Assembly (NCBI RefSeq): GCF_030646925.1
Contig: NZ_JAUSKL010000014.1
Span: 1-57,238, forward strand
Source of the DNA: Candidatus Binatus sp.
GTDB taxonomy: Bacteria; Desulfobacterota; Binatia; Binatales; Binataceae
Direction of reading: 5' to 3'
DNA length: 57,238 bases
Shown here: in pieces, positions 1-57,238 of the stretch
Numbering within the stretch: position 1 is the first letter of the stretch
How the letters are laid out: each line of letters opens with the position of its first letter
Program-made: the position numbers and the translations under genes
Notes under the pieces: generated by a model
The model's database searches: none
What the model was told of the DNA's origin: nothing
What the model saw: only the letters and a program-made list of their open reading frames with translations

Positions 1-53
1 CCCGCCAGCGCCCACATGAAGTCGACAATTTTGACATCCTCGAGCGGCAACAT
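1..53 (-). CDS. CoA-transferase family III (CaiB/BaiF), 5' end only
   Basis: The gene begins with ATG at 53 and runs off the left edge of the window. The 17 visible codons read MLPLEDVKIVDFMWALAG, the typical N-terminal strand of a CaiB/BaiF CoA-transferase, and closely resemble the start of the second domain of the 815-aa tandem protein at 9594 (LPLEGVRILDFTWAWAGP). Its ATG overlaps the TGA of the preceding gene (TGATG), so the two are probably translationally coupled subunits. Class III enzymes move CoA between carboxylic acids through an aspartyl-CoA intermediate. The catalytic region is outside the window. Confidence 0.8.
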   Translation of the reverse strand, partial: MLPLEDVKIVDFMWALA

Positions 54-1294
54 CAGATTATACCTCTTCGCGCCAGGTCCTCGATTCTCGCAGCCGACAA
101 TCCCAACTCGTTGGAATAGACTTCGTGATTGTGTTCTCCAACCAGCGGCGGGCGTCGGCGGTAAACGATCGGCGCCTCACTGAACTTTGCGAACGGCCCC
201 GGATACGGGAATGAGCGTCCCAGCTCCGGATGTTCGAGCATCTGCCAGTATTGACGGGACTTGAGTTGAGGACTCGCAAGAACTTCACTGACCGTTGCGA
301 TCGGAGCGATCAGGAATCCCCGTTCGAGTGCAACGCTGAACAGCTCTGCCTTGGTTCGACTCGCGAGGAAATCCGCAATCAAGGCGAGAACCCGCTCGTA
401 CTCCTCCATCGGCTCTTCGCCGCTCGCGAGTAACGCGCCGTAACCGATCCAATCCTTGTCGCGGGTGGCAGCGTCACAGACTCCCAGTTCGTGGAGATAG
501 TTCATCAGTCTTTGGCTGAATACGCCGAGCTGGCGTCCGAACAGGAAGCCGAGCGTGACATGCCCGTCTTTCGCCCGCCACACCAGCGGAACCCGTAGAG
601 ATCCCACTTTCACGCCGCCCGCCATTCGGCGCGCTTCGTCTGCGCCCAGGCGGTACGCGAGGTTGTTGGCTTGAGTCGCCAAGGTGACTGACTGCTGCGC
701 CGCCACATCGACGTGCTGTCCCATCCCGGAGCGGTGGCACTCATGATTAGCCACCATCGCACCGGCGGCCGCGTCACCGCATGCATGAAGATAAGCCTGA
801 GGCACGCTCAGCCGAACCGGCGGCCGATCCTCGTCGCCATAAAGCATTAGCGGCCCTCCCGCTGCGAGGATCACCAGGTCGCTGTCAGCGTAAGAAGCCT
901 TGGGACCATGCTGGCCGAATGGCGTTATTGAAACACAAATCAGTTCGCGGTTGCGGCTCGCGAGATCCTTGTACCCAAGCCGGCGCTCGCTGAGATAACC
1001 GGGGTTGTGCGACTCAATCAGGAACCGCGCTCCCGCCGCGAGTCGATAGAACATTTCCCTGCCTTCGTCAGTCTCGAGGTTGAGGGTGACGCTTCGTTTA
1101 TTGCGGTTGTAAGCCCACCAGTAAATCGAGCGATCAGGATCCGGCCTGTCTTCGAAAAAGGGGGCCAGCCGCCGTGCCGGCGAGCCACCAGGTGGCTCGA
1201 TCTTGATAACGTCAGCGCCCAGATCGCCCAGAATCTGGCCACAGAGCAGTCCTCGCTCCGTGGTCAGATCGAGCACTCGGTATGGACTCAGCAT
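53..1294 (-). CDS. CoA-transferase family III (CaiB/BaiF)
   Basis: This is a full-length 413-aa class III CoA-transferase, a cytosolic enzyme that transfers CoA from an acyl-CoA donor to an organic acid. The N-terminus has the usual Rossmann-like start (YRVLDLTTERGLLCGQILGDLGADVIKIEPP), here interrupted for length at GADVIKIEPP, and NKRSVTLNL and SITPFGQHGPKA are family landmarks. The likely catalytic Asp is in HACGDAAAGAM near residue 173. A strong AGGAGG lies nine bases before the ATG, which fixes the start. It overlaps the next CaiB gene by one base (TGATG). The pair looks like a split version of the fused 815-aa protein encoded at 9594-12041. The substrate cannot be told from sequence. 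Confidence 0.9.
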   Translation of the reverse strand: MLSPYRVLDLTTERGLLCGQILGDLGADVIKIEPPGGSPARRLAPFFEDRPDPDRSIYWWAYNRNKRSVTLNLETDEGREMFYRLAAGARFLIESHNPGYLSERRLGYKDLASRNRELICVSITPFGQHGPKASYADSDLVILAAGGPLMLYGDEDRPPVRLSVPQAYLHACGDAAAGAMVANHECHRSGMGQHVDVAAQQSVTLATQANNLAYRLGADEARRMAGGVKVGSLRVPLVWRAKDGHVTLGFLFGRQLGVFSQRLMNYLHELGVCDAATRDKDWIGYGALLASGEEPMEEYERVLALIADFLASRTKAELFSVALERGFLIAPIATVSEVLASPQLKSRQYWQMLEHPELGRSFPYPGPFAKFSEAPIVYRRRPPLVGEHNHEVYSNELGLSAARIEDLARRGII

Positions 1295-1541
1295 TGAACC
1301 ATCCTCCTGCCCTGATGCATCGCTCTGTTACACCATCAGTGCATTCAGAGTTAGGATTTCGACAAGCAGCGCGGCTTGCCGTTTGATCATCGTCCGAGTT
1401 AAGTTTCACACAATCGTTGCATGGTCAAACAATCGCCCGCTGCTGCGTGAGTGATTCTCTCAACCGTAGCTCCGGATGTGTTATGAAAAGCTGCTCGACA
1501 TGCGGAAGGGAAACGCCCGCTAGCTGAATTGGGAGACGACA

Positions 1542-2454
1542 ATGCACTCTTGACGGAAAGGTCGCGATCGTTACTGGAGCCGCCCGCGGCCAGGGAGAGG
1601 CTGAGGCTCGGCTCTTTGTTGCAGAAGGCGCCAAGGTCATGTTGACCGACGTCTCGCCGGAAGGAGGAGCCGTTGCCGAAGCGCTGGGCGACCTGGCGGC
1701 TTTTTCACAGCAAGATGTAGGCAGCACGGCGGACTGGGAACGGGTGGTCAAAGCCACCACGCAGCGGTTCGGCCGCCTGGACATACTGGTGAACAACGCC
1801 GCCATCTATAAAATGCGATCGCTGCTCGACACTACTGACGAGGAGTTCGACGAGATCACGCGGATCAACCAGCGCGGCCCCTTCTTAGGCATGCGGGCGG
1901 TAGCGCCCGCGATGCGTGCAGCGGGCGGCGGCTCCATCATTAATATCTCGTCGGGCGCGGGACTGAGGGGCGTCCGGAATGTGCTCGCCTATGCCACGAC
2001 CAAATGGGCGGTGCGTGGGATGAGCAAGTGTGCGGCGCTGGAACTTGCGGGCGATCGCATCCGCGTCAACTCGATACATCCGGGAGTAATCGAGACGCCG
2101 ATGCTGAATCACAATCCGGCGGCGTTTAACGAGGCGATGGTGCGAGCAACTCCGATCGGGCGCATCGGCCAGCCCGAAGATATCGCACGGATGGTGCTCT
2201 ATCTTGCCTCCGATGCCGCAGGGCAATTTCATGCCGAGGCTAAAATCGGCGACGCGCATGTGCTGTTTGGCAACGGCTATTTTTGCGACCCATCGATGTC
2301 AGCCGCGATCTATATCTACGTTCCTGATGTCGATGCGACCTTCAAACGCGCGGTGAGTCTTGGTGCCAAGGCGATCAGAGAGCCAGCGGATTCCACTGTG
2401 CGTTCTGATGCCTCAATTTTTTCGCATCGGATTTTGCTCTACGGCTGCGCGTAA
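1542..2454 (+). pseudogene. Short-chain dehydrogenase joined to a VOC-domain fragment, frameshifted at codon 3
   Basis: A GGGAG site precedes ATG at 1542, but the frame shifts after two codons; removing one T near 1548 restores M-H-L-D-G-K-V-A-I-V-T-G. From about 1550 the frame is a classical SDR: cofactor motif TGAARGQG, NNAA, and catalytic Ser with Y-x3-K in AYATTKWAV. SDR similarity stops at LASDAAG (about 2223), where FVTG and the C-terminal VDGG segment are expected. The frame instead continues into the middle of a PhnB/glyoxalase-like VOC domain (AIYIYVPDVDATFKRAV, GAKAIREPAD), which itself stops at about 2400. The last 17 residues match nothing and overlap the end of the convergent gene. 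This looks like a dead chimera made by deletion. No conventional start exists for the intact frame. Confidence 0.8.
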
Positions 2455-5400
2455 ACGAGTGCGCGATTGTTGTTGCGGTCGGTGACGTACAGATTGCCCA
2501 CCCCGTCGAGCGCGACGCCCGCGGGATAGCACAATATGGTCTCGCTAACGCCACCCTTATTGCATCGTGCCGAGGTGAAGATGCCGGCCTGACCGAACAC
2601 CCGATCAGCTATGGTGTCGGTGCTAAGCGGCGCGTCGTATTCGAGTACACGGCTGTTCGTAAAATCGGCAACGAAGACCGTTCCGGCGTCGTCCACGCTG
2701 ACTCCGAGCGGATAGCACAGCGAACTAGCGCTGACCCCGCCTTTGTTGCAGATGCCGGTGACGAAGCTACCGCTCTGGCCGAAGACCCGGGCTGCCACTT
2801 GGTTGGTACTGAGTGGATGGTTGAATTCGAGCACGCGGTTGGTATCGGCGTCGGCCACGTAGAGGTTGCCGTTGCTGTCGACCGCGATTCCCGCCGCCCC
2901 GCACACGCTCGCCGCGCTCGGCGTCGCCGGACAGGTGCTGGTGGTAAGCATCGGCTGCCCGATCACCCGATCCGCGACGGTATCGGTGGTAAGCGGGGTA
3001 TCGTACTCCAGCACCCGATGGTTATGGTTGTCAGAAACGTAGAGGTTCCCGAACGTGTCCAGCGCGACGCCCAATGGCACGCATAGACTCGAGGCGCTCA
3101 CGCCGCCCTTGTTGCAGAAGCGCGACGTGAAGCTTCCGCCCTGTCCGAAGACCAGGTTGGCGGACGCACCGATGCTGAACGGAGCGTTGTACTCCACGAC
3201 CCGATTGTTGCCGTAGTCAGCGACGTACAGCCGGCCCTGCGCGTCCACCGCGACCCCCAACGGCCAGCACAGCGTCCGGGCGCTCGCGAGTGTACCGCCG
3301 GCGTTGCACTGCGCGGTGCCGAAACTGGTCTGGCCGACCACCACGTCGGCAGGCGCCCCGTTGACAAAGCTCGCCGCGTTGCCCCATCCCAACACCCGGC
3401 TGTTCAGATAGTCCGCCACGTAGATGCGGTTCGGCGTCACGCTAGTGTCCACCGCCACCGCGCGCGGATTGTAGAGCCCACGCGCATCGGCGAAATTCGG
3501 CTTCCCCTCGATAAAAGTGCTCTGACCCAGCACCCGATCCGCCGTGTTGATGACCAGCGGCGTAGCATAAGCGAGAACGCGATGGTTGGATTGGTCGGCG
3601 ACGTAGAGCTTGCCCGCCGGGTCCAGCGCGACACCGCCCGGTGAGCACAAGGTCCCAGCCGCCGGCGTGTGTCCCATGTTGCAGGCGGTCGCCGTGAAGC
3701 TGCCGCCCTGGCCAAACACGCGGTCGGGCGTGGTGTCTGTATTGAGCGGGGCGTCGTACTCCAGCACCCGGCTGTTGGCCTCGTCCGCCACGTACAGATC
3801 GCCGGCCGAATCCACCCCCAGACCGCTGCCACTCTGCGCAATCATCAGGTCCGCCACCGTGCCGCTGACCAGCGGGGTATCGTATTCCAGTATTCGGCTG
3901 TTGCCGGAATCGGATGTATACAGGTTGTCGGAGGCGTCGAGCGCCAGCCCCAGCGGATTGCACAAGCTCGAAAGGTTGCCGCCCGCCCCGGCCTTGTTGC
4001 AGACTCTGCTGGTAAAGCTCCCGAGCTGACCGAATACCCGGTTAGCCGTAGTATCGGTTGTCAGCGGCACGTCGTATTCCAACAGCCGGTTATTGCCGGA
4101 ATCGGCCACGTACAGATTGTTCGCGGAATCCAGCGCGATGCCCCATGGCGTGCAAAGACTGGCCGCGCTGATACCGCTCTTGTTGCAAAGATGAGTGGTG
4201 AAGGATCCGCCTTGCCCGAACACCCGATCCGCTTTCTTATCGCTGCTAAACGGAGTGTCGTATTCCAGCATCCGATTGTTGCTGGTATCTGCCACGTAGA
4301 GATTGCCAAACGAATCGACCCCGACACTGGCTGGCAGACACAGAGCGCCTTGAGCGCTTTGTGCCGGATTGTTGCAGCGGCTGGAGTTGAAGTTGGGCTG
4401 GCCAATCACCAGGTTTGCCGGGGCTCCGTTGGCGAATGCCGACGCGTTGTTCCATCCCAGTACCCGGTTGTTATAGGTGTCCGCCGCGTAAATCCGGTTG
4501 GGCGAGACGCTGCGATCGATCGCCAGTCCGCGCGGCCGAAATAGTCCGCGCGAGTCCACAAAATTTGGCCCGTTGTTGGTAAAAGTGATCTGCCCGAGCA
4601 CTCGAAGCGCGGGCGCCACCGGCGTCGGCGTGGCCGATGGCGTCGCGGTACGCGTCACGGTTGGGGTCGGCGTAAGAGTGGCCGTGACGGTCGGAACCGG
4701 CGTCGGCGTCGCAGTTGTGGTCGGCGTCCGGGTCGCGCTCCGCGTCGGCGTCCGCGTCGGCGTTGCGGTCCGCGTCGGTGTCGGAGTCCTCGTGGCCGGC
4801 ACGTTGTAGTGGATGGTGCCCGTCGCGGGACTGCCGGAGGTGGAAACCTGGTACAGGGTGTTGAGCAGCACCGAGACCGTGTTACCACGGTAATTCGCGA
4901 CGATCAGGTCGGTCTTGCCGTCGCCGTTGAGGTCCGCCGCCGCCACCGAGTCAGAGTTGGCGCCGGTGGCGAAGGTCTGCTGGGCGGCGAAGCCGGGCGT
5001 AGCCGCCCCCGGCGCCGTGGTGTTGAGCAGCACCGAGACCGTGTTGTCACCGGAATTCGCCACGATCAGGTCGGGCTTGCCGTCGCCGTTGAGGTCCGCC
5101 GCCGTCACCGAATTACAGCTGGCGCCAGCATCGAAGGTATGCTGGGCGGCGAAGCTGGGCGTGGCCGCCCCGGGCGCTGTGGTGTTGAGCAGCACTGAAA
5201 CCGTGCCAGCATTGAAATTAGGGACGACTAGATCGGGCCTGCCGTCGCCGTTGACGTCTGCCGCTGTCAGAACCTGCGGAAGGTCGCCGACCGCGAAGGC
5301 CTGCGGAGCGGTAAAGCTGGCAGTAATTGCGCCCGGTGCGGTGGTATTGAGCAGCGCGGAGATCGTACCGGCGGGTGTGTTCGTCACGATCAAGTCAGGC

Positions 5401-7502
5401 TTGCCGTCACCGTTGAGGTCGGCCGTGGTCACCGAGAACGCGCCGAGGCCGGTGGCAAAGGTCTGTTGGGTGGTGAAGCTGGGCATGGCTGCGCCCGGCG
5501 CGGTGGTGTTGAGCAGCACCGAGACCGTGTTGTCACCGGAATTCGCCACTATCAGGTCGGGCTTGCCGTCCCCGTTGACGTCCGCCGCCGTCACCGAATC
5601 ACTTTGGCGGCCGATGGCGAAGGTCTGCTGGGCGGCGAAGCCGGGCGTAACCGCACCAGGCACCGTGGTGTTGAGCAGCACTGAGACCGAGTTGGCATGG
5701 TAATTCGCGACGATGATATCGGGCTTGCCATCGCCGTTGACTTCCGCCGTGGTCACGGAGTACGCGCCGGCGCCGGCGTCGAAGGTCTGCTGCGCGGCGA
5801 AGCTGGGGATCCGGGCACCCGGTAGGGTGCTGTTGAGCATTACCGAGACCGTCGCGTCATCGTCGTTCGCGACAATCAGGTCGGGCTTGCCGTCGCCGTT
5901 GAGGTCCGCCGCCGTCGCCGATCTCGGATTGACGCCGGTGGCGAAGACCTTCTGGGTGGCAAAGCTGTTGGCGTCAAACGTCGCCGTGGCAGGAATCGGC
6001 GCCGTAGTGTTGAGCATCACCGAGACCGTGGCAGCAAAGCGATTGGCGACGATCAGGTCGGGCTTGCCGTCGCCGTTGACGTCCGCCGCCGCCACCGACT
6101 GCGGGCCGACGCCGGAGGCGAAGGTCTTCTGAGTGGCGAAGCTGGGTGTGCTCGCGCCTGGCGCGGTGGTGTTGAGCAGCATCGACACCGTGTCATCGAG
6201 CAAATTCGCCACGATTAGGTCGGGCCTGCCGTCGTCGTTGAAGTCCGCCGTCATCACCCAAACCGGGGCATGGGTGCCGAAGTACTGCAGGCCGAAGGTG
6301 GGCGTGGCCGCGCCCGGCACCGTGGTGTTGAGCAGCACCGCGACCGAGTCACTTCCATAATTCGCGACGATCAGGTCGGGCTTGCCGTCGCCGTTGACAT
6401 CCGCCGCCGCCACCGAGAATGGGTCGTTAAAGATGCTCGGGGCGAAGGCCACTTGGGCGGCAAAGCTGGGCGTGGCTGCGCCCGGCGCCGTGGTGTTGAG
6501 CAGCACCGAGACGTTGCCAGCAAAGCGATTCGCGACGATCAGGTCGGGCTTGCCGTCGCCGTTGATATCCGCCGCCGTCACCGAGTACGGCCCGGTGTCG
6601 GCGGCGAAGGCCACCTGGCTGGCGAAGCGGGGCGTGGTCGCGCCCGGCGCCGTGGTGTTGAGCAGCACCGAGACTGTGTCAGCGCCCGTGTTCGCGACGA
6701 TCAGGTCGGGCTTGCCGTCGCCGTTTACATCCGCTGCCGTCACCGAATACGACGGGCTGCCGGTGGCGAAAGCCATCTGGGGGGCGAAGCTGGGCGTGGC
6801 GGCGCCCGGCGCCGTGGTGTTGAGCAGCACCGAGACCGTAGCATCACCGGAACTCGCGACAATCAGGTCGAGCTTGCCGTCGCCGTTGACGTCCGCCGTT
6901 GTCACCGAGTGCGGGTTGGCGCCGGTGGCGAATGTCTGCTGAGCGGCGAAACCGGCAGTGGCGGCGCCTGGCAAGGTGGTGTTGAGCATCACCGAGACCG
7001 TGTTGTCACCGGAATTCGCGACGATGAGGTCGGGCTTGCCGTCGCCGTTGACGTCCGCCGCCGACACCGGAAGCGGGCTAACACCGGTGGCGAAGGTTTG
7101 CTGGGCGGCGAAGCTGGGGGTAAAGGTTCCTCCTCCGCCGCCCAGCAACAGCATCTTAAAGGTTTTATTGGGCGGGTTGGTCGTACTGCCCCCGACTTGT
7201 ACCGGAATTGTCGCGCTGGTTTGGCCGGCGGGGATTATGAGTGACCCCGTCGCGGCGGCGTAGTCGGTTCCAGCGACTGCGGTGCCGTCCTGGGTCTGGA
7301 ATTGAAGAAAAGCGTCGTAGTCAAGATCGGCGCTGCGTGCGATCGGAAAGTTGAGCGTCTTCGACGCCGAACTCGTTACTGTCACGCTGCCACTCGAGAT
7401 AGTCAGCGTCGATGAGTCACTCAACGCCAGGAGCGGCATCAGTAGAAGCAAACCGCCTAGACCAAGAGTTATCGCCAATGGCGGCAGACCGTGTTTGAAC
7501 AT
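2439..7502 (-). CDS. Giant secreted Calx-beta / FG-GAP (VCBS) / NHL repeat protein
   Basis: This encodes a 1687-aa protein that is probably exported. Residues 1-29 are a signal peptide (Leu-rich core LGLGGLLLLMPLLAL). Residues 31-125 resemble a Calx-beta domain (SVTVTSSASKTLNFPI, DGTAVAGTDYAAATG). Residues about 128-888 hold 14 tandem FG-GAP/VCBS units of some 53-56 residues, each with a Ca-binding DVNGDGKPDLIVAN-type loop and a VSVLLNTTAPGA end. Residues about 900-963 are a Thr-Pro-Arg linker. The rest is two NHL-repeat modules, each opening with RVLGQ-TF and PNRIY-AD--N-RVLGW, with many LYVAD--N-RVLEYD units. Both repeat types are expected to fold as beta-propellers. A GGGGGGG stretch just before the ATG can act as ribosome site. 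No sorting signal or C-terminal anchor is visible. Role unknown; adhesion or surface binding is only an inference. Confidence 0.88.
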   Translation of the reverse strand: MFKHGLPPLAITLGLGGLLLLMPLLALSDSSTLTISSGSVTVTSSASKTLNFPIARSADLDYDAFLQFQTQDGTAVAGTDYAAATGSLIIPAGQTSATIPVQVGGSTTNPPNKTFKMLLLGGGGGTFTPSFAAQQTFATGVSPLPVSAADVNGDGKPDLIVANSGDNTVSVMLNTTLPGAATAGFAAQQTFATGANPHSVTTADVNGDGKLDLIVASSGDATVSVLLNTTAPGAATPSFAPQMAFATGSPSYSVTAADVNGDGKPDLIVANTGADTVSVLLNTTAPGATTPRFASQVAFAADTGPYSVTAADINGDGKPDLIVANRFAGNVSVLLNTTAPGAATPSFAAQVAFAPSIFNDPFSVAAADVNGDGKPDLIVANYGSDSVAVLLNTTVPGAATPTFGLQYFGTHAPVWVMTADFNDDGRPDLIVANLLDDTVSMLLNTTAPGASTPSFATQKTFASGVGPQSVAAADVNGDGKPDLIVANRFAATVSVMLNTTAPIPATATFDANSFATQKVFATGVNPRSATAADLNGDGKPDLIVANDDDATVSVMLNSTLPGARIPSFAAQQTFDAGAGAYSVTTAEVNGDGKPDIIVANYHANSVSVLLNTTVPGAVTPGFAAQQTFAIGRQSDSVTAADVNGDGKPDLIVANSGDNTVSVLLNTTAPGAAMPSFTTQQTFATGLGAFSVTTADLNGDGKPDLIVTNTPAGTISALLNTTAPGAITASFTAPQAFAVGDLPQVLTAADVNGDGRPDLVVPNFNAGTVSVLLNTTAPGAATPSFAAQHTFDAGASCNSVTAADLNGDGKPDLIVANSGDNTVSVLLNTTAPGAATPGFAAQQTFATGANSDSVAAADLNGDGKTDLIVANYRGNTVSVLLNTLYQVSTSGSPATGTIHYNVPATRTPTPTRTATPTRTPTRSATRTPTTTATPTPVPTVTATLTPTPTVTRTATPSATPTPVAPALRVLGQITFTNNGPNFVDSRGLFRPRGLAIDRSVSPNRIYAADTYNNRVLGWNNASAFANGAPANLVIGQPNFNSSRCNNPAQSAQGALCLPASVGVDSFGNLYVADTSNNRMLEYDTPFSSDKKADRVFGQGGSFTTHLCNKSGISAASLCTPWGIALDSANNLYVADSGNNRLLEYDVPLTTDTTANRVFGQLGSFTSRVCNKAGAGGNLSSLCNPLGLALDASDNLYTSDSGNSRILEYDTPLVSGTVADLMIAQSGSGLGVDSAGDLYVADEANSRVLEYDAPLNTDTTPDRVFGQGGSFTATACNMGHTPAAGTLCSPGGVALDPAGKLYVADQSNHRVLAYATPLVINTADRVLGQSTFIEGKPNFADARGLYNPRAVAVDTSVTPNRIYVADYLNSRVLGWGNAASFVNGAPADVVVGQTSFGTAQCNAGGTLASARTLCWPLGVAVDAQGRLYVADYGNNRVVEYNAPFSIGASANLVFGQGGSFTSRFCNKGGVSASSLCVPLGVALDTFGNLYVSDNHNHRVLEYDTPLTTDTVADRVIGQPMLTTSTCPATPSAASVCGAAGIAVDSNGNLYVADADTNRVLEFNHPLSTNQVAARVFGQSGSFVTGICNKGGVSASSLCYPLGVSVDDAGTVFVADFTNSRVLEYDAPLSTDTIADRVFGQAGIFTSARCNKGGVSETILCYPAGVALDGVGNLYVTDRNNNRALVYAQP
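4840..7130 (-). repeat. 14 tandem FG-GAP-encoding repeats of about 160 bp
   Basis: The DNA repeats follow the protein repeats of the surface-protein gene. Conserved stretches such as caggtcgggcttgccgtcgc recur every 156-170 bases. Units 1, 10, 13 and 14 are the most alike (SGDNTVSV-LNTT), while unit 6 is the most divergent and has lost the first Gly of the metal loop (NDDGRPD). The pattern suggests recent internal duplication or recombination. Repeat number could be miscounted in an assembly. Confidence 0.9.
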
Positions 7503-8110
7503 TTGCCCCCCCCCGAGGTTGATTCCCTCCAGAGCCGCTCAAGCGCCCCGGATTTGGCGTTCACCGTTGAATCAAGTGGTGTTCGAATATTTCAAATCCG
7601 TCAGATGAGCCTCATTCTGCGCGCTGGCTCTGGCTTCTCCGAGCATATCGCAGACCATGAGTCGGCAGCCAGCGTTCGATTCGCGCGTCCGGCAGATTCG
7701 CCACTTTCATCTGAACCAGCACGAGAAGGTCGCCGCGATCTTACGCACGCCGCTCTCGGCCAAAATGCATCAGCTATCTGACGGATCGTGAGAATTCCCG
7801 ATAAAACCTGTTGTTAGCACTCGATACAGTACGGGACTGGGTGGCGGATGACGCAGTCTGCTGCGAACCCCTCTCCGCGTCAAATTCCCTGATCATCAGG
7901 GAAAATACAGGGATATCTTCAATTTCGGACTTCGTTTGAGCCCTGCGACAGCCGAAAACACAGTGTGCATAGGCGCTTTTTCCCCTAATTCCCTAAAAAT
8001 CAGAACAGGGAATTAATTCTAAGGAACAGGGAAGTTCCCAAAGGTAACAGGGAATCAAATCAAACTATCAGGGTATCGCCGGCAACTGGCTAGAACAAAG
8101 CAGGCGACTT
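7503..8110. other. 608-bp intergenic region with a CAGGGAA repeat copy
   Basis: The region separates the start of the giant repeat protein gene from the end of the acyl-CoA dehydrogenase-like gene; both genes lie on the minus strand. No convincing coding frame is present. The part nearest 7502 should hold the promoter of the repeat-protein gene. The part from about 7882 holds a copy of the dispersed repeat listed separately. Confidence 0.6.
7882..8095. repeat. Dispersed CAGGGAA-type intergenic repeat, copy A
   Basis: The element is built from short words: ATTCCCTGATCATCAGGGAA (hairpin), ATACAGGG, AACAGGGAATTAATTCT, AACAGGGAAGTTCC, AACAGGGAAT and ATCAGGGTAT. The same words occur in the same order at 17869-18035, and a shorter related set occurs at 41593-41662. 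It has no coding capacity. The hairpin-forming words suggest an RNA- or DNA-structured mobile repeat of unknown function. Confidence 0.75.
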
Positions 8111-9313
8111 TCAGATGTACGGAAGCAGCGGAGTATCGGCTTCGAGCAGCATCGCCCCCGCCATCGCAAGCGTTTTGCGTTGCACCACGATATGTTGGCA
8201 AACCGTCTCCGCGTCGCGCAGCGCGCGATCGAGCGGGCTCCGCTCGGAATAGATCGAAGCTGATCCCATCGCGTCGTAAAGCATTCTTACGATCTCGCGC
8301 GCAGCCTGCGCCGCATTCACCCGCGACAGCCACGCGTCTGCGCGCTCGCGAATCGTGGGCCGCTCATTGTTCTCGAGCCGTGCCCATTCCCGCTCCATGG
8401 CATGGAAGACGTAGGAGCGAGCGGCGCCTAACATCATCTCCGCTTCCGCGATCACGCTTTGAATGCGTCCGCTGTTCTTCAAAGGCCGGCCAGAAGGTAG
8501 CTCCACCCGGTTTTTTACTGAGTCGACCGCATAATCGATCGCGGCGCGGGCCGCACCGAGGGGTACCCCGGAAACCTTGGGCAGGAAGTTCGTGGAACGT
8601 CGCCACAGCACGCCGGGGCGGCGCGCGGGAGGACGGATATTGCAGAGGAATCTATCGGGAACGAACAAATCCTTCACGCTGTAGTCGCAACTGCCGGTCC
8701 CGCGCATCCCGGTGGTACGCCAGTTGTCCACCACCTCCACGTTTGAAGCCGCTGTCAGGAATCCGCAGGTCACGGGCGTACCCTGGCCCTTGGTGACCGC
8801 CGCGCCATTTTCATAGAGTGTGCAGGCAAGCTCGACAACCTCCGCATGCGTCACCCCGGAACCGAATGACCATTGGCCGGTGACTCGATATCCGCCTGCA
8901 ACGCGCTCCGCGCGCCCAGATGGTGTAGCACTGCCGGCGGTCGCCATGTCGAGGCGAGGGTAAATCTCTCTGGCGGCCTCGTCTTCGAGGAAACCCGCGA
9001 AAAATCCGGAATCGCATCCGATCATCACGCACCACGCGGCGGAAGCATTGGCTTTCGCGACTTCCTCGATGACTTCGACCTGCTCGGCCGGACGCATTTC
9101 CGGACCGCCCCATTCTTTCGGCATCATCAGGCGAAACATTCCCGCTTCCCGCAGGCGCCTAACCACTTCGTCAGGAAGCTTGCGTGCTTCTTCGATCTCG
9201 GCGGATTTCTCGCGCAGGTAACCGCTCAAGGCGCGCGCGTTTGCATGGATGTCGGCCGCGCTCATCGGAGTGCTGAGCGGTTCGCTTCTCTCGTCAGTTG
9301 CTGGTGATGACAT
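8111..9313 (-). CDS. Acyl-CoA dehydrogenase-fold flavin monooxygenase-like protein
   Basis: The 400-aa protein has the acyl-CoA dehydrogenase fold with the C-terminal 'type 2' domain typical of two-component flavin monooxygenases (HsaA, DszC and p-hydroxyphenylacetate hydroxylase families). Visible landmarks are EAGMFRLMMPKEWGGPE near residue 57, NASAAWCVMIG, the flavin/substrate segment GQWSFGSGVTHAEVV, and WRTTGMRGTGS near residue 200. In that class reduced flavin supplied by a partner reductase hydroxylates the substrate, and the acyl-CoA dehydrogenase base is absent. Start choice is supported by GAGGA about ten bases upstream; Met-17 is an alternative. It is divergent from the tandem CoA-transferase and they may share a promoter region. 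Substrate not deducible. Confidence 0.82.
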   Translation of the reverse strand: MSSPATDERSEPLSTPMSAADIHANARALSGYLREKSAEIEEARKLPDEVVRRLREAGMFRLMMPKEWGGPEMRPAEQVEVIEEVAKANASAAWCVMIGCDSGFFAGFLEDEAAREIYPRLDMATAGSATPSGRAERVAGGYRVTGQWSFGSGVTHAEVVELACTLYENGAAVTKGQGTPVTCGFLTAASNVEVVDNWRTTGMRGTGSCDYSVKDLFVPDRFLCNIRPPARRPGVLWRRSTNFLPKVSGVPLGAARAAIDYAVDSVKNRVELPSGRPLKNSGRIQSVIAEAEMMLGAARSYVFHAMEREWARLENNERPTIRERADAWLSRVNAAQAAREIVRMLYDAMGSASIYSERSPLDRALRDAETVCQHIVVQRKTLAMAGAMLLEADTPLLPYI

Positions 9314-9593
9314 CGCGAAGTCCTCGAGCGCTGGAATTTGTCATTCCCGGATCAGGTACCAAAACCTGCGGCAATCGGCCATCGCGATTTGCTGTAGAAC
9401 GGAGGAAAAGCCCAGATCAGACGATTTCCTTCTACGCGCGCTAATCTTTCGCGGGCACCCAATTTCAGTGGAAGCCCAAATTCGTACACAATGCGCAGCG
9501 TTTCTGAAACGCTCGGTCGTCGGCACGCGAAAGAGCAAAGGCGTCAACCTGCTGCCTTACCTGGTCTATATATTTTCGTGCTAAATCGCAGCT

Positions 9594-12041
9594 ATGAGCA
9601 AATCGAACTTTGGCGGTGCTTTTCGCGCTGGCGGAATCTTGCAAGGTCTCAGGGTGGTGGAATGCGGCGAAGGAATTTCCGCCGCGTTCGCCTCCAAGCT
9701 GATGGCTGATCTCGGCGCCGATGTAATCAAAGTAGAAGAACCATCGGGCGACATCATTCGTCGGCGCGGTCCGTTTGCTCCTGGCGACGAGCCGGACCCG
9801 GAAAAAAGCGGTCTCTTTCTGTACCTCAATGCCAACAAGCGCGGAGTCAGCATTGATCTAACGGATCCAAACTCGAGAGCCGAATTCGATCGGCTGCTGT
9901 CGAGCGCTGAGATCCTGATCCATAACTTCCATCCAAGCGCTCGCCCGCTTCGAGGACTGGAAAGCGATGCTCTATCGAAGAAGTTCCCGTCGCTTATCAC
10001 GGTCGGCATTGCGCCATTCGGCGACAGCGGCCCATACAAGGGCTGGAAGGGCTATGCGTTGAATATTGAAAATGCAGGGGGAATGGCTTTCCTTGCGCCC
10101 GGCGCGTCGGAATATCCGGAGCAGTCGCCGTTAAGGGCGTTCGGCGATCAGGCCGACTACCAGGGCGGACTCCACGCGTGCTTCGCCGCTCTGGCAATGT
10201 ATCTATGCCGTCTCGGCGGGGGAGCGCCATCGAGCATCGAAATATCCGAACAGGAATGCATAGCAGCGATGCTCGAAATGAACCTGATGCATTACACTTA
10301 CGCTGGTCGTGAGACTTCACGCCTTGGCAAGCGCGTCATCGGCCCCTGGCTGCTGAGCGAATGCCGCGACGGCCACGCTTTTGTGGCATGCGCCGAAGAG
10401 CCGCAATGGCAGCGGCTGGTCGAATTGATGGGCGATCCCGAATGGGCGCACGAAGAACTGTTCAAGGATCGTCTCGCGCGCGGCATCAACTCCGATGCGC
10501 TCAACTTGTTCATGCGAGAATGGTTCTCGTCAAAGAACAAGGACGAAGTCTTCCATGCCGGCCAGGCGAAGCGAATTCCGTTCGCCAAGGTCAACACGAT
10601 GAAAGACATCCGCGACGATGCTCAGCTGAATTACCGCAACTATTTCGTTGAGCTCGATTATCCGGGGCGTGGAAGAATCCGTATGCCGGGCGCCCCTTCC
10701 CGTTACGGTGTCGACAACTCTTCAGCTCGTACGGCCGCACCCAAAATTGGTCAGCACAATGACGAAGTACTGGGGAAAGGGACGAAGGTCGCAACAGCGG
10801 TCCCAAGTTCTACAAAGCTGAGCTCCAAAAGCTTACCACTCGAGGGGGTTCGAATTCTCGATTTCACCTGGGCGTGGGCGGGGCCGTTCGCGACATTGCA
10901 GATGGCTCACATGGGTGCCGAAGTGCTTCGCATCGAGAGCGAAAAGCGCGTGTGCATCACGCGGGCAATACCTCCGTTCGCCGATGATGTGCCGGGGCCG
11001 AATCGTGCGGGTTATTTCAACCAATATAATCAGGGCAAGCGCAGCATCACACTCAATCTCGCGGATCCAGCGGGGCTGCAGGTCGCATACGATCTCGTGG
11101 CGCACTGCGATGTGGTGATCGAGAACTTTGCCGGCGGCATCGCGAGCAAGATGGGTCTCGGATACGAGAAACTACTTAAGCTTCGTCCTGACCTTATCAT
11201 GCTGTCGATGTCGGGCTATGGCCAGGACGGACCGTATCGCGGGTATCTCGGCTACGGGCCCCCCGCCGCGGCACTCTCAGGGTTCTTCTTCACGACCGGT
11301 TACGAAGGAATGCCGCCGATGGAACTCGGCACATCATACATGGACCCCAACGCTGGGATCTTTGGCGCGATCGCAGTGATGAACGCGCTGATCTATCGGA
11401 AAAAGACCGGCCACGGTCAATACATCGATCAGTCACAGCTTGAAACCGCCGTTCAGCTGATCGCGGAAGGTTTGCTTCAGTATCAGATCACCGGAAAAGA
11501 GCCCGAACGCGTCGGTAATCACCATTCTACGATGTCGCCACATAACACCTACAAAACCGCCGGCGATGCCGACAAATGGGTGAGTATCGCGGTGGGAACC
11601 GAAGCTGAGTGGCTTGCCTTGTGTACGGTAATGGGTAGTCCGGGGTTGGCTCAGGATCCGCGATTCTCGACGCTGCTGGCGCGCAAGCAAAACGAGGATG
11701 AACTCGATCGTGTTATCAGCGAATGGTCCAGGATTCGCGATCGATGGGAGGTCACCGAAGCCTTGCAGCGCGCCGGTGTTGCCGCCTTTCCTTCGATGAG
11801 TAACAAGGATCTCGCGACCAACGAGCATCTGCGCGAACGCGGATACCTTGTGCGGCTCGAGCATCCCGAGGTCGGACTGCGAACGCATGTAGGAATCCCG
11901 TGGACGCTTGGCGGTAAGCCGTGCACGGTTGCGTCGCCAGCACCCGTCAGAGGCGCTGACACGGATGCCGTATTGTCGAAGCTGCTAGGTTATTCAGCTG
12001 AGAAGATCGATCAGCTGCGTAAAGCCGGCGCGCTCAGCTGA
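9594..12041 (+). CDS. Tandem (two-domain) CoA-transferase family III
   Basis: The 815-aa protein holds two complete CaiB/BaiF domains in one chain, residues about 15-395 and 415-810. The first starts LQGLRVVECGEGISAAFASK and has GADVIKVEEP; the second starts LPLEGVRILDFTWAWAG and has GAEVLRIESE, followed by NQGKRSITLNL. Probable catalytic Asp residues lie in FGDQADY (domain 1) and SYMDPNAG (domain 2). Fused class III transferases are known for aromatic and bile-acid type acids, but the substrate here is unknown. No strong ribosome site precedes the ATG; the 280-bp upstream gap is shared with the divergent monooxygenase-like gene. The downstream amidohydrolase is in the same direction after about 250 bp. 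Confidence 0.88.
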   Translation: MSKSNFGGAFRAGGILQGLRVVECGEGISAAFASKLMADLGADVIKVEEPSGDIIRRRGPFAPGDEPDPEKSGLFLYLNANKRGVSIDLTDPNSRAEFDRLLSSAEILIHNFHPSARPLRGLESDALSKKFPSLITVGIAPFGDSGPYKGWKGYALNIENAGGMAFLAPGASEYPEQSPLRAFGDQADYQGGLHACFAALAMYLCRLGGGAPSSIEISEQECIAAMLEMNLMHYTYAGRETSRLGKRVIGPWLLSECRDGHAFVACAEEPQWQRLVELMGDPEWAHEELFKDRLARGINSDALNLFMREWFSSKNKDEVFHAGQAKRIPFAKVNTMKDIRDDAQLNYRNYFVELDYPGRGRIRMPGAPSRYGVDNSSARTAAPKIGQHNDEVLGKGTKVATAVPSSTKLSSKSLPLEGVRILDFTWAWAGPFATLQMAHMGAEVLRIESEKRVCITRAIPPFADDVPGPNRAGYFNQYNQGKRSITLNLADPAGLQVAYDLVAHCDVVIENFAGGIASKMGLGYEKLLKLRPDLIMLSMSGYGQDGPYRGYLGYGPPAAALSGFFFTTGYEGMPPMELGTSYMDPNAGIFGAIAVMNALIYRKKTGHGQYIDQSQLETAVQLIAEGLLQYQITGKEPERVGNHHSTMSPHNTYKTAGDADKWVSIAVGTEAEWLALCTVMGSPGLAQDPRFSTLLARKQNEDELDRVISEWSRIRDRWEVTEALQRAGVAAFPSMSNKDLATNEHLRERGYLVRLEHPEVGLRTHVGIPWTLGGKPCTVASPAPVRGADTDAVLSKLLGYSAEKIDQLRKAGALS

Positions 12042-12287
12042 ATATATGCGTGACGCTCCAACTCATTTCCGCGAAACGAGTCGTCGCTGAGAGATTGAGG
12101 GTGCGGATTACGTTTTTGAGAAGGCCCTCCGTTGCCTCGAACGTGCGCCCAAGCGTTTCGTTCATCAGTCTGCAAGTGTTCGGTGCTTGCGGAGCTGTTA
12201 GTAGGCTCAGCCAGACCGCGTCCGCCCGCGTGCCCACGGAAACGTTTAGAATTCATAGTCGCGTTCGCCTAGACTTGGTGCCGAGCA

Positions 12288-13427
12288 ATGACATCGAACT
12301 ACCTCAACGACGCTGACAGCCACATCATGGAGCTGCCGGATTTTCTCACCGCTTGCGCGGATCCCGATGTGCGCGATCGTCTGCCCGCGATTTTGCCGGG
12401 CGGCGACAACGCAACGATCGATGGATTGCCGCCCTTGGGAGTCACAGCGCATTCGCTCGAGCGCGTCGCGCAACTTAAAGCGCTCGGCAGTCGCATTCTC
12501 ACCGGACCCAAATGGTACGCGGCGCTCGGCGCGTTCAACTGCGCTGAACGCGGAATCGTGCTCGACCTGCTCGGTATCCGACGCCAGATCGTGTTCTCGT
12601 CGTTCGCCGCGGCTTCGCTCACGCAGTGGAGAGATCGGGATCTGCGCTATGGCGGCGTGCGCGCGTTCAATCGTGCGATCAAGAATTTTGTCGTCGGCGA
12701 CTCGCGGCTGGTCGGCGTAGGCCTGCTGGTCCTCGACGATCCTGCACGTACCGCACGCGAACTCGACCTCGCGCTGCGTGACGGCCTGCGCGTTTTCATG
12801 CTGCCTTCGGATTCGCCGGGGCGCTCGCCGGGTCATGTCGATCACGATCCCATTTGGGCGCGCTTGGAAGAAGCGCGCGGTGCTTTCGTCCTTCACGTCG
12901 GCAGCAGTAAGCTGTCAATCGATCCCGATTGGATGAACGACGGACATCCGGAGCGGAGCAGTGCGCGCGGCGGCGCCGAGGTGGTCGGCTCGAAGGACAT
13001 GACCTCGATCTTTCACAGCGCCGAGCGCTTCCTCTCCGTGCTGATTCTCGACGGCGTGCTCGAGCGCTTTGCGAACCTGCGCGGTGGATGCATCGAGCTG
13101 GGGGCGGGATGGGTTCCTGCGATGCGCCGCCGGCTCGATCACATCGTAAAAATCTGGTCCAGGTCCGAGCCGCATCTGCGCGCGATGCACCGCCTGCCAT
13201 CCGAGCAAATGGACGCGCAACTGCGCTTCACCCCGTATCCGTTCGAAGACGTGGGCGAGTTGATCAACTTCTCAAGTGACCGGCTCTACATGTTCTCGAC
13301 GGACTATCCGCACGCCGAAGGCGGGCGCGATCCAATCGGGCGATTTGAAACCAGCCTTGCCAATCACTCGCAGCAAACCCGCGATCGTTTCTTCCGCACC
13401 AACTTCTGCGATCTGATTCTCGACTAG
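12288..13427 (+). CDS. Amidohydrolase family 2 (metal-dependent hydrolase/decarboxylase)
   Basis: This 379-aa protein belongs to the amidohydrolase-2 (ACMSD-like) TIM-barrel group. Metal-binding positions seen are the N-terminal DADSHIME (the family DxH region), the His in FVLHVG near residue 205 and the Asp in FSTDYPHAEGG near residue 345. Members hydrolyse C-N or C-O bonds or decarboxylate aromatic-type acids in degradation pathways. The DPDWMNDGHPERSSARGG insertion is longer than in the second amidohydrolase of this window (20560). The start has only a weak GAG upstream. It follows the tandem CoA-transferase and may belong to the same catabolic unit. Confidence 0.83.
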   Translation: MTSNYLNDADSHIMELPDFLTACADPDVRDRLPAILPGGDNATIDGLPPLGVTAHSLERVAQLKALGSRILTGPKWYAALGAFNCAERGIVLDLLGIRRQIVFSSFAAASLTQWRDRDLRYGGVRAFNRAIKNFVVGDSRLVGVGLLVLDDPARTARELDLALRDGLRVFMLPSDSPGRSPGHVDHDPIWARLEEARGAFVLHVGSSKLSIDPDWMNDGHPERSSARGGAEVVGSKDMTSIFHSAERFLSVLILDGVLERFANLRGGCIELGAGWVPAMRRRLDHIVKIWSRSEPHLRAMHRLPSEQMDAQLRFTPYPFEDVGELINFSSDRLYMFSTDYPHAEGGRDPIGRFETSLANHSQQTRDRFFRTNFCDLILD

Positions 13428-13595
13428 CTCCGCCTCGGAAGTTCCGTGCTCAACCGCCGCGATCGTTTCAGGTTGAGCACGACGGGAGGTGAGCACGACG
13501 GCAGGCGTGCAACTAACGTTTGGTCACAGGAGGCCTATGCTGTGCAGCTTAAAACCTTGCAGAGGATAGCCGTTTAATCTATGCAAGGAGTTGAA

Positions 13596-14756
13596 ATGGG
13601 GAAGTTAAAAAGAAAATCCCGGTCGATCAAGAAACCGTCGGCTTCGGAGGCGAGCAAGATAATGGCTAGCAAAGACTTCGAGGTACAACAAATATTCAAG
13701 GCCTATCGCAACGGACTCATCTCGCAGGAGACGCTTACACAGCAGATGGACGCGCTGTGCGGAGCAGCTGGCAATGGCGACGGCCCACAGGCTGCGTCAT
13801 CACCGCGACCCGCCCGAGTTCGCAAGCTGTTAGGGGACGCCGGCCTTGACGCGCCAGGCGCCATCGCCAGGTTGATGGAGACCGGCAAAACCTATGATCG
13901 CGCAGCTGAAGACCTCGGCAATATCGTTGCCCTCGAGCATGTTAACGTCACGGTTCCCGATCAAGAGAAGGCGGCGCTGTTTTATATCAATGGACTTGGT
14001 TTGACGCGTGACCCCTACATGATGACCGGTCCGGCCAATATGTGGGTTAATGCGGGCCGTCAGCAATTTCATCTACCTACCAGCAAACCCCAGGTGTTGC
14101 GCGGTCATATCGGGGTGGTTGTCTCGGACTATGACGCCCTGCCGCAGCGCCTGAGCCGCGTACGTGAGTCGCTCGCCGACACGCGATTCAAATGCCATGA
14201 ACGGGAAGGATACATAGAAGCGCTTTGTCCGTGGGGCAACCGGATCCGTTGCTTTGCTCCAAATCAGCGCTTCGGCCCCATGGCGGTTGGTATCCCCTAC
14301 GTCGAGTTTGACGTGCCGGTTGGAACAGCTGACGGAATCGCGCGTTTTTACTCGCAGATTCTAGGCGCGCAAGCAGCACCGCTGGAGGACGCGCAGGGCC
14401 GCTTTGCCTGCGTCACCGCCGGGACTGGGCAAAATCTTTTTTTCCGGGAAACTGACCGGCAAATTCAGCCCTACGATCAACATCATATTCAAATCTACAT
14501 TAACGATTTCTCAGGTCCCCATCGCCGGCTGGCTGCGAAGGGTCTGATCAGCCAGGAGAGCGATCACCATCAGTATCGATTCCAGGATATTGTCGATCCT
14601 GACGACGGCAAATTGTTGTTCACGATCGAACACGAGGTTCGCAGCATGAAGCATCCGCTGTATTTGCGGCCGCTCGTGAATCGCAATCCTTCTCAAAGCA
14701 TCATCGATTATTCACCGGGAGACGACGCCCGCAACTGGGCGAGGTCGTCGAACTAG
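13596..14756 (+). CDS. Two-domain VOC (glyoxalase/bleomycin-resistance fold) protein
   Basis: The start is set at 13596 because AAGGAG lies seven bases before it; an upstream in-frame ATG at 13581 would place this ribosome site inside the gene. The 386-aa product has a Lys/Arg-rich N-terminus, a short helical segment (VQQIFKAYRNGLISQETL), then two VOC modules, the first opening LEHVNVTVPDQEKAALFYIN near residue 110 and the second IPYVEFDVPVG near 240. Possible metal ligands include the His of LEHVNV and QHHIQIYIND. VOC proteins include dioxygenases, lyases and isomerases, so the reaction is open. It stands alone between an amidohydrolase and a 333-bp gap. Confidence 0.75.
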   Translation: MGKLKRKSRSIKKPSASEASKIMASKDFEVQQIFKAYRNGLISQETLTQQMDALCGAAGNGDGPQAASSPRPARVRKLLGDAGLDAPGAIARLMETGKTYDRAAEDLGNIVALEHVNVTVPDQEKAALFYINGLGLTRDPYMMTGPANMWVNAGRQQFHLPTSKPQVLRGHIGVVVSDYDALPQRLSRVRESLADTRFKCHEREGYIEALCPWGNRIRCFAPNQRFGPMAVGIPYVEFDVPVGTADGIARFYSQILGAQAAPLEDAQGRFACVTAGTGQNLFFRETDRQIQPYDQHHIQIYINDFSGPHRRLAAKGLISQESDHHQYRFQDIVDPDDGKLLFTIEHEVRSMKHPLYLRPLVNRNPSQSIIDYSPGDDARNWARSSN

Positions 14757-15089
14757 TTGGCCTAAGGGCGACTGTCGACGCGATCGCGAGGGAGGGAGGC
14801 AACGCGATCACTTTGGAAGAGCGTGTCTACCTTGCTCGTCGAATTCTCTATGGTAGTCGACATCCTTGCCGCAGAGTCCATGAGATTGCGCGTAATCGAC
14901 GCGTGCTCGGTAGGCATCGACACCTTTTGCAAATTCGCATTCGCCTCACTTGTCGTATTTTGACTCGCCGAATATCAGCATTCGATCGATAGGCCGAGAC
15001 TCTCGCCAGTAGTGCGAACTCAGGTTGCGCAAGACGGGTTAGCTACCACAGGTTGCGCTCGCCGGGGTGCGGCGTCGATTTGGTCCAGA
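14757..15089. other. 333-bp intergenic gap
   Basis: The gap lies between convergent genes. No coding frame of family character, RNA gene or clear repeat was seen in it. A clear terminator hairpin with a T run was not found. Confidence 0.5.
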
Positions 15090-16556
15090 TCAGTTCTTCT
15101 CGATCCAGTTTTCCGGGGACGTCACAACCCCGTGGCGGGCGAAAATCGCGTCTATTTCCTGCATATCCGCGTCGGCAATCGACCAGCCGATCGCGCCGAC
15201 GTTGTCGTTCACTTCGCTTTCATTGCGGCACCCGACCGGCGCCGTGCTGATCACCGGATTGGACAGCGTCCAGCGCAATGCGAACTGCGGCAGCGATTTG
15301 CCGTACCGCATTGCCATCGGCTTCAAATCGACGTCGCCTTTCAACAGCCGCTGCACCACGGTCCGATTCAGAATCTCATTGGTGCCATCGGCCACATTCA
15401 CGATTCGCAGCGAATGCCATGCATGGTAGAGCCCGAGCAAGTTGGTGAACCCGATCGCGCCCTGCGTCTGAATCGAGCGATCGACCGCGCGAAATCCGGC
15501 CTGCACCGAATAGGCCTTGGTCATCGAGAGTTCTTTCACCGCCTGCTGACCCTTGTCGAGCAAGGCGGCGGCATTGAGTCCCATCAGATGGGCCGCGTGC
15601 ATCTCGGCCACCGATTCGGCCAGCGGAAAGGTCACGCCCTGGTAATCCGAAATCGGCCGGCCGAAGGTCTCGCGCACCTTCGAGTATTCGAGTGCGCGCT
15701 CCAGCGCCCATCTGCCGTAACCCACCGCGCGAGCGGAATTGTAGATACGCCCCAGAGATACACCGTACAGGGCCGCATCGAATCCGTGATCGAGCTCGCC
15801 GACCAGCTGCCACGGTTCGACCAAGACCTCGTCGAGCCGCAGTTCTGCTTCGTCGCCGCCGATATGGCCAAACAGCCGAACCACTCGTTGGACTTCAAAG
15901 CCGTGCGAGTTGGTCGGAACCAGGAACGCGGAGATTCCGCCCTTGCGCGCCGATGCGAGTGAGGGATTCGTGACTGCGAACACGATGCAGTAGTCGGCAA
16001 TCGGAGCGTTGGTCGTCCAGATCTTCCGCCTGGAGATTTTCCATCCATCTCCGTCCGGAACGGCGCGCGTGGCGAGCGCCGCCGCGTCCGATCCAGCACC
16101 CGGTTCCGATAAGCCGAAGCACATGGACGTTTCGCCGGCATTCATGGGCTCGAGGATCCTTTTGCGTGCTTCGTCCGTGATTCGTTCGAGGAGTCGGCTG
16201 GGGCCGAATGCCCAATGGCTGATAACGTACAGCATCAGCCAATTTTGCGGACCGCACAGCCGGAACAAATGTTCCCATCCTGCGTAGTACGCCAGATGAC
16301 CAAGGCCGCCGCCTCCCAATGCTTCGGGCACACACATCGTATAAAAGCCGGCGCGCGAGGCGGCGCACCGCACCTCGCGGATCAGGGCGACGGCTTCATC
16401 GGAGAAACGTCCGTCGTCGCGATAGAGCTTGCGTTGATCCTCGAGCAACGCGCGATGTTTCTCGTGACGCGGAAATATCTCGGCGCGCACAAAGGCGGTC
16501 AGTCCGTCGCAGGCCTGGCGAATCTCGGGCGGGAGCTCAAAAGCAATTGCACTCAT
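15090..16556 (-). CDS. Acyl-CoA dehydrogenase with an aldo/keto reductase C-terminal fragment
   Basis: Residues 1 to about 411 form a complete acyl-CoA dehydrogenase: CFGLSEPGAGSDAAAL, KIWTTNAPIADY, RETFGRPISDYQGV, the FAD segment IQTQGAIGFTNLLGLYHAWH and ADGTNEILNRTVVQRLLKG. The enzyme would desaturate an acyl-CoA with FAD in the cytosol. From about residue 413 (near 15320) the sequence changes to the last ~75 residues of an aldo/keto reductase: RYGKSLPQFALRWTLSNP, VGCRNESEVNDNVGAIGWS and DADMQEIDAIFARHG. The reductase barrel and catalytic Tyr are absent. The join is in frame and right after the normal dehydrogenase end, so dehydrogenase activity may be retained. It is one of several gene-gene joins in the window. 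Confidence 0.85.
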   Translation of the reverse strand: MSAIAFELPPEIRQACDGLTAFVRAEIFPRHEKHRALLEDQRKLYRDDGRFSDEAVALIREVRCAASRAGFYTMCVPEALGGGGLGHLAYYAGWEHLFRLCGPQNWLMLYVISHWAFGPSRLLERITDEARKRILEPMNAGETSMCFGLSEPGAGSDAAALATRAVPDGDGWKISRRKIWTTNAPIADYCIVFAVTNPSLASARKGGISAFLVPTNSHGFEVQRVVRLFGHIGGDEAELRLDEVLVEPWQLVGELDHGFDAALYGVSLGRIYNSARAVGYGRWALERALEYSKVRETFGRPISDYQGVTFPLAESVAEMHAAHLMGLNAAALLDKGQQAVKELSMTKAYSVQAGFRAVDRSIQTQGAIGFTNLLGLYHAWHSLRIVNVADGTNEILNRTVVQRLLKGDVDLKPMAMRYGKSLPQFALRWTLSNPVISTAPVGCRNESEVNDNVGAIGWSIADADMQEIDAIFARHGVVTSPENWIEKN

Positions 16557-16610
16557 GTGAAGCTCAGCGGGTCCCGTTTACAACGTGGTGATAGGCCAAT
16601 TTGCGCCTCA

Positions 16611-17710
16611 TTAGCGCCGGTCGATGACGACGCGCTCTTTCGCAATCCACATCGAGGAGTTTTTGAAATCGATGAAATTTGCTTCATCCTCGACCGCGAG
16701 CTGTCCAGCGCGTTTAGCCTCCGGCGTTCCTGCAGCCGCCCCTGATTCGGCGCGATCGATCCAGGCTTCCGCATGACCGGTGTACGGCGGAACCTTCGTT
16801 CCGCGGGCAGCGCGAAGTTGTTGCTCGATGGGATCCTCGAATCTGTGGACCTGGAAGTATTTCTTCAGATGGGAGCCTCCCGCAAGCCCGCGAATAATCG
16901 GCCCGTGATTGGTTCGCCAGTAGAGCTGCGCCTGCTCCAGCGTCTGGTTGAGCGGATGACGTAGCGGAAAGAAAACCTTCACCAGTCCGCTGCTCGGCCG
17001 CGCAACGATGTCCTCGGAGGGATTGATTTGCGGATACTCGTAAGCGAGCCAGAGCGGTGAATTCGGCAGGTCGATGAACTTCGCTTCGTCTTCGACCAGC
17101 TCTGTCTGACGCGAGGAATAGCGCCATGTCAGCAATGTCAAATGGGCTTCCCGCCCGTTTGATCGGCTGCAGATTGGCAAGCACCTGCTCCATGATTTTT
17201 TCACCGCCGGGCGTAGTGCCGTATAGAATCGGCGTGTTAATAGCGCCAGGACAAATGCAGTTTACGCGGATCTTGTCCCGACCCAGCTGGATTGCAGCCG
17301 AGCGGGTTATGTTGACTACGGCGGCTTTGGCACCCGAATATGCGTGAATACCGTCATAGCCTTGCAGACCGGCCAGCGATGCGGTCGAAATGATCGATCC
17401 GCCGCCGTGTTTGCGCATGATCGGAACCGAGTGTTTGATGCCGAGGAAAACGCCACGGACCAAAACCGCAAAGGTCTTATCCTCAACCGTAATGTTTTCT
17501 ATAGGTCCAATCGCGCCGCCAAGACCCGCGTTGTTATAGGTGATGTCCAGGCGGCCGAACTCCTTGACCGCGCAATCGATCATCGCCTTGAACCTGCTCC
17601 TCAGCGCTGACGTCGGCCTTTTGAAAAACCGCGTTGCCTCCATTTTCCTTGCATTCGCGGAATGCGGCCGGCCGCGCCGGTTCGGGTCGTGAAGAATCGG
17701 GCATCTTCAT
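16611..17710 (-). pseudogene. Decayed SDR joined to an EthD-domain gene
   Basis: Reading from 17710, an SDR begins without its Rossmann N-terminus (no TGxxxGxG), reads FRECKENGGNAVFQKADVS, and shifts frame near 17590 (one extra base) into KAMIDCAVKEFGRLDITYNN. It continues with IISTASLAG and the Y-x3-K site (AYSGAKAAV), then stops matching at MALFLASDRAG near 17103. In another frame the sequence then becomes an EthD-type protein missing its start: ELVEDEAKFIDLPNSPLWLA, YFQVHRFEDP, PPYTGHAEAWIDR and VEDEANFIDFKNSSMWIAKE, ending at 16611. EthD proteins are small alpha-beta-barrel-like proteins of degradative operons. Three lesions make function unlikely. Confidence 0.8.
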
Positions 17711-18386
17711 AGCGACGATCGGAAGTGAATACTAGTGAACACGAGAATTGAAGGCCATCCTTGAGATGTTTTGCGTTCCCTACAAATGGTCACGAAGTGG
17801 CGCACGCGCGCCCGATACATCAGGGATCGGGTTGCCGGATGGACGGCAGTCTGATGCGAAACTGCGTCTGATCAAGGAAAATACAGGGAATATCTTCCAT
17901 ATCGGCTTTAATTCGAGTTCTGCGCGGGTAGAAACCACCGTCGCTAAAATTCGGAACAGGGAATTAATTCTAGCGAACAGGGAAGTTCCTGACGATATCA
18001 GGGAATTAAACGAAGCCATCAGGGTATTGGTCCAAAAGGTACCCCGTTTAGGTCTTCATCCGTGAGATGCACAGCTCTAATTCTCCAGACGGCATTGGCT
18101 GGAGGTGGCCTTGATAGTATGCCAGCTCTGCTCACGGCGGCGCGTGGATCACGAACTTCGTCTTCACGTTGCATTGACCCAGTTAGACGCGGGCGCAGTA
18201 TCTGGTAACCGTGTAGGTCTTGGCCCAAAAACCGCCGAGGCCCGGCTGCTCGGAGTCGATCGGTAGAAGACCATTTCCAAGATTGTTCTCTCGATTAGGC
18301 AAAGTTGTGGTAAGGGGAATATACGCGCGCAGCGCATGATGGCTACTGTCTTTCTCTCATGACCATTAACGGTGAAAGGACTTTCA
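17711..18386. other. About 675-bp intergenic region with repeat copy B
   Basis: No supported gene was found here. A copy of the CAGGGAA repeat lies at about 17869-18035. The last 60 bases should hold the promoter of the acyl-CoA synthetase gene that starts at 18387. Confidence 0.55.
17869..18035. repeat. Dispersed CAGGGAA-type intergenic repeat, copy B
   Basis: The order of words matches copy A: GGAAAATACAGGGAATATCTTC, cut here for length, then a C-rich variable middle, GGAACAGGGAATTAATTCTA, GAACAGGGAAGTTCCT, ATATCAGGGAATTAAA and CATCAGGGTATT. The ends and spacing agree with copy A at 7882-8095, so the two share a common ancestor element rather than chance similarity. Nothing in it codes for protein. 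Confidence 0.75.
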
Positions 18387-20522
18387 ATGAGCAGCAACCG
18401 ACCAAGTGTGCGCGCGATTCTCGACCGGACTAAGCAAGCCGGCCGGACTTCTCTCCACGCCGCCGAGTGCGCCGAACTCTGCCGCGCCTATGACATATCG
18501 ATACCGTCCCAGGCGCTGGCATCGTCGGCGAGCCAGGCGGTGAAATTTGCCGGCGAAATTGGATACCCGCTGGCAATGAAGATCGCCTCGCCCGACATTT
18601 TGCACAAGACTGAAGCCAACGGAATCATCCTGAACGTGATCGACTCGGCCGAAGTCGAGACTGCATTTCGTCATCTGCTGGCGCGCGCGAAAGCTTACAA
18701 TGCGGACGCCCGAATCGACGGCGTTCTAATTCAGAAGATGGCTGTTCCGGGTGTCGAATTGATCGTCGGCGCATCGACCGATCCGAGCTTCGGCAAGGTC
18801 GTGGCAGTCGGGGTCGGCGGAGTCATGGTCGAGGTGCTGAACGACATCACGTTTCATCTCGCGCCTGTCAGTGTGGACGAGGCGCGCGCGATGGTCGCTG
18901 CGATTCGCAGCCAGCAATTTCTGAATGGCGTGCGAGGCGGCCAGGCGGTCAATCGCGAGGCGCTCGCCTCGCTTATTTGCGCCGTGTCGCGGCTGGTCGA
19001 TGACTTTCCGGAGATAGCAGAAATCGATCTGAATCCCGTATTCGCATCCCCCGATGGAGCAGTGGCCGCTGACGTGCGGATCGTGCTGGACTTCGAGCCT
19101 CCACCAGAACGCTTTCGTCCGTCGCGCGACCAAATTCTAATAGCGATGAATCGCATAATGCGGCCCGAGTCGGTAGCGATCATCGGCGCGTCAGCCGAGG
19201 ACGGCAAAATCGGAAATTCGGTCCTGAAGAACCTGATCAACGGCGGCTACCGGGGTCGTATCGTGCCGATTCACCCGAGCCTCGACTCGGTGCTAGGCCT
19301 CAAAGCGTATCGCAGCCTGCTCGACGTTCCGGACCCGGTGGACGTCGCGGTATTCGCGATTCCGGCGCGGCTGGTCGCGCAGGTACTGCACGATTGTGGC
19401 GCCCGGAAGGTCGCAGGCGCGGTGTTGATTCCCTCAGGCTTCGCGGAGACCGGCAACGTTGACCTGCAGAACGAAGTGCTCGCGGTCGCGCGCCAGCATG
19501 ACATTCGACTGATGGGGCCGAACATCTACGGCTTCTACTATACGCCGCAAAATCTGTGCGCCACCTTCTGCACTCCCTACGACGTCAAAGGAAAGGTTGC
19601 GCTATCGTCGCAGAGCGGAGGAGTCGGCATGGCAATCCTCGGCTTCAGCCGTTCGACGAAGATGGGTGTTTCCGCAATCGTCGGTCTCGGCAACAAGGCT
19701 GACATCGATGAAGACGATTTGCTGACTTTCTTTGAAGAAGACCCCGACACCCAAGTGATCGCCATGCACGTCGAAGACCTGAAGGATGGACGATCTTTTG
19801 CCGAAGTGGCGAAAAGAGTGTCGGCGCGCAAGCCGGTTATCATGCTCAAAGCTGGGCGAACTGCCGCCGGTGCGCGCGCGGCCCGCTCTCATACCGCGGC
19901 GCTGGCCGGCAATGATCGAATCTACGATGACGTGTTGCGCCATTGCGGAGTGGTGCGCGCATACAGTCTGAACGACATGCTCGAATTCGCACGATGCCTG
20001 CCGATGATACCCACGCCGCGCGGCGAGAACGTGCTCATTATTACGGGTGCCGGAGGTTCCGGCGTGCTGCTCGCGGATGCTTGTGTCGAATTTGGATTGA
20101 AGCTGATGACGATGCCGCCGGATCTCGATCAGGCGTTTCGCAAATTCATTCCGCCCTTCGGCGCGGCGGGCAATCCAGTCGACATCACCGGTGGAGAACC
20201 ACCTACGACCTATCAAAATACGATCCAACTGGGCCTGCAGGATTCCCGCGTTCATTCGCTCGTGCTCGGCTACTGGCACACGATCATCACGCCGCCGTTG
20301 GTTTTTGCGAAGCTGACGGCTGAAGTCGTGGAGGCGGAGCGGCGCAAGGGCAATCACAAGCCGATCGTTGCTTCGCTGGTCGGCGACGTCGAGGTCGAAG
20401 AAGCGTGCGCGTATCTATTCGATCGGCAAATTCCGGCCTATCCCTACACGACCGAGAAACCGGTCGCCGTCCTAGGCGCCAAGTACCGATGGGCGCGTAA
20501 CAATGGGCTGCTTGCCAACTGA
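18387..20522 (+). CDS. ADP-forming acyl-CoA synthetase (acetyl-CoA synthetase type, fused alpha/beta)
   Basis: The ATG at 18387 is preferred over an in-frame GTG at 18372 because AAAGGA lies eight bases before it. The 711-aa product is ordered ATP-grasp first (about 15-235: GYPLAMKIASPDILHKTEANG, shown here to its first residues, and EIDLNPVFA), then CoA-binding Rossmann domain (PESVAIIGASAEDGKIGNSV), then succinyl-CoA-ligase-like domains (LSSQSGGVGMAILGF; LIITGAGGSGVLLADA). The phosphohistidine site is RSHTAALAG near residue 500. Family enzymes interconvert acyl-CoA plus ADP and phosphate with acid plus ATP. It would link the acyl-CoA pathway here to ATP. It lies alone, convergent with the amidohydrolase. 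Confidence 0.9.
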   Translation: MSSNRPSVRAILDRTKQAGRTSLHAAECAELCRAYDISIPSQALASSASQAVKFAGEIGYPLAMKIASPDILHKTEANGIILNVIDSAEVETAFRHLLARAKAYNADARIDGVLIQKMAVPGVELIVGASTDPSFGKVVAVGVGGVMVEVLNDITFHLAPVSVDEARAMVAAIRSQQFLNGVRGGQAVNREALASLICAVSRLVDDFPEIAEIDLNPVFASPDGAVAADVRIVLDFEPPPERFRPSRDQILIAMNRIMRPESVAIIGASAEDGKIGNSVLKNLINGGYRGRIVPIHPSLDSVLGLKAYRSLLDVPDPVDVAVFAIPARLVAQVLHDCGARKVAGAVLIPSGFAETGNVDLQNEVLAVARQHDIRLMGPNIYGFYYTPQNLCATFCTPYDVKGKVALSSQSGGVGMAILGFSRSTKMGVSAIVGLGNKADIDEDDLLTFFEEDPDTQVIAMHVEDLKDGRSFAEVAKRVSARKPVIMLKAGRTAAGARAARSHTAALAGNDRIYDDVLRHCGVVRAYSLNDMLEFARCLPMIPTPRGENVLIITGAGGSGVLLADACVEFGLKLMTMPPDLDQAFRKFIPPFGAAGNPVDITGGEPPTTYQNTIQLGLQDSRVHSLVLGYWHTIITPPLVFAKLTAEVVEAERRKGNHKPIVASLVGDVEVEEACAYLFDRQIPAYPYTTEKPVAVLGAKYRWARNNGLLAN

Positions 20523-20559
20523 CCATCCGCACCACTTGTGGCGGCAGTGACGCGAAGTA

Positions 20560-21735
20560 TCAGATCGATAGGTTGTAGACCCGCCGCACGTTGTCGCCGA
20601 GCACGTCGCGCCGCCGCTGCGGATCGCTAATCTTGTTCCCAAACTCCTCGAGCTCCTTGATATAATTTCCGGTGTGATCGGGATGTGGAAAATCGGTCGC
20701 CCAGAAGAAGCGATCGCTGCCGCAGAGATCGACCATCGCGGGCAATGATTTTTCGTCGGGATCGGCGGAGACCCAGACGTTGCGGCGAAAGTAGAAACTG
20801 GGCTTCTCCTTGAGCGGCACCCCGCGTCCCATCACGCTGTCGTAAACCGCATCCATCCGATCGAGCCAGTACTGCACCCAGCCGGCGCCGACTTCGAGAA
20901 TCACGATCTTGAGCTTGGGGAACTTGTCGAAGGTACCATACGCCATGAAACTCGCGAGCGCATGGCGAATCGCGTCGGACGCGGTCACGTTGAGGAACCA
21001 GGTCTGCTTCCGTACGTATTCTTTGTCGTAGCGGCCCGGCCAGCACCACTGTGGTTCGAGCGAAACGTGGATGCCGAGCGGCACGTCCAGCTCTTGCGCC
21101 TTGGCGAAGAGGACATCGTGATCGTTGTGGCCGTGGGGCTTCCGGCTCGTGGTGAACTGCACCACCCATCCGCCTTTGTGGCCGGCCTTAACCGCGCGTT
21201 CGAGTTCGGCGGCAGCGGCAACAGGATCGCTCAGCGACAGATGCGCCACGGGAATCAGTCGGCCGCCGCTATCTGCGGACCAGTCGGTGACCCAGCGGTT
21301 ATACGCCCGGCACATCGCCTGCGAGTATTCGACATCGTCGGTGTCGGTTTCCCAGGTTAGATCGAGGCTGGGATAGATGATTGCGGCGTCCAGTCCCTCT
21401 TTGTCGAGTCGGGTGATACGGTCCTTGGCGTCGCACGCCCCCAGCGGGACCTTCTCGCCGTATTTGATCCGGCGATCGAAATTTCCGGAATTGCGAGTGA
21501 CCTGGCCCATCTGCGCGACGCCGCCGAAGTTTCCGCCCCGATTTACCCGCGACGGCACACCATTGACTTCCAGGTACTCGAGTCCTTCGTCGTCTTCTTT
21601 CATCCGGATCGCGTTGGCTCGGTATTTGGCCTCGCAGTATTGCTCCCAGCATTTGGCCGATTCCAGGATGTGGCCGTCGGCGTCCACTGCGCCCGGATAT
21701 TTCAGCTTGTGGATCTTCTCTTCGGTCTGCGCCAT
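20560..21735 (-). CDS. Amidohydrolase family 2
   Basis: The start is placed at ATG 21735 (391 aa), about 14 bases after a GAGG; the open frame extends to 21954 but the added residues do not look like the family. The metal site is built from DADGHILES at the N-terminus, the His of LGIHVSLEPQW near residue 224, and Asp in FWATDFPHPDHTG near residue 345. VILEVGAGWVQYWLDRMD and DNVRRVYNL are typical of the ACMSD-like amidohydrolase-2 group. It is divergent from the luciferase-like oxidoreductase, with a shared upstream region of 142 bp. Hydrolysis or decarboxylation of a ring or acid intermediate is an inference from family only. Confidence 0.85.
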   Translation of the reverse strand: MAQTEEKIHKLKYPGAVDADGHILESAKCWEQYCEAKYRANAIRMKEDDEGLEYLEVNGVPSRVNRGGNFGGVAQMGQVTRNSGNFDRRIKYGEKVPLGACDAKDRITRLDKEGLDAAIIYPSLDLTWETDTDDVEYSQAMCRAYNRWVTDWSADSGGRLIPVAHLSLSDPVAAAAELERAVKAGHKGGWVVQFTTSRKPHGHNDHDVLFAKAQELDVPLGIHVSLEPQWCWPGRYDKEYVRKQTWFLNVTASDAIRHALASFMAYGTFDKFPKLKIVILEVGAGWVQYWLDRMDAVYDSVMGRGVPLKEKPSFYFRRNVWVSADPDEKSLPAMVDLCGSDRFFWATDFPHPDHTGNYIKELEEFGNKISDPQRRRDVLGDNVRRVYNLSI

Positions 21736-21877
21736 TTTATGTTGCCTCGATTCAATTTGTGAATTTAGGTAATCGGGCCAGCACACGTCCTCTCTTATCA
21801 AAGAATTCTCGCGAAGTCGCACTTGACATTGAACCCGAGCAAAGGGATCAAGTAAATTCCGCAGAGGAGGGCAATCA

Positions 21878-22939
21878 ATGGAATTCGGAATTTCGTATCC
21901 AGCTCGACCAGACGCGTGGAAAGATCTCGTGGTCGCCGAGGAAAACGGCTTCACGCACGCCTGGTTCTATGACTCGCAGATGCTCTATAGCGACGTCTAC
22001 GTCTGTATGGCGATGGCGGCGGAACGTACCAAGCGGATCAAGCTCGCGACCGGCGTCGCGATTCCGTCAAATCGCATCGAGCCGGTGACGGCGCATTCAA
22101 TCGCTACCATCAACCTGCTCGCGCCCGGGCGGACAATTCTTGGCGTCGGCACGGGCTTCACCGGGCGCAACACGATGGGATTGCCGCCGGTGCCGCTAGA
22201 ACGGCTGCGGTCCTATGTCGAGACGGTGCGTAAACTCCTGCGCGGCGAGGAGGTGCTCTATCGCGAAGGCAAACGTGAGCGCTGGATTCGCTTCCTGCAT
22301 CAGGACCACGGCTACATCAATTTGAAGGACCCGATTCCCATTCACATCGCTGCTGACGGCGAGAAGGCCTTGGAGCTGGCAGGAGAGATCGGCGACGGAT
22401 GGATGACCGTGATGGCGGACGCAGCGCGTTTTCGGCACAAGTTCGACGCCGTGAAAAAGGGCGCCGCACGTGCTGGACGATCGGTCGCGAAGTTGCCGAC
22501 GACGATGCTCACCACCGGATGTGTCTTGCGCGATGGCGAATCGATCACCTCGCCCCGCGTGATCGGACGCGTTGGCCCGGTCGCTATCGTGATGATGCAC
22601 TCGCTGTGGGAGCAATCCGCGGTCAGTGCCGGTTTGCAGGGGCCGCTGCTCAAGTTGTGGGAACGCTATCGCGACGACTACGTGGCCAACATGAAGACGC
22701 CCGCCGATCGACGCTATCTCGAGATACACGAAGGGCACCTCATCTATATGCGGCCGGGCGAAGAAAAGTTCATCGACGAGAATCTCGTGGGGATGACCCT
22801 GACCGGGCGCGGCGAGGACATCATAGCGCGACTGAAATCGCTGGAAGCCGAAGGGCTAAAACAGATCGCAATTCAGGTGGTGAACGATGGGCGCGAGATG
22901 ATCGAGGAATTCGGCCGCGAGGTAATCGCGAAGTACTAG
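21878..22939 (+). CDS. LLM-class (luciferase-like) F420/flavin-dependent oxidoreductase
   Basis: The 353-aa protein is a bacterial luciferase-like TIM-barrel oxidoreductase. The start has AGAGGAGGG eight bases upstream. Landmarks are EFGISYPARPDAWKDLVVAE at the N-terminus, NGFTHAWFYDSQ, ATGVAIPSNRIEPVTAHSIA, LGVGTGFTGRNTMGLPP and PIPIHIAADGEKALELAGEI, which are those of the methylenetetrahydromethanopterin-reductase-like branch. Such enzymes use F420 or reduced FMN to reduce or oxygenate diverse substrates. Cofactor use cannot be fixed from sequence alone. It shares a divergent control region with the amidohydrolase gene. Confidence 0.88.
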   Translation: MEFGISYPARPDAWKDLVVAEENGFTHAWFYDSQMLYSDVYVCMAMAAERTKRIKLATGVAIPSNRIEPVTAHSIATINLLAPGRTILGVGTGFTGRNTMGLPPVPLERLRSYVETVRKLLRGEEVLYREGKRERWIRFLHQDHGYINLKDPIPIHIAADGEKALELAGEIGDGWMTVMADAARFRHKFDAVKKGAARAGRSVAKLPTTMLTTGCVLRDGESITSPRVIGRVGPVAIVMMHSLWEQSAVSAGLQGPLLKLWERYRDDYVANMKTPADRRYLEIHEGHLIYMRPGEEKFIDENLVGMTLTGRGEDIIARLKSLEAEGLKQIAIQVVNDGREMIEEFGREVIAKY

Positions 22940-23176
22940 CCATCGCCATGCGTGACTATTTCAGAAAGTCTGCCGTCTTTCCTCCCAATACCCTGGTCCT
23001 CAGTGCCGCAACTTCTCAAAAGCCCGATTAAGAAAGTCCGACGAACACACCGATTCGCAGCGAGTCGATTGATCTACGCAGACCTCTCTGTGGATTAAAG
23101 TCTGTCGTCTCAGCAGCGCTACAGCTTCGTATAGGAATTTGAGACGATTTCGTAACCGGAAGAGGGATGAACGACG

Positions 23177-24316
23177 ATGAGCAACGATATCCAACCCTTT
23201 CGCATCGCGGCGACGGACGCCCAACTCGATGATCTGAAGCTCCGATTGCGTCACACGCGCTGGCCTGAGCGTGAGTGCGTCGATGACTGGTCGCAAGGAA
23301 TGCCGCTCGCCTACGCGCAAGAGGTCGTCGCGTATTGGCTCGAGAGATACGACTGGCGGGCGCGAGAGGCAGGTCTCAACCGCTTCGCACAGTTCAAGAC
23401 CACCATTGACGAGCTTGGAATACACTTTATCCACGTTCGTTCGCCACACGCTGACGCGCTCCCGCTGGTGATCACGCACGGATGGCCGGGATCGATAGTC
23501 GAGTTCCACAAGGTAATCGAGCCGCTCACCAATCCGACCGCTCATGGTGGCGATGCCGCCGACGCTTTTCACGTCGTCTGCCCTTCGCTTCCTGGTTTCG
23601 GATTCTCGGACAAGCCCACGCGCAACGGCTGGAGTGTGCAGCGTATAGCGCGAGCCTGGGCGGAACTGATGCCGCGGCTTGGCTACAAACGCTACGCGGC
23701 TCAGGGCGGCGATTGGGGCTCGATGGTTACGACCGCTATCGGAATCCAGGACCCTGGCAACTGCGTCGGCATTCACCTGAATATGCCGATCGCATTGCCC
23801 GATCCGGCGACCATGAATGATCTCACCGAAAATGAGAAGTCGGCCATCGCCGGGATGCAGCATTACAACGACTGGGATTCGGGCTACTCGAAACAGCAGA
23901 GTACACGGCCGCAAACGGTCGGATACGGGCTCACCGATTCGCCGGCCGGGCAACTTACCTGGATACTGGAAAAGTTCTGGTCGTGGACCGACTGCGACGG
24001 CCATCCGGAGAACGTGCTGACGCGCGACGAATTGCTCGACAACGCGATGCTGTACTGGCTGCCTGCAACGGCCGCGTCTTCCGCTCGCCTTTATTGGGAG
24101 AGTTTTCGCGTTCCGATGACGGATCCGGTGACAGTGCCGGTGGGATGCTCAATTTTTCCCAAAGAGATATTCCGCACGTCCAGGCGATGGGCCGAGAAGA
24201 GATTCGCTAACCTCGTATTCTTCAAGGAGCTCACCAAGGGTGGCCACTTCGCGGCATTCGAGCAGCCCGAGACATTCATCCAAGAGGTGCGCGATTGCTT
24301 CAGGCTGATGCGATGA
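23177..24316 (+). CDS. Epoxide hydrolase (alpha/beta hydrolase, EHN domain)
   Basis: The 379-aa protein has the epoxide-hydrolase N-terminal (EHN) domain in residues about 5-110 (IQPFRIAATDAQLDDLKLRL, RWPE, DWSQGMPLAY) followed by the alpha/beta hydrolase fold. The oxyanion loop is HGWPGS near residue 101, the nucleophile Asp is in QGGDWGSMV near 177, and the catalytic His is in KGGHFAAFEQPE near 356. It would open an epoxide to a vicinal diol in the cytosol. AGAGGG lies upstream of the ATG. It is convergent with the GcvT-like gene, leaving only 18 bases between the stops. Confidence 0.9.
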   Translation: MSNDIQPFRIAATDAQLDDLKLRLRHTRWPERECVDDWSQGMPLAYAQEVVAYWLERYDWRAREAGLNRFAQFKTTIDELGIHFIHVRSPHADALPLVITHGWPGSIVEFHKVIEPLTNPTAHGGDAADAFHVVCPSLPGFGFSDKPTRNGWSVQRIARAWAELMPRLGYKRYAAQGGDWGSMVTTAIGIQDPGNCVGIHLNMPIALPDPATMNDLTENEKSAIAGMQHYNDWDSGYSKQQSTRPQTVGYGLTDSPAGQLTWILEKFWSWTDCDGHPENVLTRDELLDNAMLYWLPATAASSARLYWESFRVPMTDPVTVPVGCSIFPKEIFRTSRRWAEKRFANLVFFKELTKGGHFAAFEQPETFIQEVRDCFRLMR

Positions 24317-24334
24317 TAATCAGCCCGGATGCGC

Positions 24335-25510
24335 TCACTTCATGGTGGTGACGTCGAGGTTGCTGTTCCGTCCTTCGGTCAGGTACGGGAAGCGCGCGAC
24401 CGTTGTGCGGACGTTCTTGATCTTGCCGCCGTGGTCGCCCCACTGAACGATTACTTCGGTTCCGATCTTCGAAGCGTCCACGTCGACGCAGCCCATCGAT
24501 AGCACTTCACGGAAGTAGTAGCTGTAGTTCGTACCGGACGCTATGCCGACTGGCCGGCCCTCTTTCAGGATGTAATCGGCGTGCGCCTGCGGCCACACGT
24601 TCGGCGCGTAAGGAAGATCGAGAGTCTTGTATTCCTCGCCGGGACGGAGCAACGAGGCGTAAATGTCGATCACGTCTTCAGGATTCCAGCGCAGCGTGAC
24701 CACGGTTCGCTTCGGATGGGCAACTTCGGCCTCGAGCGCGGCACGACCGACGAAGTCGTGATCGAACCGGCACATGCGGTGCCAGCCGACCTCGACGGGA
24801 GTGCGATAGCGCGCGCGCAAGTTGGCGGGATCGACGCTGCCCGAGATCTTGAAGAACTGGCCGATGAACGCCCTCGCCATTTCATCGGGCATGCCTGGGA
24901 CGGGAATGAAGGTCCAGGTGATCTGGGGAAAACCGCCTTCGACGTGATTCACCAGATATGTTCCCCAGCCCAACCGCTCGATGCCGAACTCGCTGCCTGC
25001 GCGGTATACCGCGTCGTAGATCTTCGGGCCGTCTTCGATGGGACCGTGCAGCTCGTATGCGAGGTTGCCGCTCATGCCGATACGCGCGACCTCGACCTTC
25101 GTGCCGTCGATGCGGCTTTGCCGGAAGCGTAGAAAGCCGATGTCCCTGAGGCTCTCGCCCGTCACCTTCTCGAGCGTCTTCAGCGACGTTGGTCCGGCGA
25201 TCTGGAACAGATAGTCGTTGCGCCTCTGCGCTTCGACCCTATAGGAGGTTCCGGCGAGTCTCTGGAGCGGCCAAGGCGGCGCTGCGAAGAGCTCGAACTC
25301 GTCTTCGGCTTTGCGTTCAGTGATGCCGTGGCAACCGATCAGGCCGTCCTCGTTGCACATAACGGCGTGCTTCATGCTGCCGACGGGGAACTTGGCGAAG
25401 CTGTTGATGCAGAGGCTCTCGAGAAATCTCTCAGCATCGGGTCCCTTCAGAGAGAGTGGTCCGGTGCCGGACAGACCTGCGTGGATATAGCATCCCGTCT
25501 TCCAGGACAT
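24335..25510 (-). CDS. LigM/GcvT-type aminomethyltransferase-family O-demethylase, 5' end broken
   Basis: The 391-aa frame resembles tetrahydrofolate-dependent demethylases of the LigM/DesA (GcvT-fold) family: RFDHDFVGRAALEAEV, IYASLL, KTLDLPYAPN, GTNYSYYFREVLSMGCVDVD. Such enzymes pass an O-methyl group to tetrahydrofolate. The N-terminus is damaged: five codons before the ATG at 25510 a TAG stands at 25523-25525 where a Trp is expected (QFSG-stop-KAESMSWK), and the same frame upstream reads LYQAIESAGVPSVRAWQFSG from a GTG at 25588. A better ATG at 25640 (MTDSTFTAPVAMPFYKD) is in a different frame. So a nonsense codon and a frameshift separate the natural start from the body. The shortened form may still be made from 25510. 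Confidence 0.8.
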   Translation of the reverse strand: MSWKTGCYIHAGLSGTGPLSLKGPDAERFLESLCINSFAKFPVGSMKHAVMCNEDGLIGCHGITERKAEDEFELFAAPPWPLQRLAGTSYRVEAQRRNDYLFQIAGPTSLKTLEKVTGESLRDIGFLRFRQSRIDGTKVEVARIGMSGNLAYELHGPIEDGPKIYDAVYRAGSEFGIERLGWGTYLVNHVEGGFPQITWTFIPVPGMPDEMARAFIGQFFKISGSVDPANLRARYRTPVEVGWHRMCRFDHDFVGRAALEAEVAHPKRTVVTLRWNPEDVIDIYASLLRPGEEYKTLDLPYAPNVWPQAHADYILKEGRPVGIASGTNYSYYFREVLSMGCVDVDASKIGTEVIVQWGDHGGKIKNVRTTVARFPYLTEGRNSNLDVTTMK

Positions 25511-25640
25511 GCTCTCGGCCTTCTAGCCGCTGAACTGCCATGCCCGAACCGATGGGACGCCGGCGGATTCGATCGCTTGATAGAGCACGGTCCTTGTAGA
25601 AGGGCATTGCCACGGGTGCGGTGAACGTCGAGTCCGTCAT

Positions 25641-26119
25641 GGTTATTCCCCTGCTGAGCGGACCGCCTAGCCAGTGGTTCGCCTTCGCTTCAATGTCGTC
25701 GCCGTCGCGCCTCATGATGCCGATTATGCGCGTGGATTCGACGATCGTGCTTCTGGATTCAGCTGACCGATCGTCTAATACAGAGGTCCAACCAATTGCG
25801 TCAACAGACGGCGGCAACGTTAGAACGCGGCCTGTGAGTCAATTGGGTGGATTGCCGACGTATTATTCCTCGAGGATGTCGGCGCTACCTAGCGCGAGGA
25901 GAAGAGGCTTCTTCTGGAAATGTTACGCGACACCGCTCCGGTCACAAGGGCCGGTCTGCGTGTCCATTTGCTAAAACCGGCTGACATCCGGGCGCAATGA
26001 CGACTATCTCGGGAAGCGCGACGGGCGTGAACTGCTCCACGTATACCCTCTCCGGTGCGGGAATCGAGTCGCGGTCTGTTATGGTCAATGACTACGGCAA
26101 ACGCACAAGGAGCAAGGAA
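25641..26119. other. 479-bp region without a supported gene
   Basis: The region lies between the damaged demethylase gene start and the SDR gene on the other strand. I see no family-like frame in it. It should contain the divergent promoters of both genes. The SDR frame is open back to 25997, but those residues are not SDR-like and the ribosome site argues for 26120. Confidence 0.5.
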
Positions 26120-26896
26120 ATGGCAGGTCGAGTTTCAGGCAAAGTGGCGCTAATCACGGGCGGCGGTTCCGGCATTGGCCGGGCTACCGCGATCGTGTTC
26201 GGACGTGAAGGGGCGAAAGTCGCGATCGCCGACTACAATCGCGATGGCGGCGAGCAGACGGTCAAAATGATCAAGGATGCGGGCGGCGAGGCGCTATTCA
26301 TCGAAGCCAATGTCGCGGTCGCCAGGCAGGTCGAAGCGATGGTCGCCAAGACCGTCGAGACTTACGGGCGGCTCGACTGCGCCTTCAACAACGCCGGCAT
26401 CGAGGGCGAGATGGGACGCGGCGGATCGAACAACATCGCTGATTGCAGCGAGGAAAATTGGGCGCGGATCATGGCGGTAAACCTGACCGGGGTATTTCTG
26501 TGCATGAAGTATGAGATACCGCAGATGCTCAAACACGGCGCCGGCAGTATCGTCAATACTGCATCCGCGGCGGGCCTGATCGGCCTGCCTGGCGGGACAG
26601 CATATGTAGCCAGCAAGCATGGCGTGGCAGGGCTCACGAAATCGGCGGCGCTCGAATACGCCAAGTCCGGCATCCGAATCAACGCCGTATGCCCAGGGTT
26701 CATCCGCACCGCGATGGTGGAGCGCACGATCGACGGCGGCGCGATTAGCGAAGAGGCGATGATCGCCGCCGAACCCATCGGGCGAATCGGGAAGCCAGAA
26801 GAGATCGCCAGCGTCGTGTTGTTTCTGTGCTCCGATGACGCCTCGTTCGTGACAGGACTACCGATGCCGGTGGACGGCGGCTACGTCGCTCAATAG
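26120..26896 (+). CDS. Short-chain dehydrogenase/reductase
   Basis: The start is ATG 26120, preceded by AAGGAGCAAGGAA; the longer open frame would add 41 residues of no SDR character. The 258-aa product is a complete classical SDR: VALITGGGSGIGRATAIVFG for the NAD(P) loop, NNAG near residue 92, catalytic Ser in IVNTASAAGL, Y-x3-K in AYVASKHGV near 161, and the C-terminal FVTGLPMPVDGGYVAQ. It is the only intact SDR of three in the window and shows what the other two have lost. Substrate unknown; a 3-hydroxyacyl or alcohol oxidation in the local acyl-CoA pathway is possible. Confidence 0.92.
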   Translation: MAGRVSGKVALITGGGSGIGRATAIVFGREGAKVAIADYNRDGGEQTVKMIKDAGGEALFIEANVAVARQVEAMVAKTVETYGRLDCAFNNAGIEGEMGRGGSNNIADCSEENWARIMAVNLTGVFLCMKYEIPQMLKHGAGSIVNTASAAGLIGLPGGTAYVASKHGVAGLTKSAALEYAKSGIRINAVCPGFIRTAMVERTIDGGAISEEAMIAAEPIGRIGKPEEIASVVLFLCSDDASFVTGLPMPVDGGYVAQ

Positions 26897-26952
26897 GGAC
26901 ACAGGAAGTCGAGCGAATCTGATTTCCGCCAATCGGATCTGTTGATTGAACG

Positions 26953-27393
26953 ATGCTCGAGATTTTGGTCATTTCGGGAAGCTTGAGCCGGAGTTCATCC
27001 AACACCGCATTGCTACGCGCAGCATCCCGCATCGGACGCGAGCTGACCGCAATCGAAGTGTACGAAAGCATGGCCGAGCTTCCTCTGTTCAACGTCGATC
27101 TGGACATTGACCCGGCACCTGATGCAGTGACGTATTTCCGCGCTCGCCTATCCAGCAGCGATGGCGTTTTGATTTCGAGTCCCGAGTATGCGCACGGAAT
27201 TTCGGGCGTGCTGAAGAACGCCCTGGATTGGACGGTTTCGAGCGGAGATTTCTACGAAAAGCCTGTGGCCGTATTCTACGCTTCGCCGCGGGCATCGCTT
27301 GCGCAAGCGTCTCTGATCGAAATCCTGAAGACCATGGGGGCAAGGATTGTGGAAGGTCGGGCTCGGGTATGGAGTTGCTCGAAGGGGTTTTAG
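26953..27393 (+). CDS. NADPH-dependent FMN reductase, C-terminally truncated
   Basis: The 146-aa frame matches the flavodoxin-like FMN reductase family: LEILVISGSLSRSSSNTALL at the N-terminus (phosphate loop), SSDGVLISSPEYAHGISGVL and KNALDWTVSS. Family members are about 175-190 residues. Similarity ends near ILKTMGARIVE and the last 14 residues (RARVWSCSKGF end) look foreign, so the 3' part is probably lost at about 27355. It directly precedes phage-terminase remnant DNA, which marks the left edge of the accessory region. Such reductases can supply reduced flavin to monooxygenases such as the one at 8111, but no link is shown. Confidence 0.7.
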   Translation: MLEILVISGSLSRSSSNTALLRAASRIGRELTAIEVYESMAELPLFNVDLDIDPAPDAVTYFRARLSSSDGVLISSPEYAHGISGVLKNALDWTVSSGDFYEKPVAVFYASPRASLAQASLIEILKTMGARIVEGRARVWSCSKGF

Positions 27394-27439
27394 GCCCGCC
27401 GCGAGAGCCTTCGGGCAATTAAAGTTTTTGAAATTTGAC

Positions 27440-27804
27440 GTCTTCCGTGGACAACGGTTGACGGTGAGAAGCCGGTCGAGGATGCAATACGGCGCTATCC
27501 CGGACGCGTCCACGGCGTGATCTTCACTCCGCAGTCGAAGCTGACGGTCGCGAGTCTCGGCAAAGCGCGGTTCGAGGATCGCCGAGTTCGCATTCCGGCC
27601 GGCGACTTGGCTCTCCGCGGAGATCTGCACAAGCCCAAGAAGGTGGTTGGACCGACCGGAATCCCGCGACTCATCGCGGAGAGCGACGGCGCCGGCCACG
27701 CAGACCGCTTCTGGGCGGCGATGCTCGGTATCGCCGCCGCCGATCCGGGCAAGTATCCCGAACCCGAAATTTTCATACCCAACGACGATAACGACTACGG
27801 GTAG
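27440..27804 (+). pseudogene. C-terminal remnant of a phage terminase large subunit
   Basis: The frame reads EKPVEDAIRRYPGRVHGVIF, then TPQSKLTVASLGKARFED, RRVRIPAGDLALRGDLHKPK and GHADRFWAAMLGIAAA. This is the nuclease-domain end of Mu gp28/terminase-like proteins, in which the acidic cluster and HADRFWA-type helix are conserved. The ATPase half is missing and no proper start exists; the open frame with ATG begins only at about 27517. It ends DNDNDYG-like acidic and is followed by the ParB-methyltransferase gene, so it is probably a relic of a phage or transposable-phage module. Confidence 0.6.
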
Positions 27805-27905
27805 TAGACGACGCCCCAAGGCAAACGCGTCGATGCGGATCCTGCCGTTAATGGCCGTTCCGGTCGAACGAATGGATTGGATCGGAGATGAGGAGGGAGG
27901 AGACG

Positions 27906-28802
27906 ATGAGGAACAGCCGATCACGGATACATCGAAACCAGAGTGTCGCCGACATTGAGCGCGACCAAATCAAGGTAAGTTACCTGCCGATTGCTCAACT
28001 CGAACTCAACCCTCGAAACCCACGCTTTCATAGTCCGCGTCAGATTCGTCAGATCGCGCGCAGTATCGAAGCTTTCGGCTTCAACGTGCCTGTGCTCATC
28101 GATTCGAAGCGCGAGGTAATCGCGGGCCATGGTCGCGTCCTGGCTTGCAAGCTCCTGGGCCGGACTGAAGTACCGACTATCAGTCTGCAGCACCTGAGCG
28201 AGGCTCAGGCCAAAGCCTTCATGATCGCCGACAATCGGCTGACAGAGAATTCCGTTTGGGATGATCGATTGCTCGCCGAACAGCTAAAGGAGTTGTCGGT
28301 TCTCGATTTGGACTTCAGCCTGGAAGCGACCGGCTTTGAGATGGGCGAGATCGATCTGCGGATCGAAGGACTCGATTCCCCGAATGAAGCTGACGAAGCC
28401 GATGACTTGTCGGAGCTACCCGCCGGGCCGCCGGTAACCCGCGTCGGGGACCTGTGGTTGCTCGGCGAGCACCGGGTCTTTTGCGGGAGTGCGCTCGATG
28501 CCCAAGCCTATGCTGCGCTCATGGGTGCCGAACGCGCCGACCTCGTATTCACCGACCCGCCATATAACGTCCTGATCGCTGGAAACGTGAGCGGACTCGG
28601 TGCCGTCCGCCACCGCGAGTTTGAGATGGCGTCGGGCGAGATGAGCGAGGCCGAGTTCACCAATTTCCTGACGCATGCGCTTTCGCTTCTCGCCAGGTAT
28701 TCGGCGCGCGGTTCGCTGCACTTCGTCTGCATGGACTGGCGGCACATTACTCCACTATATCCGATCGAGTTGAAAACTCCGCATTTTCCCGCAACCTGCT
28801 AG
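27906..28802 (+). CDS. ParB-domain / DNA methyltransferase, truncated
   Basis: ATG 27906 follows AGGAGGGAGGAG, so it is preferred to the upstream ATG at 27888. Residues about 20-115 are a ParB/sulfiredoxin-like domain (LPIAQLELNPRNPRFHSPRQ, VLIDSKREVIAGHGRVLACK). From about 170 a DNA-methyltransferase begins (VGDLWLLGEHRVFCGSA) with catalytic motif IV FTDPPYNV near residue 215. Similarity stops after FVCMDWRH near residue 285; intact relatives are roughly 430 residues and carry the AdoMet-binding FxGxG motif in the missing part. The last ~17 residues are unrelated. It is thus probably inactive. Its stop lies just before the first DUF2924/recombinase module. Confidence 0.8.
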   Translation: MRNSRSRIHRNQSVADIERDQIKVSYLPIAQLELNPRNPRFHSPRQIRQIARSIEAFGFNVPVLIDSKREVIAGHGRVLACKLLGRTEVPTISLQHLSEAQAKAFMIADNRLTENSVWDDRLLAEQLKELSVLDLDFSLEATGFEMGEIDLRIEGLDSPNEADEADDLSELPAGPPVTRVGDLWLLGEHRVFCGSALDAQAYAALMGAERADLVFTDPPYNVLIAGNVSGLGAVRHREFEMASGEMSEAEFTNFLTHALSLLARYSARGSLHFVCMDWRHITPLYPIELKTPHFPATC

Positions 28803-28969
28803 GAGTCGATTGACAGCTGCGATCGGGGCGATTGGAAGGCGAAGAGTAACGGCTAAATCACGGCAAGAGAAGGCGAGACCTAGACGGTCCGGCAAGTGGC
28901 AATCGCCCACGAACCCGGCAATCACGCGGACATAGCTAGTTCCGTGGAGAACCCACTGATCTACTGCTC

Positions 28970-29122
28970 ATGGCCAAGAGCACAGTCAATTCGAATTCTT
29001 CGGCGACTTTGGCACTGCGCCGCGAATTTAGCCGAATCTGGGTGGGTACCGTCGTTCGAAATCCGCCGCGCAAGGACTGGCTGCGCGCCGCGAAACGAGC
29101 GATGTGTGTCTCTATCCGCTAA
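28970..29122 (+). CDS. Small conserved leader ORF of the DUF2924 module (50 aa)
   Basis: The frame starts at ATG 28970 and ends with TAA at 29120-29122, whose last bases begin the AAGGAGGGG ribosome site of DUF2924. The product is basic, with NPPRKDWLRAAKRAMCVSIR at its end. The corresponding stretch of copy 2 keeps the reading frame through two compensating indels and nearly the same C-terminal residues (NPPRKDWLPAAKRAMCVSVR), which argues for selection on the protein. Function is unknown; a small regulator or recombination directionality factor is only a guess. No good ribosome site is seen before the ATG. Confidence 0.5.
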   Translation: MAKSTVNSNSSATLALRREFSRIWVGTVVRNPPRKDWLRAAKRAMCVSIR

Positions 29123-29135
29123 GGAGGGGACAGAT

Positions 29136-29618
29136 ATGAACCAGGGAATTTTCGGCGGCGAAACCGCACAGGTCTCAAACCAAATCGCGGCCCTGTTCGA
29201 TCTGAGGGTAAGCGAACTAAAAGACCGATGGCGATCCGTTTACGGCACGGAACCTCCTCCGCGCAGCAGTCGGAAATTGCTCATTTCTGCAATTGCATAC
29301 CGTATGCAGGAGCGAGCGTTTGGTGGTCTCAAGCCGTCCGTCCGCCGCCTGCTCGAACGTGTGTCTAACGAGGCGAGCGACCACCGAATTTCGCGCACCC
29401 CGACAGTTACAAGAGCCTCTACCGGCACGGTTCTGATCCGCGATTGGCAGGGCAAGAGTCACCACGTCACGGTGCTCGACCGAGGAGTTCTGTATCGCAA
29501 AAAGAACTACCGTTCGCTTTCACAAGTTGCCCGCGTCATCACCGGCTGCAGGTGGTCGGGACCTCTCTTTTTCGGTTTGAGAGGTCGCTCGAAGGAGGGG
29601 ACTCATGGAACGCGCTAA
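29136..29618 (+). CDS. DUF2924-domain protein
   Basis: The 160-aa product has the DUF2924 pattern: a helical N-terminal part (ISALFDLRVSELK-like, here IAALFDLRVSELKDRWRSVY), TEPPPRSSRKLLISAIAYRM, and a C-terminal strand-rich part with a W-x-G-x5-VTVLDRGVLYRKKNYRSLS pattern, ARVITG and WSGPLFFGL. The AAGGAGGGG site sits six bases before the ATG. It overlaps the recombinase start by 14 bases, so the two are coupled. DUF2924 genes are usual partners of large serine recombinases on mobile elements and phages. The role is unknown; a DNA-binding accessory or regulator is plausible. Confidence 0.88.
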   Translation: MNQGIFGGETAQVSNQIAALFDLRVSELKDRWRSVYGTEPPPRSSRKLLISAIAYRMQERAFGGLKPSVRRLLERVSNEASDHRISRTPTVTRASTGTVLIRDWQGKSHHVTVLDRGVLYRKKNYRSLSQVARVITGCRWSGPLFFGLRGRSKEGTHGTR

Positions 29619-31299
29619 ATCTCCTGTTCAACAATGCGCGGTGTATACCCGGAAATCTTCCGAGGAGGGTCTCGAGCAGGATTTCAATTCGCTGCAGGCT
29701 CAGCGCGAAGCCTGTGAAGCTTTCATCAAGAGTCAGGCGGGCGAGGGATGGCGTCTGGTCAAGACCGCATACGATGACGGCGGAATTTCTGGCGGCACTA
29801 TGGAGCGCCCGGCTTTGCAGCACCTGTTGTCCGATATCGACGAAGGCAGAATCGACGTAGTAGTTGTGTACAAGGTAGATCGGCTAACCCGCTCGCTGAC
29901 GGACTTCGCCAAAATGGTCGAGATCTTCGATGCTCACCACGTTTCGTTCGTCTCGATCACCCAGCAGTTCAATACGACCACGTCGATGGGGCGTCTCACA
30001 CTGAATGTCCTGCTCTCGTTTGCGCAATTTGAGCGAGAGGTAACTGGCGAGCGGATCCGCGACAAGATTGCGGCCTCGAAGAAGAAGGGGATGTGGATGG
30101 GAGGCTTCTGCTCTCTCGGCTACGACGTCCGCGACCGGCGGCTGGTGGTCAATCAAGTAGAATCGAAGCTCGTCGGGAACATCTATAAACGGTACCTCGA
30201 ACTGGGCAGTGTCCGTCTTCTGAAACACGATCTGGATCGGCGCGGTATCGTTTCGAAGATTCGCGTATCGAAGAGCGGCTCAAGTTCGGGAGGCAGATCT
30301 TTCTCGCGCGGTGCGCTCTACGAGCTGCTTGCGAACCCGATCTACATCGGCGAGATTCGCCACAAAAAGGTTCGTCACCCTGGGCAACACGAGGCCATCG
30401 TGGATCGACAGACCTGGGAGAAGGTGCAGAGGCGCCTCCGCGACCAAACTGCGCGAGACGGCACGCCGCAGATCAAGGCTGCTGGTAACGTCTTAACCGG
30501 CAGGTTGTTCGATGAGAAAGGCAAACCGCTGTATTCGACAGGAGCGAAGGGCCGGCACGGTGGCCGTTACCGGTATTATGTTTCTCGCGAGCTGGTCAGA
30601 GGCGGACGGTCCTCGGTAGGAAAAGAGAAGAGTTGGCGATTGGCTGCACCGGAGCTGGAACAAAGCGTTGTAGTTTCGGTTTGCCGCATCCTCAACGACC
30701 ATGCAGCCATCGCGACCACGCTGCAGGAGGCCGGCGTATCTTCAACCGAGATTGATTCTGTCCTCAAAGCAACCGAAGCCAAGAGCGTGTGGCTGGAGTC
30801 AGGCCCTCAGGCGGCTTCCACCGTCGCTGAACTCGTTAAGCGAGTGGATCTTAGAAAAAACGGCATTGAAATATCGATGAATCTCGAACCGTTGCTCCCA
30901 CCCGAATCAATGGTCAGACGAGCGCCACTGTTGACGTTCAGCCGATTCGTGCCGCTCCAGATGAAGCGGCGCGGAGTCGCGATGCGGCTGGTGATTGGCG
31001 GCGGTGTCTCGACCCGGAAGACCGATCCGACCCTCCTCAAAGCGGTCGCACGCGCACACAAGTGGTTCAACGAGCTGGCATCGGGTCGGGCCGCGTTCAC
31101 TCGCGAGATAGCAGCGCGAGAAGGGGTGAACGAACGCTTCGTACGGCGTCTCATCCCCCTGGCGTTTCTTTCGCCGACGATTGTTCAGGCCATCGCTTAT
31201 GGTCGCCATCCGGCAGATTTAACTGGTGAGGCGCTCAGTCGCGGCATTAATATCCCGGTCGAGTGGGACAAGCAGCGCGTGGCGCTGGCTTTCGAGTGA
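29605..31299 (+). CDS. Large serine recombinase
   Basis: The 564-aa protein starts with ATG inside the DUF2924 end, behind GAAGGAGGGG. The N-terminal resolvase domain (about 10-155) has the nucleophile Ser in YTRKSSEEGLEQDFNSLQAQ near residue 18, plus YKVDRLTRSLTDF and FAQFEREVTGERIRDKIAAS. A 'recombinase' DNA-binding domain follows (about 165-275: MWMGGFCSLGYDVRD, LYELLANPIYIGEIRHKKV), then a zinc-ribbon-like region lacking clear Cys pairs (GRHGGRYRYYVSRELV) and a C-terminal helical HTH-like tail (TREIAAREGVNERFVRRL). It would catalyse site-specific integration or excision through a phosphoserine link. Confidence 0.92.
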   Translation: MERAKSPVQQCAVYTRKSSEEGLEQDFNSLQAQREACEAFIKSQAGEGWRLVKTAYDDGGISGGTMERPALQHLLSDIDEGRIDVVVVYKVDRLTRSLTDFAKMVEIFDAHHVSFVSITQQFNTTTSMGRLTLNVLLSFAQFEREVTGERIRDKIAASKKKGMWMGGFCSLGYDVRDRRLVVNQVESKLVGNIYKRYLELGSVRLLKHDLDRRGIVSKIRVSKSGSSSGGRSFSRGALYELLANPIYIGEIRHKKVRHPGQHEAIVDRQTWEKVQRRLRDQTARDGTPQIKAAGNVLTGRLFDEKGKPLYSTGAKGRHGGRYRYYVSRELVRGGRSSVGKEKSWRLAAPELEQSVVVSVCRILNDHAAIATTLQEAGVSSTEIDSVLKATEAKSVWLESGPQAASTVAELVKRVDLRKNGIEISMNLEPLLPPESMVRRAPLLTFSRFVPLQMKRRGVAMRLVIGGGVSTRKTDPTLLKAVARAHKWFNELASGRAAFTREIAAREGVNERFVRRLIPLAFLSPTIVQAIAYGRHPADLTGEALSRGINIPVEWDKQRVALAFE

Positions 31300-31512
31300 G
31301 CGGCATCGCGGTTACTTTGTCAGGCGTTCAAGAGAGAACGCGCGCGAGGCTGCGATCGGCAAAAAAAGGCTACGGCTGGCAAGCCTCAAATTCGGCTCTG
31401 GCACACCTCATCCGCCGGGAGGATGGGCTTTAGTTAGTATTGGTGCACGGATTCGAGATCTGCACAATTCGACTATGCTGGTTGCCTGGCAGACAGCAGG
31501 GAGGCACTGAAT

Positions 31513-31923
31513 ATGTCGTCCCGCCTGAAACGGCCGGTACGAACTCATCTGGATAAAGCCCGTGCTGCGGCGATCAGCGCGGTCGAAGTTTACAATAGGC
31601 CGGGCTCAGCCTTTCGGACGCCTCACTACCTTGTCCTTATGACGATAGCGTGGACAGCTCTTTTTCATGCGATCTTTTACAAAAACGGACAGAGACCTTG
31701 GCACCGCAAGAAGGCTGGCAAATCTTTCAGATACGTTCAGATCGACGGCGAATTCAAGCACTGGGAACTCGAGGAGTGCAGCAATCAATTCTGGCAAGAT
31801 AAGAATCCACCCGAACGATCGCGGACTGGTTCTATGGCGATCGCACGGGAAGACTGGCCGATCCGTTCGGGCACTTGTGGATCGTATCGACCCATGTCGA
31901 GGACGTGTCGCCCGAAGAGATGA
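31513..31923 (+). CDS. DUF3644-domain protein, truncated and joined to foreign sequence
   Basis: GGGAGG lies about ten bases before ATG 31513. Residues 1 to about 100 match the start of DUF3644 proteins (KARAAAISAVEVYNRPGSAF, YLVLMTIAWTALFHAIFYK, VQIDGEFKHWELEECSNQFW). After DKNPPER the frame runs through DNA that in another frame encodes the end of a VOC domain, so the last ~33 residues are meaningless. Full DUF3644 proteins are over 250 residues. The family is common in accessory and defence-linked DNA. The fragment is probably inactive. Confidence 0.7.
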   Translation: MSSRLKRPVRTHLDKARAAAISAVEVYNRPGSAFRTPHYLVLMTIAWTALFHAIFYKNGQRPWHRKKAGKSFRYVQIDGEFKHWELEECSNQFWQDKNPPERSRTGSMAIAREDWPIRSGTCGSYRPMSRTCRPKR

Positions 31924-33218
31924 AGCGCCGCATGGAAGCGTTCGCACAGGAGCAGGCATCGTCGGCGTCTGCGCCGCAACCGGTGCGCGAACTCGAAACG
32001 CGGCCCGAGGGCTTCCACAGCATCACGCCTTATCTCCAGGTCGAAGGCGCCGGAGGGCTGATCGGGTTTCTCAAGAACGCGTTTGGCGCCGAGGAGATCT
32101 TCCGTGTGCCGCGTGGCGATCAGATCGCGCACGCGCAGCTTCAGATTGAAGGTTCGATGATCGAAGTGGCGGACGCGATCGACAAGTACAAGCCGAATCC
32201 AACGGCGATTTGGCTGTTCGTGCCCGACGCGGACGCGATGTATGCGCGCGCGCTCAAGGCGGGCGCCACATCGCTGCACGAACCGACCGACCAGGATTAC
32301 GGCGATCGCGAGGCGAGCGTCAAAGACCCGTTCGGGAATCATTGGTACATCGCGACCCATCGCAAGGACGCCGAGCCGCTGCCCGAGGGCATGCATAACA
32401 TCACGCCGTATCTGCATCCTATTGGCGCGCCAAAGGTGATCGATTTTCTGAAGAGCGCGTTCGGCGCCGAGGAAGTCTTCCGCGCGCAAGACGACGCCGG
32501 CACGGTGCATCATGCGAAGATTCGGATTGGCGATTCGATTGTTGCGATGGGCGAGGCGCACGGACCGTATCAGCCGATGCCGCCCGCGCTTCATCTGTAT
32601 GTCCCCGACACCGACCTGACCTACCAGCGCGCACTGGACGCCGGCGCTATCTCGATCGATGAGCCGGTCGACCAGGGATACGGCGATCGCTACGCGGGCG
32701 TGAAGGATCCGTTCGGCAACGTATGGTACATCGCAACCCACAAGCAGACCGCCGCAGCGAACGTCAAGATGGAACAAGCCGAGGTCGCGCCTCATCAGCG
32801 CCACGGATCGATCATGCCGTTCATGTATTTCGAAGATGCGGCTGGCGCGGCGGAATTATATAAGAGGATTTTCGGCGCGACGGAGACAGAGCGCATCACA
32901 CAGCCCGACGGCAAGGTCAGTCACGTCCATATCGAGATCGGCGACACGCACCTTATGTTGCGCGACGCGAACACGCCCGACCTCGCGGAGTATCGAGCAA
33001 AAGGTTATGCGACCACTCCGCGCGCGCTCGGCGGGACACCGCTGCATCTCTACGTTTACGTCGCCGATGCGGACGCCGCGTTTAGCCGCGCACTCGCCGA
33101 AGGATCGAAGATTGTCGATACCATGGAGGATAAGGACTGGGGCGATCGATGCGGCGGGGTGCAGGATCGGTTCGGCCACATCTGGTACATCGCAACTCCG
33201 CTCAAGGCCGACGGATAA
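31920..33218 (+). CDS. Three-domain VOC protein with remnant of a fourth
   Basis: The frame is open from about 31813, where it reads ADWFYGDRTGRLADPFGHLW, the end of a VOC domain whose first part is missing; the first ATG is 31920. Three full PhnB-like VOC domains follow (starts near HSITPYLQVEGAGGLIGFLK, NITPYLHPIGAPKVIDFLKS and SIMPFMYFEDAAGAAELYKR), each closing with a DPFGN-WYIATH-type strand. Domains 1 and 2 are most alike, so they arose by tandem duplication. Metal ligands are not the classical set. The gene probably was a four-domain protein, or two genes, before the DUF3644 join removed the 5' end. Function unknown. The next gene encodes a single related domain. Confidence 0.75.
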   Translation: MKRRMEAFAQEQASSASAPQPVRELETRPEGFHSITPYLQVEGAGGLIGFLKNAFGAEEIFRVPRGDQIAHAQLQIEGSMIEVADAIDKYKPNPTAIWLFVPDADAMYARALKAGATSLHEPTDQDYGDREASVKDPFGNHWYIATHRKDAEPLPEGMHNITPYLHPIGAPKVIDFLKSAFGAEEVFRAQDDAGTVHHAKIRIGDSIVAMGEAHGPYQPMPPALHLYVPDTDLTYQRALDAGAISIDEPVDQGYGDRYAGVKDPFGNVWYIATHKQTAAANVKMEQAEVAPHQRHGSIMPFMYFEDAAGAAELYKRIFGATETERITQPDGKVSHVHIEIGDTHLMLRDANTPDLAEYRAKGYATTPRALGGTPLHLYVYVADADAAFSRALAEGSKIVDTMEDKDWGDRCGGVQDRFGHIWYIATPLKADG

Positions 33219-33253
33219 CGAATGAGTCTGAACGGACAACGAAGGAGATAACT

Positions 33254-33727
33254 ATGGCAACCAACGTCAGCCCGATCCCGCCAAACGAAAGCCGCGTGGC
33301 GCCGTATCTCAGCGTCAGTAACGCGGTCGAGATGATCGGCTTCTACAAGCAGGTCTTCGGCGCGACCGAGACTCTTCGACTTGACATGCCCGACGGTCGA
33401 ATCGGTCACGCGCAAATGACGATCGGCACCGGCACCATCATGCTCGCCGACGAATTCCCCGAGATGGGATTCCTCTCGCCGAAATCGATCGGCGACGCGC
33501 GCTCTCCGGTCTCGATTCACGTTTACGTCGAGGACGTCGATGCGGTCTACAAAACTGCGCTCGCGGCAGGCGCGACTTCGCTGCGTGAGCCGGCCAACCA
33601 GTTCTATGGCGACCGCAACGCGCAAGTGAAGGATCCATCGGGACATGTGTGGGACATCTCGACGCACATCGAGGACGTAACGCCCGACGAGATGAAAAAG
33701 CGGATGGCTGCGCTTGGCGACCATTGA
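33254..33727 (+). CDS. PhnB-like VOC protein
   Basis: ATG 33254 follows GAAGGAGATAACT, a strong ribosome site. The 157-aa product is one VOC domain of the PhnB/DUF1428-like type: RVAPYLSVSNAVEMIGFYKQ, VFGATETLRLDMPDGRIGHA, GTIMLADEFPEMGF, IHVYVEDVDAVYKTALAAGA, NQFYGDRNAQVKDPSGHVWD and THIEDVTPDEMKKRMAAL. The last segment matches the VOC tail at the start of the preceding gene and the VOC piece in the chimera at 2223-2400, so this gene shows what an intact member looks like. The enzymatic role is unknown. Confidence 0.87.
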   Translation: MATNVSPIPPNESRVAPYLSVSNAVEMIGFYKQVFGATETLRLDMPDGRIGHAQMTIGTGTIMLADEFPEMGFLSPKSIGDARSPVSIHVYVEDVDAVYKTALAAGATSLREPANQFYGDRNAQVKDPSGHVWDISTHIEDVTPDEMKKRMAALGDH

Positions 33728-33735
33728 GGTCCAGG

Positions 33736-34315
33736 ATGGAAACCCAACAGAATTCCAATCAACTTCAGCACCGTCGCCGCTCGCCCTGTATCAGATGGCG
33801 ATCGGCCACTTTATCTCCCGCGCTATTGCGCTGATTGTGAAGTTGAATATCGCCGACCTGCTCGCCGACGGTACGCGCCATTTCAGCGACCTTGCGAAGG
33901 CGTCCGAATCGCACGCACCATTCCTCAATCGCGCGATGCACTTGCTGGCCAGTGTGGGCGTTTTCGAGGAACGCGACGACGGTATGTTCCGACTGACCGC
34001 GTTCGGAGAATATCTGCGCAGAGGGTGCCAGGCTCGATGCGCGCGTCGATCCTGCTGGTCGACGGCGTCGGCATTCAGGATTCGTGGAAGGATCTTGAAT
34101 ACTGCGCTCGGACTGGCGAGCCGGCGTTTCGTCGCACCTATCCGGAGGCGAATCCCTTCACGCTTATCGAGAGCGACCCCGAACAGGCCAAGGTCTTTGA
34201 CGACGCGATGGCGACTTTTGCGCCGGTCACTGCCGCAGCGATCGCCGCCTCGTATGACTTCTCGGCGTTCGGCAAAATCGTCGACGTCGACGGTGGCAGC
34301 GGTTCGCTGCTTCGA
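33736..34315 (+). pseudogene. SAM-dependent O-methyltransferase, frameshifted and truncated
   Basis: GAGG precedes ATG 33736 (METQQNSNQL). The frame then shifts near 33770 into SPLALYQMAIGHFISRAIAL and LADLLADGTRHFSDLAKAS-type residues, the winged-helix dimerisation domain of acetylserotonin/caffeate-type methyltransferases. It shifts again near 34022 into SILLVDGVGIQDSWKDLEYC, KVFDDAMATFAP and the AdoMet motif IVDVDGGSGSLL, where it ends at about 34315. The catalytic half is missing and the DNA passes directly into an oppositely oriented msrA fragment. Three lesions make it a clear pseudogene. Confidence 0.75.
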
Positions 34316-34691
34316 GTTTCGGCATATCGTTGATGACGATGTAGGGCTGATATGGGTGCAGAGCCAGATAGTTTTGATGGTAGTTTTCGGCTGGATAGAA
34401 GGCGATGAGCGGAACTACTTTGGTTACGATTGGTTTGGAAAATGAATGTTTCCGATCGAACTGCGCAATATAGTCATTTGCCATCTTCTTTTGATCGTCG
34501 TTCTCATAGAAGATCGAGGACTGATATTGAGTTCCTGAATCCGGCCCCTGTCGATTCAGCTCGGTCGGATCGTGAGCGACGAAAAAGAACACCTTCAACA
34601 GTTCGTCGTATGAGACCTTGGACGGATCATAGGTAACCTGCACCGACTCGGCATGTCCGGTCGTTTCGGTGCTATGCGCCGGAGGTGCCAA
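34315..34691 (-). pseudogene. msrA: msrA fragment (peptide methionine sulfoxide reductase A)
   Basis: The frame contains TGHAESVQVTYDPSKVSYDE, LLKVFFFVAHDPTELNRQGP, DSGTQYQSSIFYEN and AFYPAENYHQNYLALHP, all MsrA hallmarks including the GTQYRS-like substrate site. The catalytic GCFWG segment and everything before HSTETTGHAES are missing, no usable start exists (first candidate is TTG), and the C-terminal residues after NDMPKLEA are replaced by the join with the methyltransferase remnant. It is a non-functional piece with both ends lost. Confidence 0.85.
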
Positions 34692-34826
34692 TGATGTACA
34701 GACTGTTTCTGCTGGGCTCGCTTATCCATGCAGATAGGCATTCTGTGAACCGAAGGCGTTAATGCACGTCGATAAGACGTTAGATGTCAGCAACTGTCCG
34801 AATTTCATGCTTCGAGGAGGAAAACC

Positions 34827-35252
34827 GTGACGCTGCTCAGGATGTATGCGATTACTGCGATCGTACTGGCTCTCAAGATGTCGGCAATTTCGGTTGCGCA
34901 GGGGCGCGCCCGCGTCGCCGCTGGCATATTCGTTAACCCCGAAGACGCGAGGTTGTTCCAGGCCAATCAGGCGCCCGAAGAGGCTCCGGCGGTTCAGCGT
35001 GCGGCAAGAGCGTGGCTCAACGATCTCGAGAATATCCCGATATTCCTGATTCTCTGCTGGATTTACGTGGCAGCCGGTCTCTCCCCAACCGCATTTGTCG
35101 TTTACTGCGTCGTCTTCATGGTAGCGCGAATCGCTCACACTATTTGCTATCTCAACTCAATTCAGCCATTGCGTACAATCGTTTTTACCGTGGGCGCGCT
35201 CGACACTTTGGCGCTCATGGTCCATCTCGTCATCGAGATCGTGCTCGCTTAG
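34827..35252 (+). CDS. MAPEG-family membrane protein
   Basis: The start is GTG 34827 with GAGGAGG eight bases upstream. The 141-aa product has four predicted membrane helices (about 4-26, 70-92, 93-110 and 118-140) and family features of membrane-associated eicosanoid/glutathione metabolism proteins: ALKMSAISVAQGRARVAAG, NPEDARLFQ, VQRAARAWLNDLENIPIFL and RIAHTICYLNSIQPLRTIVF. Bacterial members bind glutathione and some conjugate or reduce lipophilic compounds in the inner membrane. It is intact, unlike its neighbours on both sides. Confidence 0.9.
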   Translation: MTLLRMYAITAIVLALKMSAISVAQGRARVAAGIFVNPEDARLFQANQAPEEAPAVQRAARAWLNDLENIPIFLILCWIYVAAGLSPTAFVVYCVVFMVARIAHTICYLNSIQPLRTIVFTVGALDTLALMVHLVIEIVLA

Positions 35253-35254
35253 GA

Positions 35255-35430
35255 TTTCTCGGGCGTCGCACGGCCGGCGGAGTACGTATCGCGGCGGTTC
35301 AGATCGCGCGTGCCGCCGGTGATTGGGACGGTTTCCAGCGACGATAAGGCGGAAATCGTGCGAAGTTTCGGCGCGAACGAGATCATCAACAATGCGTCGC
35401 ACGATTTCTCCGCCGAGGCGACGTGCATCA
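35255..35430 (+). pseudogene. Fragment of a quinone oxidoreductase / zinc-type alcohol dehydrogenase
   Basis: Two adjoining frames read AGGVRIAAVQIARAAG and then VIGTVSSDDKAEIVRSFGAN with EIINNASHDFSAE. This is the Rossmann nucleotide-binding part of MDR-family quinone oxidoreductases, broken by one frameshift near 35312 and cut at both ends. Nothing after about 35430 matches. The following ~140 bp up to the next gene contain no supported feature. Confidence 0.6.
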
Positions 35431-35571
35431 CTAAGAACCGTGGCTCTCTTTCCTCGATTCTGCTTGGTTCGCGAGCTCCGGCACCACAAGCAAATTGGGC
35501 CGTGACCGGATCTTGTCCGTATCGATCTCGACCCGGCCGCTGGCGGCAAGTGCTAAGCGGTAGTCGCTTCC

Positions 35572-35910
35572 TCATTTCAGCAGCCGAACGTTATCTTGCC
35601 CCAACATGCCGGATGATAGTAGTTGCCGCCGTTCCTCCGCCCACTCCCTATTGAAAAGGAGTGGAGCCCCGCAGACGGCGCAACGAGTATCGCCGAAGCG
35701 CTTTGCTTCCCGTTTCAGCTCCCGCTGATTGTACTCCTCGAGCCAGGGCTTGACCTCGTCAGGCGTTGCCTCCACGGACTCCGCGATCGCCTCGACCGAA
35801 AGCCCTTCCTTGTTCATCGTCCAGGCCTTCTCGTGTCGATAGATCGTTAAGACAGTCAACGCCCGTTGAATATTGACCCACCTCGGCGGAGGGTCTGGAA
35901 TGAACCCCAT
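35572..35910 (-). CDS. Small protein with HTH-like segment and a CxxC motif
   Basis: The likely start is ATG 35910 (112 aa); an in-frame TTG at 35928 is the alternative. No clear ribosome site is visible. The product has a helix-turn-helix-like stretch (LSVEAIAESVEATPDEVKPW) and a CAVCGAPLLFNREWAEERR segment with one CxxC. It follows drmC in the same direction after 114 bases and may be the last gene of the DISARM-like operon, though it is not a known component. I do not recognise the family. Confidence 0.55.
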   Translation of the reverse strand: MGFIPDPPPRWVNIQRALTVLTIYRHEKAWTMNKEGLSVEAIAESVEATPDEVKPWLEEYNQRELKREAKRFGDTRCAVCGAPLLFNREWAEERRQLLSSGMLGQDNVRLLK

Positions 35911-36024
35911 GGGTTGGACAGTTGACAACCAGGACGATGGAGGCAGTTTCCGGCGTATGGTACGAGCAGCTACCTGCTACGCTGGCGACTGCTGCAGATT
36001 TGCCGGTCTGGTCTGGACTCCGGC

Positions 36025-36819
36025 TCAGATGCCAGGCACGCGTCGAAGTTGGCCATAGCTAACTATGCTTTCGAATTGCTCGCGCAGCGCTTTTGCGAAA
36101 CTCGGAACCCTTATCAGCACCCCGACCTCAATATTTCGTTCTTGGGCGGCCTCTGTGAAATTTGCCGAGGTGATGAAGGCTTCTTCATCATCCACGACCA
36201 CGCACTTCGCATGCAGAGCAGACTTGCCTCCGGCCTCGGCTGAAAGACCGCGCGGATCGTAGAACACTTCCGGCTTTCGACTTCCCGGCCAATCGTTCTC
36301 AAGAAACGTCTTCGCGAAGCCGGCGAGTAGCTCGGCTTCGGATCTTTGATCTTGATAAGTACGTTGAATATTCAGGAACATTCGGGCGCGGAGTCCCGAT
36401 ATCTGATCCATTCGGTCCGCGAGCTCCTTGAAGATCACGTGACCCTGGTAGACCGCGTAGCTGGCGACTAGCACGGCCCTTTGCGCCTTCGCGAACATCC
36501 CACGCACGACTACGCCGGTTTCTCTGGTTTCGGAGCGCATGGTTTCTGGACCGCTCCAGACCAGCTCGATGTGCCTTTCCGGCGAATCGGTCCTTTCCCG
36601 TTCTGCAGTGATTGCGTCAAGCACGTACGCAATATGCGCTGCTCCCATTCCTGATCGAAACAGGTTCCCAAACTCGGCGCTGATTTCCGTGTCGTTCGGT
36701 CCGGCCAGATAGTCGCGCAATGCGATAGGGCTGTATGGTGCTGTCAAACGTCCGCTTCGAAGCGCCTCCGACAGCGCCACTATCGCCGCCGTCGAAAGCT
36801 TAGTCAGGGATGACTTCAC
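36025..36819 (-). CDS. drmC: DrmC-like phospholipase D-family protein (DISARM core)
   Basis: The start is GTG 36819, whose GTGA overlaps the TGA of drmB; a longer open frame to 36942 overlaps drmB and is not needed. The 264-aa product has a C-terminal phospholipase D domain with one HKD signature, LHAKCVVVDDEEAFITSANF near residue 215, and an N-terminal helical region (LTAPYSPIALRDYL). DrmC is the third core gene of DISARM, an anti-phage system described by Ofir and co-workers; its PLD activity is not always essential. Position after drmA and drmB with overlapping codons supports the assignment. Confidence 0.85.
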   Translation of the reverse strand: MKSSLTKLSTAAIVALSEALRSGRLTAPYSPIALRDYLAGPNDTEISAEFGNLFRSGMGAAHIAYVLDAITAERERTDSPERHIELVWSGPETMRSETRETGVVVRGMFAKAQRAVLVASYAVYQGHVIFKELADRMDQISGLRARMFLNIQRTYQDQRSEAELLAGFAKTFLENDWPGSRKPEVFYDPRGLSAEAGGKSALHAKCVVVDDEEAFITSANFTEAAQERNIEVGVLIRVPSFAKALREQFESIVSYGQLRRVPGI

Positions 36820-38645
36820 GCAGTTTCCTCGCGAAAGAACTCGGCTCCCAATCCTTCGACAGTTGGGACAACTAGCGCTCGATCGAGATATTCGTTGCGT
36901 CGTTCGCAGGAGGTTTCGGCGATTAGCAGACATCCGTGACACGCCGCACCGTGCAGGAAGCGTTCTTCTTGCCTATTATCCGGACCGTGCTGAGCGCACA
37001 CGGGATCGTTCGAGCAGAGTCGGCCGAGCTCAAGTGCGGTTCGAAGATGCTCTTCGATTCTCCGCCCCACGGCTGCGAGTCCGCCAAGCGTTCCTTCGGC
37101 ATCGGGGCTCCCTGTATAGAGTAATATTCCGCTGCCAGCGTCGCTCACGTATATGCGTTCGCGAATCGAGCTGGCAGCGTATCCACACTCGAGAGACACG
37201 GCGGTGATCAGTAGATGTGCGAGCGAGTGAAGTAGAACATAAGTGGCACCCAAGAAGACGGCCTGACTCAGTGGATTCTTCCGTTGCCATGCCGTGAATC
37301 CCTGATTCAATTGCGTTTCGCGCTTTTGAACGGGAGCTAACTTTCTCCATTTCGCGATTGCATCTTGCTTCAGAACAATGAAGACACCCTCCCCGCGGTT
37401 CTCCACTGCTGGTAACCACGAAATGTCAGTGGCGAGTTCGGCGCGCCGGACACCGAGATCGAGTTCGCCGTCGATGTCCGTGATGGCGGCTTCAAAGCGT
37501 GTGAATCCCACTTGAGCGACAACTTCGCGCATACGATGGACGAGCACGACGCGCTCCACCTTCGCCATCGGTCCCTTTCGCCGTTCGTCGAGTGACACCC
37601 TCCGTGCGTAGAAGTCTCCTTCCGGCACATCACTGCCGATTTCCTGTTCTGCCGAGAGGAGCGTTTCCAATTCGACCTGTTTGATGCTCTTGGAAGGTTC
37701 GTAAACACCGCCCTTGTGTCGTTTTATTTCCTTCAGCACCGCTTCCTCAGACAGTCCCTCCAAAGCCGCCGCAACTTTCGCCTTCTTGCGTTCGCGCAAG
37801 AGATCGGCAGCATTTTCGACGTAAAGTAGAAAGTCCTCCCAGATCGGGGCGACGGCCTTCCGCACGCGTTCGTCCTGATCCGGAATCGAAATCACGCTCA
37901 GCAGCTGAGGGAAATATGAATTGCTCGCTGATCGAATCAGTAAACGGTTGGCGAGATTTGGACCATCATCGCCACCGCATTTTTCCTGAGAGGCGGGGCC
38001 AAGCCACGGCCTTTGACCCCTGCAGAAGCCAAGTGGCGTCGGACGCTCAGCCGTGCGTTGCGTATGAACAAGCGATCGCTTCTGACCGCATTCGCAGCGA
38101 ATTGAGATATCTCCCAGATCGCCACTCGTCCCGATTTCATCCATCCAAAGTTGCCGTCGGCAGTCGCCTTTCGCTTCGTGGGTGAAGTCATGCCAGTTGA
38201 TGTCGCCGATATGGCCGTTTGAACACGCTTGTACGAATCGAATGGGGATCACTCGATATGTTTTACGATCATTTCCGAGATATTTGCCTGATCTCAGCGC
38301 CTGGCGATGCACCATGGGTCGAGAGCGAAAGCCGTCGCGTCGTATCTCGTCTCCTTGCGCGATGAACCATTCCGGAAACTGCCATGCAGTGACTCCGGTA
38401 CGCGGCGCGCTTGCGTCGCCGGAATCTATCGGCGGCGCAAACAACTTGATCGCGGGAATATTCAGGAGCGTCTGGATCTTGTTCTCAAGCCGTTCCTCAT
38501 GAACCTGATGCCCGGCACCGCGCCAGTGCTCGAGGCCGCCGATGATTACCGCGTGGTCGGGCAAATCGACCATCGCTCCCGGTCCGAAGGTAGTGACGAT
38601 TTGGCTCTGCCTAATCTGGCCGTGAGGTCGAGCTTGAGTCCTCAT
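36816..38645 (-). CDS. drmB: DrmB (DUF1998, DISARM core)
   Basis: The 609-aa protein opens with GQIRQSQIVTTFGPGAMVDL, the typical DrmB start. Middle landmarks are RFVQACSNGHIGDINWHDF and RCECGQKRSL with scattered Cys that can bind zinc. The C-terminal DUF1998 part has YVLLHSLAHLLITAVSLECG, ERIYVSDAGSGILLYTGSPD and the Cys cluster CHGCLLIAETSCE near 580. Length agrees with the family. Its ATG overlaps the drmA stop (ATGA). In DISARM, DrmA and DrmB form a complex that recognises incoming DNA ends. It appears intact. Confidence 0.93.
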   Translation of the reverse strand: MRTQARPHGQIRQSQIVTTFGPGAMVDLPDHAVIIGGLEHWRGAGHQVHEERLENKIQTLLNIPAIKLFAPPIDSGDASAPRTGVTAWQFPEWFIAQGDEIRRDGFRSRPMVHRQALRSGKYLGNDRKTYRVIPIRFVQACSNGHIGDINWHDFTHEAKGDCRRQLWMDEIGTSGDLGDISIRCECGQKRSLVHTQRTAERPTPLGFCRGQRPWLGPASQEKCGGDDGPNLANRLLIRSASNSYFPQLLSVISIPDQDERVRKAVAPIWEDFLLYVENAADLLRERKKAKVAAALEGLSEEAVLKEIKRHKGGVYEPSKSIKQVELETLLSAEQEIGSDVPEGDFYARRVSLDERRKGPMAKVERVVLVHRMREVVAQVGFTRFEAAITDIDGELDLGVRRAELATDISWLPAVENRGEGVFIVLKQDAIAKWRKLAPVQKRETQLNQGFTAWQRKNPLSQAVFLGATYVLLHSLAHLLITAVSLECGYAASSIRERIYVSDAGSGILLYTGSPDAEGTLGGLAAVGRRIEEHLRTALELGRLCSNDPVCAQHGPDNRQEERFLHGAACHGCLLIAETSCERRNEYLDRALVVPTVEGLGAEFFREETA

Positions 38646-41506
38646 ACTTCCTCACCCTCGACATCGATTCCGTCGAGTCTGCGCACCCAGAGATTCACAT
38701 TGGGCTCGACATCACGCATCGATCGCTGCGCCTTGAATTTTCGCGCGCCCGGAGGTTGCCGATCAAGTTCGGGATCGAGGGGATCGAAGAGAAGAGGTGG
38801 GGCGCCTCCAACTTCCTTTTGATATTGCAGTCCGGAGCCGACGCTCTGCTTGGCGTGTGCGATCTTTTCCCACTCATCCAACAAATCGTTTACGCGCCCA
38901 GCGAGCTTGCTACGCAACTCGGTCGTATCGTCTTTGCTGTGTTTTTCGGCGCGCTCAATGATTGTCTTTGAAACCAAGTCCAATCGCGCTCTTTCCTTCA
39001 AGATTGCGATACTATTCTTCGGCGCAGTTAGCGCACCGAGTCCATGGCGCGCAAGGGACACGATCACTGCGGCCAGGCCGCGATCAATAGCGCGCGGTGA
39101 GAACGGCGTTACGCTGGTAGCCTCGACGTTACGATAAAACGACGCGTGATAGGCCTCGAATCGCTCATAGTGTGATCGATCGCGCGGCCGGTGAATATTC
39201 AAGAGCGTAACGATTAGGCCGGGATGGTTGTCGTTGCGCCCAACGCGGCTGGTCGCCTGTATATACTCCGCGGTGGTCTTCGGTTGACCGAGCACTACCA
39301 TCAGACCCAGCCGTGATATATCGAGTCCGACCGAGATCATATTGGTGGCAATCGCAACGTCGACGCGTTCTTTGTCGCGGAAGGCGAGTGCAAGCCTGCG
39401 TTTGGCGTTTGCAACCTTGTCTGTGCTCTCCCGAGAGGTGAGTTCAACTACGTCTTCAGCGATCTTGCGGTCCGCGAATAGTCCTTCCTCTTCTCCTACC
39501 CGCTTACGTGACCCGTAGCTCTGAAGTCGCGAATTGACTTCGTCTTCAATAATTCTGCGGCTACCACCGAGTTCGCGCAGACTTCCGAAATACCCGAGCA
39601 ACGTCATGTACGGATCGGCGGGATTCTCCAAATTGCGATCAGCGCCCTCGGCTGCGTACATTCGCTGAGCCGCGGCCAACAGCGCCAGATATGATCTGAG
39701 CAGGACAACCTTGAGACTTCGGCCCTGTGCTGCAATGCCAGCATAAAGTCGAGGGTTTCGCTCCGAAGCGGGAACTGTGAGCGCAAAGAACGAGTCGCGC
39801 CGGTCGATTCCAGGTGCTGGAAATACCTCGACGCCGGAGCGCGCAAACAACGCTCGCACCTGCGCATCTGCGCGTCGGACAGTCGCAGTCGACGCTACAA
39901 TCTTGGGCCCAATTCTCCTCCCAGAGATCTCGCGCGTGCAGAGTGCGTCCACCGCGGTCTCGTACAAACCCGCCATCGTACCCAACGGACCCGAAATCAA
40001 ATGAAGCTCGTCCTGGATAATCAGATCGGGAGGAAGTAAAGGTTTTTCGAGGGCCGCGCCAACGTTCGGATCGCACGGGCCATAAAACCCTTCCTTGTCG
40101 TAGCGATCCACTTTCCCGAAGAGCGCGCCGGTTTGGCCAACCCAAGGCAGCGCCGCAAATTTATCAACCGTGGCAACGATAAAGCATGGAATCCTTCGAT
40201 AGATCGGCTCATCGACGGCAACGATCGGGAGCGCGCGATCTCCTTTGAATTCGCAGTCGCGATTCACACAGACGATCTTAAGATCGCGCGGCTGATCTTG
40301 GTTGGGCTTTAGGAAAAACGATCTGCGGGTGAACTTCTGTCCACACCAGGGACAATTCTCCAAAGGAATCGGCGATGGCTTGTGATCGTCGTTTTGGAAA
40401 GCGATTGTTCGGGCGCGCGCTGTATTCTGATCAGTGTCGCCCTTACGTCCCATTCGGTTCGGCGTAGCCGCCATCCCGACCCAAAGTCCAATCTCGAACG
40501 GAACAGTTCCTAGCTTGCTGACGTCTTTTTCCCGTTCCAGCTCCAGGGCGCAGATCATTGTTGCCGCTCTTCCAAGTTGCTCGAGCGTGAGCAGGCGGAG
40601 CGTGTAGCGCATCAGAACACTCACGCCTGCGGATGAAATGCCGGGATTTCGGAGCCGTCTGAGCGCGAGCGTGAATGCTGCCAGCCCCAGGCAAGCCTCG
40701 GTCTTGCCACCACCGGTGGGAAAGAACAGCAGGTCGACGAGCTGGCGATCGCTATGGAGCGGATCTGCGATCCCGGGAAGATTCATCAGGATGAAAGCGA
40801 GCTGGAATGGGCGCCATGCCGCGGTTGGCGCGCTGCGATCCCCAGCTTGAATCGCGCGTTGGTGAATCGCCTGCGCGATCGCTCGATTGGCGATTCGGAA
40901 TGCGTCGAGGATCATCGGGTCCTCCAGCGCAGCAATTCCAGCTTCGATCCTGCCTTTGGCGAATTGGGCGCGACCGACTAGGTATTCGGCGACGGTCTTT
41001 CGGCGCCGGTCGGATTGAACCGCAGCGCGCTGCTTCTCGATCCACTGTCCGTATTCAGTTGGTAGTGCCGCCAGTTTCGAACGCATTGTCGAAGCATCAG
41101 ACACGGTACCTAGCGCCTGCATAGAGAGTTCGACGCCCTTTGCCTCCCCTGGTTCGATTTTTTCGACCGCAGCGCAGGGTATCCATTCGGTCCTGACCTC
41201 TCGACAGTCACCGCCGGAATCGGCGGTCGCCGAGGTGGCAACGCCGTGACCGACGGCAAACTCGAAGCAATCGCGGTACTGCAAATCGGCAATCTGTTCG
41301 TCGGTGTCATCAGTCGACGCGACCAAGCCGCGCAGGTTCGGGCGCGGGACGAATGACGACTCGATCGTGAGAATAAGCCGCGCCTGGAAGATGTACGCCT
41401 CGTCCCGAGCGGCGTCAGGCTTCGGCCGGCGATAGTTGACCAGGAACACCGATACCGAACGCGTGCCTGGAGGAACCAGCTCGGGCGGCAACCCTCTGTT
41501 ATCCAC
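38642..41506 (-). CDS. drmA: DrmA helicase (DISARM core), 5' end eroded
   Basis: The 954-aa frame from GTG 41506 is a superfamily-2 helicase of DrmA type: Walker A LLFFPTGGGKTEACLG near residue 265, DEAH-box-like IIQDELHLISGPLG near 499, STATVRR, ATNMISVGLDISRLGLMVVL and motif VI YIQATSRVGRN near 752. A zinc-binding ENCPWCGQKF with a later C-x4-C lies near 390. Codons before the GTG still look like protein (SEGLKLVTSVRNVPP) up to about 41590, where a CAGGGAA repeat begins and an in-frame TAA stands at 41624-41626. No ATG is left, so the natural start has been lost and the product may be short at its N-terminus. Confidence 0.92.
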   Translation of the reverse strand: MDNRGLPPELVPPGTRSVSVFLVNYRRPKPDAARDEAYIFQARLILTIESSFVPRPNLRGLVASTDDTDEQIADLQYRDCFEFAVGHGVATSATADSGGDCREVRTEWIPCAAVEKIEPGEAKGVELSMQALGTVSDASTMRSKLAALPTEYGQWIEKQRAAVQSDRRRKTVAEYLVGRAQFAKGRIEAGIAALEDPMILDAFRIANRAIAQAIHQRAIQAGDRSAPTAAWRPFQLAFILMNLPGIADPLHSDRQLVDLLFFPTGGGKTEACLGLAAFTLALRRLRNPGISSAGVSVLMRYTLRLLTLEQLGRAATMICALELEREKDVSKLGTVPFEIGLWVGMAATPNRMGRKGDTDQNTARARTIAFQNDDHKPSPIPLENCPWCGQKFTRRSFFLKPNQDQPRDLKIVCVNRDCEFKGDRALPIVAVDEPIYRRIPCFIVATVDKFAALPWVGQTGALFGKVDRYDKEGFYGPCDPNVGAALEKPLLPPDLIIQDELHLISGPLGTMAGLYETAVDALCTREISGRRIGPKIVASTATVRRADAQVRALFARSGVEVFPAPGIDRRDSFFALTVPASERNPRLYAGIAAQGRSLKVVLLRSYLALLAAAQRMYAAEGADRNLENPADPYMTLLGYFGSLRELGGSRRIIEDEVNSRLQSYGSRKRVGEEEGLFADRKIAEDVVELTSRESTDKVANAKRRLALAFRDKERVDVAIATNMISVGLDISRLGLMVVLGQPKTTAEYIQATSRVGRNDNHPGLIVTLLNIHRPRDRSHYERFEAYHASFYRNVEATSVTPFSPRAIDRGLAAVIVSLARHGLGALTAPKNSIAILKERARLDLVSKTIIERAEKHSKDDTTELRSKLAGRVNDLLDEWEKIAHAKQSVGSGLQYQKEVGGAPPLLFDPLDPELDRQPPGARKFKAQRSMRDVEPNVNLWVRRLDGIDVEGEEV

Positions 41507-41592
41507 TGGAGGAACGTTTCGTACCGAGGTTACGAGTTTCAGGCCTTCGCTTTCAGGAACGTCTTTGCTCTGGGGTTTCTCGGAAGCTATCG

Positions 41593-41662
41593 GAACAGGG
41601 AATCTAAAAAGCGGAGCAGGGAATTAAATTTCCCTGATCCGCCAATGATCAGGGATCAATTT
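41593..41662. repeat. Dispersed CAGGGAA-type repeat, copy C (partial)
   Basis: The words GAACAGGGAATC, GAGCAGGGAATTAAATTTCC and ATGATCAGGGATCAAT belong to the repeat family seen at 7882 and 17869. CAGGGAATTAAATTTCCCTG is a near-perfect inverted repeat. It sits in the divergent control region between drmA and the helicase-SMC gene and touches the coding remnant of drmA. Confidence 0.7.
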
Positions 41663-41806
41663 TTGCCGACAAATTGCGAAATTGCTCATCGCGCGTCAAT
41701 CGACTAGGTTGGACAAGAAAACGGATTCAGCCAATCTGCACGTTGCATGTGGACCGCAGCCTGAGGGGGTAAAAGGACAATCGACGTCTTTGATCTGGAT
41801 CGCGCA

Positions 41807-44800
41807 TTGGTTCAGGATTACGAACGCTTTGCGCGGTCATTCACCCAAATACGTGCGGCTGACATTCGGGCCCAAGTTGAGGCCATTTACGCTAGTAGAC
41901 GCTTTTGGCCAGAGCCTCTAGTCAGTATCAATCCTAATTTCGAGCGCGACATTGCAATCGACACACTGGTCGCGGACGGCTCTCTGCATCCGAGTACAGG
42001 CCAAGTATTTCGGATTGCTGACCAACCAATCACTCTTTATCGCCACCAGTCGCAGGCGCTCGCGAAGGCATCCGCGCGGCAGAGTTTTGTCGTCACGACT
42101 GGAACTGGATCCGGTAAATCGCTCTGCTTCTTCGTTCCCATTATCGACCTTGCGATACGAGCTAGGCTAGCCGGTGAGGCTCCACGGACGCGGGCGATCG
42201 TGATTTATCCGATGAACGCTCTCGCCAACAGCCAAATAGAAGAGCTGAGGAAGTTCGTCAATCAGTCCGATTTGCCGGAACGGCTTCGGCCAACATTCGA
42301 ACGATATACCGGCCAAGAAGGGGCCGACGAGAGAGAGCGAATTCGAGAACTCTGCCCCGACATTCTATTGACCAACTTCATGATGCTGGAACTGCTGATG
42401 ACGCGGCAGAACAGCCTCGATCAGGCGGTCATCAGCAACGCGAAGGACCTCGACTTTATCGTCCTCGATGAGTTGCATACCTATCGCGGCCGTCAAGGCG
42501 CCGACGTGGCAATGCTGGTTCGGCGGCTTCGGGACCGTCTGTGCCGAGATAGAGTACCGATCTGCATCGGCACATCCGCCACGATGGCAAGCGATGACGC
42601 GACCAACGATCCTGCGGCAGCGGTCGCGATCGTTGCCTCACGCCTGTTCGGAACTCAGATCACCAGCGACGCTGTAATTGGTGAGAGCCTCGAACGAGCG
42701 ACCGATCCCGCGATGAACGTGAAATCGCTCGGGGGTAAGCTCGGCGCCGCGATCGACGACGAGATCCCCGTTTCTCTCTCCGACGCTGAGCTCCGGTCGC
42801 ATCCGCTCGCAGTCTGGATCGAGCTCGAAATTGGGCTCGAAGATGGCCAACGCCTCCGTCGACATCCGCCCATCACCCTAAAAGGCGCAGCGCAGAAACT
42901 GGCCGCCCAGACCGGCCGCGATCCGGAGCGCTGTCAGTCGCAGATTCAGGCGATGCTGATCCTCATGAACAAGCCCGCGAGCGAGCGAGGTGGGACGAGT
43001 GATCGCGCGTTCATGGCCTTCAAACTGCATCAATTCTTTTGCGGTGCCGGTCGCCTCTACTCGACTCTTCGAGAACCCACCCGCCGCCGCGTCACACTCG
43101 ATGGTCAACTTTTTGATCCGGAAGAGAAAGAAACTCGACTCTATCCGACTTTCTTCTGCCGGAACTGCGGGCAAGAGCATCATCCAATCGTTCTGAGCGA
43201 CCAAGACGGGAGACGCCGAGCTCTTCCCAGGCCGATCGACGAACCGCCACTCGATAACGAAGATCGGGCCGAGCAGGCCGGCTATTTGATGCCCGAGCCG
43301 TTGGCAGACACGGAATTCACTTTCGACGGTACTCCTGAGCAATACCCCGATGATTGGATAGACCCGGCTGGCCGTATCAAGAGCAACCTGCGTCCTTTTG
43401 CCCCGCAGCCCGTAGTTATTGATGAGAGTGGTGTAATCGGCATGCGGGGGCGCAAAGCATGGTTCTTACCAGGAAAGTTCCGTTTCTGCCCCGCCTGTAA
43501 GGATCAACCCGCGGGGCAAGCGCGAGAAATCAACAAGTTGGCGGGTCTTTCGGCCGAAGGCCGAAGTTCTGCCACGACGCTCCTGGTTTCAAGTACGCTC
43601 CGCTGGATGAACGCGCCCAGCAGCGGGTTCCGCATCGACAAGCGCAAGGTGCTTGGCTTCACAGACAATCGACAGGATGCCGCACTTCAGGCGGGTCACT
43701 TCAATGATTTTCTATTCGTAGCGCAGTTGCGCGCGGCGATTCTCGCGGCCGTCATCGCTGCAGGGCCTGATGGGCTCGCAGATGACGAATTCGGTCGGAA
43801 GATCCAGGCAGCGCTAGGCTTCACGGCAGCCAATCGATCCCGCCGCAGCGAATGGATGCTTGATCCCGAGATAAAAGGGGCCGGACAAGTCGCCGCAGAA
43901 CGGACACTGTCACGAGTCTTTGCCTATAGGGTCTGGGCCGATCAGCGCCGAGGCTGGCGCTTCACCAATCCCAATCTCGAAGAGTTGGGGTTAGTCCACG
44001 CTGAGTATCTTTCGCTCGACGATTTGGCAGCAGACGACAATGCATTCGTCGAGGCACCGCCGGAGCTTAAGCATGCCGACCCTGCCACGCGCAGACAGGC
44101 TCTCTTCATTCTCCTGGAGACGATGCGCCGTGGACTGGCCGTCACGGCTGATGCTCTTGACCCGACTACGGTCGAGGCCACCGCGAATGCTGCGCGCCAA
44201 AGCTTGCGTGAGCCTTGGTCAATCTCGCATCAGGAAAATCAGCGCAGTGCTTCAGCTCTCATAGTCGACGCCCCGAAAAAAGCTGATGCGGGGCTGCGAG
44301 GTGAGCCTCTGATCCTTCGGGCTGGCCCGCGCAGTAGCCTTGCGCGTCGACTGGGCCACCCAACGCTCTGGAAGAAAAGACTTGATGGTAAGACATACCT
44401 AACTGTCTTGAAGTCTCTACTCGCGGCAGCGGCTGACTACCAGTTAGTCCGCTCAGTCACAACCAGTTTTGATGTCGATGGATGGCGCCTTGCAGCCAAT
44501 GCCATCCGATTGGTGAGTGGCGAGGGACGAAATGATTCGAAAGCGCCCAATCCCTATTTCGTCGATCTATATCGCGCACTAGCTAAGACCCTGTCCGAGG
44601 GCGGGGCGGGCCTGTTCGGACTAGAAAGCCGAGCCCACACAGCCCAGGTCGAGCAGACGCAACGCCAATGGCGCGAATGGCGGTTCCGCTGGGGCGATGA
44701 CGACAAGCTGAAAATAGCTGAGGCTAAGGATGACATGCGCCAGGCTGGCGAGCCCGATGTCTTCCTGCCCGCTCTGTTCTGTTCACCAACGATGGAGTTA

Positions 44801-46396
44801 GGCGTTGATATCTCGGCACTGAACGCGGTTTATCTGCGCAACGTGCCGCCGACCCCCGCCAATTACGCGCAGCGTTCGGGCCGTGCCGGTCGGTCCGGAC
44901 AGGCTGCGCTCGTCATCACATACTGTGCAGCGCAAAGCCCGCATGATCAGTACTACTTTGAGAAACCGGAGCGGATGGTCAATGGATATGTTCGGCTGCC
45001 CGCAATTGAACTTGCCAACCGCGATCTCATTGAAGCTCATCTTCACGCCGTATGGCTGGCCGAGACTGGCAAGGAATTGTCGGCTGACATCCCACATGTC
45101 CTTGATCTCGCAGATGAAGCTTTACCTGTGCAGAAAGATATCACGATGGCACTTGGCAATTCGGAAGTGTCGACGCGCGCCGTTAAGCGAATGGAGCGAA
45201 TCCTCACAAGCATCAGCACCGAGCTGACACCGCAAGCCGCGCCGTGGGCATTAGATCGGGAGGTTCATCAAAACCTGCCCGAAATTCCGCTGCTGCTAGA
45301 AGTCATGCGCAAGAGAGCGAACGAACGTGTGGCAGCCGCGGCCGACCTTCCTGCCGAAGAGAATGCCGAACTGACCACCGGACGCGAGGAATTCAAAACT
45401 GCCCAGTCGGAATGGATGCGTCTCGACGGTGAGCGCATCCGCGTCGAAACGGCGATCCCGATCGAGGAACGCGTTTTGAGCGAGATCCAAGGGGAGCTGC
45501 CCGCTCTCTCATTCTCGAAAACAGAGGCGGAAAGTCCCATTTGCCCAGTATGCGAAGTACCCATCGATCGAGTGTTAGCGGAAGGATGCAAACTATCACA
45601 TAAAATACCGGATATTGCCGCTTGCCAGCGGCGCTGGGCTCAGCGCCAAGCTGATTTTCAACAACAGAGTAAGCGATTGCAGAACCTCGGCCGAGAACGA
45701 ACGCAGCTTATTCAGCAAACGGCGCACGCTAAGCAAAAGTTGGATCCGTTAGCGAACAGTGTCTTGGCCATAGAAAAGGCGCGCGATTTCCGAGGAGCTG
45801 CGTGGTACTCGGCGCGTAGACTCCAGGACGATATCGAACAACTCTCTGATCGGATCAGCGCCCAAGATTCGGCTACCAAAACCCCGCGCGAACTGGCTAC
45901 AAAGATCGAAGCGGAACGAGTCAGGCTTACTGCCTTTCGAGACGAGCAGGCGCGAGCGTTCGGCCGATTGAGTCAGAAATTCGACTCAATTGTTCGACGC
46001 CTGCTCGGTCAAGATGCCAAAGGTAGTATCGTACTCTCCGGCGCTGGCATTGAGCTTTCGATAGACCTTGGAGGAGATCGAGCTACAGCAGCAATTGACT
46101 CGCTGAAGGTTCTGGCCTTCGACCTCGCTGCACTATGCCTCAGCATCGAAGGGGCAACGCGAGTTCCGGCTTTCTTGCTGCACGATAGCCCAAGAGAGGC
46201 CGACCTCGGTCTTAGTATCTATTATGAGTTGTTTCGAATGGTTCGAGAGCTTGAAGGGTCGGCAGAGCACCCGCTGTTTCAATACATCGTGACCACCACG
46301 ACGGAGCCGCCGGATACATTCAAAACTGACCCCCGGCTTCGTCTCGTCATCCGCGGTGCGCCGGCAGAAGAGCGCTTGCTGAGGATGAATCTTTGA
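41807..46396 (+). CDS. DEAD/DEAH helicase joined to the zinc-hook and C-terminal head half of an SMC/Rad50-like ATPase
   Basis: From TTG 41807 the frame gives 1529 aa. Residues about 1-1150 are a YprA/COG1205-type superfamily-2 helicase: TGTGSGKS at 98, LDELHTYRGRQGADV near 221, GTSATMAS near 255, KVLGFTDNRQDAALQAGHF, SPTMELGVDIS and QRSGRAGRSG near 1021. Its expected C-terminal ~500 residues are missing. From about 1152 the chain is coiled coil with a Rad50-like hook CPVCEVPIDRVLAEGC near 1244, more coil, and an ATPase-head end with LKVLAFDLAALCLSIEG, HDSPREAD near 1458 and QYIVTTTTEPP, resembling DUF2326. The N-terminal P-loop half of the SMC is absent. Upstream codons read IDVFDLDRAL after GAGGGGG, but where ATG is expected there is AGG (41774). 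The fusion is either a new protein or a deletion product. Confidence 0.85.
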   Translation: MVQDYERFARSFTQIRAADIRAQVEAIYASRRFWPEPLVSINPNFERDIAIDTLVADGSLHPSTGQVFRIADQPITLYRHQSQALAKASARQSFVVTTGTGSGKSLCFFVPIIDLAIRARLAGEAPRTRAIVIYPMNALANSQIEELRKFVNQSDLPERLRPTFERYTGQEGADERERIRELCPDILLTNFMMLELLMTRQNSLDQAVISNAKDLDFIVLDELHTYRGRQGADVAMLVRRLRDRLCRDRVPICIGTSATMASDDATNDPAAAVAIVASRLFGTQITSDAVIGESLERATDPAMNVKSLGGKLGAAIDDEIPVSLSDAELRSHPLAVWIELEIGLEDGQRLRRHPPITLKGAAQKLAAQTGRDPERCQSQIQAMLILMNKPASERGGTSDRAFMAFKLHQFFCGAGRLYSTLREPTRRRVTLDGQLFDPEEKETRLYPTFFCRNCGQEHHPIVLSDQDGRRRALPRPIDEPPLDNEDRAEQAGYLMPEPLADTEFTFDGTPEQYPDDWIDPAGRIKSNLRPFAPQPVVIDESGVIGMRGRKAWFLPGKFRFCPACKDQPAGQAREINKLAGLSAEGRSSATTLLVSSTLRWMNAPSSGFRIDKRKVLGFTDNRQDAALQAGHFNDFLFVAQLRAAILAAVIAAGPDGLADDEFGRKIQAALGFTAANRSRRSEWMLDPEIKGAGQVAAERTLSRVFAYRVWADQRRGWRFTNPNLEELGLVHAEYLSLDDLAADDNAFVEAPPELKHADPATRRQALFILLETMRRGLAVTADALDPTTVEATANAARQSLREPWSISHQENQRSASALIVDAPKKADAGLRGEPLILRAGPRSSLARRLGHPTLWKKRLDGKTYLTVLKSLLAAAADYQLVRSVTTSFDVDGWRLAANAIRLVSGEGRNDSKAPNPYFVDLYRALAKTLSEGGAGLFGLESRAHTAQVEQTQRQWREWRFRWGDDDKLKIAEAKDDMRQAGEPDVFLPALFCSPTMELGVDISALNAVYLRNVPPTPANYAQRSGRAGRSGQAALVITYCAAQSPHDQYYFEKPERMVNGYVRLPAIELANRDLIEAHLHAVWLAETGKELSADIPHVLDLADEALPVQKDITMALGNSEVSTRAVKRMERILTSISTELTPQAAPWALDREVHQNLPEIPLLLEVMRKRANERVAAAADLPAEENAELTTGREEFKTAQSEWMRLDGERIRVETAIPIEERVLSEIQGELPALSFSKTEAESPICPVCEVPIDRVLAEGCKLSHKIPDIAACQRRWAQRQADFQQQSKRLQNLGRERTQLIQQTAHAKQKLDPLANSVLAIEKARDFRGAAWYSARRLQDDIEQLSDRISAQDSATKTPRELATKIEAERVRLTAFRDEQARAFGRLSQKFDSIVRRLLGQDAKGSIVLSGAGIELSIDLGGDRATAAIDSLKVLAFDLAALCLSIEGATRVPAFLLHDSPREADLGLSIYYELFRMVRELEGSAEHPLFQYIVTTTTEPPDTFKTDPRLRLVIRGAPAEERLLRMNL

Positions 46397-46397
46397 C

Positions 46398-47204
46398 ATG
46401 ATCCAACCTGAAGACCCGCCCGGCTTCATTGTGCGCACGGAGGCGCAGAAGGCCGCATCGAACAATGGCTATCGGTTGATTCGTGGAATCGAAGGCGGCT
46501 GGTTATGCTTTGCTTCAACGACAGCAAAGGGCCAGGTCTGGATCGCCAGCGTTTCTAAGAGCGGGCCCTGGCTATTGTCCATCGGTCGTCCTGAAGTCGG
46601 TGCCGAAATCGAGCTTCCATCGACATCAGCAACTATAGGACCCGGTGCGGTCACCTTCGTTTTCGACAATCTCGAAGGGCTCTACGGTGCTCTGGACCGA
46701 GTATATCGCCTCGGCCTAAGCCTTCCCGACGTACCCTTCGCGAACTTTCGTGCTGCTGTGCAGAACCTCTCGCGCGCCACCGAAATCGAGCGGCTCGTCA
46801 TACAGCGCATAGGACAGGACGTGTTTCGCCAAGCACTAATGAACTACTGGGGCGGGCGATGTCCCCTCTCAGGAATCACCGACACGGCATTGCTCCGCGC
46901 GTCACACATCGTCCCGTGGGCTGAGTGTGCAACAGACGAACAACGACTGGATGTTCATAACGGACTTCTGCTCTCCGCACTTTGGGATTCCGCATTCGAT
47001 GCCGGATTAATCACATTCGAGGACGACGGCTTAGTGCTTTTTTCTCCTGAGCTGAGCGCAGAAGCATGCTCCGGGCTAGGCTTGGCCAAGGAGCCCAAGC
47101 TTAGTGGTCTCACGTCCGCTCACAGGTTAAACTTGAAATGGCATCGCGCCCGTTATGCGCCGAGAGACGGCTGGATGACGCCAACGGGCGCGACAGGTAT
47201 GTAG
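46398..47204 (+). CDS. HNH endonuclease (HNH_2 type)
   Basis: The ATG lies one base after the stop codon of the helicase-SMC gene, so the two are co-translated. The 268-aa product has an N-terminal alpha/beta part of unknown role (residues 1-120) and then TEIERLVIQRIGQDVFRQAL, CPLSGI, LRASHIVPWAECATDEQRLD and VHNGLLLSALWDSAFDAGLI, the core of the HNH_2 nucleases. The catalytic His is in SHIVPW. Family members cut double-stranded DNA and are often effectors of restriction and defence loci. Here it may be the effector arm paired with the helicase/ATPase. It appears intact. Confidence 0.88.
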   Translation: MIQPEDPPGFIVRTEAQKAASNNGYRLIRGIEGGWLCFASTTAKGQVWIASVSKSGPWLLSIGRPEVGAEIELPSTSATIGPGAVTFVFDNLEGLYGALDRVYRLGLSLPDVPFANFRAAVQNLSRATEIERLVIQRIGQDVFRQALMNYWGGRCPLSGITDTALLRASHIVPWAECATDEQRLDVHNGLLLSALWDSAFDAGLITFEDDGLVLFSPELSAEACSGLGLAKEPKLSGLTSAHRLNLKWHRARYAPRDGWMTPTGATGM

Positions 47205-47316
47205 CGATTCCGGGCCTGATTCGACTTCCGTCGCGCGCCCAGCTGGGCTTCCAAAAGGCAACGACAATGTTTGAGATCGACCGGGTCCGAATTGGTCTAC
47301 CACTGCCTTAAACAAA

Positions 47317-47347
47317 AGGGGCCGAACCCTTTCGAGCCCCGGCCCCT
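47317..47347 (-). terminator. Probable intrinsic terminator
   Basis: AGGGGCC at 47317 pairs with GGCCCCT at 47341 around a 17-base loop. Read on the minus strand the stem is followed by TTTTGTTT, so it would end transcription of the gene at 47367-47699. It lies between convergent genes and might also slow plus-strand transcripts from the HNH gene. Confidence 0.55.
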
Positions 47348-47366
47348 CATCTCAGCTAGGGTCAAA

Positions 47367-47699
47367 TTATTCCTTTACCTTCGCCTTCCTCGTCTGTCCG
47401 GCCGAGCCATAGCGTTTACTGAAACATTTGCGGCATCGGCGATCCCGCCGCTTGATGAAGCTCGGAGCTAGGTCGTCGCTCCCGCAATAGCGGCAAACTA
47501 ACTTGTCTGATTTCGACTTGCTACTTGTCTTCTTTCGGAGAAGCTGCGCGGGCTTGGCCTTTCTCGGGGTAGCCTTCTTCCTCACCAGTTTCTTAGCGTC
47601 TCTTCGCACCGCTTCCTTCTCATCATTCCCTGCCTTGGATCGCGACCGTTCGATCAGTTGTTGATGCCCGCTTCCGTTCGCCAATTTCGCGTCTTCCAT
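47367..47699 (-). CDS. Lys/Arg-rich small zinc-ribbon protein
   Basis: The 110-aa product is very basic, with a Lys-Ala-Arg-Pro-rich middle (about 30-65) and a C-terminal four-cysteine knuckle: CRYCGSDDLAPSFIKRRDRR followed by CRKCF. This fits a small nucleic-acid-binding protein. GGAG lies about thirteen bases before the ATG. It is transcribed against the HNH gene and ends before a hairpin with a T run. It stands next to recombination module 2, and a link to that element is possible. The family is not known to me. Confidence 0.65.
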   Translation of the reverse strand: MEDAKLANGSGHQQLIERSRSKAGNDEKEAVRRDAKKLVRKKATPRKAKPAQLLRKKTSSKSKSDKLVCRYCGSDDLAPSFIKRRDRRCRKCFSKRYGSAGQTRKAKVKE

Positions 47700-47970
47700 G
47701 TTCTCTAAGTCTCCTAAGCCTTAACGGCTGGCGGGATGTTTGCTCTGTTGCGAGCGTGAAGCGAGTGATTCTTGGCACTCTCTAACGTCATTCGTTCAGA
47801 AAGTAAGAAGCCGGCTATTGGCGCGGATCGAGGGCCACGATCGGGGCGATTGGAAGGCGAATGGGGGTGCAGACCAAGACCTAGTCCGTCCGCCAAGTTA
47901 AAATCGCGCACGAACCGCCAATTGTGCGGACAATAGCTAACTCCATGGAGAACCCACCGATTGGCTGCCC

Positions 47971-48138
47971 ATGGCCAAAAGCGCAGTCAATTTGAATTCT
48001 TCGGCGACTTTCGGCACTGCGCCGCAAATTTGCCGAACCTGCGTGGGTGTTTGTCGCTCGAATCCTCCGCGCAAGGACTGGCTCCCTGCCGCGAAACGAG
48101 CAATGTGTGTCTCTGTCCGCTCGGGAGGTGGACAGAGC
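47971..48138 (+). pseudogene. Leader ORF of module copy 2, fused in frame to DUF2924
   Basis: This is the counterpart of the 50-aa ORF at 28970. It begins ATGGCCAAAAGC, has a one-base gain and a one-base loss that cancel, and ends CVSVR as in copy 1. The TAA stop of copy 1 is TCG here, so the frame continues GGGQS directly into DUF2924, giving a possible 216-aa product. The middle portion carries four Cys (ICRTCVGVC region) not found in copy 1, owing to the shifted codons. Confidence 0.45.
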
Positions 48139-48621
48139 ATGAACCACGGATTTTATGGCGGCGAAACCGCAAAGATCTCAAGCGAGATCGACGCCCTGTT
48201 CGATCTGAGGGTAAGCGAACTGAAAGTAAGATGGCGATCCGTATACGGCACGGAACCGCCGCCGCGCAGCAGCAAGAAACTGCTCATCTCGGCAATTGCT
48301 TATCGTATGCAGGAGCGAGCGTTCGGTGGGCTCAAGCCGTCGGTACGCCGCTTGCTCGAGCGCGTGTCCGAGGAAGAAGCCGGCCGCCGGATTTTACGTA
48401 CCCGGCCTGTTACAAGCACCTCAGCCGGCATGGTTCTGATCCGCGATTGGCAGGGCAAAAGCCACCACGTCACCGTGCTCGAACGAGGTGTTCTATACCG
48501 CAAAAAGAATTACCGTTCGCTCTCACAAGTTGCTCGGGTCATTACCGGCTGCCGATGGTCAGGACCTCTCTTCTTTGGTTTGAAAGGTCGGGCGAAGGAG
48601 GGGGCTAGTGGAACCCGCTAA
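48139..48621 (+). CDS. DUF2924-domain protein (copy 2)
   Basis: The 160-aa product is closely similar to that at 29136, with the same ends (MN-G-GGETA at the start; FFGL-GR-KEG near the end). GGGAGGTGG lies about seven bases before ATG 48139, although the frame is also open upstream to 47971. It overlaps the recombinase start by 14 bases. Most changes between the copies fall in the linker around residue 95-105 (EEEAGRRILRTRPVTS here), while the C-terminal VTVLERGVLYRKKNYRSLS and WSGPLFFGL are kept. Confidence 0.88.
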   Translation: MNHGFYGGETAKISSEIDALFDLRVSELKVRWRSVYGTEPPPRSSKKLLISAIAYRMQERAFGGLKPSVRRLLERVSEEEAGRRILRTRPVTSTSAGMVLIRDWQGKSHHVTVLERGVLYRKKNYRSLSQVARVITGCRWSGPLFFGLKGRAKEGASGTR

Positions 48622-50302
48622 ATCTTCGGTTCAACGTTGCGCGGTGTATACCCGAAAATCTTCAGAGGAAGGCCTCGAGCAGGATTTCAATTCGCTGCAG
48701 GCTCAGCGTGAAGCCTGCGAAGCGTTCATCAAGAGCCAGGCAGGTGAGGGTTGGCGTCTGGTCAAGACCGCGTACGATGACGGTGGCATTTCCGGCGGCA
48801 CTATGGAGCGCCCCGCTTTGCAGCGCCTTCTGTCCGATATCGACGAAGGCCGGATCGATGTCGTGGTGGTTTACAAGGTCGACCGGCTAACCCGTTCGCT
48901 GGCGGACTTCGCCAAAATCGTGGAGATCTTTGATGCTCACCACGTTTCGTTCGTCTCGATCACTCAGCAATTCAATACCACCACTTCGATGGGCCGTCTC
49001 ACACTGAATGTCCTGCTCTCGTTTGCGCAATTTGAGCGAGAGGTAACCGGGGAGCGGATCCGCGACAAGATTGCTGCCTCCAAGAAGAAGGGCATGTGGA
49101 TGGGGGGCCTCTGCTGCCTCGGTTACGACATCCGCGATCGCCGGCTGGTGGTCAATCAGGAAGAATCGAAGCTCGTTAAGCAGATCTATAAACGATACCT
49201 CGAACTCGGCAGCGTCCGTCTTCTGAAACAAGATCTGGATCGGCGCGGGATCGTTTCGAAGATTCGCGTATCGAAGAACGGCACACGCTCGGGAGGCCGA
49301 TCTTTTTCTCGCGGCGCCCTTTACGAGTTGCTCGCGAACCCGATCTACGTCGGTGAGATCCGTCACAAGGAGATTCGTCATCCAGGGCAGCACGAAGCCA
49401 TCGTGGATCGACAAGTCTGGGAAGAGGTTCAGAGACAGCTTCGCGACCAAGCTGCTCGAGACGGTACTCCAAAAATCAAAGCCGCTACTAACGTTTTGGC
49501 CGGCAAGTTGTTCGATGAGAACGGCGATCCGCTGTACTCGACGGCGGCGAAGGGCCGCCATGGTGGTCGTTACCGGTATTATGTTTCCAGGGAGCTGATA
49601 AGAAGCGGCGGCTCCTCGGTAGGAAAGGAGAAGGGTTGGCGATTGGCTGCACCGGAGCTGGAGCAAAGTGTTGTTGTGTCGGTTCAGAAGATCCTTAGCG
49701 ACCACGCAGGCATTGCGACCACGTTGCAGGAAGCCGGCGTATCGTCAGCCGAGATTAATTCAGTTCTCAAAGCGGACGAAGCCAAGAGCGCGTTGCTGGA
49801 ATCAGAGCCTCAAGCGGCGCCCACCATCGTTGAACTCGTTAGACGAGTCGATCTCAGAAAGGATGGCATGGAAATATCGATGAATCTCGAATCGCTACTC
49901 CCGCGCGATTCGGGCATCCGGCAATCGTCTTCGTTGACGTTAACTCGATTCGTACCTCTGGAAATGAAACGACGCGGAGTCGCGATGCGGCTGGTGATCG
50001 GCGGCGGTGTTTCGACCCGCAAGACCGATCCGACTCTTCTGAAAGCGGTCGCGCGAGGACGCAAGTGGTTCAACGAACTCGTCTCGGGTCGCGCAGTATT
50101 CACGCGGGAGATCGCAGAGCGAGAAGGGGTAAACGAACGTTTTGTAAGGCGTTTAATGCACCTTGCGTTCCTTTCACCTGCGATTGTTCAGGCGATCGCC
50201 GAGGGTCGTCATCCGGCAGATCTCACTTGTGAGGCACTTAGCCGCGGCATCGACATTCCCGTCGAGTGGACCAAGCAACTTGCGGCGCTCGGCTTCGATT
50301 GA
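48608..50302 (+). CDS. Large serine recombinase (copy 2)
   Basis: The start codon is GTG (48608) where copy 1 has ATG, behind GAAGGAGGGGG. The 564-aa protein keeps the catalytic Ser in YTRKSSEEGLEQDFNSLQAQ, the GERIRDKIAASKKKG helix and the LYELLANPIYVGEIRHKEI DNA-binding segment. It has no stop or frameshift, so both copies may be active. Differences from copy 1 cluster in the C-terminal third (residues about 360-460), the part expected to contact attachment sites, so the two may recognise different sites. Confidence 0.92.
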   Translation: MEPAKSSVQRCAVYTRKSSEEGLEQDFNSLQAQREACEAFIKSQAGEGWRLVKTAYDDGGISGGTMERPALQRLLSDIDEGRIDVVVVYKVDRLTRSLADFAKIVEIFDAHHVSFVSITQQFNTTTSMGRLTLNVLLSFAQFEREVTGERIRDKIAASKKKGMWMGGLCCLGYDIRDRRLVVNQEESKLVKQIYKRYLELGSVRLLKQDLDRRGIVSKIRVSKNGTRSGGRSFSRGALYELLANPIYVGEIRHKEIRHPGQHEAIVDRQVWEEVQRQLRDQAARDGTPKIKAATNVLAGKLFDENGDPLYSTAAKGRHGGRYRYYVSRELIRSGGSSVGKEKGWRLAAPELEQSVVVSVQKILSDHAGIATTLQEAGVSSAEINSVLKADEAKSALLESEPQAAPTIVELVRRVDLRKDGMEISMNLESLLPRDSGIRQSSSLTLTRFVPLEMKRRGVAMRLVIGGGVSTRKTDPTLLKAVARGRKWFNELVSGRAVFTREIAEREGVNERFVRRLMHLAFLSPAIVQAIAEGRHPADLTCEALSRGIDIPVEWTKQLAALGFD

Positions 50303-50416
50303 GCCTTCAGGAGGCTTACTGGGTCACAAATTTTGATAGGCTACTGGCCTAGGATTCCTCTTCCTCCATTTTTCGCGCCATAGGATCTTGTCGCAATTGG
50401 CATGCGAATATTGAGC

Positions 50417-50434
50417 ACCACTCAATTGAGTGGT
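50417..50434. promoter_or_regulatory. Perfect 18-bp palindrome, probable operator of the lexA-like gene
   Basis: ACCACTCAATTGAGTGGT is its own reverse complement over all 18 bases and ends 18 bases before the ATG of the LexA-like gene at 50453. Position and symmetry fit binding of a dimeric repressor over the promoter or leader. It does not match the E. coli (CTGT-N8-ACAG) or Gram-positive (GAAC-N4-GTTC) SOS boxes. Autoregulation is an inference. Confidence 0.65.
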
Positions 50435-50452
50435 ATTACTACTCGACCACTG

Positions 50453-52045
50453 ATGGAGGCGCTCACGACGATTCAGAGAAGGGTGTTGGAAGCCCTCCGC
50501 CGACACGCGGACCAAGGCGACCCCGCGCCAACCTATCGCGAGCTTTGCGCTGAGTTTAAGTGGGCGTCGACCGGCACGGTCCGCGACCATCTGCGTGCCC
50601 TGGTACGCAAGGGATACCTGGAACTTACTGGCAGACATCGTGAACTTCGGTTGCGGGAAGAGCGTCCGCCGATTGCTCGCGTGCCACTCGTGGGTCGCGT
50701 GGTCCCGGGTGTACCAGTGATCTCTGACGAGCACACTGGCCAACGCATTCCGGTTCCCTTGGCTTGGACGAGAAAAGGGACGTTTTTCGCCCTCCGTGTT
50801 GCCGGTGATAGCATGCGGGATGCGGGAATATTCGAGGGCGATCAAGTCGTCGTGCGCCAGCAATCAGTCGCGGTCGATGGTGACGTGGTCATCGCCACTC
50901 TTGAGAGCGAGACGACCATCAAACGATTGCGGATTAATAAGAGCCGCGTGATGCTCGTCGCTGAGAATCCTCAATATCGATCCATCGAAGTGAGAACCCC
51001 AGAGGCGACTATCCAAGGTGTGGTCGTCGGACTGATGCGTGCGTACCACGAGAGCGGCGCAACCGCCCATCCATCGACGCGTCGAACTGCGCGAAGAATC
51101 GCCCCTGGGAGGTGCCTAAGCGTGAGCCAGAAAAAACGCAGGGAGCATCTCGGCAAAAGCCATCTGTTTGGCGGGAGCAGGACGACCGCGAAACTTGATG
51201 TGGTCGCAGAATACCTAGCTGCTTATACGACAGCGCTGAAGAATACGCCCTTTCTGAAGGGTTACATCGATGCATTCGCGGGCACAGGCTACCGCGAGGC
51301 TAGGCCTGAGAGCGAGACCGGGTTGTCGTCACAATCGTTGCTGTTTCCCGATCTCGCGGAGCCGGAACCGCAGGATTTGCTGGAAGGCTCAGCCGTCCGA
51401 GCGCTGAAAACAGATCCCCGATTCGATAGCTACGTTTTTATCGAGCGGAGTCCGGCACGGTGCAAGCAGCTTGAAGACCTCAGGTCGCAGTTCCCACACC
51501 TTGCAAGTGCAATCCAGATCCGCGAGGGCGAAGCTAACCTGGAAATCCAGGCGCTATGCAGCAAGAACTGGAGCTCGCATCGCGCCGTTCTTTTCCTCGA
51601 TCCGTACGGGATGCAGGTGGAGTGGAAGACGATTGATGCGATCGCCAAAACGAAAGCTATCGACCTCTGGGTGCTGTTCCCGCTTGGCATCGGCGTGAAC
51701 CGCCTGCTGACGAAGTCGGGCGGCATACCGGAATCATGGAAAAGACGCCTCGATCTGTTGCTTGGGACTGAGGACTGGTACGAGGAGTTCTACCGGGTTG
51801 AGAGCACGCCCACGCTTTTTGGGAAACCCGAGGAGCAAGTTGTAAAGGCGACGATAGACACGGTCGGGCAATACTTCATTAGGCGCCTCAAGACGGTATT
51901 CGCCGGCGTTGCAGACGAGCCAAAGGTCTTGCTGAATTCAGCGAACTGCCCTCTCTACCTCCTATGTTTCGCAGCAAGTAATTCAAATGGCGCAAACATT
52001 GCTCTGAAGATCGCAAATCATTTGTTGAAGAAGGTGGTGCTGTAA
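50453..52045 (+). CDS. LexA-like repressor read through into TcmP
   Basis: The LexA-like start is taken as ATG 50453 ([15 protein letters not shown]); an upstream ATG at 50402 would run through the palindrome. Residues 1-68 form the winged HTH ([29 protein letters not shown]). Residues about 74-205 form the S24 peptidase domain with Ser in [14 protein letters not shown] and Lys in ETTIKRLRI. The usual Ala-Gly cleavage site is Pro-Gly here ([11 protein letters not shown]). No stop follows GLMRAY; the frame passes through about 20 Arg-rich residues into a TcmP domain (residue 224 onward). The result is a 530-aa open frame, but TcmP also has its own start (see 51122). Confidence 0.75.
51122..52045 (+). 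CDS. tcmP: Three-Cys-motif partner protein TcmP
   Basis: GTG 51122 has GGGAGGTG about eight bases upstream, so TcmP can be made alone (307 aa). It opens [20 protein letters not shown] and has [16 protein letters not shown], which resembles an AdoMet-methyltransferase motif [16 protein letters not shown], and [20 protein letters not shown] with [15 protein letters not shown]. TcmP proteins occur beside Gp37/Gp68-type proteins that hold a three-cysteine motif, and that is exactly the next gene, whose ATG overlaps this stop (TAATG). The biochemical role of the pair is not established. Confidence 0.82.
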
Positions 52046-52788
52046 TGGCTCGTGGCTCTGGAATCGAGTGGACGGAGTCCACTTGGAACCCGGTTACAGG
52101 ATGCACAAAGCTCAGTCCAGGCTGCAAATTTTGTTACGCTGAGCGCATGGCGGAGCGCCTACAGGCTATGGGACAAGAGAACTACCGCAATGGATTCCGG
52201 CTGACGCTCCAACCGCACATGCTCGACGTGCCACTCCGATGGAAGAAGCCCCAAATTATATTTGTAAACTCGATGAGCGATCTTTTTCACAAAGACGTCC
52301 CGCTCGACTACATCCGACGCATCTTCGAGATCATGCGCAGAGCGCACTGGCACCGGTTCCAAGTCTTGACGAAAAGATCGGAACGTCTCGCCGAACTCGA
52401 TTCCAAGCTTGAGTGGGCGCCGAACATTTGGATGGGAGTGAGCGTAGAGAGCGAGAACTATCGTTCACGAATCCATGACCTTCGCCAGACGCGGGCGCTG
52501 CTGAAATTCCTATCACTGGAACCACTTCTAGGTCCACTACATAACCTCGATCTCCGCGGCATCGATTGGGTCATCGTAGGTGGCGAGTCTGGCTTCAGTG
52601 CTCGTGCTTTGGATCCTGCCTGGGCAACCGACCTGCGCGATCAATGCCGGAACGCCAATGTACCATTCTTCTTCAAGCAATGGGGCGGGAAGAACAAGAA
52701 GCAGGCTGGCAGAGTTCTCGACGGACAGATCTGGGATCAGATGCCTGTCAATCGATTTGCCAACCAAAGGACCAACGCGCGCGGCTAA
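52045..52788 (+). CDS. Phage Gp37/Gp68-family protein (DUF5131) with three-Cys motif
   Basis: The 247-aa protein starts by overlapping the TcmP stop by one base. It carries [20 protein letters not shown], then [15 protein letters not shown], giving C20-x6-C27-x2-C30, plus [28 protein letters not shown] and [19 protein letters not shown] with a [12 protein letters not shown] tail. The Cys spacing and barrel-like pattern recall radical-SAM iron-sulfur proteins, but the activity is unproven. Coupling to LexA-TcmP suggests a role in DNA damage or nucleotide repair or modification on a mobile element; this is inference. Confidence 0.9.
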
Positions 52789-52858
52789 TTTAGAAGCAAA
52801 TAAGAATCAAACGCTGTTGCGTCTGTTTGGCGACAGAGACGAAAACGCCTGCGGCCGA

Positions 52859-52969
52859 ATGACGTTGCCGATCAAAGACATAAGGCTGCGTATACCGCGC
52901 CATATCCAGCAAGTAGGCGCGAATTTCTGTAGCCAATGCGGATCGCCGCTTGGCGAGCGACCAGATTGA
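52859..52969 (+). CDS. Possible 36-aa zinc-knuckle peptide
   Basis: The frame from ATG 52859 reads MTLPIKDIRLRIPRHIQQVG and ends with FCSQCGSPLGERPD. It holds one CxxC and shows a sensible amphipathic pattern, and it falls in the gap between the Gp37/68 gene and the HNH gene. It could also be the C-terminal relic of a longer zinc-ribbon protein, since the frame is open well upstream. Support is weak. Confidence 0.3.
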   Translation: MTLPIKDIRLRIPRHIQQVGANFCSQCGSPLGERPD

Positions 52970-53010
52970 GGCGCGATCGCGTTCGAGATAGCATTTCTGC
53001 GAGTCAAAAG

Positions 53011-54141
53011 ATGCCGCTTTGCATTTACACTCGACCATCCGGATTCTGCGATGGTAGCGCACCCTTCGATCGCCGCGGCGAACACTGGTTCTCGCGAGGC
53101 TTGGGCAAATTCCGCGGCTTTCGTGAACTCAAAGAGAAAGTCTGCAAAGCTTGCAACAACCGCTTCGGGACCGAACTAGAGGATGTATTTCTTCATTGTG
53201 GTCCAGAAGCGCTCTTTCGCGAGATCGCAGGCGGCAATCTAGGGCGCGAAACGCATGAAAAGCACAACATCTTCGCGCGAGGAGCCAAGAAGCATCCGCC
53301 CGTTCAAGTGCTCGGCGAGGACCCCGATGCAAAACGCGCCATTATGTTGGAAGTCGGGTCCAACAGCGAGGCCAAGCCGCAGCGTCAGGTTGTGATCATC
53401 GGACAGCAAGGCGAAGTCGAGCTCATCCGGCTTGGCGCGGAAGCGTGCAGGTTTCCCCCGCACGTGCCAGGACTGCTTAGAGAGAGGCACGAGACGGGAT
53501 ACAGAGTGGAGCAGTTCTTTGGCGATTCCGACGAAGATCTTCGCCTGAGCGACGCTATGTGTTCGGAGATATTCGGCAGGAGGCCCGTTGTCTTTCGGAG
53601 TGGTGAACCCGGGCAAATCATACGTGCGCGTTCAGCGTTCCAGCTCACGTCGACCTACTTCAGGGCTATAGCCAAAATAGGCTTTCATGCTTTTCTGCAC
53701 TTCTATCCAAACTTTACGGGGTTTGAGCCGGAATTCAATGCGATCAAGCAGTTCATCTACAATGGCGAAGAGCCGAACTCCCATGTATTGGCGAGCCCCG
53801 ACTTGATAATCCGCTCGGGGGAGTTCAAAGCTCCGGCGCATGCCGTCGCGTGCGATTGGAACCAGCATTCCCTTGAAGCGCGGATACAGCTTTTTGCGGG
53901 TCTTGAGAGCGGAATGCAAGTGGTAGCGGGGACAGAGGGTGGCCATGAGATTGCGACTCGCCAGGGCGACCTCGTTTGGGCGGTACGACTTGGAGCGAAC
54001 CCATCTCGGCTCGTGTTCGAGGATCGTCGTGGTGTTGTGTTGAGCTACTTCAAGCAACAGGAGCGCGGGTTTCACGGCGAAACGATAGAGCTGCGGTCCG
54101 GAAAAGCACTTCCGATCGCGCGGCTACTTGGTGCCATGTGA
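53011..54141 (+). CDS. HNH_5-type endonuclease-like protein
   Basis: The start is placed at ATG 53011 (MPLCIYTRPSGFCDG, 376 aa), since the zinc-binding CIY must lie at the N-terminus; residues in frame before it look random. The N-terminal 70 residues show the HNH_5 pattern: C-I-Y-T...FC, RRGEHWFSRGLGKFRGF with the His, and KVCKACNNRFGTELED giving C-x2-C and the N-rich end. The remaining ~300 residues have no recognised family but include FRAIAKIGFHAFLHFYPNF, common in such proteins. A restriction- or defence-like nuclease is likely. The gene stands alone downstream of the LexA-TcmP unit. Confidence 0.7.
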   Translation: MPLCIYTRPSGFCDGSAPFDRRGEHWFSRGLGKFRGFRELKEKVCKACNNRFGTELEDVFLHCGPEALFREIAGGNLGRETHEKHNIFARGAKKHPPVQVLGEDPDAKRAIMLEVGSNSEAKPQRQVVIIGQQGEVELIRLGAEACRFPPHVPGLLRERHETGYRVEQFFGDSDEDLRLSDAMCSEIFGRRPVVFRSGEPGQIIRARSAFQLTSTYFRAIAKIGFHAFLHFYPNFTGFEPEFNAIKQFIYNGEEPNSHVLASPDLIIRSGEFKAPAHAVACDWNQHSLEARIQLFAGLESGMQVVAGTEGGHEIATRQGDLVWAVRLGANPSRLVFEDRRGVVLSYFKQQERGFHGETIELRSGKALPIARLLGAM

Positions 54142-54165
54142 ATCGAACCGTGCGTTGGTACCAGC

Positions 54166-54480
54166 TTGATCGGAAGCGCGACAATCGCGACCCTCGGATC
54201 CTTGGCGCTGGCTGCCACAGCTTTCGCGCAATCGCCGAAGCTGCGTTGGTGGCCAATCAAAGGCCCGCAAATGCAACGATTGCCACAAGTGCGAGCAGTT
54301 TCCACCAGCGATGTACGCGGCGGCGGCCAAGTATCACTATCAACTGCCCCCTGTGGCGCTTGGCCGCAGTGCAACTCATCGTGCGCGCTGTGGAAGTTTC
54401 ACATCAATGGTTACCACCAGCCGTATGAGTCGGACGAGGCGACGCCGGCTATGGGGCCGAATCGCTGGCTTTCGGAATAA
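54166..54480 (+). CDS. Possible small exported protein or remnant
   Basis: From TTG 54166 the frame begins IGSATIATLGSLALAATAFA followed by QSPKL, a convincing signal-peptide pattern with an AFA cleavage site. The mature part (about 80 aa) has CGAWPQCNSSCALW with three Cys and FHINGYHQPYESDEATP near the end. I do not recognise the family, the start codon is unusual and there is no good ribosome site, so it may be the relic of a longer secreted protein. It ends seven bases before the next gene. Confidence 0.35.
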   Translation: MIGSATIATLGSLALAATAFAQSPKLRWWPIKGPQMQRLPQVRAVSTSDVRGGGQVSLSTAPCGAWPQCNSSCALWKFHINGYHQPYESDEATPAMGPNRWLSE

Positions 54481-54486
54481 GGGGCC

Positions 54487-55275
54487 ATGCCGGCCGAACT
54501 CGACAAAATTAAGGAAAGACTGCGTTTGGCGACCCGTGAGCACAAAGCTCTCCTAGTAGGTCAGGAAGATGAAATAAAAAGGATTCTAGAATCGGATTCC
54601 CACTATGTGTCGAGGGAAAGGGAATCGAACCGCCAAGCCGTGGAGACTCGGATCGCCGAACTACAAGGCCTTCTAGAGACCTGCAAGCCCTTTGTCATTC
54701 GAATCAAGTCGCTAGTTCCGAACATATCGGACGAGACGATCGAAGCCGCCTGTTACCTATTGTTCTGCCAAGTGGTCCAGCATTTTGAGGCCTTATTCGT
54801 TCTGGCTGCCAGAGGATTGAGCATCCCAGCGGGAGAAATGCTCCGAGCAATTGATGAGGCGCTCGGCTTGATACTGCTCTTCCTTGTAGAGGGCCAAGAC
54901 CACCCAAATCTCAAGAAATGGTTCGAAGGTGAGACGATCCCGAATAGTAGGGCTCGAAAGGCTGCACACCGCTTCTTCAATGAAGGTCGAAGCGAGGTGT
55001 GGCCCGTGGAGGAAACTCAAGCTGGGATCTACGCTGCGCTCTCGAAGTACAGTCACGTATCGTATGCTGCCGTGCTGGAATCGATAGACGTGTACGCAAG
55101 GGACTTTGATTGGTATCGAGTCGCAGGATTCAATTACGCAAATTTTGGGAGCCTTCTCTTCGCGCAAGAAATGCTTCGTGCGACTATCACACACTTGAAG
55201 CAGTTTTACCGGTTTCACCTTGGCGATGAGGAGTCGTTCCGGGAGCTGGAGCGAATTCGCACCAACGCTGCCTGA
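54487..55275 (+). CDS. Hypothetical helical protein, 262 aa
   Basis: AAGGGG lies just before ATG 54487. The product starts with a charged coiled-coil-like segment (about 1-75) and continues as an all-helical domain: AACYLLFCQVVQHFEALFVL, LRAIDEALGLILLFLVEGQD, AAHRFFNEGRSEVWPVEET and YAALSKYSHVSYAAVLES. There is no signal peptide, membrane helix or known catalytic motif. The frame is intact and its codon use resembles that of the neighbours. The function is unknown; its location in the accessory end of the window suggests mobile cargo. Confidence 0.7.
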   Translation: MPAELDKIKERLRLATREHKALLVGQEDEIKRILESDSHYVSRERESNRQAVETRIAELQGLLETCKPFVIRIKSLVPNISDETIEAACYLLFCQVVQHFEALFVLAARGLSIPAGEMLRAIDEALGLILLFLVEGQDHPNLKKWFEGETIPNSRARKAAHRFFNEGRSEVWPVEETQAGIYAALSKYSHVSYAAVLESIDVYARDFDWYRVAGFNYANFGSLLFAQEMLRATITHLKQFYRFHLGDEESFRELERIRTNAA

Positions 55276-55299
55276 ATTCGCCGAAGCAGCGCCCTGGCG

Positions 55300-55420
55300 G
55301 CGCTCGGGGCCGCGTCGGGTGCCGGCGCGTACACCATCACGGCCACGTCGTCGGGATCGCGGACGGCGGCACGCTCACCGTGCTCGACGCAAGCAAGACG
55401 CGTGAACGCTCCTGTGGATG
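55300..55420 (+). pseudogene. Thermonuclease-like (SNase) N-terminal fragment
   Basis: One frame reads GHVVGIADGGTLTVLDASKT followed by RERS and a stop. This resembles the first strand of staphylococcal-nuclease-like proteins (VVGIADGDTLTVLD), with a G in place of the usual D. A preceding frame, ALGAASGAGAYTITA, looks like the end of a signal peptide and is out of phase. Only about 35 codons remain. Confidence 0.45.
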
Positions 55421-55504
55421 AAACTGCGGAACCGGCAGGCAAGTCCCGAGCCCGCATTCCGTGATAAAATTGCTGGCATCCCACCAAAGGAAAAAACGAA
55501 AAGT

Positions 55505-56576
55505 ATGAAGACGTGTCCTGTATGCCTTGGTCAGGCTCAGATACCGGTGAATTCCAACATTTCGAGCGTCAAATTGGTTGAGTGCTCTGGTTGCGGCCAA
55601 TTCGCGCTTAACGCCGAAGCCGAAGCTGACCTGAACGCCAAGCCTGAGGCACGAGCCCTTGTGAGCCATCGAATCAGGCTCGCAAACGAACGAAAAGAAG
55701 AAATCGATATCGACGCCCCGATGCTGCGGGCGATGATCGACTCCTACCAGCTTCCATCTATTTCGAAAACAGAAAGACAGTTTCATTCGCTGGCTCGGAG
55801 GCGAACTTCTGCGGATGGGACAACCTCACGAGAAAATGAACGTGAAAGAACCTCGCAAGGTCTCTGCGCTCATCGGAGCTGCTCCGCCGATAGCGAAGGG
55901 CGGATTGATGTACGTTATGAATGCTGTTGCCGACGAAGGGTACATTAGGCCGGCGTTTGTCGAACCAGGGCACGTTGCCCCCAGGCTGACCCAATACTCA
56001 GATCATTTCGAAATGACGTCCAAAGGCTGGGAACGTTACGAAGTACTCACCAAACCCAAGCCGTCCGCTGTACCGTATTCTCCCCGTGAAGTGCCTATGG
56101 CGATCGATTTCTTGAACTCAGTTTGGAAAGAAAAAAATGGCGAGCCGCTCATGGAGATCCGATCTGTCGAGATAATCGCGTCTTTGGGGTTCCCGTGCGC
56201 CGACTATGACGAGTTTAGTTCGCGGCTCGGTGACCTTGGTGATCTGCTGAGATGGATTGACGTTCGCGATGACCAGCTACCAAGCGATACCAAGATCAAA
56301 CGGGCGGAGAAACTGAATAGGCTCCAAGCCTTTCTCCGATCGATTGCTTTTGAGAAGGATAGCGATGACGTAGTCCGGGCGATTGGCGCGCTGAAAGACC
56401 TCGTCATAGTTCGAAACCGTCTGACGCACAAAGGCAGCCCTGAACTGATCAGTGCCTTAGCTCGGCTTGGAATTGATTTTCCGATTGAGGACTACGCCTT
56501 GGCATGGGACACCATTCGGGGAAAGGCTGCCGAGTCTCTCAACCTCATACGCAAGATCGTGCAGGCTATCGATTGA
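55505..56576 (+). pseudogene. Zinc-ribbon protein with C-terminal HEPN-like motif, frameshifted
   Basis: The first frame starts at ATG 55505 with MKTCPVCLGQAQIPV and CSGCGQFAL, a four-Cys zinc ribbon, and runs helical to PSISKTERQ near 55780. The protein then continues in the next frame (FIRWLGGELLRMGQPHEKMN; ALIGAAPPIAKGGLMYVMNA; a winged-helix-like TSKGWERYEVLTK) to 56576. The end has DLVIVRNRLTHKGSPELISA, in which R-N-R-L-T-H fits the R-N-x3-H site of HEPN ribonucleases. The two frames fit head to tail as one protein of about 355 aa, so one base has been lost or gained, or misread. HEPN assignment rests on the motif and helical context only. Confidence 0.6.
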
Positions 56577-57238
56577 CGAAAGAGCATTGCGTCAACCATT
56601 CGGGCGGGTAAAAAAACTAGGGCTCGGCCCTCACAATCGTCTCGACAGGTATCTCGAGCACGTTGATCAGCGGGCCAGTGCGGCGGACCGCCCTGGGACC
56701 GGTCTGCTCGTGATAGCCGACCTGCCCGTTGCATCGGGCGGTAGCAAGAAACTCGTCAGGTATGCCCGTCGCCGGCACCTTCCGAACGTTGCCGTCACGG
56801 CCGCAGGGTCAATCACAGCAAGCGCCGCATAAGTAACGATCAACCACCACCAGAACCCGGATAAGACTGCTCGCTGCTCGACGACGTTAGATGTTCGCTG
56901 CAATGGCGAGGGGGAGATCCCCGTTGCACTCCCCCTGTCAGAAGCCACCCCACGATTCCCTCCGCCCCTCCAACTGATGCATTTCTGCTCCGGCCGAGTG
57001 ATGCAGTTTTACTCCGGCGTTGACAGCCCAATTGAGGCGTTCGAAGATACGAGGCAGAGACGCCTTTCGAGCAATCCTGTGCGGGTATTTTCTCGCGGTG
57101 ATGGAGTACATACGAGGCCTAGACCGAAGCATAGCCGCAGAACAACGTACAGCCGAGCAGGAACATGAGCTCCGCAAGCGCAGTTTTGAGTGACAAGCCA
57201 GCGTAAAGATCAGTTGGACGGCGGCAATCCGAACTAGC
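56577..57238. other. 662-bp terminal region without a supported gene
   Basis: Several open frames of 60-120 codons cross this stretch on both strands, but none shows a family signature, a ribosome site or sensible amino-acid composition. A minus-strand stretch with VLSGFWWWLIVTYAALAVID could be a membrane helix of a lost gene. Two similar 22-base words near 56975 are listed separately. It looks like degraded mobile DNA. Confidence 0.5.
56975..57020. repeat. Two imperfect 22-bp direct repeats, possible IS end
   Basis: TGATGCATTTCTGCTCCGGC at 56975 and TGATGCAGTTTTACTCCGGC at 56999 differ at a few positions and lie 24 bases apart. Multiple short repeats of this kind are found at the ends of IS21-family elements, and a TGCAGTTTTACTCCGG word is familiar from such ends. 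No transposase gene is visible within the window, so this is a weak call. Confidence 0.35.

Follow-up and report, generated by a model that had tools for sequence, protein, structure and literature searches.

The fused reading frame and its surroundings

The stretch of DNA analysed here, referred to as the window, comprises 57,238 nucleotides of a Candidatus Binatus contig. It carries a reading frame in which a large part of a helicase runs directly into part of an SMC ATPase, with a gene for an HNH nuclease behind it and the DISARM genes drmC, drmB and drmA upstream on the opposite strand:

36025..36942, minus strand: drmC of DISARM, a PLD nuclease gene (Pfam and PADLOC)
36816..38645, minus strand: drmB of DISARM (PADLOC)
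38642..41506, minus strand: drmA of DISARM, N-terminally truncated; the alignment to DrmA of Nostoc C057 extends up to 41596
41760..41806, plus strand: 5' end of the helicase gene, with ATC at 41780 where three annotated relatives start with GTG
41807-46396, plus strand: fused helicase-SMC frame, 1529 amino acids, a single open frame
41807..45263, plus strand: helicase part of the fused frame, residues 1-1152, YprA family (DruE/ARMADA type I-like), 94% identical in nucleotides to the helicase gene of G014, a genome of the same family
45264..45268, plus strand: helicase/SMC join; helicase identity ends at 45263 and SMC homology to L056, a locus from a Terriglobia bin, starts at 45267
45269..46393, plus strand: SMC part of the fused frame, the C-terminal 375 residues of an LmuB-like SMC ATPase, with hook, coil and Walker B region
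46398-47204, plus strand: HNH nuclease gene, 268 amino acids, apparently whole (HNH_2, 7.9e-12, Pfam)

A preliminary description of this DNA had reported a helicase joined in frame to the second half of a zinc-hook SMC protein, with an HNH gene one base behind, and this is what the window contains. The CPVC hook is found at residue 1246 and the HDSPREAD of the Walker B region at residue 1459; one base separates the stop of the fused frame from the ATG of the HNH gene. The position proposed for the join, about 45,260, was right within a few bases.

The helicase part keeps its motor motifs, GTGSGK at residue 99 and DELH at residue 221, and Pfam recognises a DEAD domain at 79-263 (7e-25) and Helicase_C at 989-1031 (8.9e-7). 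PADLOC places this YprA-family helicase nearest to Druantia: the DruE1 model matches the fused frame at 1.8e-78, its best stretch lying within the helicase part, and DrmA matches at 1.7e-16. The C-terminal part of the frame is matched by PDC-M68B (1.4e-11) and LmuB (3.3e-7), while DUF2326 is seen there only below the Pfam cut-off (residues 1415-1499, E 0.011, 15.9 bits vs 28.7).

Both partners of the fusion are incomplete. From the helicase, ~545-565 C-terminal residues are missing, including the stretch bearing the zinc-binding domain; the helicase frame of G014 has 1788 residues, with an MrfA zinc-binding domain at 1564-1664. On the other side, the fusion begins at about residue 285 of the SMC protein, so that its first ~284 residues are absent, and no Walker A is present. 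The SMC gene nearest to that of the window is that of L056 (72% identical in protein; the HNH proteins of the two are 66% identical), and conserved alignment columns place the likely Walker A of the family at about residues 72-78 of the L056 protein. With this region missing, no SMC ATP site is possible from the fused protein alone.

At the 5' end, identity with G014 begins at 41761, a GAGGGGG stretch precedes the ATC at 41780, and the nearest common start codon for the fused frame is the TTG at 41807. The ATC is either an unusual start or a lost one; it replaces the GTG of the relatives in both the window and G014 (positions 1468-1470 of its locus, L013).

The adjoining drmA, drmB and drmC resemble DISARM, with two differences. 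Residues 170-1147 of the 1148 of Nostoc C057 DrmA align to the window's drmA, leaving ~169 N-terminal residues absent, and the class 1 genes of Nostoc C057, its drmD (partial) and its methyltransferase, gave no tblastn match in the window at E<=0.01.

Several other features of the window deserve mention. An acyl-CoA dehydrogenase (15090-16556) is fused in frame, at its last codon, to the C-terminal part of an aldo/keto reductase, the join lying at ~15318-15330. At 16613-17661, two SDR pieces whose matches in relatives lie at different places abut at ~17103, apparently out of frame. At 50402-52045, a LexA-like protein of ~209 residues is followed by ~330 more residues with no Pfam match, which may be another join. 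A DUF2924 gene with a large serine recombinase occurs in two direct copies (28876-31301 and 47877-50304), 84% identical and 19 kb apart; they flank the stretch with the drm, helicase and HNH genes, and recombination between them could remove it. Finally, a run of glyoxalase-like domains at 31836-33663 contains a 56-base repeat five times, at a spacing of ~380-470 bases.

The intact operon in relatives

Using the SMC half of the fusion as query, we scanned GTDB contigs and viral contigs. The window was compared with 88 other loci (86 after removing the duplicates L061 and L122): the best 80 of 199 GTDB-contig loci, two viral loci, G014 and five plasmid loci. G014 has separate genes for the helicase, an SNF2 helicase, a methyltransferase of the Eco57I type, a complete SMC and HNH, in this order. 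The first four occur in the same order on plasmids of Agrobacterium deltaense, Mesorhizobium AR07 and AR02, Paraburkholderia dioscoreae and Rhizobium leguminosarum, with HNH following in four of the five and absent in P. dioscoreae. The helicase and SMC genes of the relatives lie ~10 kb apart. An AAA ATPase gene (PADLOC PDC-S06, 8e-71) stands directly after HNH in G014 (L013, 16667-18955).

In 68 of the 88 loci, the best 80 of 199 from GTDB contigs included, the sequence reaches 9 kb or more upstream of the SMC half; 53 of these 68 have their genes in the order helicase, SNF2, methyltransferase, SMC. The 15 exceptions are of several kinds: one locus with a deletion (L086, discussed below); five loci of type I restriction systems (L107, L113, L123, L125 and L128); six in which SNF2, methyltransferase and SMC follow one another as usual but the helicase C-terminus is absent from the available stretch (L071, L089, L093, L101, L110 and L132); L109, which has just methyltransferase and SMC; L129, whose SMC is partial; and L137, from a viral contig, whose neighbours are weak or partial. 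In L071 (Chelatococcus sambhunathii, 1-2200), a frame of 609 residues that contains an HIFP motif and may be DUF262/GmrSD-like occupies the position of the helicase end before SNF2, and no HNH follows the SMC.

According to the available text of Bell et al. 2025 (PMC12458937), ARMADA type I usually has the order YprA helicase, BrxHII-like SNF2, PglX-like methyltransferase. The intact relatives share this order, with a YprA-type helicase (DruE closest in PADLOC), an SNF2 protein (BrxHII/DrmD/DpdE-like) and a PglX/DrmMI-like methyltransferase; they differ in adding an LmuC-like methyltransferase tail, an LmuB-like SMC and often HNH. The window itself differs further by having neither the SNF2 nor the methyltransferase gene. 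The main text of the ARMADA paper, as available, contains no mention of SMC, Rad50, DUF2326 or Lamassu, and HNH only in its reference list. The intact ancestor would appear to join ARMADA type I to an LmuC-LmuB module like that of Lamassu, and the combination appears to be new.

This changes the picture of the ancestor given earlier, a helicase-SMC-HNH system beside DISARM. Separate helicase, full-length SMC and HNH genes, expected then to occur next to drmABC, do exist, but within the available flanks a match to drmA, drmB or drmC was found in 0 of the 88 other loci (counting the best 80 of 199 from GTDB contigs); the ancestor was rather an ARMADA type I operon with SMC and HNH. On a plasmid of Nocardioides JS614, DISARM drmA and drmB stand upstream of an SMC-less ARMADA type I operon (L159, 3658-26049), so DISARM and ARMADA type I adjoin elsewhere too.

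The presence of HNH suggests a relation to the nuclease of the helicase itself. The helicase C-terminus is complete in 52 loci, and we scored the Vsr motif DG.PH there. It is intact in nine loci, all without HNH, and degenerate in 43; HNH is present in 42 of these 43, the remaining locus being uninformative as it ends 292 bp after the SMC. Among 10 further SMC-less plasmid loci, three are intact without HNH, five degenerate with HNH, one degenerate without it (Kozakia, with an IS21 after the methyltransferase) and one uninformative. HNH thus seems to accompany helicases with a degenerate Vsr nuclease of their own. The Fisher test on the first set gives 3e-10; on the helicase tree (60 rows; a quick tree with long branches) the degenerate state forms a single clade and takes one change, so that this P-value overstates the association, which may reflect one event. 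We therefore reject the idea that HNH replaced the Vsr nuclease many times over: one replacement may account for the pattern. For the SMC tree, in turn (80 rows; a quick tree with several long branches), the presence of HNH needs eight changes, seven of them forced by starred branches, which suggests that the SMC module has passed from one helicase lineage to another.

Origin of the fused frame

We think it likely that the fused frame is the scar of a recent internal deletion in a five-gene defence operon, which left a probably dead remnant. The ancestral order would have been YprA-type helicase, SNF2 helicase, PglX/Eco57I-type methyltransferase with an LmuC-like end, LmuB-like SMC and HNH. 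A single deletion of ~9.7-10 kb, a size derived from three intact loci, would have cut ~545-565 residues off the end of the helicase and ~284 off the start of the SMC, and would have eliminated the SNF2 and methyltransferase genes entirely, the frame being kept by chance; a random deletion keeps the frame one time in three. The product of the remnant would retain the helicase motor, the hook, the coil and the C-terminal SMC lobe. It is most likely inactive, because the C-terminal, zinc-binding part of the helicase, the SMC Walker A and the methyltransferase of the operon are all gone. We infer that the join is present in the organism's DNA, that one event made it and that the fusion product is dead.

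In favour of a deletion, helicase and SMC are separate in G014, with SNF2 and methyltransferase between them. An in-frame deletion had already been proposed in the preliminary description, for helicase and SMC genes lying side by side: a deletion joining the two stands, but their adjacency does not, given the two genes between them in relatives. A comparable case is found in Bradyrhizobium japonicum SZCCT0231 (L086), where helicase residue ~598 is joined out of frame to SMC residue 37; SNF2 and methyltransferase are missing there as well, and HNH is kept. This deletion is of the same kind but arose independently; events like it seem to happen repeatedly and need not preserve the frame.

A second explanation, which we consider unlikely, is that a draft or metagenome assembly put together by mistake two real pieces of operon, perhaps of two strains. 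Divergence from G014 does shift across the join, from 94% nucleotide identity in the helicase to 41-44% amino acid identity in the SMC and 75% nucleotide identity on the HNH side (46270-47194). The contig is a mosaic, too: it has the further joins at ~15318-15330 and ~17103, a drmA without its N-terminus and the ATC in place of the GTG start, and the other joins make an assembly fault conceivable. Against it, the missing middle of the operon was not found elsewhere in the organism's own assembly, 98% complete by the search tool's figure, when searched by DNA. The protein search of that assembly returned no SNF2 of the operon family, only other SNF2s at 32-38% identity, and no match for the methyltransferase; the methyltransferase query does find a match in G014, at 62%, which serves as the control. 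Moreover, the window contains no N, and the join is sharp to ~4 bp and in frame, the helicase and SMC coding sequences having no common stretch beyond a few bases there. Misassembly by k-mers normally needs ~20 or more shared bases, so an artefact at this place would require chimeric molecules. The Bradyrhizobium locus also speaks against an artefact, as it suggests that such deletions do happen. For the deletion, the unequal divergence on either side of the join means that the ancestor was a mosaic and not simply the operon of G014.

The third explanation, a working new protein whose helicase motor drives a hook-bearing SMC arm and, with HNH, makes a compact nuclease machine, strikes us as very improbable. 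All 1529 codons are open, the motor motifs are kept, and HNH is intact at its usual close spacing. Between the helicase part and G014, dN is 0.022 and dS 0.206 (dN/dS 0.10). Relaxed selection on the window's helicase part, looked for by polarising the amino acid changes against G014, was not found: 15 changes fall on the window side and 17 on the G014 side, with 18 unassignable. The low dN/dS and the even distribution of changes fit a working fusion; a recent scar would give the same. On the other hand, the SMC has no Walker A part, the relatives' GTG start is not kept and the fusion turned up nowhere else in the collections searched. It did not appear in the 41 genomes of the order, in the 148 genomes of the class or among the best 80 of 199 SMC loci in GTDB contigs, and none of 236 matching plasmid records covers it to 80% in one place. 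In viral contigs, neither the protein search (two loci) nor the exact junction pattern revealed it; one of the two loci, L137, has a separate SMC, and the other, L136, begins inside the SMC at a contig edge and cannot tell. The new architecture first suggested for this locus, a helicase lending its motor to an SMC arm, therefore finds no support, as these searches gave no second example of the fusion, which lacks both Walker A and the helicase C-terminus. The fused protein is more likely a scar than a new defence machine, which is useful to know before any characterisation.

An LmuC-like tail and an LmuB-like SMC

In the intact relatives, the SMC is LmuB-like and the methyltransferase before it ends in a domain of ~170 residues; the ARMADA methyltransferases tested from loci without an SMC showed no such domain. 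In a structure comparison with VIA-align, the closest folds to this tail domain are the small chains of Lamassu complexes (LmuC). The VIA-align matches name complexes and not subunits: we took chains of ~165-171 residues as LmuC and of ~560-650 residues as LmuB by their length and by the available text of a review on Lamassu (LmuA-LmuC-LmuB; PMC10586767). By sequence, the tail domain has no Pfam match (four examples) and no PDB match; the PADLOC LmuC models match none of 55 tail domains, one of which matched PDC-S65 at 0.011. The SMC profile likewise has no convincing sequence match in the PDB, the best being SMC3 at 0.007.

The intact relatives resemble Lamassu in carrying an LmuB-like SMC and differ from it in that the LmuC-like part is not a separate protein: it forms the C-terminal domain of a methyltransferase or of HsdS. 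The latter arrangement, the tail domain and SMC pair on HsdS, is that of the five type I restriction loci (L107, L113, L123, L125 and L128). As in type I restriction-modification, they have HsdR, HsdM, a PDC-S02-like gene and HsdS (PADLOC for L113 only); unlike it, their HsdS has an extra LmuC-like C-terminal domain, and the same kind of LmuB-like SMC gene comes next. The link between tail and SMC need not be exclusive: two other SMC queries matched Priestia records (two and one, at 22-26% identity) that the tail query missed, which counts against an exclusive link.

On balance, we lean towards the view that Lamassu LmuC also exists as a portable C-terminal tail on DNA-recognition subunits, with LmuB as the next gene, that it has been grafted on ARMADA type I methyltransferases and on the HsdS of type I restriction systems, and that the window is the deletion relic of one such hybrid. 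A search through titles and abstract openings found no literature report of an LmuC tail on methyltransferases or HsdS. In the intact operon, the methyltransferase would mark self and find sites, and its LmuC-like tail would hold an LmuB dimer that senses DNA ends or unusual structures; movement along DNA would fall to the helicases, and cutting to either HNH or the Vsr domain of the helicase.

If this is true, a structure-sensing SMC would be steered by an enzyme that reads sequence and methylation: a Lamassu-type sensor would be covalently tied to the site-recognition subunit of ARMADA and of type I restriction systems. Such a module would link two questions that have been studied separately, how Lamassu discriminates self from foreign DNA and how the nuclease of ARMADA is controlled.
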